64,000 nt of DNA, taken from positions 4,870,539-4,934,538 of the forward strand of contig OY987248.1 in the NCBI GenBank assembly GCA_963920765.1, read 5' to 3'. This document shows, piece after piece, positions 1 to 64,000 of the stretch. The notes below the pieces were generated by a model. It saw only the letters and a list, made by a program, of their open reading frames with translations. It did no database searches and was not told the origin of the DNA. A program made the translations under genes and the position numbers. Origin of the DNA: Ulota crispa. Taxonomy: Eukaryota; Streptophyta; Bryopsida; Orthotrichales; Orthotrichaceae. Numbering within the stretch: the first letter of the stretch is position 1; every line of letters starts with the position of its first letter.

Positions 1-360
1 TCAAGGTCTCGAAAAATTCAAGATTTTTTTTTATAGGGTTAGCCTTTCAACAAGCTATCATAGAACATAATTTTTGTGGAAAAATATATTGTAGATTGTT
101 TTGTATTAAAGGGCAAAATTGTAGCTCATAGGATCCCTATCAACGACTCTAGAGTAACTTTGAAACTACTTAAATGTGTTCCTACAATGGCACTTGATGG
201 TCCCAATCCCAACCATCTCATTTAGCAGCTCAGCAATTGACATGCAGCAAGATTTGCTTGTGCAAGGAGTGTTCATTGCTCCAGTAGGGGTTCAAGAGTG
301 TGCGGTGAAAGCATCAAATATAGGATGCGGAATTGGGGAGAGATTGGGAATGGGTATGTC
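1..360 (+). repeat. Dispersed repeat R, copy 1 (runs off the window start)
   Basis: This stretch resembles 48405-49033 along most of its length; shared phrases include gcctttcaacaagctatca and gatttgcttgtgcaag. The copy here has no insertion near position 145, whereas the second copy carries a 256-bp element at the matching place. No protein similarity was recognised, and the short open frame at 176-364 is not credible as a gene. The repeat probably continues upstream of the window, so its class is unknown. Confidence 0.75.
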
Positions 361-2775
361 TTAGACCAATTAGCACCCTAGAATGCACGCTAGTAAAGCA
401 AAAAGTTCCTAAAATTGGAATGAACGAATAATTTGAGCACTTTCATCGAGTAAATTTACTAATATAAACTATTTTCATCCAAAATTTGACAAACTGGGTG
501 TTTGGGTAAAGAGGAAGGTGGCAATTTCATCCACTTTTACACAAGAAATTCCTAGTTTATTGGTCGCCAAAGGCAATCGAAGATAAGATTTAGGCAAAAA
601 TTTGCCAAAAAAAAAAAAACTCTGCCTCACACCACCCCAATCTGTCTCCAAAAGAAAAAGTGCGAGATTTTACGGGCGAGGTTTTAGCAACAAGCTTTGC
701 TATCTTCATATATCCTTGGTAGTGAGTTCTTTATTTGTGTTGTGCAAGTTTTAGGTATGCAGGTTTTAGGTATGCATACACCACCATCTTTGGTTCGTAC
801 GTAGCATTTCTGTACCTCCAAACATATATTTTCACATTCCACAACAAGGTCAAAACAGTACACAATTCATTTGAAAGTAGTTTAGGGTTGTCTCCATCTT
901 GTATAGTACCCTAAAGAAAGAGTACACAAGTCCCTCCTATAGGATTCAAAGAAGTTTGTAATGTAAATAAATTAGTTTTTGGCAAAATAAATATATCATC
1001 ATGTTTTAAGGTACAAACTTAATCACAATGTATGAGTCAAATAACAAAAACTAATTTTCATAAAGAAATATATATTTTACTAAATTTGGTCAATATCACC
1101 TTAAAATTAAAATCTTTATAGAAAAGGTTTTGAATTTTTTTGGAAATGTTCGTTTGAAACAAAGATGTACATATGGATGTCTCCTACATATCCATGCAAC
1201 CAAATCTCAGAAATTCATCACCAATGTTTTCTAATCTATTTTCTTGTAAAACCATGATTTTGACACAAAACAATTTACCAAAAATAGAAATTTGGTTTTT
1301 AGTAGCTAAAATTTGGTATGCTTGATCATGATTGCACAAGGTTCACATACAAAAAATCTGAGGATAAAAAGCCAATTATGTTCTTTCTTATACCAACTTT
1401 TATGGATGCCATGAGAGAGATTTATGTACTCTTTCTTTTGGGTATTGTACATTGGAACCAAAATCTTTGCAAGCAATAGGGTGAGAAACTTTGGATGCAA
1501 TAGGAGTTGGTTGATGGGAATGATTTGGGTTAATACCAGGGCATCTGTTGGCTCCTTTGATGTCCATCATCTTTTGTAATGTCATGGGCTTGCTTGCCAT
1601 TGGTGATGTCCCCAACTCTCCCAACATCAAAGGTACATTACAAACTATACCTTTTGCTACCAACTCTCCTAACAACAAAGATAAATTATAAACTATACCC
1701 TTCTCTTCTGCTTTTTTATAGAGTCTAACCTTTGTGCTGTTATTGTCATTTCAACCCTCAAACATCCAAAGGCTTGCAAGGCCAGATGACTAGCAGTTTG
1801 AGGGTTAATCATTTTATCATATGTAGAAGTGTGATTTTCTAGAAGAGGCAAAGGTGTATAGGAGAGAGACTATATTGCATACAAAAGCCAAGTTTGTACA
1901 GATTAACAATGAGTTTTCCAAAATGAAGAGGTTGTAAATCACTACAATAGATAATCCCATTTTCATTAATAGTTGTAGATGTTTAGCATAAGCCATGCTT
2001 ACATCACTTGCTAATACAAGCCCAAAAATAAGTTGGTAGATGTTGGTACAAGGAGTTAGTATAAGAGATTGGACATACTTGAATATGATGACTCCTTTAA
2101 GAAAAAGTAATTTTGTACTTGCCACCATTGGTAACTATTAATTTTGCCATGTGTTGCTTAATTTGGTTTTTTAACTTGATGTTTTACCTTCCTAGAATTA
2201 GTTTTGTTCTTTTGTTGACAAAGCATAGTTGAAATAATAATTTTCTCTTTGATTCAATTTGTTTCAATGTATGACGTTCAAGGAAAATCAGTTTATTTCT
2301 AATTTTGTTGTAACTTGATTTCTTGTGTAGGGTTTCACCTTACCTTACTATCACCCTCAACTTCTAATGTTGTTTTTTGCTATTGAATCACAATAATAGG
2401 GTGCGCATTTCTTTTAGGCTTGAGAGGCTTCACTTCACTCCTATTTCTAGCCGTTTCTCTTGCACAACACCTCCCAAAGCACAAGCAGAGGTTATTGGTT
2501 TGGGTATTGCCAATGGACCTTATAACCAAAAATCATTCCCCTTCCACTTCTACAATTGCTAATTTACAAGTTTTGGTTTTAGGATTTCCTATTGAGACTC
2601 GAGGGGATTTTGGGTTTTGTATTGATGTTTGGGGGGGGGGGGTTTAAGGTTTCCTACTAAAGCTTGGGGGATAATGTTTAGTATTCTGCATTGAACTCCA
2701 CAATTGCTAATTCCTAGGTTTTAAGATTTTTTGCTGAGACCTAGAGGGTGTTTCATAGTTTTGTTGGATTGGTGC
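361..2775. other. AT-rich spacer without a recognised gene
   Basis: No exon with recognisable protein similarity was seen on either strand. At 1752-1810 there is a small hairpin whose arms read caaccctcaaac and gtttgagggttaa. A run of G (about 12 bases) lies near 2632-2642. Short open frames here look random. Confidence 0.5.
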
Positions 2776-2779
2776 TTAA

Positions 2780-3708
2780 CCCCTAAAGGACCACGCCCTT
2801 TTTTCTATGAAACGCACTAAAAATTGCCACTTCTAGGAGGTTTAGTAAAGAGAGATTTTATGGTTTGTTTTTGGGAAATCCAACCATAGGATCTTGCCCT
2901 AAACTAGAAGAGGTACTTGTGGAAAAAAAATCGGCTCATTCCAAATGGAGAGGAGTGAGATATTTATGTTTAAAGTAAAAAAAGGTTTTTTCCATGTTGC
3001 TCAAAAATTTCAAAAGACTTTGACTAATCCTATAACAAAAAAATAGCTCTACCCAAAGTTGCGCTTTTGTTTTTCCATGTAGAAGATCAAGTTGGGTATG
3101 CATGGGAGAATTTTCAAATCAATTAGAACTGTACAACCCATGGGAAAAATCAATAAGTAAAAAGAAATAGAGAATGATTCAAAACACTAAATTGTTAAGA
3201 ATTTCATTATTGAAATGAAAAATGCAAATCCCAATGGTTATAATGTTGTGATAAACAATCTGCTTCCTTTGGTTTAATTTTTGTTCCAAAATACTGAAAA
3301 TTGAGTAAACTAAAGGATTTCAAAGTTTATTTTAGAGTAGATAATCCATAACTGCCCGCAAACAAAAACTCCTTGTAACTTTTGTGTCATTGATTGAAAA
3401 TGAATGATTCAAAGCTTCTCACCTCTAAAAAAATCTAAAGGAACCAATTTCAAATCTTAATTTTAAAAAAATGTAAATTTTAAAAAAGTTTTTGGGCTGC
3501 CCGGGCGGGCACTCCTCTCCAAATTCTCATAAATTAATGCATAACTTCTTCATCAAATGTTGGAATGAAGAAAAAATTAGATGCACACATAGATCTTTGA
3601 ATTCCCCACCTTCAATAAAAGTTTCAAAAAATCACACAAAATAGTTTAGCCATAGGTACATACCCGAAGTCCAACCTATACCTTGAAGGGACAATGGTCC
3701 TTTAGGGG
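2780..3708 (+). mobile_element. piggyBac-like non-autonomous element, 929 bp, copy P1
   Basis: The element begins CCCCTAAAGGACC, ends GGTCCTTTAGGGG and is flanked by TTAA on both sides (2776-2779 and 3709-3712). TTAA target sites with termini starting CCC are the hallmark of the piggyBac superfamily. A second copy of nearly identical length lies in the opposite orientation at 55698-56624, and a partial third at 4032-4925. There is no transposase-like reading frame, so it would move only with enzyme supplied elsewhere. The superfamily call rests on ends and target site alone. Confidence 0.75.
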
Positions 3709-3714
3709 TTAAAA

Positions 3715-4015
3715 AAGCAAATTAAGATTTTCTTTGCATTTGGGTGCCTAGAAAAGTAGCTTAAGATTTTTTTTGGATTGGACGCCTAGAAGGGCAATTT
3801 AAGATTTGTTGCTATAGAACTGGGTGCCTAAAAGGGCAATTTGAGATTGGGTGCCTAAAAAGGCAATTTAAGATTTCCCTAAGGAAGGTGCTCTTTAGTT
3901 TTGTTTTGGATAGTTTTTTAAGATTGAGGTATTGTTTCCTTCAAGGAGGTGCTATTTAGTTTAGTAGTTTAGTTTTGGATAGTTTTTTAGATTGAGGTGC
4001 TATCTTGTTTAGTTT
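3715..4015 (+). repeat. Imperfect short tandem repeats
   Basis: Two neighbouring degenerate arrays. At 3740-3880 the phrase gggtgcctaaaagggcaatt followed by taagatt recurs about four or five times at 30-60 bp spacing. At 3890-4010 a phrase around ttttggatagttttttaga recurs about three times. The array lies directly between two piggyBac-like elements. No coding potential is apparent. Confidence 0.6.
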
Positions 4016-4031
4016 TGGTTTTTTGGATTAA

Positions 4032-4925
4032 TCCCTAATGGTCCAAGCCCTTTTTTCTGTGAAAGTCATTGAAAACTGCTTGTTTTGGGGGAATGAGTAG
4101 AAAAGTAGGAAAAAGGCTTTTTTTGGAAATCCAACTGTGAGATCTTGCTCTAGACTATGGAAGGTACTTGTGGAAAAAAATTCAGCTCATTCTAGATGTA
4201 GAGGAGTAAAATATAACATCTAAAGTGAAAATACAAGTTTTTTTCCTGTTGCCCAAATTTTTTAGAAGCATTTGACAGCTCCTATATCAAAAAATTGTTG
4301 TACACAAAGTTGAGGTTTATTTTTACCATGTAGAAAACCAAATTAGGTAAATGTGGGAGACTTTCAAATGAATTGGAGGTTTGAATCATACTTCATAAAA
4401 TCTTGCAATCATGGCATAAGGTCATGAAATTTGCATATACACTAGGCAAAATTGGAGGATTTATGTAAAATCCAAAAATCTAAGTCACTTTGATCCTTAT
4501 GGCAAAAATTGAGGAATCTTAGTCTACTACAACTGGAAAAAAAGAAAGTAAGAAAAAAACACACAAACCACTCAAAAAATTAAAGCACCAAATTTTACAA
4601 GGGGCAAAACAAAAGGAGGTTTGGAAATCCCTCCCAGATGGGTACCTTCCACTCCACTCCCCTTTTTCCAAGTGTCCACACCTTGTGCCCACAAGGACTG
4701 ATCCTTTTTGGAGTCAACACCCACTTACAAAGAAGAGGCCTTGCCCAAAATGCCCCTTCTTGCCTAGTTTTAGAAAATTCTTGACAACCTCTTCATCAAA
4801 TATTGGAATGAAGAAAGAAAGAAATACCCGAGTAGGTCTTGGAATTTCCCACCTTCAATAAAAGTTTCTAAAAATCACAAAAACTAGTTAAGCTAAAGCT
4901 ACATGCCCAAAATCCATTTGTACCA
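4032..4925 (+). mobile_element. piggyBac-like element, copy P3, right end lost
   Basis: This follows TTAA at 4028-4031 and starts tccctaatggtccaagcc, a diverged version of the P1 left end. Its internal sequence tracks P1 (for example the stretch around cttcatcaaatattggaatg). The match stops near 4925, where a 21-bp minisatellite begins, so the right terminal repeat is missing. It looks older and more diverged than P1 and P2. Confidence 0.6.
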
Positions 4926-5200
4926 TCGCTAAACCCAATTGTTCCCCCGCAAAATCCAATTGTCCTGTCGCAAAATCCAATCGTCCCCTCACAAAATCAA
5001 ATTGTCTCCTTACGACATCCAATTCTCTCCTCATGAAATCCAATTGTCCCCTCATGAAATCCAATTGTCCCTTCATGAAATCCAATTGTTCCCTCGCAAA
5101 ATCCAACCATCCCCTTCCAAAATCCAATTGTCCCCTCATGAAATCCAATTGTTCCCTTGCAAAATCCAATTGTCCCCTGGCGGGAGAATCCATTTGTTCC
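4915..5200. repeat. 21-bp minisatellite, about 13 copies
   Basis: The unit reads approximately aaatccaattgtcccctcat and repeats about 13 times with point differences. Because the period is a multiple of three and stops are absent, both strands stay open: the minus strand gives a heptad-like QLDFMRG repeat within a 144-codon frame (5322 to 4888), and the plus strand gives KSNCPLM repeats. Nothing outside the repeat resembles a known protein, and no splice or promoter signal supports expression. I treat it as non-coding, starting exactly where element P3 loses its right end. Confidence 0.8.
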
Positions 5201-5339
5201 TTTGCGAGAGCAACCAAAGGTAGACAGTCAGGGACATGGGAATACAAAGATAAAGTAGGTTGATATGAAATTGGATTAACAAATGAGGAACAAAGAACAA
5301 AAGAGGTGAGTGATGGCTCCAAAAGATGTGTTGTTGAGT

Positions 5340-6790
5340 CTAAAGAACTCTTTAGTCTTAACTTCCATATATACTCTAATCTAAAGTAAAAGAAATATAA
5401 AACAAAAAATACTCTAAAGACTAAAGTAAAATAATTTAGAAGGTTCTAAAAGTAATATTCCTAACAAGTTGCTTTAGTTCCACAAGGAGGAGTGTTCATA
5501 CGCAAGGGTGTTAGCCTAACAAATTGCCGCTGCACATTCATTAATTTGTCATTAGTCACCCTTGATAGGCCGTGTACTCTAAGTGAGATTCTTCTGGGTT
5601 ATTGTAGGGGAATTTTGCATGGAATTACAAACAATATAGGATAACCTTAAAATGACATACCTGACAATTCATCGATGTGCTTGCTCATAGAGCATAAGCG
5701 TTTCATGTTGCAGCAAAGAAAATACCTTGGGATATCCATCATCGCATTTCTTTCTGTTTGAGCAGAAGAAGCAGATGACTCTGACAAAGCGCGCAAGCGA
5801 GGGTTTTGCTTCTGCAACATTTTTGTAGTGATTGCAAGCAATTATGATAGTTTGGACACACACTAATAAGATGTTGGACACATGCTCTTAGAGCAAGAAG
5901 AAGAGGGACATAGCACCAAGGGCCTTGATCAAAGCAGTGTTAATTAAGGTAGGTCCGACAAAGGAATTAAACGTCCATCCGAAGGTGATTAGGTATTTGT
6001 TTTTAATTTTGGTGGTGGCAAATCCGGCTTTCAATCATTTCCAAAAGTTTGAACTCCTCAACAAGCAATGTTCTTTTGTAAGATCGTTATTTGTAGTGTT
6101 TTCTAAACAACTCAAAGTGTGGTTTGAATTGTGACAAATCAATTTTGCAGTGTATGTTGTTGTTCCATTCAAAATTGAGTAGGAGTCACTTTCTTTGACA
6201 CATGCTAAATCATTTTGTGCTTTTGATCCAAATTTTAGCAATGTTAAAAACTGGACATCACATTTTAGCAATTTTTCCCCTAAATGAAGATAGACTCTAT
6301 CTTCATGAGAACTTACATTGGTTAGTTTCAAACTGGTTGTTCTCAACTCTTCAAAGTACATAGTGGTTTAAGTTGTGTTGCAAGTACTTGAATTAGCAAG
6401 AATTAATTTATTGCTTTTCTTTCTATCAAACTATATACAAGTTCAGAAACTTAGCTCATTGTTAGTTGTCTCTAGCCATTAAATATAGTATTATTGATTG
6501 AGAGTGAGGTGGCTATAGATGGTGTAGGGCAACGATTGTGCTTTGTTTGCTCAGTCAATACTAGCGGCTGAGAAGTTTTGATCATTATTATGTGTTGCTT
6601 CTACACTTCGGAAGTTAAGAATGTTTAATTATTGGATTATTGCAGCTATTTAGAAATAAAATTAAAAATAATATTCAAAATAGATTGGCAACGCCTAAGA
6701 AATAACAACTCTAGAGTAATGTTAACGTAGATTTGGTACTAGTAATGTTTGTTTGTGGTTACAATTTATCTTCCACTATATTACTTGAAC
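5340..6790. other. Spacer without a recognised gene
   Basis: No protein similarity was recognised. The region may have held the first exon of the decayed FKBP gene that follows, but no convincing trace of its amino terminus was found. Open frames such as 6361 to 6035 on the minus strand look random. Confidence 0.4.
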
Positions 6791-6794
6791 AAAT

Positions 6795-9700
6795 GAGGGA
6801 GTGGTGGTTGAGTCATCACAATCTGATTTTGGAGGTCTGCCCATCTCAATCAAACTCTTTGCACCAACTCTCCACTTTTTTGAAGGGCTATTCAGAGAAC
6901 TAGTACTTTTCTCTTACTATTAGGCTTCCAAGCTCCCTAGGGCTAAAAGACTAGCAAAATGTATTTGCATATACTATGCTAATTCCTCATTTTTAGTTGG
7001 TGTCAATGGCTAGAGTGTTTACTATCTTTATGAAGAAAACGACTTTCATTTTGTAATATCCATGTAAATGTGTTCTTGTTCTTCAAAGAAACTGCCTTTT
7101 GGTGGACTTTGACTGTCTTATCATAAATATGTGAAGAGAAACTTGCTTATTTGGAACTAAAAATCTATCACGCAACTATTGCAGGGAAGGAAACTCCTCT
7201 TAGACTTGTTCTAGGAAAAAGCAAAATGATTGCTAGATGGGAGGAAGGCATTACTACCATGACAAAGAGTGAAGTAGCCATGGTAACATCTCATTAACTT
7301 CTTCTCTTAGAGTGCTGATTTTGTGTTGTATATTTTTCGCAAGTCAGTTTTGAGCTTTAGGTTTAGGTGAAAAAGACATTTCAACTAGTAGTACCACTTA
7401 GGTGCTCTCATGCTCTTCAATTTTTTGCCTCACATGCACTAATTAGAACATGTGTATGTGAAAGTTGTGCCTTCTTGCAATCAAATTGAGGGTTGAGATG
7501 CATGATTTTTTTGCGGTGAACATCGCTTAAATGCTAAATAATTTTTTTACGGTTTGCACTTGCAGTTGAAGGTTCAACTTGAGCTTCATTATGGTGATCC
7601 GGCATGTCTTGTTAGTATTAGTGCCCAAGATCTTACCAATTTTTGACAAGCTTCTTTATGAAGTGGAATTGTTCAACTTTTGCAAAGCAAAGGTACTTAT
7701 AGCTCCATGCATTGAGAAACGTTTAGATATCTTGTCCTTAGTTATATGCTGCACAATGGGTTGCATTCCTTTAGTTCTTAGTGATTTGTCTAATTTACCT
7801 TTCATCTTCATTTGCTGGTGCTTGTGCAAAGTATTACGGAGGACCTTGCTGTCAAAAGTGGTATGCATCACCTATTTGTTATCAACTCACACTAATATAA
7901 TTTTTCATATGTTTTAGAATCCTAGAGTGAATGGCACGAGCCAAGGCAATACCTATATTTGCATGGTCTTTGGTACACATATAATCCAAAAATCTTTTAG
8001 ATTGATTTTTCTCCAATGACGATTTCTTGATGGTCAAATGGCAAAAGTAGCATGAACATTTCTTCTTTTCATTTCATGTATTTTTTGCTGACAGTATTGG
8101 TGCAAGTCTTGGAAAGAGGGTGAGGGCTAGGAAACTGCACAACCTCTATATGAGGTGAAATTTTGGCAAGTGACTCAAACTTGTTGATTAAGTCACATGT
8201 ACTGTCTAATGTAAGCCAATGATGTCTAATCATACTTTAGTAGTTTTTTTTAAATATTGCAAAAGTACATCCTTCATCTAATTATGTCTACTCTTGTGTC
8301 TACTACAACAGATTGTGAGGATTGTTGAAAAGCAAAGTAATAGTATGCCTATAAATTTTTAGTCTAGAGAAAAATCTTGGTATTGCTAGCTTGTGTTTCA
8401 TTTGTGAGTTTTTTGAACAAGATGATAGGGAAAGCAGTATATGGGACCACATTTTTTTGCATAAAGAGGGTGATCCTTTACATGCTGAATTTGGGAAGGG
8501 ACATAAGAGCCACATTTTATAAAATTGTTCCTAGTTTGTAGAGTGGTATTAGGACTTAGCATGACAAGAAAATTAATTGCTTTGGTTGATGCTAATTGTA
8601 TGTCTTTCAATAAACCAAGCATGAATGCCATTTTTCTACACATTTGTCCCTAAACATATTTACATTAGTCATTGAGTTGAACCACAGAGTCTAATGTTGT
8701 GATTGGGCTTGTCTTTTTGCAGTTGCCAAAAGGCCTTGAGAAGGCAATAGGCACTATGACCAGGAAAGAAAAAAGCTAACGTTCATGTATCAAGTACAAA
8801 TTGTAAGAATACCTCAAATGCACTCAAACTGAACATTCCGCTACAAGTGCCGAAACCAGAATTTGAAGTGGAGTTGGTGCAGCTTATTCAAGTATCTTAA
8901 GTCCAGGTTTGAATCAAGCACATGTTTCTTTCAATGCCATGCCTCTTATGAATTCTAAATTGACAGTTTCCTACATCTTTCCCTTAGTTGTCTCACAGCT
9001 CTTATTTGTAGGCATGAGGTTGTTAGAGATTTATACAAAACCATTTTACTGTTGGAATTTTTTCCCTTGCACAGCGAGAGTATGTTAATCTCTTGCATAG
9101 TAAATTCCCAATATCGTATGCATTTCAATGATGTTGTAGGTGAGGGACATGTTTGGAGATGGAGGCCTAGTGAAGAGATGCTTGCAAGATGGAGTGGATT
9201 GGGTTTCTGTACTCCAATTCTTTCTTGTATCTCTAGTATGCATTAATGAAACATGTAGTTGGAACAGTGCATTCTCAATATCTGGCCAATTGTAACCACT
9301 AGTTATATAAGATATTTTTGAATTGAATCTTTTGAGAATCTATTTAGAATGTGCCAAGCATAACAATGCTGTAGGGCTTAATTAGGAGTAGAAAAATCCT
9401 TCTGAGTAGCTATTGTGTAGCATGGCTTTCAAGATTGATGATGAGTCAATGACACGAGAACATTTGACATTGATGTGTAGTGCCGGTTTGAAGTAGTTGT
9501 GACGTGTAATTTTGTTGTATGGCAGTTTTGACTAGCCTTGAAGTCTTGTTTGGTATTCTCGCCCCTATCCATAAAAGCATAGAGCAAGTAATTGTAGTGT
9601 TCATTTGATTAGTGTTTAATTCAAGCCTTATCCTTCAAGTGCCAAAAGGACTGGAAGCAAGTTTAAGACTGATGCTACCAAGGAGAACTTGCAATGATTG

Positions 9701-9958
9701 ATAATGCCTCCAAATATGCATATGACAAGTTCCCTAGGTAAGGAAAGTTCATTTCCTTGATTTCAATTTACTAATATTTTAATAAGCGTATGGTTATTCA
9801 ATGTGCTTGTGTGGATTACTTTAGCTGTGAAAAGTTTCTCAATTCCTCTCCATAACTGTTACGCGTGTTCTTGTTGGATGTGATGGCCACCAACTATTCT
9901 AGAAGGAGCTTCAATTCAATGGGAAGTGGAATTATTGGACTTTGAGAGTGCTAAGGTA
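6795..9958 (+). pseudogene. PASTICCINO1-like FKBP immunophilin, decayed and 3'-truncated
   Basis: Exon remnants lie in the order of Arabidopsis PASTICCINO1 (FKBP72), a three-FKBP-domain, TPR-containing immunophilin. Domain 1: 6795-6834 (EGVVVESSQSDFGG), 7185-7282 (VLGKSKMIARWEEGITTM), 7564-7692 (ending YEVELFNFCKAK). Domain 2: about 8102-8165 (ETAQPLYEVK), 8722-8782 (LPKGLEKAIGTMTRKEK), 8815-8900 (PEFEVELVQLIQV). Linker and domain 3: 9141-9195 (RDMFGDGGLVKR), 9639-9739 (VPKGLEASLRLMLP, then YAYDKFPR), 9885-9954 (GASIQWEVELLDFESAK). Many remnants keep AG/GT borders. It is broken: an extra T in a T run near 7641 shifts frame, TAG stands where a Trp belongs near 8129, the frame shifts just before that TAG, and a TAA stop interrupts after 8776. 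No TPR or membrane-anchor exons were found before the membralin 3' end. Confidence 0.85.
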
Positions 9959-9959
9959 G

Positions 9960-11160
9960 ACATATAAGGTCTTTAGCTTAGGTTTTGGGCAATAAAAGAT
10001 GCTTTTGCGGCTTCTTTGTTGCACCTATCCTACCATTAGAATGCAATTATAAAACATTCTTGCTATAAATTGCTTGTGTTTAGAAGCAAAAGTAGGGTAG
10101 CAATTTTATGCTCAGCTTGCTAATTGTACTTGAAATAAGAGTTGCCAAAGATTTGGGAGTCTCAGTAGATTGAGCTTGTTACAAGAGACAAACTTCTTAG
10201 GTAGGCTGTATCATTACCTAAATTGCGTAACTAAGATAGAAATACCATAAACAATGGCAGAGTAGACTGTTCTAAAACCAATAATAACTAGTTTTGAAAA
10301 AGATTTTGAAAAGATGCTACTTCCTTGCATTTGATTGGTTCAAACTAGTTTTGGAACAAGGTTCTAGAGGTAGCCGTTTAAGGTGCACCTATGAAACCAG
10401 AATCGATCAAAATCAAGAATCCACATTTATATTGCATAAAATATTCATTCTTAAGTTTTTTTTTTTTTATTCTTCCTTATCCTTGTTTCTCCACAAATTG
10501 AGCTTAATTTCTCACAAATTTCCCCAAGCAAAAGTGGCTCATTTTAACCGTTTATGGTAATTCTACCTTATTATCCAAAAATTTAGAGTAGAAGGCACAA
10601 TTCTTGCACGGATGGCATAGGATTAATTAGAAGCATGCCCAGAAGTATCATCTTTTCTTTTCAACGTGTAATACAAAGACAAAGGACAAATGTGCACAAA
10701 GAGGCAACAGTGCTCTGCCTAGAGTTGCAGCAAAGTGGTCCTCTAAGCTCGACACTACGCTACCAAAATCCAAAAATATTTGCATACAAGCTAAAAAGCT
10801 TTACCCAAGAGCAATTTCACACCAACACTTGTTTGTCTCAACTATATTTTTGTCTTGCAAAAATAGTCCTCAGCTCTTACAAAACTACTCAGCTCCCACA
10901 AGAAACCAGATGTAAACAGCAAGCGATTGTCAACTGCAACAAGAGCTTTGACTTACAAACCCTCACTTCTTCAAAGAATCATATGCAACAAAATGTACAA
11001 AACTATCCCAAATTGACACAGTCAATGAACCCCATTTCACAATCACTTGTATCTCCACACCTTTCCTCAACAGATTTCCGTGTGTGAAGAGGGCAGAAAG
11101 TGCTCATAATCAAAAAAGAGCATCCTATTGTTGTACACAATAACTACTATAAAAAACAAC
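9960..11160. other. Spacer and probable 3' untranslated region of the membralin gene
   Basis: The membralin stop codon is at 11167-11169 on the minus strand, so its 3' UTR should extend leftwards here; a possible minus-strand AATAAA signal (plus TTTATT) lies near 10468. The 150-codon plus-strand frame at 10635-11087 overlaps this UTR in antisense, has no recognisable domain and is probably chance. Confidence 0.45.
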
Positions 11161-11166
11161 CATGTC

Positions 11167-14100
11167 TCATTGACTTGTGTCTTCTCCCATTGCAGCATTG
11201 GCCACTGGCCTGTGCCTTACTCCGTCTCCAGCAGTTTGAGGAACGTCGCTCTCTTGAGAAGAGTTTGAAGGAGCGTTAGCAGCATCCACAGCACCAAGAG
11301 TATCCAAGCCTTGTGAATCAGGACTGCCGTTCCCAACATCGTGAAACAATGGGACAACCATGGAGGTGCTACCACCCAATATCCAAGGCAGAATCGAGCG
11401 ATATGAAGTGAACAGAGAGCCCTGTGATGGTGAGGTCGCTGCCGCTAGAGAGGGCTCTACAACTTGACGCTCAGGCTCCCTACTACTACTACGGTATAAA
11501 GCATCCAGTTGCCTGTCCCTTCGCAGTCCCTCCAACTCAAGTCGTCTCCTCCAAACAATACCCTCAATGTCTTGCATTGAATTGCCCATCCAGCTGTTCA
11601 GGGGAATACCGTTACTTGGTCTTGACCGATCAAGCGGACCATTTGGGTTATTTGGATCATTAGCCCTTTCAGAAGCGATACCTGGGATTCGCGAAACCCT
11701 GGTGTTTCCAGCTTCATCAGCAGCTCGCATTCTTGTCTGGTTTTCAGATAGAGATGCTTGCAGATTACTCAACCCTGTTAGGCCTCTTATGCTTTGGCTT
11801 ACAGTGCTGACGTGGTTTCCTTGACTACTCACATGTACTGAAGAAGTGAGAATGGAAGACGATGTTATATGAACTCCTTGGACTGACCGGCGGTTCAGGA
11901 AAAGGTGAATTCCTGGTACCTGTCAACACATGAAAGGTCTCACTGTGATGAGTGATACACAGTCCACTCGTCCAGGACACAGTTTGTTCTGCCCGATGTA
12001 TGTCATGCAACGCTGCATCTTTCTAAAAACTGTAAACAGCCATCGGAAAAAGTCTTGATTTCATGGCAATAAGAATTGTTAGTGTGAAGAAACCTACCTC
12101 AAAGCGATTCCAGAAAAAGAGCACAAGATGCTGCATGAAGGCCGCCGTTGCCAAGAACGCAAGGTACGAGAATCCTGATTCAAGTACGAAGAGTAGATTA
12201 CATCATCTGAAGCTTAAAATTAAAAAATAAACGTCCAGACATGACCATGGAGAAATATGTGATAGTGATATGCATTCTAACTAGAGTCCGAGAAGTGAAG
12301 AAAGTGGTTCCGATGAGTTTTAAGAGTGATGTCACACATTCACTACCTTAGGCATGCTATAAAAAGAGACTTTCTGCGAGAGACTCAATTCCTGTATACT
12401 ACATCAACCGATAACCACAAGACATAAATTGAGGCTTGGAAAGAAAACGTACCATAAGCATATGAAAAAAAATAGATATGGAAGACCATGAAGTAAAGGA
12501 AAAAAAACCGCGGGAAAAATCGCAAAGAAAGTGGCATCCGCACACTGCATCACATTCAAGCATAAAGGACCTGGTTTCAGTTGTTGTAAGACCTCACGAG
12601 TCACAAATAGATATAGAAAATATGAATTATGATGCCAGTTCCCAACCATTGAAGACGCATCACTTCACCTGATCATAGTGAAAAGCTCGCAAAGCCAGAC
12701 CAGGGTCAGGACCATGAATGCCAGCAGCTGGTCATCGAAAAACTCAAACAGAAAGAAGAGTATTCCGATCATTATCTGCACCCCAAGTCCCACACTCTCC
12801 AGATTGTGACTAGTATCCTATTAATCAGCAAATAAATTATGAAGACACGGATCATCTCTATAGTAGCTGACATTACAGATTTGGGACTTCAGCAGCAGAC
12901 CTATCTAGACAGGACAATCACGTACTCACCGGAACGAAGACAAGTGACTCGATCACATGGATGAAGATGAGACGATAGGTGGGGAGCCGATGTCGCGCAT
13001 GATGTTGCAGCTGTACTGTAAGACCACACAACAGCATAGTAATGAATTCTTCAAAGCAGAATAGCTTGAGAAATCCTTGAAAGTTCAAAGCATAAATAGG
13101 ATCAAGAGAGCAACGAGACAAAGTCAACAACTGGCTGGATGTTTCAGGCAAATTCTTGAAAAAGATAAGCAGTATATGATTAGGCCACAGTCATACCAGT
13201 GAACTTCAGCATGCGAGCCTGTGTCTCCCTTAGAGTGAATGAGACTGACATGGTGGTCGTGAAAAAGACAAACAGGGATGTGATGAAGACACCACATTTG
13301 AATACGATATAATCTGCATCTCGCCAAGATCAACATCAAAACCCGTCCCGAAGTAAATTTGTGAAGAATTTTTTATCGACACTGAGGTGAATACTTAAAG
13401 GACGAGGCGACACATAATCAAGACCTTCAGCACAAGAGACTTTCTCACCGTTGATTCCAACAGGCTCTCCACCAAAATCTTGCAGATAGTTGAGATTGTA
13501 AAGCTCTTTAGTCTGAAAATTGTATAGGTAGCCTGTATAAAGAATCACAACATATGCTCGGATTACTTGAAATGTATATAATGGTGTTTTCCACCAGATC
13601 AGAAAAAACTTCGGTCAGTGAAGCCTACTCATAGGGTAAGAGACTACACATCTACGGGTGTACATGCACGAAGTGGCGGGTAAGCTATACTTCATCTCTT
13701 GAGTATGAATTGCCAAAAATTAGACAACGAACAAATGCTTATAAGACAAGTAAAGTTGATGCACAAAGCTGAACTATATTATAACAATCAATCAAATGTA
13801 CAAAAACAGATACAACGACTTCGCTAACAAGCTCCAGTATCAGAAAATCTTGTACCTCTTCGGAATGCACTGAGGAGACTGTTCATCAGAATTGTATCGT
13901 AGCCGACAAAATTGTCTATAAGAACTCGTTGCCACCTATGAATTATGCCAGGTTAGGAGGTAATCAAGAAATGCAAAAAGAACTTGGCTGCTCGATAGGT
14001 GTAAGCTTCATAAACAATAAATAAATGAGAAACTTAATCGGTTGCGCCTTAGTATCGATGAGGTGTAGTACGGTTAAAAATAGACAAAATGGTAAGATAT

Positions 14101-17100
14101 AAATGCGAGTAGATACACTCGTATACACAAAAAAAACAATCAAGGTAAAGAACCGACCTACCGATTGCCAAAACAAGAATGTTGAGCCGAGATGGATATG
14201 TTGATGGTTTTCACGTTGTGGCGAAGTTTCGCAGTCTCTGACATCATGAGATAGCCCTGAGAATCATCATACATAAAGTTTCAGACTTCTAAAGCTTTAG
14301 TGAACCAGGAAGCTCTCCTGGACATTCTTCGGAATACGGCAAGGGTAATTGCACAAGCATTACACACCATACTCCTTACCTTCTCCATGCTGAACAAGTA
14401 AGTTGGGTCATATACCTCGCTTCCATTCTCTGGCAAACCTACTGCACAATGAAACGGAAATTTAGAGCACCAAAGAATACAGCTTATCAGAACAGTCAAG
14501 TACTAAGAAGAGAAGCTGCATAACGTTACTTCAGTACTAAAAATGAAGAAACACTCCCACTACCACAACTATTATTCAAAGCTCGACCCTAGAATGCAAC
14601 ACAAGGTACTCTTGTGAGGCAAGATAAAGTGGCTGGCACAGAACTCGGCACAAAAAACATCATCATCTCGGTTCAGGCCGATTCTCAAGTCACAAACATT
14701 CAGGTTATTATAGGGAAGACATGTGTAAAATACCAAGAACGGCATCAAGCTTGTTCCATGCAACCGTGCGACGATCACCCTTAGGACTTGTCGTAAGTGG
14801 CTCCCAACCTGTAATCCTCTGTCCTTCGAGTATCGGTCACCAAAGATACACGAGTCACTCGCATGTTGGACCATCAAAAAACATCCTAAATCACCTAAAA
14901 AACATACACCTTGTGCTAATGTGAGCAAATAGGGCCAAGGTCAACTCACCCAGACTTGCCAGAAGCTGCGAACGCTTTTCTCAGCTCTTTTGAAGCAAGA
15001 GATCCCATAACTCCTCCACCGGGTAAAATAATGCAAGAGTGCACTGCCAAGTGGGCCTCTACCAGTTCCGGATAGCGGCCTACTGGAGACATCACGCTCA
15101 ACCCATTCCTCGTCAGCATCTTTCAACTCGTGTTGAGACCTCGTCTCTGCTCCAGGCTCAACCGTGGCAGTGAAATCCTCCCTTAGACTCTGTCGCCCTT
15201 CGAGGTTCCTAGAAGGCTTGCTTCGGCGGGCATTAGCACCAAACAGATTCAGCCAGAACCTTGCAGCAAGAATGGTCCAACCCTCACTATTCACTCCCTG
15301 CGTTTCAGAACCCTCATGCATGTGATATTGCTTGCCAATTCCGCCGTCACCTGTGTATCTCTGCCTTGATGAATCATATTTGCGAACAGCCCTCCCCAGC
15401 GCGTCTTCCGTGATTCGATTCCAGCTGCCTGTGATCTGAGACCAGAAGAGGTTCACGGTTACAGTCAGCACAATTCAAAAAGAGAAGAAAATGAGTAGGA
15501 GATATATTGAGAGTTCAAACTTCAGATGCATATGTCATCGACAACTCAAACCGTGCCACAACAGAGTTTTAAATTGAAGGTACAGCGTTTCTGATTCAGT
15601 TTAGAAACTGACATTATGAAAGAGAAGAGAAGAGAAAAGAGCATACTTTAATCTGCACAAGCTGGGCACTGACTATCTCCTCCCTTGGAAAATGTTCTGC
15701 ACATCCAGGCTGCCAATGATCCAAAAGGTCCGTAAGTGTCACAATCAACTCAATACAAGCACCTGATTCATACAGGTCTGAAGACTGGTGATGCCGCCAC
15801 ATGAATTTTGGCTCACTTTTATGTAACATCTGTGAACTCCCAATATAAATCGTCAAGAGGAAGTCGCTCAACTCAAAATTCACAAGAGCCTCATGTACTC
15901 TCCAACCTTGTAGTGTATACAATCCTGACACCCTAAAACTGTACAATCACTATACATTGAAGGAATTGTTGGAACATCAAAAGCTACACAAAAGAACAAC
16001 TTTTCATTTATGGACAAAACATGTGCGTACAAACTATCCACCAGACCCGCTGGATAACCTGGCCAATAGGCATACGATAGTCAAATTCTCATTGAGCAGG
16101 TTCAGAACCACCGTATTGAATAACGACATTCAGGCACCGGGTTAGTATGTACACCCACGCGGATGCCAAAGTCATTTTAAAGACCTGCCCCCGTCTCCTA
16201 TAATAACCCCTCTTATCATCAGCAACTCCTCCATTCAGACACTCGGTTGGCCTTGGCCATTGGTTCGCAGGCTGGGCGTAAGCATGACGCACTAAATGTC
16301 TATGCTAAATGTCCATGCCCCACTAATCCATAATGGATAGGGATTGCCTACCATCCCATCAAATAATGGGCTAGAACCTCCTACTTTCAACAATTGCATA
16401 AGATGCTCATACACACTGATCTGAATTTGACCTCACTCGTATACCCCAAAAAGGTCTCTCGGAGGCAATTCGAAAACAACCAAGCAAACTCTGGAGTTCG
16501 TACCAAAATTGAGAGACTTGACACATATTGTCTGAAGAACCTCAGAAAGTTTCAACCTCCAAAAAGTAAGGAAAAAGAAACCTTCGAAAACCATCACTTT
16601 TGAAAAAAAATACATACACAAATAATCCCGAAGTTCCGAAAAATCAAATTCCAGGTGTTGAAATGATCAAACCCAAAACTAAACTATTTCGTCACCCAAA
16701 TGCCTCCCTAGTATACTGATCTCCCAAAATGACACTTCTCCATATGTTAAAACGATTAAAGCGACGAAAAAAGGATCCTTTACTTTACACCAAGGCCGAG
16801 GCACAAAAGTGCCCTAAGAAACACCGTCCACTACAAATGCCTATGGTCACTCATCTTTGGATAGAAATGGTGTGGTCTACTACCACTTTACAGTAGTCTA
16901 TAACCTCCCATTCGAAATTTGCATCGGAAATCCATACACAGTGATCCAAGTTTAATCTCAATAGCTTTTGCTCTTACACGCCGAGTGCTCTTTTCTACTG
17001 CGCTAAAGTGATCTCCCAATGAAAGCACATTATTTCCACATAAAACAGTGATGCAACTACTATCGTCTACCGAACAGCTACAAAAAAAAGTGCCCTAAAA

Positions 17101-17345
17101 GAAACCATCGTTCAGTACGAACACACAAAGGCAGGGCCTTGCATAATCAATCAATTAGGGTACAAGGGGGAAGTAACAACCTGAGCGACGAAGTTGACGT
17201 GCATGACCATCAGCAGCAGTAAAAGCATGAGAGCATTAAACAAAAGCAGACACTCGAGCGTCGTTCGAAACTTGCGAGTTAGAAACCTCGCAATTATTCC
17301 CGACAACCGCGGGTGCGCTCTCATGTACGGATGCCCGGGATCCAT
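11167..17345 (-). CDS. Membralin (multi-pass ER membrane protein), 14 exons, complete
   Basis: Exons (minus strand): 17345-17181, 15709-15647, 15435-14950, 14818-14734, 14441-14380, 14256-14162, 13935-13856, 13532-13449, 13313-13197, 13015-12930, 12775-12669, 12544-12453, 12174-12098, 11919-11167. All phases agree; 2352 nt, 783 residues. The order matches plant membralin: N-terminal MDPGHPY, a first membrane helix ending MVMHVNFVAQ, then PGC, GWTILAARFWLN, YDPTYLFSMEK, SAQHSCFGNRWQR, GYDTILMNSLL, GYLYNFQTKELYNL, FFTTTMSVSFTLRETQ, VQLQHHARHRLPTYRL, HVIESLVFVP, SVRMPLSLRFFPRFF and FSYAYGFSYL, with several further membrane helices. Animal membralin (TMEM259) takes part in ER-associated degradation; the plant role is presumed similar. 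An ATG seven codons upstream (17366) is in frame; I prefer 17345 because the family starts MDP. The last exon (250 codons) encodes a low-complexity tail. Exon 4 is the least certain. Confidence 0.94.
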
Positions 17346-17369
17346 GATTGCGCCAACAACTCTCAAAAA

Positions 17370-18257
17370 TCACGAGGCGGATTCAGTTCACAAAGCCTCC
17401 TCCTCCTCCAGCAGCAGCTGGCTAGCAAGAACGGATAAAACAATCCAAATTTCTGCTGCTCGTCTCCAATCGCCGCTTCGTTTTGAGAACCACAAGCCAT
17501 GAGAGCCGCTCCATTCCCCGAATTCATGCGATTGTTGTTCCAAACCTTCTGCTGCACCAGCTGCTTCACCCCTGTTCCTCCCAGATCGCCATAAAACCAA
17601 GCTTTGGTAACCCTAAAGAGTAAGAATTAGTCCAAATTTCGGCGACAAACGGAACGGCAGCATCGTAGGTGATCCATAAGGAGTTGCGAGTGGAGGTGGG
17701 AGGGGTGGGAGGGGAGGCATCGCGGTGTGGAAAAGGTAACCCTAAGGGGCAATGGGGGGTGCAGGAGGAGTGTGGAGGGGGGAGTGTGAACAGTAAGCTT
17801 AGCGGGACGAAGATTCAACCACACCACCACCGCAGTCAAGCTTCGGTTAAGTTTAAGTTAAGCTTAGAGGACGACGAGCCAGGACGGACTTGTGTTGCGG
17901 ACTTGCGTCAGTGTGAGTGTCGTGCCCGATTGGCTGGCCATTGGTGGGTGACCTCGTTCGGGGGTGGGGGTAGAGGTGGACTTGCTTGCTGTTGGCAGGA
18001 CTGGTCAGTACTTACAGCATGGCCCCCGAGTATCAATGATCAGGTAGAACTACTCTCCCACAGAAAGTGCACCTATGACCATTGCTAAATAATCCATTCA
18101 TTCCATTGGACTTTTGCACTAAAGTTGTAAAAAGTGGTGAAGATCTTATAGGGATTTGGAGACTTATGGAAGAATCAGAAATTCAACCGGAAATTACTCG
18201 GCTGAACAAAGGAAAAAAGAAAAGAAGAAAGAAGTAGTGGATGTTGTAGCTTCTTAA
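17370..18257. other. Membralin upstream region
   Basis: This GC-richer segment lies 5' of the membralin start and probably holds its 5' UTR and promoter. A plus-strand open frame at 17669-18088 is Gly/Ser rich with no recognisable domain and reads across the presumed promoter; it is not called as a gene. No TATA element could be assigned with confidence. Confidence 0.4.
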
Positions 18258-19074
18258 GAGCATCTCCACCAAGGGCTTCCCTTCTTTATCTTTGTTCCCA
18301 TTTGGATGAAGAGGGAGCAAAAATGGGGATAGGGAGAGGCAAGTTCCACTACACTAACAATGGTATTTAGTGTTGGCAACACTAATTATGAACCCTAACA
18401 CTAAATTTCAACAATCCTCTTAATGTTACCAACACTAAATGTCAACGTATACACTATTTGTTAACTATAGAAATTTTTGGGAAAATAATTTTTTATAAGT
18501 TTACATTTAGTATTAGCAATTGGTTCATTTTTATTATAACAAAAAAACATAAATTAAATTTATGAGTTTATATTTAAACAACTAACATAAATTCCCATTT
18601 TTATAACCAAGATCTTGACCTACAAGAGGTTCAAGACAAGAAGAGGAGGCAACAAAGAGTGATGTGCACAAAACGAGGCAACTCTAAATGTAAACTAGTT
18701 GAGATTTAGAGTGAGTGAAGTAAAAGTGCAAGTAACACTATTGGTAACATAACACTAAATACCGTTATTAGTGTAGTTCTTCCTTATAAGGGGGCTTTTT
18801 CCTTCATAGTTACTTAAATGGGTTGGGAGAGGTGGGCCAAGAGAGGAACTAGGAGTGAAAAGGGAGTGATAAGTTGCACTTTTTTGGGAAAAGTGAGGAT
18901 ACAGATCACCACATTTGAGTTTCATGTGTGACCTCTTGTATAGGGATTGGGACTCCCTCTCATCTAGACTCTCTAAATATTTGAGGATACATGCTCCTGG
19001 TGGAGGAGGGTTCTTCCCTATATGGATGAATTACATCTGGATACAAATAGGGAAGCCCTCTAGTGGAGATGCTC
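18258..19074. mobile_element. PIF/Harbinger-like element with a second element inside
   Basis: The ends are GAGCATCTCCACC and its inverse GGTGGAGATGCTC-like sequence (right end agtggagatgctc), extending inwards to a shared gggcttccc / gggaagccc. The flanking TAA on both sides (18255-18257 and 19075-19077) fits the 3-bp TTA/TAA target of PIF/Harbinger elements. An inverted-repeat element occupies 18348-18777, so the original element was about 390 bp. No transposase is encoded. Confidence 0.75.
18348..18777. mobile_element. Foldback element nested in the Harbinger-like element (CACTA-like ends)
   Basis: Left end ACTACACTAACAATGGTAT and right end ATACCGTTATTAGTGTAGT are inverted copies with few mismatches, and the matching sequence continues (tagtgtt / aacacta). 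A C before the left end gives CACTACACTA, recalling CACTA-type termini. The target duplication is unclear (perhaps TTC). Length 430 bp; non-coding. Confidence 0.7.
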
Positions 19075-19084
19075 TAAGCTCTAA

Positions 19085-19700
19085 ATCTAGTGGATTTTAG
19101 CTGGCTCTCTTTCATTACAATTGGATCTTTACAAATGGCCAAGCCATCCATTGGAACTTGATACTAAAGAATGCAAAAGCATTGATTTTTTTAATAAAAA
19201 TGTGGATAACTTTGGAAAGATTACAAATACGTCTAAAACTACTTGGGTAGAGATTAAAATAAAAAATAGCAAATGTTTTAGCTTTCTAAGTCTTAAATGT
19301 GGAGGATTTTAGATGGCTCTCTTTCACTACAATTGAATATTTGCAAATGGTCAAGCAAGTCATTGGATTTTAACATTAAAGGGTGTAGAATTGGTGAACA
19401 ACTTGAAAGGATTGAAAACCAACTAGCTAGAGAAAAAAAATGGTTGATGTTTTACCTATAAAACTCCAAATGTGGTGGATATTAGCTAACACTCTTTTAG
19501 TAAAGATAGAAATTTGCAATGGCCAAACAAGCAATTGGATTATTTTTGTATTAAGGATTTGAAATTGGTATGAAACTTAGATTGGTTATGAACCAATTAC
19601 TAAAGACAAAGAAATGGGTGTTGTTTTTGGTTTCTTGAACTCCACAAGTGACAAAATTTTAGCTGGCATTTCTTCCATAGAAGTGGGTATTTGCAAGTTA
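19085..19700 (+). repeat. Four diverged tandem units of about 185-210 bp
   Basis: Unit starts are near 19089, 19299, 19478 and 19655, each opening with a version of ggattttagctggctctctt and then a phrase like tttacaaatggccaagc. Units have drifted considerably, so the array is old. No coding potential. Confidence 0.65.
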
Positions 19701-20780
19701 CCATGTAATCATTTTTGGAGACATCAAGAATCCACCCAAGGTTTACTGCAAGAGTATGGGGCTACAGGTCAATTAAGCTAATGGTATACAGTTGTGCCTA
19801 TGGTATTGAACCTTAGTTAACAAGAAATTTGAATCTCAAACTCTATTTTATTAGTATTTATTCTTCAAAAGACATCCAAGATTGATTTCAATTCAAATTT
19901 GGATGTTGAGAAGATCTTAGGCCTTCACACAGGGAAATGCAATGCTAGATTCAATTTTTGTTGGTTATTCAATGAAAATGTGTACTTAAGTTGCTAACTC
20001 AAGAATTGGATGACATTAAATTCAAAGTGGTGCAAATTTTATTTTAAAATAAATGAACTAGTATAGAAAATAAAATTTGAGAATAAAAACATGGGTTATT
20101 TATATTCATGAGAAAGAAATTGGTGGCAAATGAGAAATATATTTGAAAGAAAGGAGACTTTGCAAAGCACCCTAAGGTACTCTATAAATGGCAATTGTGG
20201 AGTCATGAAATCTAGTTATGATTTTGGTATTGGAAACTGGCAAAAAAATTTATTACAAGTATCATATCAAACCTTATGACCAAGAATTAAATATTCTAAA
20301 CTATTCTAATTTGATGTACATGCTACTTTTTTCATGTGACTTCTTAGCGCTAGTGGATAGTTGTCATTGTTTGTATTAAATATAAAAAGTTGTGAATAAG
20401 AGACTAGCTAGTTGCAACTAAATATCTATCAATTTTAGGTTGTAAGTTGACACTTTGTAAATGTGCCACATCCACACATTCCAATAATTATTAGCATATC
20501 ACTCTTATTGTTTGAAGTACCAACATGGACCTTTTGAATTTAAAACTATATGGTAGAGAAACACATCAAAGTTCAAGAGGACTTCATTAGGACATATGGT
20601 TCTCTACCAAACCTAATGTCTAGATTTCATTCCCATAAAAGACCAATTCAATTTCCATTCTTCTAAGCATGCCTTTATTGTAACAAGCAAAAGGATTTGG
20701 AAACTAGCAAGATAATAAGATCTTCCAAGCGTATCCTTGCCTACAACTGATATTCAATTTTTTTCATGTTTTGATACTTT

Positions 20781-20849
<69 letters not shown>

Positions 20850-21745
20850 AAATCTTTGATTAGCAACCATATATTTTCAATAAAAATTGTAGTACTAAAA
20901 AATGAATAAATCCTCCCAATGCTAACAAGGTTTTACTATTCAAATAGGAACATAAATAAATGAAATATTATAGGTATCAAGTGAACTAATATTCAATTTA
21001 AGAATGTAATAAGAAAATATGAAATTTGAAACATTTCTTGATGCTAAAATCCATTACATTAATTGGTAGAATCACAAAAGGCACTAAATTAAAATACTGC
21101 TGATGCTAATCAAATTTGAATTTGAGAAAGCAAGCGTCAATTTAACTTAAATCCAAATTAAAACATATGTGTTAAGAGAAATAAATTAGTCTATGAGAAT
21201 AACAAATTGTTGTTGCATAGAATAGAGAATTTGAGGATTAATCTGGTGTAAAACAAGATCCTACTTAAAAATCGTTTATTAAAATAAACAAGAAAATTTC
21301 ACAAAAGATCATTTGACGGCATAAAACATGAAATACACAATATATCTAGAGTTTGGCTCTAGACTAAACTACATATATTGTAGTAGAAATCATTATACAT
21401 TATTCAAAGCACAAAAAACAACTTATAGCAATTGCTAGAAAGGTTATAACTTTTGACTTCTAAAATTTTAAAGATAAATAAAGAGCATTGAGAAGAAAAG
21501 ATTTGTTTATATTGTTGGAGCAAATACTGGTAACCACTTTATAAATGTGGGGCATAGAAGTTAAATTAATGATTCAAAATACACACTTCAAGATTTTAGT
21601 AAAGCAATGATTTGGATTTTTTTATCCATCATAAATGGGTATCACAAATTACATCCAGTTAAAAAAAAAGTGTTTCTCATTGGTTCATCATGTTGCTTTC
21701 TCTAGCAAATTAGAAGCTCTTTACATTGTTCAATTTACCTCAAGG
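19700..21745. other. AT-rich spacer with a (TA)n microsatellite
   Basis: No exon was recognised. A pure TA dinucleotide tract of about 60 bp runs from about 20784 to 20846. The rest is AT-rich non-repetitive sequence as far as I can see. Confidence 0.55.
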
Positions 21746-22474
21746 TGATTGCAAGAAACGTTTGTACTATTTCTTGTTCCCTTCACCTCTCGTAGGTGCT
21801 TTTTGGCTTGTAATTTTTACGCAACAAGTTCTTTTGAGCTGAAATTTCAGAGGAAGGTACATGTCATAGTTACAAACCTTTTGTAATTTTTGTGGGGTTT
21901 TTGAAATTATTTTACTATTTTTAAGCAGCCCCCAAATAGGTGTCTACCTTGGCCATTTTGGGGGTTTTTAGTACTATTTTGGGTCCAAAAATGCTTTTCT
22001 ATGGCTATAAATCAAGGATGTTGTTTATGAAACATGCTTACATGCATCTGTAGAAGGGTTTTGCAAAATCATAAATTCCATGGCATCTACATTGTCTCAA
22101 AGTGGGCATCCTATCTCCCTTCATTGGCAAAGTACAAAGAAATTCCTCAGCAAAGCAATTGTACCATGTGAATGTGTTTAATGGGTTCTCAAATGGCCAA
22201 TTGTTATTTTATTTTTTAAAATTATTTTACTATTTTCTAAAAAGCAAGAAAGAAATTGGCTTTTTTTTGGTGATTTTGTTTTGTGCACAACTTTTAGAAT
22301 AAATTTGTTTTAGGTATGAATTTCCACGAGTATGCTATTTTAAGTGCTTTACAAATTGTCCATGTTTAATTTTATTTAAAAAAAAATTATTCCAAAAAGC
22401 TTAGTAGTACAACTAGTACTACCAATACTAAGGGTGTTTGAGACAAAACTATGAAGTGTTTCTTGCAACTACCC
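21746..22474 (+). mobile_element. About 730-bp inverted-repeat element, family L, copy 1
   Basis: Starts GGTGATTGCAAGAAACG and ends GTTTCTTGCAACTACC, so it has roughly 16-bp terminal inverted repeats. CCTCAA occurs immediately on both sides, consistent with a 6-8 bp target duplication. A second copy lies inverted at 23377-24112, and internal phrases such as ccattttgggggttttt are shared. No protein is encoded. The superfamily is unassigned; an 8-bp duplication would favour hAT. Confidence 0.65.
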
Positions 22475-22716
22475 CTCAAATTTATTTTTGTCTAGTTTTA
22501 TGCAATAAATAAGTTGAATGTATGTTCTTGTTGTCATTAGGCTCAAAGCACAAAAATATCTTAATTCTTGAAGGATTATGCCCCATGGTTGCAATTTTTT
22601 TTGTAAGATTGTTGCAAGGGAATCCCTTTAGAATAATCAAACAATATTCAGCTTTCACAAAAGAACTAACTTCAAAATGCAGCATTCTAGCAAACAACAA
22701 AGAAATTAACCCTTAA

Positions 22717-22958
22717 CCCCTAAGTGTCACAACGGATGTTTTCTGGATCAAGATTTCAAGAACAACTCAATAATCAATCTTTATAATCTTTGCATTTGTA
22801 TGGTGGATTTCCACAAAAAAATTACAAAATTACACTTGTCAAGAAGTTGCCAACAAATTTCTATGGTGAATTTTCAATTATAGCTTACATTCAAAGTTAT
22901 TTTTAGTACGCTCTCCCAAACTTGGTTGGACTCGTATTTTGTTTGTGACACTTAGGGG
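22717..22958. mobile_element. TTAA-flanked MITE, 242 bp
   Basis: Ends CCCCTAAGTGTCACAA and TTGTGACACTTAGGGG are inverted copies, flanked by TTAA at 22713-22716 and 22959-22962. It is a piggyBac-type MITE by target site and CCC terminus, with end sequence different from the 929-bp P family after the first seven bases. It lies between the two family L copies. Confidence 0.75.
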
Positions 22959-23082
22959 TTAAAGGACAATCCAATGTCCACTTTTTGATTGATACAACAC
23001 TCAACTATACAAATTACTATGCATATGTAGGAAAAACATAAAACATATCAAGCGTACAATACATCTATACAACTAAATGGAG

Positions 23083-23330
23083 GATTTTCACTCTGCGCCC
23101 TTCTCTAGAACCTTCTAGAACTCTTTAGGTGTAAGTTGAAGCAATAAAGGACAAATTAGGTATAGAACACCAAGAACAATCCAACTATGTCTTTTCCCAA
23201 AATCTTCTAAAACTTTTTGGTCAAATACAAAACACCAAATGCCCTCCAACCATGTGCTAAAAAACCAACAAATGCCAAGCGCCCATTAGCAAAATATTAA
23301 AGAGAAGCGCTGTGAGGATTTTAAAGTTGA
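23083..23330 (+). repeat. Dispersed repeat E, copy 1
   Basis: Similar to 37057-37320 in the same orientation; shared stretches include cttctctagaaccttctaga and ccaaaatcttctaaa. No terminal repeats or target duplication were identified. Class unknown. Confidence 0.65.
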
Positions 23331-23376
23331 ATGTTGCATTAGAGCTTCTCTGCTACAGCCTGCAACCAGAGCTAGA

Positions 23377-24112
23377 GTAGGATTGTTGCAAGAGACACTT
23401 GTCAATTTTGTCTCAAAAAGCCTTAAACAACCTAAGTACTAGTAATATGTTGAGCTTTTGGAATATGTATATTTTAAATAAAATAAAATATGGATAATTT
23501 TTAAAGCACTTAAAGTAGCATACTTGTGAAAATTTAAACCTAGAAAAAAAAATTCTAAAAGTTATACACAAAAATAGAGAGACCAAAAACACCAAGAAAA
23601 AGGACATTTTGCTTTTTGCTTTTTAGAAAATAGTAAAAAAATCAAAAAAATAAACTAAAAATTGGACATTTTTCCTAGCTTGAAGGTGCTCTTTTTCCAT
23701 CAAATTCATTATTGGGAAAAATAAATTGTGTTCTGTGCACTTGAGCAAAAGTAGTGCACTTTGAGCACACGTAGAAGGTGGATATTTTACTATTTTTGCA
23801 AAAATTTTGTAGGATTGTGTAACTTTAGTACAAATTTTTTTTGGTGAATTTTGGCCTTCAAATTTGCATTTTAGGGTCAGAAATAGTACTCAAAACCCCC
23901 AAAATGGCCAAAGTAGACATCTAATTGGGGCTATTTAAAAATAGAAAAAAATTATTAAATCTTCAAAAAATCACTAAATGTTTGTGACTATTACATGTAT
24001 CTTGTATTCAAATTTCAATAAGAAAAAGTTTATGACTCAAAAGTTATAACCAAGAAACTACCCACCAAAAACCAAGGAGACAAAAATTAATACAAATGTT
24101 TCTTGCAATCAC
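23377..24112 (-). mobile_element. About 730-bp inverted-repeat element, family L, copy 2
   Basis: Inverted relative to the copy at 21746-22474. It ends on the plus strand with GTTTCTTGCAATCACC and begins near GGATTGTTGCAAGAGAC. The pair with the 900 bp between them could fold as a very large hairpin, but each unit has its own ends, so two separate insertions are more likely than one long-armed element. AGTA on both sides is a possible remnant of the target duplication. Confidence 0.6.
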
Positions 24113-24221
24113 CCAGTACCAAGCTTGATTTATTGAGAACTATCAGCTGATGACTCTCAATAAACCATCAATAAACCAGGCTCGGTACTCCGGCTCTGAT
24201 TGCGGGCTGCAATGGAGAAGC

Positions 24222-24275
24222 TCTTACTCATAGTCCCATACATATCCAACTCGGGCAAAGCGTGTGCCCCTACAC
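24222..24275 (+). promoter_or_regulatory. Single segment similar to the 207-bp array unit upstream of IFT74
   Basis: The phrase cccatacatatccaactcgg followed by gcaaagcgtgtg closely resembles the core of the repeat unit at 37405-38852 (cccatacatgtcca ... gcaaagcgtgtg). It lies about 600 bp 5' of the adenylate kinase ATG. The array in turn sits just 5' of IFT74. Either both derive from a common repeat, or this is a promoter-associated segment; the sequence alone cannot decide. Confidence 0.4.
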
Positions 24276-24439
24276 TAATACATACTACATAATACGTATA
24301 CGAAATACACTATATTACTGTTCACAGATCCCCACCGTATGCATACAAGTGGAGCTGGAGAAGTGGAGGTGCGACCTGGACCAGGAGAACCCCCCTACGA
24401 ATCCACCAGTACAATAGCACTCTAAAATAGTGCAGGCAC

Positions 24440-24841
24440 TACAGTACAAATAAAATAGTGTGGCTCACGATCTGAAGCGATGGAGACGGCAACAAGAACC
24501 AGAGCATCCTGGAAAGCAACGGCGGGGATGGCGATGCTGGCGCCCTAACAACAACATCAGCAACCGCGGGCGGGCCCCTCCCCTCCCTCCCGAATCCTCA
24601 TCCGAAGCAGCGATTCCTCCGCAACGCATCTCGATTCTCTCGAGACTCCCCCCGACGGACCCGAAGCGCCCGATCACACATCGCCCATCCACTTCACTTC
24701 TCGCATTCCTGCGCTTCGGATTCCCGCCCCCAATTCCCTGAAATGTGATGTTCGGAACCCAGGCCAGGATTCCCTTTCACGACTTCCATCATCGTCCTCT
24801 TAGTGTTGCTTGAAACAGGTTTTCCCGGGTTGGAGCCGAGG
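24440..24841 (+). promoter_or_regulatory. Probable 5' leader of the adenylate kinase gene
   Basis: The base composition rises sharply in GC compared with the upstream spacer, as for the other first exons here. A short upstream reading frame starts ATGGAGACGGCAACAAG near 24480 and ends within about 25 codons. A 93-codon frame beginning 24460 shows no domain. I read this as 5' UTR; transcript evidence would settle it. Confidence 0.45.
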
Positions 24842-27293
24842 ATGACGACCCTCGGGTGTGCTGTGTCGCCTGTGGGAAATCGCCAGACTGCTGCTGCCTC
24901 CTCTACCCCGTTTGTTGTGCGTCATCAGGCTTCGTCATCACCTTCCTCTGCTTCCACTTCGGCTTCTTTCGGTGCTCAGAAGATTGCGGCGTCGGCGTTT
25001 GTTGCGCAGCAGACGCAATCGTGGGTGAGTCATTTCCATGGACGGCGCGAGTCGTTATTGGGGGCAACGCGGAGCGGTTCTGTGGATGGATCGACTGAAA
25101 GCACGAAATCATACGTTGCCAAGGTACAGAATCCCCTCTTCACTTTACAAGTACAACACCAATTCTTTGATTGTTCGGCAGGAGCATCGAAAAAATTCTT
25201 AGATTTCTTTTTAGGCCATAGAATTGCGTGCCACACCTGCCATTGGAACTTCCTCAGGGTATCACGTTGTACTAGGGCTTGGCAGAATTCGTAGGACGAG
25301 TGCTGCTCAGGAGACACCAGTCTCTGTAATGTACACCTTGGGTATATCTTCTCTAAAGAATATATGCTGGCTCCTGAGCTGCAAATACACCGAAATTCGT
25401 GAATTCTTCAAGATTTTTTCAAAAAATCCCTACAGAAAAACGTGTTATGTTTTTATTTTGTTGGTGATAAGATTATTTCTTCTCCTGGTGGCAGTGCTCG
25501 CCAGCACGGGCACTCCAGGGCAGGGACGCGCCCTTGAGGGTTATGATCTCGGGCGCTCCAGCATCCGGAAAAGGCACACAATGTGAACTCATTGTCGAAC
25601 AGGTATTTTTTCTTCTTTCTGGTGTGCAATTCCCAGCCTATTTTTTGTGTCTGTGTTTCTACAGAACTGCGCATGCTTGATTGCCGGTGCATTCCTTGCT
25701 TGCGAAACTTGGAAATTGTGTGGTGGAGCATGTGTAACTGGAGTGGTCTGATTGTTGATGTGGCAGTACAACTTGGCTCACATAGCAACAGGCAATCTCT
25801 TGAGAGCAGAAGTGGCAGCGGGGACCGAGGCTGGGAAACGGGCGCAAGAGTATATGCAGAAGGGCCAGCTCGTTCCGAATGAAATTGTCGTCACGGTAGA
25901 AGTCCTTCCTTATGTTTGTATGATTCCATATCAGCTTCTCATTCCCTTTGGTTTACACTCTTTTGTTGTAGTTCCATATGTGGCTGTTGTAAACTCTTTG
26001 TAAGAGCTGGAGGCAGAGCAGTGTAGTTTGTGGAGAATACTAAGCTGTTGTGCTTGTTTGGTACTCGTATGTGCGTGACGTGTCTGGGAATTCTGCAGAT
26101 GGTGAAGAACAAGCTGTACGAGGCACCGAACGGATGGCTCTTGGACGGCTACCCACGTAGCTTGTCTCAAGCAGAGGCCCTGGAAGCTTTGGACATACAT
26201 CCGCAGATGTTTATCCTGCTTGAGGCAAGTGCTAAGTCTGATTCCCCTCGTGTTTTTCTCATTCAATTTGCCTCACCACTTCTTGTGGTATCTCTCTCCT
26301 TGACTTGCTACCATTTGTCGTTTGCTTATCTTTAGTCTCACCTTACTTTTTATTTGTTGATTTGAACCTTAAAGGGTAAAGAATTTATTAAACACGCTGA
26401 GATGGAGCCCTGATTTTGCGTAAGTTCTGAGAGTTCCATTATTGATTAACAAGTGTGTTGCATGGAACAGGTGCCTGATGAAGTTTTGATACAGAGAGTA
26501 GTAGGAAGGAGGCTTGACCCTCTCACAGGGAAAATCTACCACCTTTTGTATTCTCCTCCAGAAACACCGGAAATTGCTGACCGCCTTACACAACGAGAAG
26601 ATGATACTGAAGAGAAGGTGACCTTCGAGCTTACTCATTGTTCACTGACACTGCTACTCTCTTTGTCATCTGGATTGTTGTAGTTCATGGTTTCTTAAGC
26701 CCAATTTCTGAAAGATTTGAGTTTGAACTCTTCTTTGCAGGCAATACTTCGGCTGCAGACTCATGCTTCCAATGTGCAGTCCGTGCTTGACATTTACAAG
26801 CCCGTGATTAGAATTGTAAGCTTACTTATGCCGGTCTTGGTGCTGTTGCAATATGAGCTTTTAAAGTATGTGTCGGTTGGAAGTGGCATTTGGATGTAAC
26901 TCATGATTGGTATCAGTTCTTTGATGAATGTCGAAATTCCAGGTCGTAGTGGTCATAAATTTCAGACTTTTCTTTTGTTAATTTGGGGTGCTATAAAATC
27001 AGGATTTAAACTAGGATTGTCCGAACATTTGATTACGCTGATTGAATATGTGGAAGTGCTGGGAAGCTGGTTTTGGTCGTTTCTTGAATTTGGGTTAAAA
27101 GTCGTTGAATAATTGTAAATTTTCGTGGTTGATCAAAGGGTTGAATTACGGCTAATTTATTGGGGATGTTTATGTACAGGTGGATGGGAACCGTCCCAAA
27201 GACCAAGTATTCGCCGACGTCAAGAATCTGATCATGGAGCTTCAAGGGGAGCCAGAGAAGGTCGGTGCACGAGTTGTCTCTGGAGGGTTATGA
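24842..27293 (+). CDS. Adenylate kinase, plastid-type (ADK2/AMK2-like), 8 exons
   Basis: Exons: 24842-25123, 25215-25325, 25495-25602, 25767-25895, 26099-26224, 26471-26617, 26741-26815, 27180-27293; all in phase, 363 residues. It should catalyse ATP + AMP = 2 ADP. Visible motifs are the P-loop GAPASGKGT (exon 3), the AMP-binding segment TGNLLRAEV (exon 4), DGYPRS (exon 5), and the LID segment VVGRRLDPLTGKIYH with REDDTEEK (exon 6), then YKPVIRI and VDGNRPK. The closest family known to me is Arabidopsis chloroplast ADK2. The first 90 or so residues are rich in Ser, Ala, Thr and poor in acids, fitting a transit peptide. Intron 5 has a GC donor (gag then gcaagt). The exon 2/3 junction has alternative sites, and the stop at 27291 could be bypassed if splicing occurs at 27261. 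Confidence 0.94.
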
Positions 27294-28880
27294 TTGTAGC
27301 ATATCAAGGCAATTGTGCTTTCTTAGAATCTAAATCGCAGCTTTGGATGAACCTTTTGAGATTCACAGCAGCATAAGTATTGTTTCAAAACCATTTTTCC
27401 TTTAATAACTCCTTGTTCGGTTAGCACCATCCCATATATATCTGGCCTCAGCAAAGGAAAAGTTGTCATTCAGAGCAGCGATACCCATTGTCAACAAACC
27501 CCGTAAGGCTATTGCATTACTGATATTTTTAACCACCCGGTCCACCAGTGAGGTAGCCGATTGGTTGATTTCGAATAGAAAACACTTCTGTACCACTTGT
27601 TCGACGTGATTTCTATTTTATGGAAGAGTGAAGTTACTGATTTTCCATTATTAATGGTGATATTTCATACGTGATCAGATCAGCAAACGAACCATTTATA
27701 CCGGTTTTCTGCTTTGCAGGCTTGAATGTTGCAACTTGCGGTTCAGCCTGCAGTTGAATTCCATCAAAGTTCAAAGAATGCCAAGCCTTCAACGTAATTA
27801 GAAACTTTTATGTGATAACTTTGTGGCTTGACAGCGAGGCACTTGCAGCTTGCAGTCTGAAAGTATCAAACATTTATACTACCCCAGTAGTATGATTTTA
27901 CGAACCTACTTGACATGTTTAGTGAGTTTCAGTGTCACTAAGTACGGTTTTGTTTTAGCCAATCTCGGATTTATTACAACCAAGGCCGATATCCTCCTCT
28001 TCCACACATGGCTATCTTCATTCCTGCATCCATGGAATACTTCGTAGATCCTCGAAGCTACGATAGAGTGACATCAGGGTGAGAAGCTCGGCTTACTATG
28101 TAACTCTGGTTAGTTCAGTTGCTGCTACGCGGGTGATATCTGTCACCATACATTGCTTGCACAACAATGCTCTGTGCACAGTTGGAGTTAGTTGCTGCAA
28201 AGTTCATGTCTCCAGCAGTTGTAAAAACGTACCCCACGCTTGCTGAGAGAGGCGAGGAATGTCACAGTTCGTGAGGAAGCAAAGAGTTAGACCAGCAACG
28301 TAGTCGAAGAACTTCATCAACAATCCTCCGGGAAAGGAGACTGGCGTGGAAGTTTTACGAAGTGATTGAGACGGTTACTGAATCAGGATATCGTTGCGTT
28401 GGGAGGGGGGACGATGGTGTGTGCTGGCTGCAGTTGCTCCGGCGGTTTCGATTGATAAAGAATGAACTGCAGCAGCACCACGACCTTGCAACAATCATTC
28501 GAGCGCTTCGGCGCAAAGGACTGTAATTCACTGCAACAACAGGCGATTCGACGACCCGGATCGATGAATAGTCTGCAATTGCGAATGACAGCCAACCTCG
28601 AGAATTTTAGTTATTCGACGAGGAGTTGGGTGGTTTCAATGGGAGCTCCGGTGGGAGTGAAATCACCTCAAAACTGTCGAGTCAAGTGGCCGGAGCAGCA
28701 CCAGAGCATCGCCTTTAAAACTGCCTCCAAGAAGCTGCACTCTAGATCGTCGTTTCTCTCGCCCCAGGCGGCTGTCTCCCACACCGTGAGCACATGCCCA
28801 AACCTTCGTCACCAGCTGCGTTTTGAACCAAAACGTGGGAGTGCGCTTTTTCACTCTATAGAGCTCACTGGAGGGATGAT
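27294..28880. other. Adenylate kinase 3' region and carboxypeptidase upstream region
   Basis: A 153-codon plus-strand frame (28462-28923) is Ser/Gln rich, shows no recognisable domain, and overlaps a MITE at its 3' end, so it is not called as a gene. The signal-peptide exon of the carboxypeptidase should lie in or near this stretch, but I found no hydrophobic ATG-initiated segment that could be joined in phase. Confidence 0.4.
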
Positions 28881-29088
28881 CTCTCCATATTCATTAAATT
28901 GGGAAAAAAGATACATTTTTTAGAGTATTTTGGTGATTTAGAGTGAGTTTTATGATGGTTTCTTCAAGATCTTATATCAATGATTTAGGATCTCTAAGGA
29001 ACTATCATAAGACTCACTTACTCTCACAAATGCAAAATTTAGAAGTCCCAAAATGTATCCGTTTCTCCAATTTAACGAATATGGTGTC
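28881..29088. mobile_element. Family A MITE, copy A1, 208 bp
   Basis: Flanked by perfect 4-bp duplications TGAT (28877-28880 and 29089-29092). Left end CTCTCCATATTC continues into attaaattgggaaaa; right end GAATATGGTGTC is the inverse with a few differences. Internal sequence (gtattttggtgatttagag) is shared with copies A2 and A4. It lies 166 bp before the first recognised carboxypeptidase exon. Non-coding. Confidence 0.85.
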
Positions 29089-29254
29089 TGATCGCTTTAG
29101 ATCCGGCAAGAGCTAAAGAAACTCTCTTGCTTCCTCACGCAATATGTGATGACAGCTTTAATAGGAAATGGGATCAGGTCTCGTACAGTGCCTTGTAGCT
29201 TTGCTGTGGAATAATATCAGTCGAGGAAAGGATTGACCGTGATGTGATGTCCAG

Positions 29255-32200
29255 GGTCCAGAGCATGGTTCGGACGAGAGCGAGGATGATGCAAGGCCAG
29301 AGGCGAACGCCGACTTCCCAGACGAGGCCATCCCCACGAGCTCCGGGTACCTGCCCATCAGCGCCGAGAGCAAGTCGAGGCTGTTCTACGTCTTTTACGA
29401 GGCCACCAACAATGTGCGCAGGCTGGCGGACACGCCCATCGTGCTATGGCTCAACGGCGGTCCCGGCTGCTCCAGCCTTATCGGCTGTTTCTACGAGCTG
29501 GGCCCCTGGAAAGTCAATGAGAAGCTCCGGCTCACTCCCAATGACGGCGCCTGGAATCGCAGGCAACTTAGCATTTCCCCCTCCTCCATAGCTCCCATTT
29601 CAGTCGTCACATAATAGTTGTAGACACCACATTTGTTAAATTGGGAAAAATGATACATTTTGAGACTTCTGAATATTGCATTCTAGAAAGTATTTTGGTG
29701 ATTAAGAGTGAATTCTATGATGATTTCTTCAAGATCTTACATCAATAATGTTGTAGGATCTTGAAGGAATTATCATCATAAAACTCACTTGCAGTTGCCA
29801 AAGTACTCTTACAAATGCAAAATTCAGAAGTCCCAAAATGTATCCCCAGTAGCACATTTTCTGCATACATTTTTCTTTGCTTATGAACCGGCCCGAGTGA
29901 GACATCAGTTAAGCATTGCAAGATTAACGTGAATAGGCACTGTGGGTGGGGATAGTTCCGAGATCTATTGTTTACAAAGTTCGTTTGAAAAGTTCTTACA
30001 GTGGTCTAGACGTTCTGAAAGCCGTAACTGTGCGGAGGAGCTTTCACGTGTTGTTGTGACGAGGTCGGGGTGGATCATGGGGGGATGGGAGGATGCAGGA
30101 GCGGGTTGCTGTTTATCGACCAACCCATCGGCGTGGGCTTCAGCATAGCGGCGTACACGGCAGAGATTCCCGCGGACGAGTACACGGTGGCGGCGCATCT
30201 GTTCTACGCGCTCCAGAGCTGGCTGCTGCAGAATCCGGAGTTCCGGAAGCGGCCCATCTTCGTGAGCGGGGAGAGCTATGCCGGGAAGTATGTGCCGGCG
30301 CTGGCGTACTACATGCTGTCTCACAACTCCTCCTCCACGCTCGGCAAGTTTGCGCAGTTTGCAGGCATGGCCGTTGGGAATGGCCTCACGGATCCTCGCA
30401 TTCAGGTACCGTCCCACGCTATCCCTTGACATCATCGCTCACTCAAACAAAGTCAGAAGAGTTACTTACTCTCGAAACGCATTACGGTAGGAAAAGCGAG
30501 CCTGTTCTCCAATGACCAAACCTTAATGAACCCACATGACACTTGGAAAATGTTCATCACCCACACCGTAATACTCCATACTAGGACGTTTTGGAATCAG
30601 TGCTTAGCGTTACAAAATTTACGAAAGGAATGGGACCTCTAATAAATTTTTGCATACCTGCTCTCATTCTCGGAATCCACCACAGTTAAGAGGATTTTTT
30701 ATGTCTGTGCGTCAAACAGTCATGGTTGTCACGGAACCTTTGTTTGGGTTTGGATAAACTTACCTACAACTTAGGTGGGTTGTACTAGAACTATCATTGC
30801 TTACAAAGCGTCCTTTAGATTAAATATGGTCGTTTCAATGGCCTAATAATAAATACTAAGTCATGGTAAAGGATGATCTTTTCATTATGTGTTTAGAATT
30901 CCATAACTTAAAATAGTTGAATCATGTTCAATAATATTCAAGCAAGAGCTCTAAGGAGACACCAAAACCTCCATACAGCCCATTCTTAGTAAAGGTGACA
31001 ACCAAGCATTAGATATCAAAAACATAGCTAGACCTTATAATCAATCTTATCTATTAGCGGTATTGGGACATTGAGCACGATTGAACCAGACCCACTCATA
31101 CATACATAGAGATTATGTACATTGATGTGAAAATAAAGCCTCGTTCTTACTTTGGAAACTACATCCATTGCCGCTTGTGTCCAAGCATGTTAGTTTGCAC
31201 AACAAAAATCTACTCTCACTTTTTGTAGTAATGATATACATATGCTCTCCATATCCAATTTTTAGTTTCATTCCATGAAAGCTAGGACATTGAAATGTCC
31301 TTAAAACCATGTAGTTGTAAACACTTTTGATTGCTGGTGCGGTGCTTTTCCTTTTTCTGACATCAAGGGCTGTTTTGCCAACAGATTGCGCAATCCGCGG
31401 ACATTGCATTTTACCTGGGCTTGATTGACGAGACGCAGAGTATTGTAGTTCGGGAACTCTCTCGAGAATTGGTTGTACTTATTGATCAGTGAGGCTTTTG
31501 TTGCACTTTTTTCATTCCACTTCTTGCTTGCATGTATGTTACCTTCTCAAATGCCTTGCTCTCTCCAAAGTGTCGGTTGCCTTCTCAATGCATTTCAAGT
31601 ACAATAACCTGGACGGGCTTTGTTTGCCTGATTTTCTTCTCTTCCCCCATGGATTTTAGAGCGCAATGGTTGGAAGCGAATCTGAAGAATCTTGAGTTGG
31701 TTATGTACATTTACAAAGCGAGTGGCGTGGCGACCTTGCTTGACATCCGTCGCAGTTGCAGATACCATCACCGGGAGGTAAGTGGATTTCAGTGCATCTC
31801 TCTTCTTTTTTGATATTTAGTCTCGGGAATTAGGGTTTTATGAAAACAGAAGGGTCCAGTGTGTGATCTAATTCAGGGATTCTTGCTTGTAACCCTAGAA
31901 TGCGCACATCAGTTTTCTTCAAGGCTGTGTGTTTGAGGACTATGCATTATGCACGACGTTGAGAAACTTATGGTGTGTTACCGGGTGTGCACCTCTGAAG
32001 GATGGAGTGGAGTTTTTAGCTCCTTTTTTGAATAGCGTTTCCACGAGAGCTGCTCTGAAAGTGGAGAAGGGGTCCTCAGCTTGGGTGAGCAACCGTAATA
32101 CTGTGAAGAAGGCGATGGCTGCCGTGAGTTCTCTTTCTTATGCCCCATACAGTAATCCTCTGTCTCACTGTTCTTGCATGGAATGCCCTGGAACAAAACA

Positions 32201-35015
32201 TGCATACTACTACTTCCTCACACTTCTTTCAAATGTAGCTAAGTTTAGCAACAATCTTTCTATTCATTATCTTTCATACTTGCAAAAAATGTGAAAATCA
32301 CGGTGTCGAATTTGACATTTTATTAGCACATTCAGCAGTGTTTTTAAGCCACTTGAGCTCCTTTTGAAATCACATTCGGGGGAGGGGCGGGGAGGGGAGG
32401 GTACTATTCCCCACACCTCAAACTCAATTTTCAATGTCTGTTGTTATTTATATGTAAAATTCTAAAACTTTTGGTAACTGGTTCGTAGCAAGCCTATGTG
32501 AATCTAGAGCAGAAGATGTAAATTACACTGGATCAGGCTATCTAACCCAAAGTGTTTGAAAGTGCTTTTATGCGTAATCACATACATGGAAGTTGATAAA
32601 TGAGATAAAAACGAGTTTGTTTTTGGCTTTTTTAGTTGTTGCACTGTACTGTACGTAACATTGTCATGTTCATGTTGATTTAAATTATGTACACTGCTTA
32701 GTTTGGTTTGAACGAATGTTGCAGGATACCATGAAGAGCACGAAGTGGATGGTGGAGGCGGTGCTGAGGGCGGGGTACCCGGTGCTGCTGTACCAGGGCG
32801 TGTACGATGCGAGGGACGGGCCGGCGTGCAACGAGGCGTGGATGCGGGCCATGGACTGGGACCAGATCAAAAACTTCTGGGAGTCGGAGCGCGAGGTCTG
32901 GCGGGTCAACCGGAGACTGGCTGGGTATTGGCGCCGCTGGCGAAACCTCTCCCATGTCGTCGTTCAAGGAGCCGGTCATCAGGTACCTGACCCCATCACT
33001 TAACCCTGAAACGTCCCATGGGCATAGTAGATACGTTGCTGTATATTTGGTATAACTTGGGATTTCAAATAGCCCACTAGAATCGTGTTTACCTAAATTC
33101 TAACTTTTTTGTTGATTTTAGATATAGTAGAGTTGTGGATCCATTCCAAATACAAGAAAAATATCCCGTATTGTATTGGTTGCAAAGGGCCTTTCAAACG
33201 TTTAAGGGTTAAGGTAGGAGGCTCATAAACCGATCATCTAAAGCTGAATTGAATTTTGGGGAGGTGAAACTTCTTGAAATAATTTTCAGTACTTTTCCTT
33301 GAAAGACAAGAGGAATTGGCATCTAACTCAAGTTGTTTCATATTTTTTGGAGTTTTGTGGAATTAGTTATGAACTTTTGAAGTTGAAGTGGCATAGGGCT
33401 CTAAAACCACCCACCTCCTCAAATGTACATTTCTTGTACATTGTTGAAACCTATGAAAAATTACATGTACAAACAGAATACATTTGAGAAGGTAGACAAT
33501 TTTAGAGCCTAAGCAGTTTATGAGCCTCCTATCTTAAGGCTTGTTTCCACTTGCTTGTAATAAAAAGTTATGATTTTTTTTTGTTAAGAATAACAAAGTA
33601 GGTGCACAAAGGGTACTTTTAGCTTGCAAATGTTGTCAGTTCCCTTTAGCAAGGATGAATGGTACTTTTGGTACTTGTTCGCACTACTGGTAGAGTTAAA
33701 GAAGTCACAATATGAGTTAATTTATCATCCTCCCCTACTTTACATTATACCATGATTAGTACTATGAAATCTTTGTTTTAAGATTAGTAGCAAAGAACTA
33801 TTTATATGATCATAGTTTATTACAATTTCTACATACTAAAATCAATGCTATTTACTACCACTAGCCCTGCCAATTAGGTTTGGTTTCTTACCCATTAACG
33901 TTTGGTCGACCATTTCTTGGTTGATTTGACTTTTCAGTTTGTAGAGAGAGCATGTCAAGGAATTTGATGAGGTTGCAAAGGGGACGGGTATGAGAATTGG
34001 AGAGTAAAGAGATTAGGACAATAACCAAGCCAATTTGAGGTGGCATGTGGCCAGAGGGTTGAAAAACTAAAAGAGTACCGGCTGAAAATACACCAATAAA
34101 TGCACAAAGATGGCCATAATAACTAATGAGTGATGCATAATTCAAGATGCATAACACTAAACCTTGCAAGAGACTTCCATCTATATGGTCAGATGTGTGG
34201 TAGACATCTATATTCAAAAGTTTTAAAATTTGCCCCAAATGGCCATACAAAGGATTGCCCACCCCCAGAATTGACCATAGGCGTTAATGGGTTAATTATT
34301 AACTCACAAGTGTGAACGTCAATTAAAATTAACCATCTAATACTCACCTAACACCGCTCATAAGAGCAAGTGGAAGCAAGCCTTTAGCCTCCCACACTTT
34401 ATCATGGGAGAATGAGGGAACATATTGTAGAATGTGCCAATAGAAACCCCACTTGTAAGAGCATCCGCATAGTTACACTCTCAAGGTTAGGTTTGACACA
34501 CACAATACTTGGATGATGATTACTCAAGCCTCCTCTTGACACTTAAACCAAACGTTTCAAGCAATGGTCCTTGAAATCACTATTCATCTCAAGTTTAGTG
34601 AACTTTATCTTATACTCCATTTGATGGTTGTTCAATTGACTATTTGTGGGACACCTTTGAAGAGTAAGGGTGAGGGACAAATTTTTTTTGAGAGTTATTA
34701 AAAAATAGATGTAATCTCTTAGCAAGGGATGCTCTCATCCTTATCAACATGTCGATTGAATTAGTAGTCAGCGACAAGAACTTTTGGAATGTATTTTGAA
34801 AATTTTCTAACATGATGAATAATGGTGTATTATGGTTTTTGTAGGTGCCAACAGATCAACCATTATTTGCTCAAGATATGATAGAAAGATGGATATCTAA
34901 CTCAATGTATCCTGGAAATGATCCTAGAGTTGTTAACTTAGTGCAAGATCAATTGGATGAATGCAAGCCACTTGCTAATTCTCTTGCTCAAATTGATATA
35001 GATTTATGTCTATAG
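29255..35015 (+). CDS. Serine carboxypeptidase-like (SCPL50/51 type), seven exons, 5' end not found
   Basis: Exons: 29255-29562, 30099-30405, 31385-31488, 31660-31777, 32001-32123, 32725-32982, 34845-35015; phases agree, 462 residues without the signal peptide. This is an S10 serine protease or acyltransferase of the secretory or vacuolar pathway. Landmarks: SSGYLPI, VLWLNGGPGCSSLIGCFYEL (oxyanion region), FIDQPIGVGFSIA, catalytic Ser in GESYAGKYVPA, Asp in YQGVYDARDG, His in GAGHQVPTDQP. The pattern fits Arabidopsis SCPL50 across its length. The last exon (VPTDQPLFAQDMIERW to the stop) is short and 1.9 kb downstream. Exon A has no in-frame ATG and is preceded by a stop, so a signal-peptide exon must lie upstream. 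Intron A has a GC donor (cgcag then gcaact). Whether it hydrolyses peptides or transfers acyl groups cannot be read from sequence. Confidence 0.92.
29623..29845. mobile_element. Family A MITE, copy A2, right end lost
   Basis: The left end GACACCACATTTGTTAAATT and internal sequence match A1 and A4, but the match stops after ...aaaatgtatcc near 29845 without the expected inverted end. It lies inside the first recognised intron of the carboxypeptidase gene, only about 530 bp from A1. Confidence 0.75.
33212..33534 (+). mobile_element. TA-flanked MITE, copy T1, 323 bp
   Basis: Ends AGGTAGGAGGCTCATAAAC and its inverse gtttatgagcctcctatct, flanked by TA on each side (33210-33211 and 33535-33536), as for Tc1/mariner-type elements. 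A related copy lies at 53564-53885 with the interior inverted. It sits in the last carboxypeptidase intron. Non-coding. Confidence 0.8.
34450..34735 (+). repeat. Dispersed repeat D, copy 1 (Harbinger-like ends)
   Basis: Opens taagagcatccgcatag and closes gggatgctct, weak inverted ends similar to the Harbinger-like element at 18258. The interior matches 46755-47350, which carries an extra 230-bp TTAA-flanked insertion. It is within the last carboxypeptidase intron. Confidence 0.6.
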
Positions 35016-36700
35016 TATTTTTGGTAGTTATTTTTATATCACAATTTTGCAAATCTTAGCTAGTTTTTAATTATTGCTACAAAACAAATAGTGGAACTTG
35101 GAAACTTAACAAGTAAACATTGCCTAACTCTATCAATTTTTACAAAGTGGTAACCTTGAAAGAAAATAATGGTTTTTGTTCAAGAAAATATAAAGGACAA
35201 CATATAGAAGTAACTTCTAGATTGTCAAAGGAGTAGTTCTACGTTGATTTGATGTTTTTTACAAAGTATTTCAGTCTATGAATGGTAGTGATACTTGTAA
35301 TTACATGATCAGTTCATAGTTATGATATCATCAAACAATGGTGAATTATTTAACACAATATTTGGCATCTACTATTTAGTAGAAAAACCAATAATTTGGT
35401 TTATATCTTGAACTCAATACTTATAAGCCTAACATAAATTTGAAATCATATTACAAAACCAAATGCAAAGCTTGCTCTTATTTGTGTATTCTATAAATCT
35501 AATAATACTCATTGAGAATGTTTTTTTTGTTTTTTTTGAGATTTTAAACTATGTCATTTTCATGTAAATGATCATGGGCAATTGAAGGAACACTGATACA
35601 AAAAGCCAGATTGTCAATAAACACATTTATTGTTTTCTTCACAAATATTCTTTTGTTGAGGATCTTGTTTCTCCATAAATGCTTGATTAGTTTGATTTAA
35701 AGAAAAATATGCATTTTTAAGAAAATGTATTTGAAATTGTACTAGATCAAAAACAAGACTTCTATTTCAACAAATGATGATATTTTTACTTCTCAAATCA
35801 TCCTAAAAATAGGTCTCAAAATCACCAAACAATTAACCCCTAATATCTTCATCAACTACCATGAATAGAGTGCTTCAAAGTTATATTTCATGTAGCCAGC
35901 TCTTCCTTCATCCAAATCAACATTTGAATCTTTGAAAAATCACCTTTTTGTGATACATCTAATAAAGTATGAAAGTTCCTTATATAGAGTAAAATTTATA
36001 AGAAAATATATGAAAAGATTTAAGAATGAATATGGATATTAAGGATTTATTCTTTACTTGATCAAACTTGTTTAACCTCACCCAAAGTTTTCAATACCAA
36101 TAAGGGCAAACTTCCATGCAAGGCAGGAATTGAGAATTTGCTAAAAACAAAAAACAAAAGTTTGGTCAATACCAATGCATAATGGTGTGCACTTTTTAAG
36201 AAGAGGAAATTAAAAAAAGCTAGCTGATTAGATTTACAAGCACCCCAAGTAGAAAAGAGAAAATATGTCCTACCAAACAATTGATTTATAGATTGCAATT
36301 TATCATCTTGGCACTTGCCAAATGTTATTCTTTGTACTTGCATGATAATGAAATGATTGGTGAAACTTTTATGTCACAATGTAAAAGTCTACTTCATCAA
36401 CTCCATAGAAAAGGAACTGACCACGTTGTTGCCTCCAAAGCACGGCATTTTTTTGTGTGTCAAATTACAATTGTTGATGGTGCACTCCATATAAAATGGA
36501 GGGGCCAGGTTGGAGTGTTGCATCTGTTAGTTTTTTTTTTGTTAGTTTGGCAACAATTTGCCAAAAAAAAATGTCTTGCTACCAAGTATCATCTGGATGG
36601 ATGAATGGAGATGAGGGGAGCTTGTTCCCACAACTAGTTCTCCCATTTGTTCCATTGCCTTGTTTACAGCTTCTTCCTACAAGTCTACCCAAAATCACCC
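35016..36700. other. AT-rich intergenic spacer
   Basis: Follows the carboxypeptidase stop codon. No exon or clear terminal-repeat element was recognised; the sequence is AT-rich, and the beginning must contain the 3' UTR. Confidence 0.5.
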
Positions 36701-36724
36701 ATGTTGGCATATCCTATTCATAAA

Positions 36725-36990
36725 CATTGCTTGAACAAACTTCCTTGCAATTTTGGTTGATTTTACTTATGAATTTAATGACGGAAATAACAAAGTGGTG
36801 TCAAGCTACATGAAGCCACTCTTGAAAACAAAAAAGACATTTGACAGTATTTTCTTCAAGTAACAAATATGCAAGCTAAGAGCCTCATGCATAGACAATC
36901 TCAAGTTGGCACCCTGTTGGTTACTCATACTTTGCTCTCATTCTTAAGAATTTAAATATGAAAATGCCTTGCGTGGGGCCCTTATTGATC
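36725..36990 (+). repeat. Dispersed repeat C, copy 1
   Basis: Similar to 54860-55125 in the same orientation and to 60600-60890 inverted. Shared phrases include cttgaacaaa, caaagtggtgtca and gcctcatgcatagacaatct. Ends were not defined. No coding potential. Confidence 0.6.
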
Positions 36991-37056
36991 CTACTCATTT
37001 TCATCCATACAACATCATTCATGTTTTCATCCATCCAATTTGTATTACTAAGTGTA

Positions 37057-37320
37057 AGGATTTTGACTTTGTGCCCTTTTCTAGAACCTTCTAGAAATTT
37101 CAATTGTAAGTTGAACCAATTAAAGACACCTTACATATGAAACACCAAGCGCTTTCTAGCCATGTCCTTTTCCAAAATCTTCTAAAGCTTTTTGAAACAA
37201 CAAAAGATGCCCAAAATATAGAACACAAATTTCTTTTCAACCATGTGCGTGGAAAACCAACAAAATGCCAAGTGCCTTCTAACAAAGTATTGAAAGAGTA
37301 GCACTGTAAAGAATCCAAGT
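37057..37320 (+). repeat. Dispersed repeat E, copy 2
   Basis: Matches 23083-23330 with moderate divergence, including ttctagaaccttctagaa and ccaaaatcttctaaagctt. No ends defined. Confidence 0.65.
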
Positions 37321-37404
37321 ACTAATATTGAGTTAAACAAAAAACCAAACCAATAGTGCATCAAGGTAGAATTCTAAATAAGTCGTGAGATAATTTTGTT
37401 GTGT

Positions 37405-38852
37405 AGAGAACACTAATTAGACTCCTAACCAATTGATATGTGATATACTGGTTTTCTTTGTATGCTGAATGTTGTATTACCCATACATGTCCATCTTACG
37501 CAAAGCGTGTGTTTGTAGTAATGTTGTCATCATGAATAGTGTGACATAAGCCTTCACTAAACAATTTTGCTATCCTTTGGAGAACCTCCCTTTGAAAGAT
37601 CATAACCATGGGCGGTCATTAGTTAGAGTCTTTACAAATCGATTTGTGAGACAATTGTTTTTATTGTGAAGTTGAATGTTACATTACCCATACATGTCCA
37701 TTTCATGCAAAGCGTGTGTTTGTAATTACACTGTAATCATGGATAGTGTGACATAAGCCTTCACTAAACAATTTTGCTGTTCTTTGGAGAACCCCCTTTT
37801 AAATGATCATAACGATGGGTAGTCATTAGTTAGATTCTTTACAAATGGATGTGTGAGATATTGGTTTATATTGTAAAGCTGAATTTTGATTTACCCACTC
37901 ATGTCCATCTCACACAAAGAATGTGTTCATATGAAAACTGTCATCATGGATAGTGTAATACAAGCCTCACTAAACAGTTTTGCTGTCCTTTGGAAAATCT
38001 CTCTTTGAAAAATCAAACCGATGGGCGGTCATTTGTTAGATTCTTTACTTACAGATTTGTGAGATATTAATTTTTTTTGTAAAGCTGAATGTTGCAGTAC
38101 CCATACATGTCCATTGCACGCAAAGCGTGTGCTTGTATTTACACTGTTATCATGGAATATGTGACACAACTAAAGCCTTTACTAGACAAGTTTGCTGTCC
38201 ATTGGGGAACATCCCTTTAAAAGATCATAACGATGGGTGGTCATTGGTTAAATTCTTTACACATCCATGTGTGAGATATTGGTTTGCTTCGTAAAGTTGA
38301 ATATTACAATACCCATACATGCCCATCTCACGCAAAGCATGGGTTTGTGTTGTCATGGATAGTGTGACACAAGCCTTCATTAAACAATTTTGCTGTCGTT
38401 TGAAGAACCTCCTTATTAAAGATCATAATGATGGGTGGTTGTTATTTAGAATCTTCACTTACCGATTTGTGAGATATTGGTTTTCACTGTAAAGTTGAAT
38501 GTAACATTATCAATAAATGTCCATTTCACGCAAACTAAGCGTGTGCTCGTATTTGCACTGTTTTCATGGATAGTGTGACCCAAGTCTTCACCAAACAATT
38601 TTGTTCCTTTGGAGAACCTCCCTTTGAATAATCATAACAATGGGGGGTTATTAGTTACATTCTTTACAAATTGATTTTTGCGATATTGGTTTGCTTTATA
38701 AAGTTGAATGTTGCACTATCCAAACATGTGCATCTCACGCAAAGCGTGTGTTTGTAATTACATTGTTATCATGGATAGTGTGACACAGGCCTTCACTAAA
38801 CAATTTTGCTGTCGTTTGAAGAACCTCAAAGCTCATAACGATGGGTGGTGAA
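37405..38852 (+). repeat. 207-bp tandem array, seven units, directly 5' of IFT74
   Basis: Anchor cccatacatgtcc (or variant) occurs at 37480, 37687, 37894, 38100, 38312, about 38509 and about 38719, giving a period near 207 bp. Each unit contains a short palindrome cacgcaaagcgtg, atggatagtgtgacacaagc, cactaaacaattttgctgtc and a conserved cataacgatgggtggtcatt. Units differ by scattered substitutions and small indels. The array stops abruptly about 420 bp before the IFT74 start codon. A single related segment lies upstream of the adenylate kinase gene. Confidence 0.9.
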
Positions 38853-39273
38853 ATCAAACCCTAGCCCTAAGCGAATCCTCCGATGCCCTCCTGTATGCAG
38901 CAGCAGGCAAGCAACGAGCATCGGAATCCGAGGGGGGAAGCATTCGTAGTTATGCACACGACGAGCATCATGAGATTTTCAGCTGCATGGAATCCATGAC
39001 ATTGCGAGTATCGCCTCCGATTTACCCCTCACCAAGTGAATGCAAAATTCGGTTCTGCCTTGACACAGTTGGCCAGAGCCATGCCATGACGAGAAAACAC
39101 GGGAGGACGTTCGCATTAAGTTATCATGATCGAACGAGAGGAGAGCGGAATGAGAGAGAGGTCTGTTGGAATGAGAGAGGGAAGGGTTTGAGATAAAGGA
39201 GTTTCACTGTGTTAGCTTGGCCGTGGGACGCGACGAGACGAGAAGCGGTATCTTGAAGTTGAGCCGCAGGTCC

Positions 39274-42200
39274 ATGATGGGGTCCATGGTGGGCTCATCG
39301 GCGGCGTCATCGCAAGCAGGAGACTCGCCGCCCGCGAGGCGCGCCCACGCGCACCACGCGCGACAGATGAGCTCGTTCAGCAACGCGGGGCGGCCGCCGT
39401 CCGTGCAGGGGTCTGTGCGACCCTCGACGTCCCGCAGCATCCGCAGCCTTCGCCCTGGCACCCCAGGTAAGGTAGAAGCACCTAAATAAGACACAGCATT
39501 CGTTTACGGATGAGCCTGTATCTGATCCATATCTGATCCATCAGATACAACGTCATATTCATTAAATTGGAACTAAACGCTCATTTTGGGATTTCTACAA
39601 ATTTAAGGTGATCACCTTAAACTGACACGTGCCCTCACTTGAGAGGAGAAATTTGTGAGAGACAAAATCTTAGTAGCTTAAATTGTTTAAGATAATTTTT
39701 TGGGTTTAAGGTGCAGTGCAATTTGGGAATCTTGTTTTCCCAATTTAATGAATATGACGTATTACCCAAATCAGACATGCAAGTCAGTTAAAGCTATTAC
39801 CATATCTGAGTATTGGAACATAAATTGTGTAGGTGACAGCATGTGGCATGCTCTTTCTGATGTCGCATTTGCATTTCAAATACAAGCAATTCAATGAGGG
39901 TCTAGTGTTCACAATAGGTGTGTTTAAGGAGTTACCTTCAACAATTTGAAGTTTATTCATATGATCTTGAAAAATTCCAAAAACAAATTTTCAGCACTCT
40001 TTGCTAGATTCCTAACCCTTCTCCAATCTCAGAATCTCAATGCACACTCCTGGTGAATTGTTTTAACAAAAGTGTCACATTTATGTGCTTCTACCTTACT
40101 CCCTCCCTCATACAATCCCCAACCATGATGAGCAATCCATCAAGCATTGCGTAACTGTATGTGGCTTTCCTTCCCAGATTGCCATTTTAGGGTTTCTCCT
40201 CACAAGGTCCAGACCTTTTTCTATTGTCGTCCTTGAAACGCGTTATTCATTAAATTGGGAAAAAGCTTACATGTTGGGACTTTTCAATTTTTCAGTTTTT
40301 AGAGTTTTTAGGTGATTTAGAGTGAATATTTTGATGATTTCTTCAAAACCTACTAACATCAATGATGAAACACCTCACAAGAATTATCAAAAAGTTCACT
40401 TCAAATTACCAAAATATTCTCACAAATGAAAATTTTAGTTTTCCCAAAATACATTTTGGGACAGTGCTTTTTCCCATTTTAATGAATAACGCGTTTTGAG
40501 GAAAAAAATACTACTGCAAGTCTTGAAACTAGAGAGACAATTTTTTTCTCCAAAAAACTCAAAAGTGTTATTCCCGAACATCATCTATCACCATGAACAA
40601 TGTAAGGTAAGGTACAACAACTTGCAAAATTACAGAATTTGTTGAATTGAGAGGATAGTAAGAGTTCGAAACCTAAAAATTTGACCACCCTAATCACCAC
40701 CCTTTGAAGTAGCCTATCATTATCCAAAAAAATTACAGAGCTGAAGAAAATTTCTTTCTTACCCGGGTTGAACTGTCAAAGTTAAGACTTTTGTGTAGTT
40801 CAAATGAGTTGTCAGCAGCATCAAGCCTCAAACATGTCGTGTTATTTTAAACTGCAAGGATTGGTCTTTTCCAAGTCAAAACTGAAAAGATTGTTTATTT
40901 AAATGGCAATATTTCATTAGAGTGATGCAAAGAGTCTGTGGACCCTAGAAGTGAGCAAAACAGAAGTGAGCAAAATAAAACGCTAAGATTTTGGGAGGTG
41001 GGAAGGAATGTTGAAGTTGAAATTGTAACAATAATGCATGTTTTGTAAAACTGCGTACGCATCTTGCACTTCAAAACGTTGCTGCTAGACCCCTCTTCTA
41101 TTCTCATGTTGCTTGCTCATTTGATATGACGCCGGAACATCAACATTTTAATGAATTTGAGTTTTTGACCTTAATCCTTTGTGCCCTTCCAATCTTGAAC
41201 CCAGTTTGCACTCCGTGACAGACTCACAAACAAGTAAAAGCAGACAGAGGGAATAGCTACCATAAGCTCATGAACGCAACGAACTAAACAGCCTGTACTT
41301 AGATTATGCTTGCACATTTCTCTTATAAAATGATGCAACCTTTGAGACTTGGCAAAAGTCTCAAGTGGACAAATATGCAGTGCTAGAGTGCGAAAGCATC
41401 CGGGATCCGGAGCAATCATGTCAAAGCTTAAAACTAACGTCCACTGGGCAATGCAATGCTGCCATTGCCTGATGGATAATGATGCTTTTGCTGTTGTACA
41501 CGCTGTGAGTGTGAAGGGGGATCGCTTGGGCTCAACCCTGATGTGAAGGTGAACAGCAGACCGCTCACTCAACAAGGCCTGGTGACGTCGCGCTCCTCTT
41601 GCCAAGGTGCCTCCATACATTCCTCAGCTCCTCCCTCCCCTGCCTTCTTCTTCTCCTTCTCCTTCTCTGTTTCTCTCTCTTCTGCCTTCCGACGTGCTTG
41701 TTTCCACTACAAGGGAACAACGTCAATTTGGACATTTTTGGTCAAATTGAACTTGTTAATTTGAACATTTTTTGTCAATTTGGACACATTTAGTGAATTT
41801 GAAGTTTTGAACGTATTAATTTTGGATACTTTATCTTGTACACCTAATAGTGCATTTAGGTTGTCCCATACCAATCTCTCAACATTTTGCACTATTTAAA
41901 TACTTACTGCACCTACAGTAATTTTCAGCAATAATTACTGCAACAAAAACCGTTTACTGGCTTTGGCAACAACAACATAGTTGCAAGATGACAAATCAAC
42001 TAAGCTCACGTGGTAAACCATGTGTTATCTTAGTATCTAAACAATTTTAGGCACCTTCAAATGGCCAAGCCATGAATCATGAGGTAACTTTCCATGGTAA
42101 GGCAACCTAATTGTTAAGGCAACCTAAATGCACTATATGGTGTAGAATTTTGAAGCAGTGAGATGTAGAAGCGGAGCTTGCTTGAGCTGTGCTTTAAATT

Positions 42201-45200
42201 CCATGCATGGTGTGTGTGGACAGGGCCGGGTCGGCAGGTGCAGGACAAGTCGTACTTCGTGTCCAAGCTCAGGACCCGGAAGCAGGAGCTGCAGGCAGAA
42301 CTGGACGTCATGCATGATGAGATTGAGAAACTGCAGAAACGAGAACCTGCCAACGCTCTTCTGGAGCACAAGTAACAACTGTCTTTCTTCAATAATTACG
42401 CTCAAATTCACCATAGTACTCAATAATAATGTGCGAATTGTTCAAGTCCTCAACCCACTACTTAACCCTTAAAGGACGGATGGATCACTATGGCCTGCCC
42501 TATTTGTAGCATTCTATAGTGTTTTGCACATGGGCACCAGTAGTATTGCTTCAAAAAGCTGGAAAAGTCAACAGTACATGGTGCCCTCATGAAAATTGCA
42601 AGAAGTGCAGCTTGGGAGCTAACACTATGTTTCTGAATCTTATCATAATTTGAGTTACAAAAAAAATGAATGCATCTCAAGAGGTACTTTTTTGTCTTCC
42701 ATGATGGACCATGTATTTATGATCACTTCTGAAAAAGATTCAGATGAAAAACAACTTTTTTTTGAATCACAAGATATTTTATCAGAACTGGAGGACATTT
42801 TTCGTCCTCCTCAACGTTTAGGGGTTAATGTCCACCATTGTTTGTATTTTTTATATTCAAGAAATCAAATTTTAGCTTACTTATTCATAGACTCACAAGA
42901 AAATTGTGCACATTGTCATCCTTAGACCCTATAGCGTCAATTTTGTTGAATTGGCAACTGTGCCATTACCTTTGGCGTTGTTTGCACGGCCCAAACCTAA
43001 AATCTATATTGGTCCTAGTTTGTGGATTGACATAACTTTTAGTGTACAAATACTCCAAATGAAACAAAATTGTCATTATATACAATGATTTGGTTTCAAT
43101 TGGATTTGGTTGCTAATAGTTTCAAAATGTGGATGCTGTCCCAGTTAATTGAAAATTTTGTTCAGTAACCACAATCTAACAAAAAAAGAGTTCGTTTTGG
43201 AAGCTCACAATGCATAATTGTCAAAACATATTTTTAGCTTTCAATAACAGGGTGTCTGTCTTGTTTATTTTATTAATCTCTTCAAACAATTTGCTTCTTT
43301 ATTTGGAGTTGCTTCGATAATTCAATTCATCTCTTGTTCATCTGAAAGTGACCACTTTTTACTTTACTATTACGATTTTGAGCAAGAGGGTTGCTTTGCA
43401 ATGCTTTGGTGCATGCAAAAGCAACCACCTTCTCAAAATTTGAGAAGAAACTATGCAAACAACTTTTAGAATAGACAAGTTCATCAGGTGTCAAACTTTG
43501 AAATCACCTTTTTACTGCGAATGTCCATATTTTTTATATAGTTAAGAGGAGGTCTAATAATGCATATGGGCACTTACTCGTGTAATTGCCATCTTTCAAA
43601 AGATTGTTAATGGAACTCATTGAGCCCTTTCTACTGCCACTAACACTGCCTCCTGGGAGGAACAAAATGGGTTTTTAAGCTACATTCTTAGATCTATTCA
43701 GAATTTGACTTGTGGAAGTTCATTTTTAAGATGTGTACCAGACAAGGCAAATTCTAAGGATATACATGAAAAGCGCAATTTTAGTTCATTAGGGGGTCCT
43801 TAGAGATGGTTTCATGGAGAGCCTAGTGTAATAAGCTAAAAGGGTTTCATCTAATGTGTATTTTGTTTTGGATGCTCCCTATAGACAAAAGGGTCTGAAT
43901 GAGGAGGTTATGGCGTTGAAAGCACAACTAGGGGACTACAATATGGTCATGGAGAAGGTCAGTGCTTCTCAGCTTAACACGGGTGTGAATGTTTGGGGGC
44001 TTAGAAGGCGTCAATAATAGAAGGAAATTTTGAAAAACATCCATATATTTTGTCTTATTCTGAATAATATCCTCATAGTTTTCAAAATCGCAAAAGTACC
44101 TTTGTAGAGGTTATAAAAAGCATCTATAGTGCAGTGATACATTGAACTGCATGCAAGCTCAAGGCAATGCTTCTATGTCCAATTTTGCAAACATTTTGTT
44201 TGTTGAAGGCAAATCTTTCAGTTGTGAAAATTAATATGCACACATGCAAAAATATGTGAGTACTAGAAAACATATTTATATCAAAAATGAGACAATAGTT
44301 TAACAATGAAGTACAAAAACAGAAGAGAGGAATTTAAATCATGTATGGGTGGTCGCGGGGTGATTATACGTTTTTTGTTGGGCACGATATAATTGTACCA
44401 CAATACTATGAAACCCCTAACTGGTATTTTTGCAAACTTGAAAACTACAAGGGTCTTTTTCTGTTTACGGCAGAATATAGGGATGTTTCTCAAATTTTCC
44501 CATAACAGAATGGGATTAGCAAATACCTTTAACTCCTCTAAAGTCCACCTGACAGATTGCGGGAAAATTCAGGTTACATGTTACACTTTTTTCGGCTAAA
44601 AAAAAGTTAAAAAATGGTAGATGTTAGAAGGTTGTGTTCGTAAAGTACGGTTTCAAAGGCATCTGCACGTTGAACCTCATATTCAGTAAAATGGGAGTTT
44701 TCTATTGAAATGAGAGGTAATGTAAAGGAAAGTTGATGAAAGATTTTATGTCAATCCAACTCAATTTGAGCTAGATTGACAAAAAAAATTCAAATTTTAC
44801 CTAAAATTAGGAGGTTTTACTGCAATTTAGGTCGACTCGACCTAAATTGCAATAAAACCTTTCAAAACTACCTTGAAATTGAAAAGTTTTATGTCTCCTT
44901 TGGTTATTTTGGGAGGTGCCCAATCTTCCATTTTATTGAATATGAGGTTGTTGAGGAGGCAACTGCATCAACATCCATAAAAACATTCTTGAAGGAACCA
45001 CTTTTCAACACCCACTTGGTGATCTCACAAAAGTGATGTTTCTTGTTTGGATGTTTCACGTTTGGATGTTTCATGTTTGGATGTTTCATGTTTGGATGTT
45101 TCATGTTTGGATGTTTCATGTTTGGATGTTTCATGTTGTATGTTTCATGTTTGTAGTAGACTTCCATGAAGTGGGCTTGAATGCTAAAGTCTCGTGGTAG

Positions 45201-48200
45201 TGATCAGGTGGCGGCAGGGATTGGCTTGGATGAGCTCAAAGAACAACTCAAGGTTGCCAAAGACAAAAATGAGATTGCAAAGGAGAAAGTTGATCAATTG
45301 TTTAGCAAGCGTACTTGGTGCGTGCAAATCACTCTTGAAGAAATTTGTGTTTTTTTTTACAATCTCTTTTGGATGTCCACTAGTTTTTATGTTAACAGTG
45401 ATATTAAACATAACATTAAGATGTTAGTTTTAACATCAATTGTAACATAAGAACAAGTGAATGTCCAAAAAATTTGTCAAAAAAGATGAGTTTCTTCTAA
45501 AGTCATCCTTGGCTCTTAAAAGTGTTTTGTTTGTTGAATTGTGTAAAAAGAGTTTTGTTTGTTAAAATGGCACAATTTGGTTGAACACAAGATTAAGCGT
45601 TAAGTGTCATAGCCTTCCATGAATGCTGCAAGTTGCTTGCATTTTTGGATTATGCATAACTTGTCTTTTGCATTGTACATAACTCATTTATTTACATCAC
45701 ACATAATCTATTTTTTGGATCACTCATAACTTATTTTTTGGAGCACACATAACTTAGTATGGATCCATGATCAAAGAAAAAGCTGGATGCAAATAATCAT
45801 GTTAAATTACCAGTTTGTTATTGTACAGGCTTGACCAATTATCTAGAACATGACGATTGTGCATTCTATTGCCCATTCTATTGTAGAGTCCCTCACTTTG
45901 TTGAAGGCACTAGCAGTGTACCAAATCATGTGAGGTTTATTGAATTGACACTTTTGAATGAGGAATTTACCACAAGAACCGGCTTGACCATTAAAGGGCT
46001 AGAAAGAAAACCCACGTGAGTTGTGTGGAGACAAGTTAATTATTGAGTTCAATAAGCTGTATCGTACTTTATCCTCATTCCTCATTTGTGAGTTGTGGAG
46101 AGGATCTTTGTGGTCCAAGGACAAATGCAACTTTGCAATCTTCAACAAGGGTTATGGCACATAAGTAACACTATCAAAATTGTGCCAAATTACCAAAAAA
46201 TACTATGCAACTAATTATGTTGTCCTTTCATTGTGAGTCCTTCCCATCAAAAGTCTCTATTGCCATGGCAACCCCCTTTTGAAGAAGTCAACTCCTCACC
46301 ACCTCTAAATATCACAAAACATGATTTTAGTAGAAGTCACTAGCGCATTTTTTTTGGGCGAAAAACAACCAATTGGCAACAAAGACAACTAATGAAAGTT
46401 GTTCCCTCCATTTATTGCCCAATCACGTGCGCTCTTTTCAAATCTAGCAAAAATAGATTCATAAAAAAAAGCCCTAAAACTCACATTGGAGTATTGGACT
46501 TAATGACTCTAACACCTTGCGCAAGGTAAAGATGCTTTGTTTTTTATTGAACAAGGGTAAAAGGAAGTACTTGCCCCTATTTTGGAGTTGTCATTTTATC
46601 CCCTTCAAAGGTTTTAACACTCAATTTGAATTTTTGAAACCGATTTTGAATTTAAAATTCCCAAATTCAATCTCAAAAATGGTAAGTTTCTAAGCTCTTA
46701 CAATTTTGGCATTTGGTACAGCAAAGTTATCTGCTCTAGCCCCAAAGACAAGGTGTAAGAGCAATGGATTTTAGCATGAGATTTAGTGTGCTCCTACAAA
46801 ATATAAATGAGATCATCTCTAGTGTTGCTTTGCAAGGGTAGGACACACTTTAACCCCTAAGCGCCCCAGCGACAAGATCTTGTCATTGGGGACCACCACT
46901 TGATCTCACTTTTTCTCTTTATTTGTACAGTGAAAACAATCGTGGCTGGTCCCCATCAGCAGAGAAGGTAGTCCTTTCTCAAATTCTGAGGTCACTTTTT
47001 CTAAATGTTATTTTCAAAGCTCTGGTGGCCATTAAACCCCCCATTTTCTCCTAAACCCTAAAACAACTCCGGGTGCTCAGGGGTTAAGCATGGATGATAA
47101 GTCCTTTGAGCCCCTCAAAATACTCTCATGACACTCCATCCTAGTGTGTCAAACAATGGGTTTTCAAAACACTATTCTTCCTAAGTTTAATGAGCTTCAT
47201 CTTTTATTTCCCTTAATGAATGATCAAATGACTATGTATGAGCACATTTGAAGAGCAAGAGTGAAATACAAAAATATGAGGACTTTTCAAAAATAGATGT
47301 AATTTCTCAATGCTTCAAATTGGCAAATAAGGTTGGAGATGCTATTCACCAAAGGGATGCCTGAGCCTTACCCTCCAAATTCATAATTTGTAAACAATTA
47401 TATAATCTGGATTTTGGCAGCATAGAAGAAAGCTACAAAGCAGCTGAGCAGAAAATACAATTTCTGGAAGCTGAAATGGAGCGACAAGTAAATGACCTCG
47501 TATGTAATTATGCCTCCCACGTCATTATTATTGCATAACTCCAAAAAAAAGTTAATATATAATCTGCTGTTTTTGTCCTTGGCCAAGTGCATTTTGTGTT
47601 GAAATTGTTTTGCAGATGTAGATTCTTGGAAAATATCTGAAATAACTTAACTCCTAAACATCAAGGAGGGTATGGGCAAAACGTAGATGCATTATAAAAT
47701 GATACTTTTCTAACTTTGATGAATTTTGCTTCAAAAGAGAAAACAAGAATCATGGTATTTGGTAATTATCCATATAGTCAAACATTTATAAAAAAATGGA
47801 TTTTTATTTAATGAATTTAGAAGCATTTATCATTTGATATTCACCAAAATTATAAATTTTATTCATAGATTTTAAAATTCAATATGACTTGTTAAAAACA
47901 AACATTCTATCATAAATTTCAAAAATGCAATCTTTTCAAAGGAGAGAACATCATTAGTTTCCCAATTTAGTAAATTTTATAAAATTAGCAAATATTGAAG
48001 TGTTTGTCTTTGAAAAATTCTCCTTGATGGAGTTTAACTTGGATTGACATGATTCAAGTTGGGTTGGAAAGTAGACTTTATTTTATTTTTTATTTTTTAA
48101 AATTTTTTTTCATCTTAGGCAGCCCGTGAAAAATGGGCAACAACAAGAAAATGGTCAATTGGGCGCTTAGGGGTTAATTAGTCCTTTTTATTAGTTTTAC

Positions 48201-51200
48201 ACTTCATACCAATTTTAGCCTTGATGACTCCACTAGTAGGCCCAAAACAAACGGTCCTTACCAACACAAACAAGCTCTAATCAACACAACTCTGTTCAAA
48301 AGTGTCCAAATCATAACATCCAAATCAACAAAATAATATTGTTTGTTTCTAGCAAAGCTCACAAGAGAGTATGATTAAGGTAGACACACTCAAACATGAG
48401 TGTTTAAGGGTTTGGAGTACCACAAGATCTTGGAAAATTGAGGAAAAAAAAATGTGGGATTAGCCTTTCAACAAGCTATCATGGAATGTCATTTTTGTCT
48501 AGAAAATTACTATAAAATATTCTACATTAAAGGGCAAAGGTTACAACTCATAAGACCCTAAAAGCAACAAGAACACCATATTAGGTCATCTAGGCAAAAG
48601 GGTACATTTTGGGACTTTTAGGTTCTAAGTGATCACCTAGAACCAAGCTCAAGGTTTTTTTTTGGGTACACGTGCCCTCTCCTGAGAGGACGAATTTGTG
48701 AGGGAAAAAATCTTAGTGGCTCACACTAAATGTGATACCTTTGAATTTGGTTTAAGGTAACTTTTTGGGTTTAAGGTGAAGTACAAAATGATACCTCCCT
48801 TTTTCCCAAATTACCTAGTATGGTGTTCAAGCAACTACAGACTAACCTTGAAATTGCTTGAATGTTTTCCTATACATGTATTTGACGGTACCAATCCCAA
48901 CCTTCCCAAACTAAGCTCCTAAATTAACATGTGACAAAATTTGCTTGTGCAAGTGGCATTCAATGCTCCACTTTGGACTGAAGAGTGTGTGAAAAACACC
49001 TCCGATGTAAAGTAGAGGTGGTCGGTGATGGGTATGTTTACCTTACCTCAGAAGCTCTAACAATGAAGTGTTGGTTCTACAGGGGCCTGAAATCAAAGCT
49101 CAGTATCTCGAGCTCCAGAACGAAGTTCGCACGCTTGCTGCAGAAGAGGAGCGACTGGAGTCAGAGCTTCAAGATGTCACCGTCAATGCCCAGTCTTTAG
49201 AGCAGGTTGGTTGCTTCCATCAAACCCGCCATTTCAACTTCTGAATCCTGAACTCCCAAACCCTAAACACCTCAATCCAATAACAACTGGCAAATGAAAA
49301 ACACAATCCTCACCAAGTATAACCCTCTACCAGCTTTTTTCATGCCCAGAAAACAGTGGCATTTGTACAGAAACTTCTAGGAGTGGAAAGCGTTTTTAAG
49401 GGGGCGGTTCACATTATGTTTCACGTCCCAAGTCCCGCTAAAATTTGAGAACCTCGTTGGTGTAAAGTCAAAAGTTGGAATTTGGTGCTTCACACTACAT
49501 CCCAAATCCCATGTACTGGTTTCTTACATTGCAGCACTTTTTGGAAGTGTTGGGGCCAAAGAAGGTGGAACTTTAGTCAAGGTTTGAGTTGACCATTTTG
49601 CTAAACCCAATTTTCAACACAAGTTTCACCAATAATTTTGCGTAAAATGTTCCTAACATACTTTAGTACTCTCTCTTACTTTTAATAACCCAACAAAACT
49701 AAGATTTGATATTGCAATGAGACTTGCAAAGATGGGACGTGGGATGTAGTGTGAAGGGCCCTTAAATATAAGGACACGATGTCCATGTTCAAGGGCAAAG
49801 CCCAAGGGGCACGCGCCCGCACACTTAGGTGTGAATGTCTTTTAGGGCAGTTGGAGTCACGTCTGCCCGCACACTTAAAAATGTCTAAACATGACTATGA
49901 ATCTATTGCAAATCTACCAGTGAAATTTTATTTTGTTATTTTTTTTTTCAAACTTTCTATTCTTTGTCTTGCACAACTTTGCAGCACTAGAATGCATTTC
50001 ATAAGAGTACAATGCTGTTGCAAACAAAATGTTCAGTACAAGGAGCCAAGTTTTCAAATCAGCTTTTTGTTTGGCTGGTTGTTTGTAGGAGCTGGCCTCA
50101 GCGCCAATAGAGAAAAAAAGAGCAGTTTTGCTGACAGAGCAGTTGCTGATTGCTGAAGCAGAATTAAGCAGACTCAAGGCTGAAGAACCACCTACCCTAC
50201 AACTTTCTCCAGAGGAAGCCAGAGGAGCTATGCTGCTCAAGGTTCCCCTTTTTATTTATTTATTTATGTAAATACTAGTAAAGGCACCCGTCGGTCTGAC
50301 AATAAGTATTACAATTTCAAGCCCAATCATGCAAAATATTTACCCCGCAAGAAAACAAATCTTGCTTTTTATCTACACACTACTTTGTCCATGTAGTAAA
50401 ACATTTGTCTTTGTGTACAACACATTCTCTTGCAACAAAGTATTTTTTTTCTATACCCATAGAGTTTTTTTCCCACGCAATAAAAGGAACGTCATTGTTT
50501 TCTCACGCTATAAAATGTTATTTATTTTTTGCCTAAATTTTTTTTTTATACATGTAGTAATTATTCACGAAGTTTTTATATATTTTTGTTTTTTACCCAC
50601 GCAGTTTCGTTACAATTTTTGTACTTTATCCACACAAGTTTTTACTTGTATTTTTTTTACCCATACATTTTTTTCCCACTCAAGTTTTACCTATGCAAAT
50701 TTCTTACCCAAGCAAGTACATTTACCCACATGGTAAAAATATTGTGGTTAAAAGATCGCCAAATTGGTAAATTGTATTCTGTTATTATATACAAATTTTT
50801 CTCACGCAAGTCTTACTCACACAGATGAATACCCACATTGTGATTATTCACACAAATTTTTATATATAATTTTTTACCCACACAATTTTGTTTTGTCCAC
50901 ACATTTTTTTCACATACAAATTTTACCCATACATTTTTTTCTCACGCAAGTTTTTAGCCACGTACGCTTATTTACCCACGTGATAAAATGATCGCAATAA
51001 AAGGATCGCCATAGTAGTAAGTCTTATTTATCTACACATTTTTTTCACATACAAATTTTTACTCATACATTTTGTTCTCAAGTAAGATTTTACCTATACA
51101 AATTTTCACATACGCAATTTTTACCCACAAAGGCTTATTTACCCACGGGGTGAAATGATTGCAATAAAAGCTTTGCCAAAAGGTAAAACTAAATTTTGTT

Positions 51201-54200
51201 ATATATATAGATAATAAAAGTATTCAAATATGTATTTATATTCATTATACCTAAATTTGATGGATGCTCTTGAAGTTTGCAATACTTGTACATATGCTCT
51301 TGGTTTTTAAAAAATTGGACAAATGCTCTTAGATAAAAATTTTCAAGCTATTGTTCTATTGTGCGCTCCATTCCCTTCATGACCAACATTGAAGCAAGGT
51401 GTGCAACAAAATTGGAAAGAAATAACACACCCACAAAGGGAGAAGGAAGTGGTGTGCACAACAATCCAAATCCTTGAAAATTATGGTCCAAGGATATTTG
51501 TGCAATTTCTGAAAAACTAGGGGCATCTATACAAACATCACAAACTTTAGGAGTATTCATCAAAAATTTCCTTGATCATGTCATTGTATGCAAAACACCA
51601 GGTTTACCACAAATTCTTTTTTGAAGAACATGTTTTTAAATCATCAAAAACGTATTTTCTTTCAAATAAGAAGCTTTTCAAAATTGAAATTTCATTGATG
51701 ACTTTTCATTGGGTTTCAGCGAATATCCCAAGTGGTGGATCCAATATTATGAAAAACATAAATTATTTGTCTAGGTTACAACTTTATCAAGCAATTACTT
51801 TTGCCTCATTGAAATAAAAGTTAGAGGGATTTTGAGATTTTTACAATAAAAAGTAAAGAATGGAATTGTTAGTAGGAGAGAGGCTATAGATTTGACAAGC
51901 ATTAATTCCATTTTGTGGAAATTAGTAAAATATAATGGTAACATTCCACCTTGTACCGGTACAATATTAATTTTAATATAGTACGAACACTACATGACGT
52001 AATAGAGAAAATCAGTGTAACAGAGGAAACTATGCCTTATTTCAACACCTTATTCATAACAATGTAACATGGTGTATGAAAAACATCATAAAGGATATTT
52101 TTTGTAGGGAAAAGAAAGGTTGATCACAAGTTGTAACAACTTTCAAGTGCATTATAATTCATGAAAAGGTATAAATGTCATGAAATTATTCAATGAAAAA
52201 AAAAAATGATAGTTAATTCACAGTAAATAACCAAATCCATGATCCACATTGTCAAATTTGACCACTCTTTAAAGCAGTGTTACGATCAAATATGACATTT
52301 TAACAAAAACAAGGTTGTATATGAGCAAACACATATTTATTTTTTTGGATTTATTCAGTGAAATCCCCAGACTTTACCATAACATCAGAAATAACCCTTG
52401 TAATATGGTAAATGACTTCCATTCAATTCCGCAAGTATCTAAGTTATTTTGTGTCAAGAAGTCAGATTGTTAGTAACATTGATTTTTTCTTTAATTTTTT
52501 CTTTTATCAGTTAGGTAAATTCAATTGTCATAGAAACACTCATCATCATGCAATATGTCACCTTTAAGTAAGTAAGGATTAAGTCCATATGTAATGATCC
52601 AGAGTCCCAGACACTACTTTGGTTTGCAAAACAGTAATAGATACTTGCAAATATCTGAAAATACTCGTAAAACATAGAGATATCTCAAGTCAAAAGTCAT
52701 GCAAAACTTTGGAAAAACCATATGCAAAATATTGAAAGGTCAATCTTTCATGTTTAGAAATGTTCACAATTACATGGATAGTCCATTAATAGTTAAGTGT
52801 ATCATTAGTGTTCACAATTTTGTTTGAAAAGTTATATAAGTAATGAAAGAACTTGTAAAGGCCCTCATGGCTATTATATTAGGAGTCACGGCCTTGGACC
52901 CAGCCATAGGAGGTTTAACCCTTAAACGTTGAGGCGAATGTATTTTGTCCAATAAAGAACAAAAAACACTCTACAAGATGGAAAAATAGCTATTTTTCAA
53001 CTTATTTTTTTTAGAAATGACCACAAAAACATGGTCTATCATGAAAGGCAACAATAAATCTCACTATATACACTTATATTTTTAGGTAGTTCAAAATATG
53101 AGAAGATTCAAAAACATTGTGTTAGGTCCCATACTACTCTTCTTGCAATTTTCATGAGATTAGCATACACTATTGAATATTACAACTTTTAGAAACAGTA
53201 TTATAATGGATGAGCACCGGCCATGCCACTACAGAGAATTGTAGAACCTCTGTGGACCGTGACCAGCCCGACGTTTAGGCATTAATTGTAGAAAAACAGT
53301 GAGGTACATGGATGCGGCAAAGTGTCAATATATGCAAGTAAGTAAGAGTTAAAAATTAAATTCATCTCCTAATGTTTCTTTTTTCTTTATTCTTTTGGTT
53401 CTTTATACTTGCAGATACGGCAAGATAATGCAGAAATAGCCAAGGCCGAGGAGAAAATTAAGCAGGTGGGGGAGGAGGTCAGAGAGTATGAAGAAAAAAT
53501 TGCTGAGGCTGACAAATCTCTGGCTGAGCTCAAAGGTCTTACCCACAGCCCCAGCCCCCTTTAAGGTAGAAGGCTCGAAAACCGTCCAGGCTCGAAAATC
53601 GCTCACCCTCTAAATTGTTCTCTGTACACGTATTTTTTCATAGATTTGTATAATGTACAGCGGGTGTACATTTGAGGAGGTGCACCATTTTAGAGTCCTA
53701 TGACCTTTCTACTTATAAATTTCACAACTAATTCTACAAATCTTCAAAAAATATGAAACAACTTGGGTTAGATGTCAATTTTTCTTGTCTTTTAAGGAAA
53801 TTTTACTGAAATTTATTTTAAGAAGTTCTACCTCTCCAAAATTCAGTTTTAGCTCTTAGATGGTCAATTTTTGAGCCTCTTACCTTATACCTCGTGTTTA
53901 GTAATTTCCACACGGGATTCTATATTTTCAAGCTAATAAGTAACAAGGTAGAAGCGCCCAAATGCAACACTAGCCGTTCAGGGACATCTAAAATTAAACC
54001 TAAAGTACACACTCTTGCACCCAAACTAGACACGCAAGTTAACATAAGAGAACAAAAATTATGTAAGTGACGGTTTGTGATTAGGTGTGACATGGTCTTT
54101 TTGTTGTCATGACATGGCCTTTCTGGTGTTGCTTTTTTGGGATCTAGTGCCTACAATAGGTAAGTCTAGGGAGTTGTCTTCAACAATTCATGATTAATTC

Positions 54201-57200
54201 ATATGATCTCAAAAAATTCCAAAAACAATTTTCCTTGCATCTGTACCCATTTCCTAATAAGCCCATGCCATTAGATTCTCAAAAGACCCTCTCAATTACC
54301 ACATCTAAGGTAAGTGTTGCATTTGGATGCTTCTACCTTATAGTCTTTGCTTTGATAAATTTTGAGCGAGTCTTTGTGGACTAGGGATTTCAAAACTTAG
54401 AAATGTTAAAACTTGTCACAGAAAAAGCTTAGCTAAAAGAAGAGAGTACAATTTTTTTTGCACATTCATTAGTAGAAAATTGTGTTAGAATTCACTAAAA
54501 ATGTAAGGTAGTTTATGTTAAACTCCATGTTTCCAACGCACAATTTTGTTGAACAACACAAAATTTTGTATTGAAAACATGAAACTCCACATAAACTACC
54601 TTACTTTTCTAATGAATTCTAACATAGTTTTCTTCTAGTGATTTTTTCTTTCCGCAAAATTTTGTAATGTGATTTTTTGTTAAACCATAAAAAACAAAGT
54701 TTTTTTTGTTGTATTATACAATATTCGTTCCCAAGATATTTCAAAACTTAGCGGAGGTTAAAACTTGTTAGGGAAAAACGTACCAAAGGGAAGATTGTAA
54801 CTACGTTGATCTCCATGGATCCTCTAGGCATAATGTTGTTCTTACAATGGGCAGAAGGAGTTAACAATGGCGTAAACGTTACTTGAACAAAATCATTTGC
54901 ATTTTTGGTTGTTACTTATACTTGTGAACATAATCATTGAAATTGCAAAGTGATGTCATTCCTACTAGCACAAAGGACACGTGGCAACATTTTCTTTAGA
55001 CAAGGTTCATGAAAGCTAAGGGCCTCATGCACAGACATTCTCACATTTGTGCCATTGGTTACTTGAGTTTCACCCTCTTTTCTAATGGTTTAAAGGTGAG
55101 AATGCCCTTGCATGGAGCCCATACTTTATACAAAAAAATTGGACTTTTTTCTACTTGTACCCGGCAAAGATGTTAAGTTTTTTTTGTGTGCTTTTTTTTT
55201 GTTCTTTTGTGTTGGAATTCCCTAATTTTGGCAAGAAAATAGGTGGAAGGGCAGAAAAGTTTCTTGAAATGCAACTAAAGGAGAAAAAGATGCAAGTCTT
55301 CATAGATAACTTTGATGCAATGAAACATGAACACCAAGGCACAGCCAAGCTTACTCAACAACGCATTGTCCAATTGCTGAAAGAAACAAGCCAAGTAAAT
55401 CAAATTTGAGCATGCATATTTTTTATGATGAATATAATGCTTTTGGGTGGTTTTGTGTTTTGAAATGAAACTTTCATCCATCCATTATAGCATGTACATT
55501 TTTTCAAAACAACCTTCTCTTTGGTGACCAATTGATAAAAGAAAGGTTTTGATAGATACCCCTTAAATTTGCAATTTATGTACAAATGTCCTTGGTTTTT
55601 CAAAAATTGCACAAAGACACTTGACACACTTTCATAACCTAGGAACTACACTTTCCCACAATAGTCAATTGAATAAAGGTCATTAGTTATGTCTTAACCC
55701 CTAAAGGACCGTTGTCCCTTTGGGGGACAGGTGGGAGTTTGGGCATGTACCTTTGGATAAGCTCTTTGTGTGATTTTCTGAAATTTTTATTGAAGGTGGG
55801 GAATTCAAAGATCTCGGTGGGCATCTAATTTTTTCCTCATTCCGACAATTATTGAAGAAGTTACACAAGAATTTCTGAAAATTTGGGGAAGACTGCCCCC
55901 TAGGCAGCCCAAATACTTCTTTAAAAATTAATTTTTTTTAAAATTAAAATTTGAAAGTGGTTCTTTAGATATTTTAATAGGTGAGAAGTTTTGAATCATT
56001 CAATTTCAATCAATGAGATGAAAGTTATGAGGATTTTTTGTTTGTGGGCAGTTTTACATTCTCTACTCTAAAATAAACTTTGAAGTCCTTTATTTTACTC
56101 AATTTTCAATATTTTGGAAAAATAATTAAACCGAAGGAAGTAGATTGTTTATCAAAACATTATCACTATTGGGATTAGCATTTTTCATTTCCATAATTAA
56201 ATTCTTAACAATTTAGTGATTTGACTCATTCTCTACTTCTTTTTACTTACTATTTTTTCCCATGTGTTGTGTAGTTCCAATTGATTTGAAATTTCTCCAA
56301 CACATAGCTAACTTGATCTCCTACATGGGAAAAATAAAGCGCAAAGTTGCATAGAGCAACTTTTTTGCTATAAGAGTGATCAAAGGCTTCTAAAATTTTG
56401 GGGCAACATGAAAAAAAACGTTCTTTTCACTTTAGATGTAAATATCTCACTCTCGTCCATCTGGAATGACTTGATTTTTTTTCCACAAGTACCTAATTTA
56501 GTCTAGAGCAAGATCTTACGGTTGGATTTTCCAAATTTAAAAAATAATTTATCTTCTTACTAACCCCCCAAAAGTGGCAGTTTTGAGTGATTTTCACTGA
56601 AAAAATGGCTTGGTCCTTTAGGGGTTAAACAAGGAAGGATGTTTATAGGAATTGAAAGGTTCTTGTCCAAAAGTAAGTGACATGCACATTTGACAACTAT
56701 GGATAAAGATAATTTTGCAATTATCAAAGTAAGTCAAGAATATTTATGCAATTTTTGAAAAACCAAGAGCACCTATACAAATACAGCAAATTTAAGGGCT
56801 ATCCATCAAGTTTTCCCTTAATATAAAATCAAGATAAGGAAATTGATTAAAAAATAGAAACAAGAATCTCATAAAGAGTAGAAGGCACAAAGGGATAGTA
56901 TGTACATTACATTAGTTTGGGGCGTTTATAGGGAGATTATGTACTACATAAATGATTGAATTGTGGAGCCGCAAGCTAGTTGTGTTGTACAAAAACCTCT
57001 TTAGTAAACTAGACCTGTCCAAAATCATCCAATCTGCAAGGTCTATGACTCTGTCAATCAAAAAGCAAAGAAAAAAAATTGGATTATGACTCTATTACCA
57101 TCATCCCTCATTTTAACTGTACAATACAGTGCCATGTTGCAATGAAAGTGACAAGGAAGGGTTGTGGAGAAGTTGATAAAGAAATTCTACATTCATGGTT

Positions 57201-60200
57201 CCATGGGTTTTACAGGACCAAGCAAGCATAAAAGAAGGCGATGTTGACCCCCTAAAGTCTGAAGAATTAGCAAACAATATTGATGACCTTTTGATAGGTG
57301 AGTTGTTCTAAGTACCATGTATGATAGTAACTTGATGATAAAAGAGAATGTAGCATTTGGCATATTGAATCATGAACGTCATGTCATTGAAATTACATGA
57401 TGGGTCAATTTGACCTAGCAAACGCAACTCCACACTTCCTTCCCCCTCTTTCATGTGAGCAAAGCTACAAGTCCTATGGGTTGGGTTTCTATAAGCTAGT
57501 ATTGCAATTTGTTACTGGATACATTCATATAAAAATTTCTCTTTGATTATAAGTCCAAATGCACGTCAAATTGCTAAATATAGATATTGCAAATACATTA
57601 AGTTTATTTTGGCTCAAAGCTGAGCAGACGACCACATTGCAATGTTTAGAGTGAGTTCCTAAATTAAAAATGCAAAGGCTTAAAACACCATATTTGTTAA
57701 AATGGGAAAAATGGAGGTACCATTTTGTACTCCACCTTAAACCCAAAAAGTTACCTTAAACCAGATTTGAAGGTACCAAATTTAGTTTGAGCCACTAAGA
57801 TTTTTTCCCTCGCAAAATTCCTCCTCTCTAGTGAGGGCCCAAGAACCAAAAAAACCCAGTGCGCACTTGGTTTTAGTGGCCACCTAAAACTTTCAAAAGT
57901 CCCCAAATGTACTGTTTTTCCCAATTTAACGAATATGGTGTTTTAATCACTTTTCATTCAAGGATACAAGTTTGCATTGTACTCTTTGACCTTCTCAAAT
58001 CACTCAACTTCCAAATGTTCTTTATATCAAGAGTAATTAACTAAAATGTCAACCTAGTTGCAATATCAGATACAATGATTAAAAAAATTTTAGGACTTAT
58101 TCAAAAATGGTTTTTGGATGTGTTATACTTAGGTTTGCAAACCGTAAAGTTTCCATAATAGGTGAGTTGGCAAAATTATTTTTATTACAAAATGAGATTT
58201 TGTTAAATGAAACATTGTGATCATCTATGATACACTATATTGCTTGTAAAGAATGCATCAACCTTTAGGAGCTAAGAAATACCAAAAAGGTCAATGAACA
58301 TTATATGGAATTGTTTCATTGGATGGATTCAAGTTTGAACTTTTTGGTTGACCAAGGGACTCACATTAATTTGAAAATCTTCAAAATGAACCTCGAGGGG
58401 GTTGACATAAAATGTTCCAGATTTGGACTTGGCACTATGATTTCTTTGGATGACATCAATTAAGTCCATTGGAAATGATGATATTGATAGTGGCGGAAGA
58501 GCGGGAGCAAGAATTAAACCAATTGAAGGAAATAGAAGAAAAGAATTTGAAGGAATTGGCATGTAATGAAGAAAAGGTTGCAGCTTTGAGAGAAGAGATT
58601 GCCAAATTTAGCCACCTTGATGAATTGCAATCTCAATGGGATTCCAAGTGCATGGTTAGAATCCCTTCAAAATTCTTGTTTGACCTTGACTTTGTCTAAA
58701 GATTTTGTGACAAAAATGCCATTGTATACCCACTCCACCAAGAAAAGTCTAAAATATTTCAAGGTCAATTTTAAGCCACGTGTGTCTATAACTACAATAT
58801 AATAAGGTTGATAAAGTTTTCATGAATAAATCTGCATGCATGCATGATTCTATCTAGATTTTTCTTTATCAACATGAATTCTAGGCAAGGGATACCAATG
58901 AATGAACCAAAAAAATCCATGCCACCTTTTTTGGGTATTATGCACCAAAGCCATAGGCATTAGCCTCACAAGCATATTAGTGAATATACTTTTTGCAAAT
59001 GCAATTGAAATAATTATTATTTTTATATTAAATCTCTACCAAATGATTTTACTAAATTGGTACATTTTTCCTTACAATTGTAGTGTTTATCATCGTACTT
59101 TACCAATTTAACTAATTAAAGTAAGGGCTTTCTAGGTGCACCTTCAACTCTTATGTGAGGACTCATAGATTGTGTTATCACTACAAAGAAACCGTGGTCA
59201 AATCTACAAAAAGTTGACAAAGATTGTGACTTATTCTGTAGTACATTGTAGATTACGTCACAATCTTTGTCAACTTTTTGTAAATTCAACCATGGTTTCC
59301 TATATCATCTTGGACGATAGTAGTTTTTTTTCTCATAACCTCAAAGGAATACAGATTTAAGTTATCAGTGGTCATAGTGCCAATTGGTTATGACCAAATC
59401 TAAAGGTAGTGAAGTGTTGAATTTAGTAAGGGTTCTAGAACTTGTGACCTCCATTACAAGATCTCACTATTTGTTTCTTTCCAATTTGAGCTTTGCATGT
59501 TTCTAAACCCATAAATCTTATCTTATAAATACCATCCCCAAATACATTTTTTCTATTGCTTGGGGAGATCACTCCTTGCAATTTTATGATATACACGTAA
59601 GTTAAGAGGGTATTTGACGTAGGCCTATTGATTTAAAATATTGAATTTTAGATGATCATACTTATATATAAGAAGCTACACATGACATATTTCTAGTACC
59701 CTTTGTTTTTTTATAAATTGTTCATTTGGTTTTTAAGTGGAGCTACCTTATATACAAAAAAAAATTGTTCAATTTTATCTTGTCTCCACTATTTTCAAAA
59801 AAAGGCTTTTGATTTATTACATATATGTATACAGTATGCACCACGAAACCAATAATAAGCATATAAATTAACGGGTCATTGTCCAAGTGAAAAAATTATT
59901 ACCAAATTTTAAATATTTCTTGATTCAATGCCATGTATTTAAAACAATCTAACTTGGAGAGCAACAAGCAACACTATAAAATTTCACAACCCCTATTTGT
60001 CAAGGCTAATTAATTATTAAAAACTCCTACTACCTAATGTTTTACATACCCTAATTTATATATACTAAAATATGTAGTATTTCATGAACCCTATAGTAGC
60101 TTTACATATTATATAATTTTTTGTGTTTTTTGAATTAAATGGACCTTATCTTTTAACTCACGTAGTTTCTAAAACGTGGGCTAGTGATCTCCCCAAGCTC

Positions 60201-63200
60201 TATTGCCCTTGAAAATTGCCTCCTCTCAAATAAAAGCTCACACTTACTTTTGTCTCCTAATATAAGGTATGAAGCCATTTTGCAATATGTTGACTAAAAC
60301 TTTGCCCTTGACATAACTACCAATGTAGAGGTGCTTGTTTTTTTATCTATGAGATATGTATTTTGCCATATTTCAACTAGATCTAGAATTCTAGACTATG
60401 AAGACAAACATGCACTACACAATTACTGTGACAACTGGGAGACGTTCTAGTGTTATGCACATTCTCTAAAACTAAATTCTTCCAACACAAACTAGACACA
60501 CACTAAGAGATCTCTCCACTCAATTTAAAAGAAACATAGACATTAAAGCTCCCAACTTTTCTTCAATATGAGTTTTTATTTTTGAACTTCTTATTGAATG
60601 TGTAAAGTAAGGGCCCCACATAAGGGCATTCTCATGTTTAAGCCATTAGGAACAAGAGTAGAGCCCAAGTAATCAATGGCACAAACACAAGGTTGCCCGT
60701 GGAGTGAGACACTTAGCCTTTGGAAATGTCACTTGAACAAAATATTAATTACTATGAGTCCTTTCTATTAGTAAAAGTGACATTATGGAGCATGACACCA
60801 CTTTGTAGTTTTTATGATTATGTTCACAATTATAAGGACAACCAAAAATGCAAAGGATATTTAGTTCAAACAACATTTACAATAAAATCAAATGTGAAAA
60901 CGGCATAAGGTATGTACACCCATAAGCGTCAAACTAAAGGTTTTAAACATGATGTGTATCAATAAACAACTAGCAAATTATAGGATCTTGTTAGGAACAA
61001 AAAAATAACAAATTTGCACTTTTGAATGTATTATTTGGATATCGTGAGAATAAGTTGTGAATTTTTAAAGAGCAAACTGCCATTGCACCCATAACCACTT
61101 TCAAGATTTCATGTTCACATGTTATATATTATTGTCATTACATCTTCAGAGGTGACAGTTATGGGAACATTGACGCTTATGGGTGTACATACCTTAGATA
61201 CAGCTCACATTGGTACCATGCATATGAAAGCTTTGGAATTGTTGTGAGGCAGAAACTAGAAGCTCAGAAGTCCAGCCTTGATGAGAACAGAAAGCTCCTG
61301 CAAGCGAAGCTGAGAGAGCAGGAGGCCAAAGCCAAGTCCATCCAAGGAGTCCTCCATGGAAATGAAGTGCATGCCAAACTTGAGGAGCTGAAACTGAAGC
61401 TCTCCGACCTCCAGCAATCCGGACTCAAATTGCAAGAAGGTAATAACTACAAGGGAACACGGTCAAATTTGGATTTTTTTTTTTTTTTTGGTCACTCAAG
61501 TTGGACATATTTTTGTCACAGATTTTGTCAATTCAAACATATTATCTAGTCAATGTGGATGTGTCAATTTGGACACAATTTCTTGTAGTATAATTTGGGG
61601 AATGCTATACTACTTGAGCGGGGATTTGTGAGCTACAAGTTGTGAGCCTAAATTTTTTTACACATTTAGTCAACGTGGATGTGTCAATTTGGACACCATT
61701 TCTTGTAGTATAATTTGGGGAATGCTACACTATGTGAGCCGGGATTTGTGAGCTATGAGTTGTGAGCCTATTTATTTTTGTCAAAAAAATGTATTTCATC
61801 TATAACTGGGTACATAGAGTCCTATAATTGTGTATTTTAAATTTTCATCTCTTGAAAAACTTGCTATTGTATTAATTTTTTCATTGATATGAACTCAAAA
61901 TTGTCCTCGATCAGAAAAATCTTAGCTCATTGCTCATGGTCCACCATTTTATGCCCACAAAATAATATTGTCTCTTTACAATTTTTACTTTTATTGTGTT
62001 TTACAAGCATGTCAAAAAAATTTAAAAATTAAAATTAAATGTTAAAAAAAGATTAAAAAATTTTAAATTCTTATAATTATCCTAAACGCATGGTGAAAAG
62101 AGGTATTAATTTTACGTCTTCCCAATAAAGGGTGTGAACCCACTGATATGGCCCTTGCAAACTAAGGTTTGAGCTGAACTCATCATCTCCTTTTTATAGT
62201 GGTGGTTTGGGCTTGGTCCCAAATTTAGAATTAGTCCAACAAAAATTCATATTTGGAAGGCCATCTTCTCATTTTTTGAGAAAGAAAAAGAGGTTTTAGA
62301 CCGTAGATTATGAGTACTTTTAGGAAATTTTTAATAAAACTTCTCATTTTTGAGAAGGTCTTTTTGAAACTGACTTTTTAATATGCTACTTTTGACCCCA
62401 CAAATGTGTTGTACGGCAGTCTACAACTTAACTTCGTTCACCCCCATAATGTCGCAAAATTGAAACCCATTATTGACCATTGTGCAGAAGCTAATATCTT
62501 TATCTGGTCATGAGAAATGCATACACTTTCCTAATTTTGGAATGTTGTGCACGGCATGGGCAATTGTCAACATTGATTAGAGGAATCTGAATTTGTAATG
62601 TGCAATTGGTTAATTTTGGAGTGAACAAAGTTAAGTTGTATGCCGCGGTACAAGGGTTGCTTTTGGGTAAGAGTGAGGGTCTTCTTAGAGCTCAAAAATG
62701 TTTCAATTATTGCCTCTTCCAAGGCCTCTTCTTATTGAGTGTTCAATATGAATCACAAGTTCCATACACTAAGATTCACATCTAAGATTTTGCATATGAG
62801 GGGGTAGTCGCACCTTCTCAAAATCATTCTCAAACTTATTCTCAATCTTCATAGAATGGCGTATTGGCAAGCCGGCAACGTTTGACAGAAGCTCCATTCT
62901 CCATCTTTGGTGAGATGTTTTTCTTCTTGTTTGTGGGTGGAGAATGGGTTGGAGAATGGGTTGGAGAAGTTTTGCTCACAAACCATTTACCACATATCAT
63001 CTTGTTTTCATCCCACTATTTCCAATTTGCCATTGTTTTTTTGTTTATAGCTCTTTGCGTTTCTGACTATAGCAATTGCTCTTCTTACTTTTCACCATTC
63101 TTCATTCTCCATTCTTCATTGCCCATTTTGGGGTGTCATACCTTCATGGAGAAGTGCTCCCACTAGCTCCTATTTTCACTCAACCAATTCTCAATCTTCA

Positions 63201-63867
63201 AAGAATCTTCAATCTAAGAGAAGGGGTGACTACCCTTATTGTTTTCATAATCAATAGGCTAGATTTGACATGGCTCCAATGTCAAGAACTAGGCCCACTA
63301 AGCGAAGGCCAGTTTTTTCATTGATGTTTGTTCACTTGTTGTAGTGTCATAAAAAAATGTTATCATTCTTCAAAAGAACTATTTAGATGATTGACACCTT
63401 AGATGGACCTCTATCTCAGTTACTCTATTTAGTCTCATTCTTCACACTTTTTTTTTTAAATTTCAATTTTTGGATTTATGGCCTAGCCTCAAAACCTCTA
63501 CATATATGAGAAATGACCCAGCAATGTAAGGGCTTGAGATCATTCATGAGGTTGTATGTGTTGAAAATTTTGGGTCAAACAACCCCAACTTTTGATGACT
63601 TCCACTACTAGTGTAAACTGGATTTTTTCTTTACTTTATTTTGTGTGTGAATTTATTTTATTTTTATTTTTATTTTTTATTTTTTTATTTTTACAATATT
63701 CCTTAAGCTTTGTACTGTATTATGTGTTTGACAATGAATCCTAATTTTAAATTTTAACAGAAGCGGACCTTAAGGAACGGGAAACCAATTACAAGCCAGT
63801 CCTTGAAAATATCAGATTCATGGTTGGTCAGTTGAACACAGAAATCAAAGCTCAGAACATGCATTGA
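39274..63867 (+). CDS. IFT74: Intraflagellar transport protein IFT74, 14 coding exons, complete
   Basis: Exons: 39274-39471, 41516-41606, 42224-42371, 43885-43957, 45208-45317, 47421-47499, 49083-49205, 50089-50241, 53415-53535, 55243-55394, 57216-57297, 58491-58647, 61249-61439, 63761-63867. Phases agree; 1785 nt, 594 residues (human IFT74 is about 600). IFT74 pairs with IFT81 in the IFT-B core; in the known proteins the basic amino terminus helps bind tubulin during cilium assembly. Seen here: a basic disordered start (RPSTSRSIRSLRPGTPG), the signature SRPLTQQGL, GPGRQVQDKSYFVSKL, QLGDYNMVMEK, then coiled coil to a C-terminal NYKPVLENIRFMVGQLN. The first in-frame ATG after an upstream TGA (39172) is used. 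The exon 2 start (41516 or 41510) and exon 6 end (47499 or 47487) are the least certain. The exon 1 donor appears to lie in a transposon end. Confidence 0.93.
39470..40096 (+). mobile_element. TA-flanked MITE, copy T3, at the IFT74 exon 1 boundary
   Basis: Ends AGGTAGAAGCACC and its inverse gtgcttctacct, flanked by TA (39468-39469 and 40097-40098). The related copy T4 is at 53946-54338. A family A element (39549-39761) is nested inside, so the original size was about 410 bp. The first bases, AG then GTAGAA, provide the in-phase splice donor that best joins exon 1 to exon 2 of IFT74. Non-coding otherwise. Confidence 0.82.
39549..39761. mobile_element. Family A MITE, copy A3, nested in T3, 213 bp
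   Basis: Left end AACGTCATATTC and right end GAATATGACGTA are inverted copies, continuing attaaattgg / ccaatttaat. Flanks ATAC and TTAC agree at three of four positions, a probable 4-bp duplication. Interior (gtgatcaccttaaa, gagaggag, gggtttaaggtg) is shared with A6 and A7. Confidence 0.8.
40237..40495. mobile_element. Family A MITE, copy A4, 259 bp
   Basis: Ends AACGCGTTATTC and GAATAACGCGTT, perfect inverted copies, with 4-bp duplications TTGA at 40233-40236 and 40496-40499. Interior belongs to the A1/A2 subtype. Lies in IFT74 intron 1. Confidence 0.88.
41705..41846. mobile_element. CACTA-like foldback fragment
   Basis: Begins CACTACAAGGGAACAACGTC and contains repeated phrases around tcaatttggaca; related to the sequence at 61446-61590. 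The right end (tatcttgtaca) is only a weak inverse of the left. It follows IFT74 exon 2 by about 100 bp. Confidence 0.45.
42466..42824. mobile_element. TTAA-flanked MITE, 359 bp, copy M4
   Basis: Starts CCCTTAAAGGACGG, ends aacgtttagggg, with TTAA at 42462-42465 and 42825-42828. Its interior matches the inverse of 52919-53281 (shared tcatgaaaattgcaagaag). In IFT74 intron 3. Confidence 0.7.
44673..44949. mobile_element. Family A MITE, copy A5, 277 bp
   Basis: Ends AACCTCATATTC and GAATATGAGGTT, perfect inverted copies, with perfect 4-bp duplications GTTG (44669-44672 and 44950-44953). The interior is unlike the other two subtypes and contains its own palindrome around aatttaggtcgactcgacct. 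In IFT74 intron 4. Confidence 0.87.
45032..45160 (+). repeat. 15-bp minisatellite, about 8 copies
   Basis: The unit tttggatgtttcatg repeats about eight times with few changes, ending about 50 bp before IFT74 exon 5. The reverse strand stays open with MKHPN repeats, a consequence of the period, not a gene. Confidence 0.85.
45640..45760 (+). repeat. About 30-bp degenerate tandem repeat
   Basis: Four versions of a phrase like cataacttattttttggatc follow each other in IFT74 intron 5. Short and diverged. Confidence 0.5.
46755..47350 (+). repeat. Dispersed repeat D, copy 2, interrupted by a TTAA-flanked MITE
   Basis: Matches 34450-34735 (shared atagatgtaat, gatgctat/gatgctct end and ggatgatgattactc-like stretch). 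The similarity is broken at 46854-47083 by an inserted element absent from copy 1. Lies in IFT74 intron 5, ending about 70 bp before exon 6. Confidence 0.6.
46854..47083. mobile_element. TTAA-flanked MITE, 230 bp, copy M2
   Basis: Ends CCCCTAAGCGCCCC and gggtgctcagggg with TTAA at 46850-46853 and 47084-47087. piggyBac-type by target and terminus. Inserted within repeat D copy 2. Confidence 0.7.
47651..48173. mobile_element. TTAA-flanked element, 523 bp, copy M3
   Basis: Starts ctcctaaacatc after TTAA (47647-47650) and ends gggcgcttagggg before TTAA (48174-48177). The left end is diverged. IFT74 intron 6. Boundaries are less sure than for the other members. Confidence 0.5.
48405..49033 (+). 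repeat. Dispersed repeat R, copy 2, interrupted by family A MITE
   Basis: Counterpart of window positions 1-360, with the same order of shared phrases (gcctttcaacaagctatcat, ccaatcccaacc, atttgcttgtgcaag). The similarity is interrupted by copy A6. Ends close to IFT74 exon 7. Confidence 0.75.
48572..48827. mobile_element. Family A MITE, copy A6, 256 bp
   Basis: Ends AACACCATATTA and AGTATGGTGTT, with perfect 4-bp duplications CAAG (48568-48571 and 48828-48831). Interior shared with A3 and A7. Its absence from repeat R copy 1 gives an independent check on the insertion boundaries. Confidence 0.87.
49400..49761. mobile_element. TTAA-flanked inverted-repeat element with GGGSSC ends, 362 bp
   Basis: Left end gggggcggttcacattatg and right end tgtagtgtgaagggccc are imperfect inverted copies continuing into acgtccca / gggacgt. 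TTAA occurs at 49396-49399 and 49762-49765. The termini differ from the CCCCTAA group, so this may be a separate TTAA-targeting family. IFT74 intron 7. Confidence 0.65.
50245..51190 (+). repeat. Degenerate pyrimidine-rich repeat tract
   Basis: From about 50330 to 51150 the sequence is a long succession of loosely spaced versions of ttttacccacacaaattttt (variants acccatacat, tcacgcaagtt), with strong T/C bias on the plus strand. It opens near agtaaaggcacccgtcggtc and closes at tgttatatatatagataata. Occasional phrases such as gatcgccaa and gcaataaaag recur. Open frames across it are compositional. In IFT74 intron 8. Confidence 0.7.
51200..52910. other. IFT74 intron 8, AT-rich part without recognised features
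   Basis: No terminal-repeat element, tandem repeat or exon was recognised in this part of the intron. Confidence 0.45.
52919..53281. mobile_element. TTAA-flanked MITE, 363 bp, copy M5
   Basis: Begins CCCTTAAACGTTGAGG after TTAA (52915-52918) and ends gacgtttaggca before TTAA (53282-53285). Interior is the inverse of M4. It ends about 130 bp before IFT74 exon 9. Confidence 0.68.
53564..53885 (-). mobile_element. TA-flanked MITE, copy T2, 322 bp
   Basis: Ends AGGTAGAAGGCTCGAAAACC and its inverse ttgagcctcttacct, flanked by TA. The interior is the inverse of T1 (shared gaaacaacttgggttagatg-like stretch). It starts only 28 bp after IFT74 exon 9. A second gctcgaaaa phrase near the left end may be a small internal duplication. 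Confidence 0.78.
53946..54338 (+). mobile_element. TA-flanked MITE, copy T4, 393 bp
   Basis: Left end AGGTAGAAGCGCCCAAATGC, right end its inverse gcatttggatgcttctacct followed by TA; the left flank reads CA, probably a mutated TA. Uninterrupted relative of T3 (shared tcatatgatctcaaaaaatt). IFT74 intron 9. Confidence 0.8.
54860..55125 (+). repeat. Dispersed repeat C, copy 2
   Basis: Same orientation as 36725-36990, sharing cttgaacaaaa, gcaaagtgatgtcat and gggcctcatgcacagacatt. Ends about 120 bp before IFT74 exon 10. Confidence 0.6.
55698..56624 (-). mobile_element. piggyBac-like non-autonomous element, 927 bp, copy P2
   Basis: Flanked by TTAA at 55694-55697 and 56625-56628; ends CCCCTAAAGGACCGTTGTCC and ggcttggtcctttagggg. 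It aligns along its length to the inverse of P1 (for example gcagccc, caatgagatgaaagttatga, catctggaatgac). No transposase frame. In IFT74 intron 10. Confidence 0.78.
57684..57942. mobile_element. Family A MITE, copy A7, 259 bp
   Basis: Ends AACACCATATTT and GAATATGGTGTT with 4-bp duplications TTAA (57680-57683 and 57943-57946). Interior of the A3/A6 subtype. The TTAA here is one of several different targets used by this family, so it is not evidence for piggyBac. IFT74 intron 11. Confidence 0.87.
59179..59300. mobile_element. Short foldback element, about 120 bp
   Basis: Arms ctacaaaaagttgacaaaga and its inverse (tctttgtcaactttttgta) with further matches out to cactacaaagaaaccgtgg / catggtttc. 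Left terminus resembles CACTA-type ends; the right one does not complete the pattern. IFT74 intron 12. Confidence 0.65.
59559..60197. mobile_element. hAT-like element, 639 bp
   Basis: 15-bp terminal inverted repeats CTTGGGGAGATCACT / AGTGATCTCCCCAAG, perfect, flanked by TTCTATTG (59551-59558) and CTCTATTG (60198-60205), an 8-bp duplication matching at seven positions. An 8-bp duplication suits hAT elements. No transposase. IFT74 intron 12. Confidence 0.75.
60600..60890 (-). repeat. Dispersed repeat C, copy 3 (inverted)
   Basis: Inverse of the copies at 36725 and 54860, recognisable from gggccccacataagggcatt, ttactcg-like and tcacttgaacaaaat phrases. It abuts the TA-flanked element at 60908. 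Confidence 0.5.
60908..61194. mobile_element. TA-flanked MITE, copy T5, 287 bp
   Basis: Terminal inverted repeats are perfect over about 25 bp: AGGTATGTACACCCATAAGC continuing gtcaa, and the exact inverse at the right end. TA on both sides (60906-60907 and 61195-61196). The perfect ends suggest recent insertion. Its first bases read AG then GTATGT, a strong splice-donor consensus. It ends 54 bp before IFT74 exon 13. Confidence 0.87.
61446..61590. mobile_element. CACTA-like foldback element
   Basis: Left end actacaagggaacacggtca, right end tttcttgtagt, with inner inverted phrases caaatttgg / tcaatttgga. Related to 41705-41846. It starts six bases after the IFT74 exon 13 donor. Confidence 0.5.
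61547..61775 (+). repeat. Tandem duplication, about 120 bp x 2
   Basis: The stretch starting tagtcaatgtggatgtgtca (61547) recurs from 61667 as tagtcaacgtggatgtgtca and the match continues through ttgtgagctacaagttgtga. The duplication includes the right end of the CACTA-like element. Confidence 0.8.
62409..62653. mobile_element. Foldback element, 245 bp
   Basis: About 35-bp inverted arms: ttgtacggcagtctacaact continuing taacttcgttcac, and the inverse gtgaacaaagttaagttgta continuing tgccgcggtacaa. Internal arms (ttgaccattgtgcag / ttgtgcacgg) also pair weakly. Target duplication unclear. IFT74 intron 13. Confidence 0.65.
62801..63235. mobile_element. Inverted-repeat element, about 435 bp
   Basis: Ends gggggtagtcgcaccttctc (left) and gagaaggggtgactaccc (right) are inverse with few mismatches; ttctcaatcttca follows inside both ends in the same direction. 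Internal duplications such as gagaatgggttg occur twice. No coding content. IFT74 intron 13. Confidence 0.6.
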
Positions 63868-63884
63868 AATGCAAAAAAATAAAA

Positions 63885-63890
63885 AATAAA
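63885..63890 (+). terminator. Possible polyadenylation signal of IFT74
   Basis: AATAAA lies 18 bp after the IFT74 stop codon, in an A-rich run. That is close to the stop, so the true site may be further downstream, beyond the window. Confidence 0.3.
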
Positions 63891-64000
63891 GATAAAGAAA
63901 GAAAAAGAAAAAGAAAAGGCCAAAGGCTACTACCATCATCCAAAAGCAACCTCTAGAGCTAGACGCTTGTCTAAAATGTACATTCTTGAACACAACAATT

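Follow-up and report, generated by a model that had tools for sequence, protein, structure and literature searches.

TA-targeting MITEs with a Stowaway-like anatomy are short, carry terminal inverted repeats, duplicate the TA and occur in hundreds of copies, and the element described here, which lies at the start of intron 1 of an IFT74 gene in Ulota crispa, resembles them in anatomy. In terms of splicing, two described systems stand closest. The maize Ds and Ds1 elements have ends that supply splice donors, according to the part of the published account drawn on here, so that, as at IFT74, the end of a DNA transposon gives donor sequence within a host gene (PMC5432752). In the same part of that account, however, the distance between a Ds1 donor and the terminus is 12, 22 or 33 bp, and element sequence enters the mRNA (PMC5432752), whereas the IFT74 MITE would give only donor positions +4 to +6 and the mRNA is probably unchanged. 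The second system is that of the introners, which the relevant sections of a survey describe as non-autonomous DNA elements, some with terminal inverted repeats and target duplications, whose splice sites are shared between element and target (PMC9860276). Introners as described there are whole introns at many loci (PMC9860276), whereas the IFT74 MITE touches one edge of a longer and probably older intron. Those sections of the survey report no introners in land plants (PMC9860276).

Our analysis covered a stretch of 64,000 nucleotides, referred to as the window, together with searches of the genome. We put at roughly four in five the probability that the MITE hit an existing donor of IFT74 intron 1 and rebuilt that donor in place, leaving the mRNA unchanged. 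On this reading, the case illustrates how even a position as sensitive as a splice donor can take up an insertion silently, when target and element end jointly rebuild the splice signal.

The IFT74 gene and the element beside exon 1

The IFT74 gene, a flagellar gene, was modelled with 14 exons between 39274 and 63867 whose phases agree (Table 1), and joining 39466 to 41517 gives a single open frame of 1740 nt and 579 residues; exon edges and acceptors were picked by us from frame and phase. Against PDB, the 579-residue product matched the IFT74 chain 8bd7_G with a whole-sequence E of 7.4e-38 over two stretches (65-426 and 390-574) and the IFT74 chain 6ian_A with an E of 4.9e-17, homology that runs along the protein and places it in IFT74. 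Pfam returned TBCA_PH only, below its cut-off (22 bits vs 27.8). Exon 1 has no homology support, as the 8bd7 alignment starts at residue 65, which is the exon 1-2 junction; this exon and the start are therefore modelled from open frame, composition and phase. As far as 39466, the translation of exon 1 runs ...SIRSLRPGTP, and the exon holds four in-frame ATGs, the first at 39274 and the others at 39277, 39286 and 39367. A total of 1785 nt had been given for the gene in the initial annotation, which none of the joins reproduces, the model giving 1740 nt as above, 1752 nt when 39471 is joined to 41510 and 1713 nt when 39471 is joined to 41549.

Table 1. Features of the IFT74 locus (window positions; a slash marks a splice cut)
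Feature	Position	Strand	Basis
MITE of TA-targeting family	39470-40096	.	inverted repeats, alignment of copies, genome searches
Left TA of target duplication	39468-39469	.	
Right TA of target duplication	40097-40098	.	
Second, different element inside the MITE	39549-39762	.	perfect inverted repeats and 3-bp duplication TAC
Worn copy of the MITE family, in IFT74 intron 10	53944-54340	.	end matches at 53944 and 54320-54340
Most likely intron 1 donor, CAG/GTAAGG	39467-39472	+	in phase with 41516/41517; strongest U1 duplex of 24 sites
Donor of the initial annotation, AAG/GTAGAA, within the element	39472-39477	+	phase 0; in phase with 41510 and 41549
7-nt stretch	41510-41516	+	exonic only with alternative acceptor GCTGTGAG/TGT
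IFT74 exon 1	39274-39466	+	open frame, GC 0.72; ends in phase 1 (CCA G)
IFT74 exon 2	41517-41606	+	in-phase acceptor GTGTGAAG/GGGGATCG
IFT74 exon 3	42224-42371	+	frame and phase
IFT74 exon 4	43885-43957	+	frame and phase
IFT74 exon 5	45208-45317	+	frame and phase
IFT74 exon 6	47421-47487	+	frame and phase
IFT74 exon 7	49083-49205	+	frame and phase
IFT74 exon 8	49851-49919	+	frame and phase
IFT74 exon 9	50092-50241	+	frame and phase
IFT74 exon 10	53415-53535	+	frame and phase
IFT74 exon 11	55243-55394	+	frame and phase
IFT74 exon 12	58502-58647	+	frame and phase
IFT74 exon 13	61249-61439	+	frame and phase
IFT74 exon 14	63761-63867	+	frame and phase

After CCCCAG at the end of exon 1, the bases GTAAGGTAGAAGC run into an inverted-repeat element that directly abuts the exon; its opposite end, GCTTCTACCTTA, stops at 40098 and is directly followed by CTCC, with no AG. 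The terminal arms are 28 nt long and 89% complementary, as in a MITE, and these arms together with a TA at both edges bear out the earlier description of a TA-flanked MITE starting at 39470. Including both TAs, the element measures 631 bp with a nested insert and 417 bp after its removal, and it is 86-88% identical to 8 other aligned copies. Its 21-base end has three matches in the window, namely the two ends of this MITE and one other copy, against a mean of 0 in 100 shuffles. The MITE is a genuine element, and its repeat is not due to chance. The nested element, which does not appear in the initial annotation, is 214 bp long with 21-nt perfect inverted repeats (39550-39570 and 39740-39760), and a single TAC occupies its position in all 8 other aligned MITE copies, while the window copy has two. 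A further inverted-repeat element lies in intron 1 at 40222-40510, with 45-nt arms that are 87% complementary, and one of these arms contains 20 nt that are exactly complementary to a segment of the end of the nested element.

Short length and many copies, both expected of a MITE, were also seen across the genome. The 21-base end with at most 2 mismatches gave 520 matches vs 1 for the reversed pattern, and a 13-base end, TAAGGTAGAAGCA, gave 1061 exact matches vs 5 in the control; sampled copies were 375-476 bp long, only lengths of 330-480 having been accepted. Among sampled copies, 65 of the 72 rows showed a TA on each side, with flanks that vary, in a list whose search pattern itself held TA with up to 4 substitutions permitted and in which most copies appear in both orientations. 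The same list includes loci chosen for AGG, so that base counts taken from it carry a sampling bias. One copy (L051) sits inside a repeat, and the element-free form of its site, which would read ...CAAGG-TA-GAGC... with a single TA, was found at 368 genome places (at most 3 mismatches; control 0) using a pattern drawn from that copy's own flanks. The presence of TA at both edges of copies and of a single TA in unoccupied repeat sites provides evidence that the family very probably duplicates TA on insertion, which would make the element-free IFT74 site CAG/GTACTC. The flanks of L055 are similar to those of L051, and the right-hand flank is also found at L050. In a separate comparison of 122 flanks, 18 were similar to some other flank, which means that the sampled insertions are not all independent of one another. 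The repeat found at 368 places surrounds CAAGGTAGAGCRACCYGCACCC, and its AAGGTAG resembles the end of the MITE family.

Donor choice at the exon 1-2 junction

Three sites at the edge of exon 1 had been singled out from the sequence, GTAAGG at 39467, GTAGAA at 39472 and, once the element is removed and the flanks rejoined, CCAG/GTACTC, and all three are present. GTAAGG is a composite in which G comes from the host, TA from the target and AGG (+4 to +6) from the element. It had been passed over on the grounds that no acceptor in the right phase could be found; however, the exon 2 acceptor at 41516/41517 is in phase with it. The donor after 39466 leaves one base and this acceptor adds two (GG GGA TCG), so that the join reads RPGTPG-GSLGLNPDVKVNSRPLTQQGL and retains both GGSLGLNPDVKV and GGSLGLNPDVKVNSRPLTQQGL. 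The acceptor itself is an AAG, with another AG 7 nt upstream. Among the listed acceptors, 41517 alone fits the phase of 39466, where the rejoined site would also be cut. The existence of this acceptor makes GTAAGG the likely donor of intron 1, rather than GTAGAA, with the same nucleotide and phase that the rejoined site has. The initial annotation was right that a transposon end overlaps the intron 1 donor. The takeover that it proposed, by a donor lying entirely within the element, rested on the missed acceptor; a single such omission can make a probably silent insertion look like donor takeover. The rejoined sequence offers a second GT, TGC/GTAACT, which overlaps the next in-frame stop and leaves phase 2, so that GTACTC has a competitor as the earlier donor; it would pair with exon starts at 41557 or 41560 and lose the GGSLGLNPDVK stretch.

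Predicted donor strength was assessed by U1 duplex energy and by a matrix built from 21 other donors in the window, 12 from IFT74, 5 from a gene that we take to encode an adenylate kinase and 4 from a presumed serine carboxypeptidase gene, both names and exon edges being read from translations. The U1 energies were -11.5 kcal/mol for GTAAGG, -7.1 for GTACTC and -6.5 for GTAGAA, with CAG/GTAAGG the best of 24 sites compared. On the 21-donor matrix GTAAGG scored 7.81, fourth of 24, and GTACTC and GTAGAA 6.75 each, whereas a matrix of the 12 IFT74 donors gave GTAGAA 6.41, GTACTC 5.9 and GTAAGG 5.8 and so does not favour GTAAGG. The sampled donors of the window look relaxed, with G at +5 in 7 of 21, and with such degenerate donors motif strength is weak evidence. 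We therefore set aside the ranking of donor motifs as proof, the 21 donors being degenerate and the IFT74 matrix slightly favouring GTAGAA. Two of the 21 are GC donors, CAG/GCAACT and GAG/GCAAGT (29563 and 26225).

In the history we favour, a TA-targeting MITE would have entered the TA of an existing intron 1 donor, CAG/GTACTC, a form that resembles CAG/GTACCG at 30406 in a neighbouring gene model. The element end AGG beside the duplicated TA would then have yielded the junction CAG/GTAAGG, with CTC swapped for AGG and nothing else altered, giving a donor whose nucleotide and phase are those of the old one and whose predicted U1 pairing is better. The spliceosome would cut after CAG (39466) and join to 41517, so that the whole MITE would leave with the intron and both mRNA and protein would stay as they were. 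We infer that GTAAGG is in use, that GTACTC was the earlier donor and that the intron predates the element. Because 41517 is the only listed acceptor in phase with 39466, retaining that donor would need no further change. The case would then be neat but ordinary, with the gene probably reading on as before, and chance should suffice for one donor insertion among hundreds of copies.

The full takeover envisaged originally, in which AAG/GTAGAA inside the element is the donor and GTAAG from target and element is coding (completing G and adding K), is unlikely. It was correctly described as phase 0 and as joining in frame, which among the listed acceptors holds for the donor after 39471 only with exon starts at 41510 (RPGTPGKCEGGSLG...) and 41549 (RPGTPGKVNSRPL...). 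GTAGAA serves as a donor at 25896 (ACG/GTAGAA) in the modelled adenylate kinase gene, ranks above GTAAGG on the IFT74 matrix and, on the matrix of 21 donors, scores the same as the rejoined GTACTC site. Yet if the earlier donor was GTACTC, in phase 1 with 41517, both donor and acceptor must shift, and the start at 41549 costs the GGSLGLNPDVK stretch; the site 5 nt upstream also exceeds GTAGAA in U1 energy and on the 21-donor matrix. Very unlikely, by our estimate, is a misassignment of exon 1 or of its end, with the true first exon or donor elsewhere and the MITE just non-coding or intronic. The lack of homology support and the four in-frame ATGs of exon 1 are consistent with such an error, but the exon 2 frame, read back from 41517, meets a stop before any ATG and so needs an upstream exon, and exon 1 is GC-rich, open and joined in phase.

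Other GTAAGG ends of the family

When the base before the duplicated TA is G, the element end reads GTAAGG, and the corresponding pattern, GTAAGGTAGAAGCA (the 13-base end preceded by G), has 269 exact genome matches vs 1 in the control. These ends, together with the terminal inverted repeats and target duplication, invite the idea of an introner, an element that itself made the intron. At IFT74 such an origin is extremely improbable: CTCC instead of AG comes after the right end, and only one intron edge lies at the element, the acceptor (41516) standing 1.4 kb past the element end (40096), so that the intron does not look like a product of the element. The same 269 ends are the reason to consider that the family acts as a portable donor upgrader, remaking any G-TA donor it hits as GTAAGG, so that insertions there would be tolerated or even favoured and several genes would carry such donors, a reading that we regard as unlikely.

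We scored 66 distinct GTAAGGTAGAAGCA ends of the 269, drawn from 26 places with AGGTAAGGTAGAAGCA and 40 further regions, and IFT74 was the sole recognised donor among them, in a weak test that would miss short unconserved exons. Upstream GC was computed for all 66, 22 rows were listed, and Pfam was run on 5 peptides from 4 places. The introner reading was set aside, since the IFT74 acceptor lies far outside the element and the sampled copies did not show the pattern. Upstream GC reached at least 0.60 at three of the 66 ends, IFT74, an APS kinase frame (L057) and L040, the last lying upstream of what we take, from its sequence, to be a putative LRR receptor kinase gene on the opposite strand. 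The Pfam peptides came from L040 (two frames), L044, L060 and L058; only L058 passed the curated cut-off (APS_kinase, E 1.7e-66), and the L044 peptide gave Colicin_V at E 0.088, below cut-off. At L066 (C97:118173-118940), the 3' part of rbcL, a gene whose translation here looks streptophyte, continues in a single open frame into unrelated coding sequence, and that contig is possibly chimeric or foreign. Two near-identical APS kinase frames of this same genome, at L057 (C8:16447611) and L058 (C8:16490556), run into members of the MITE family, and there TA plus the element's first base makes a TAA stop.
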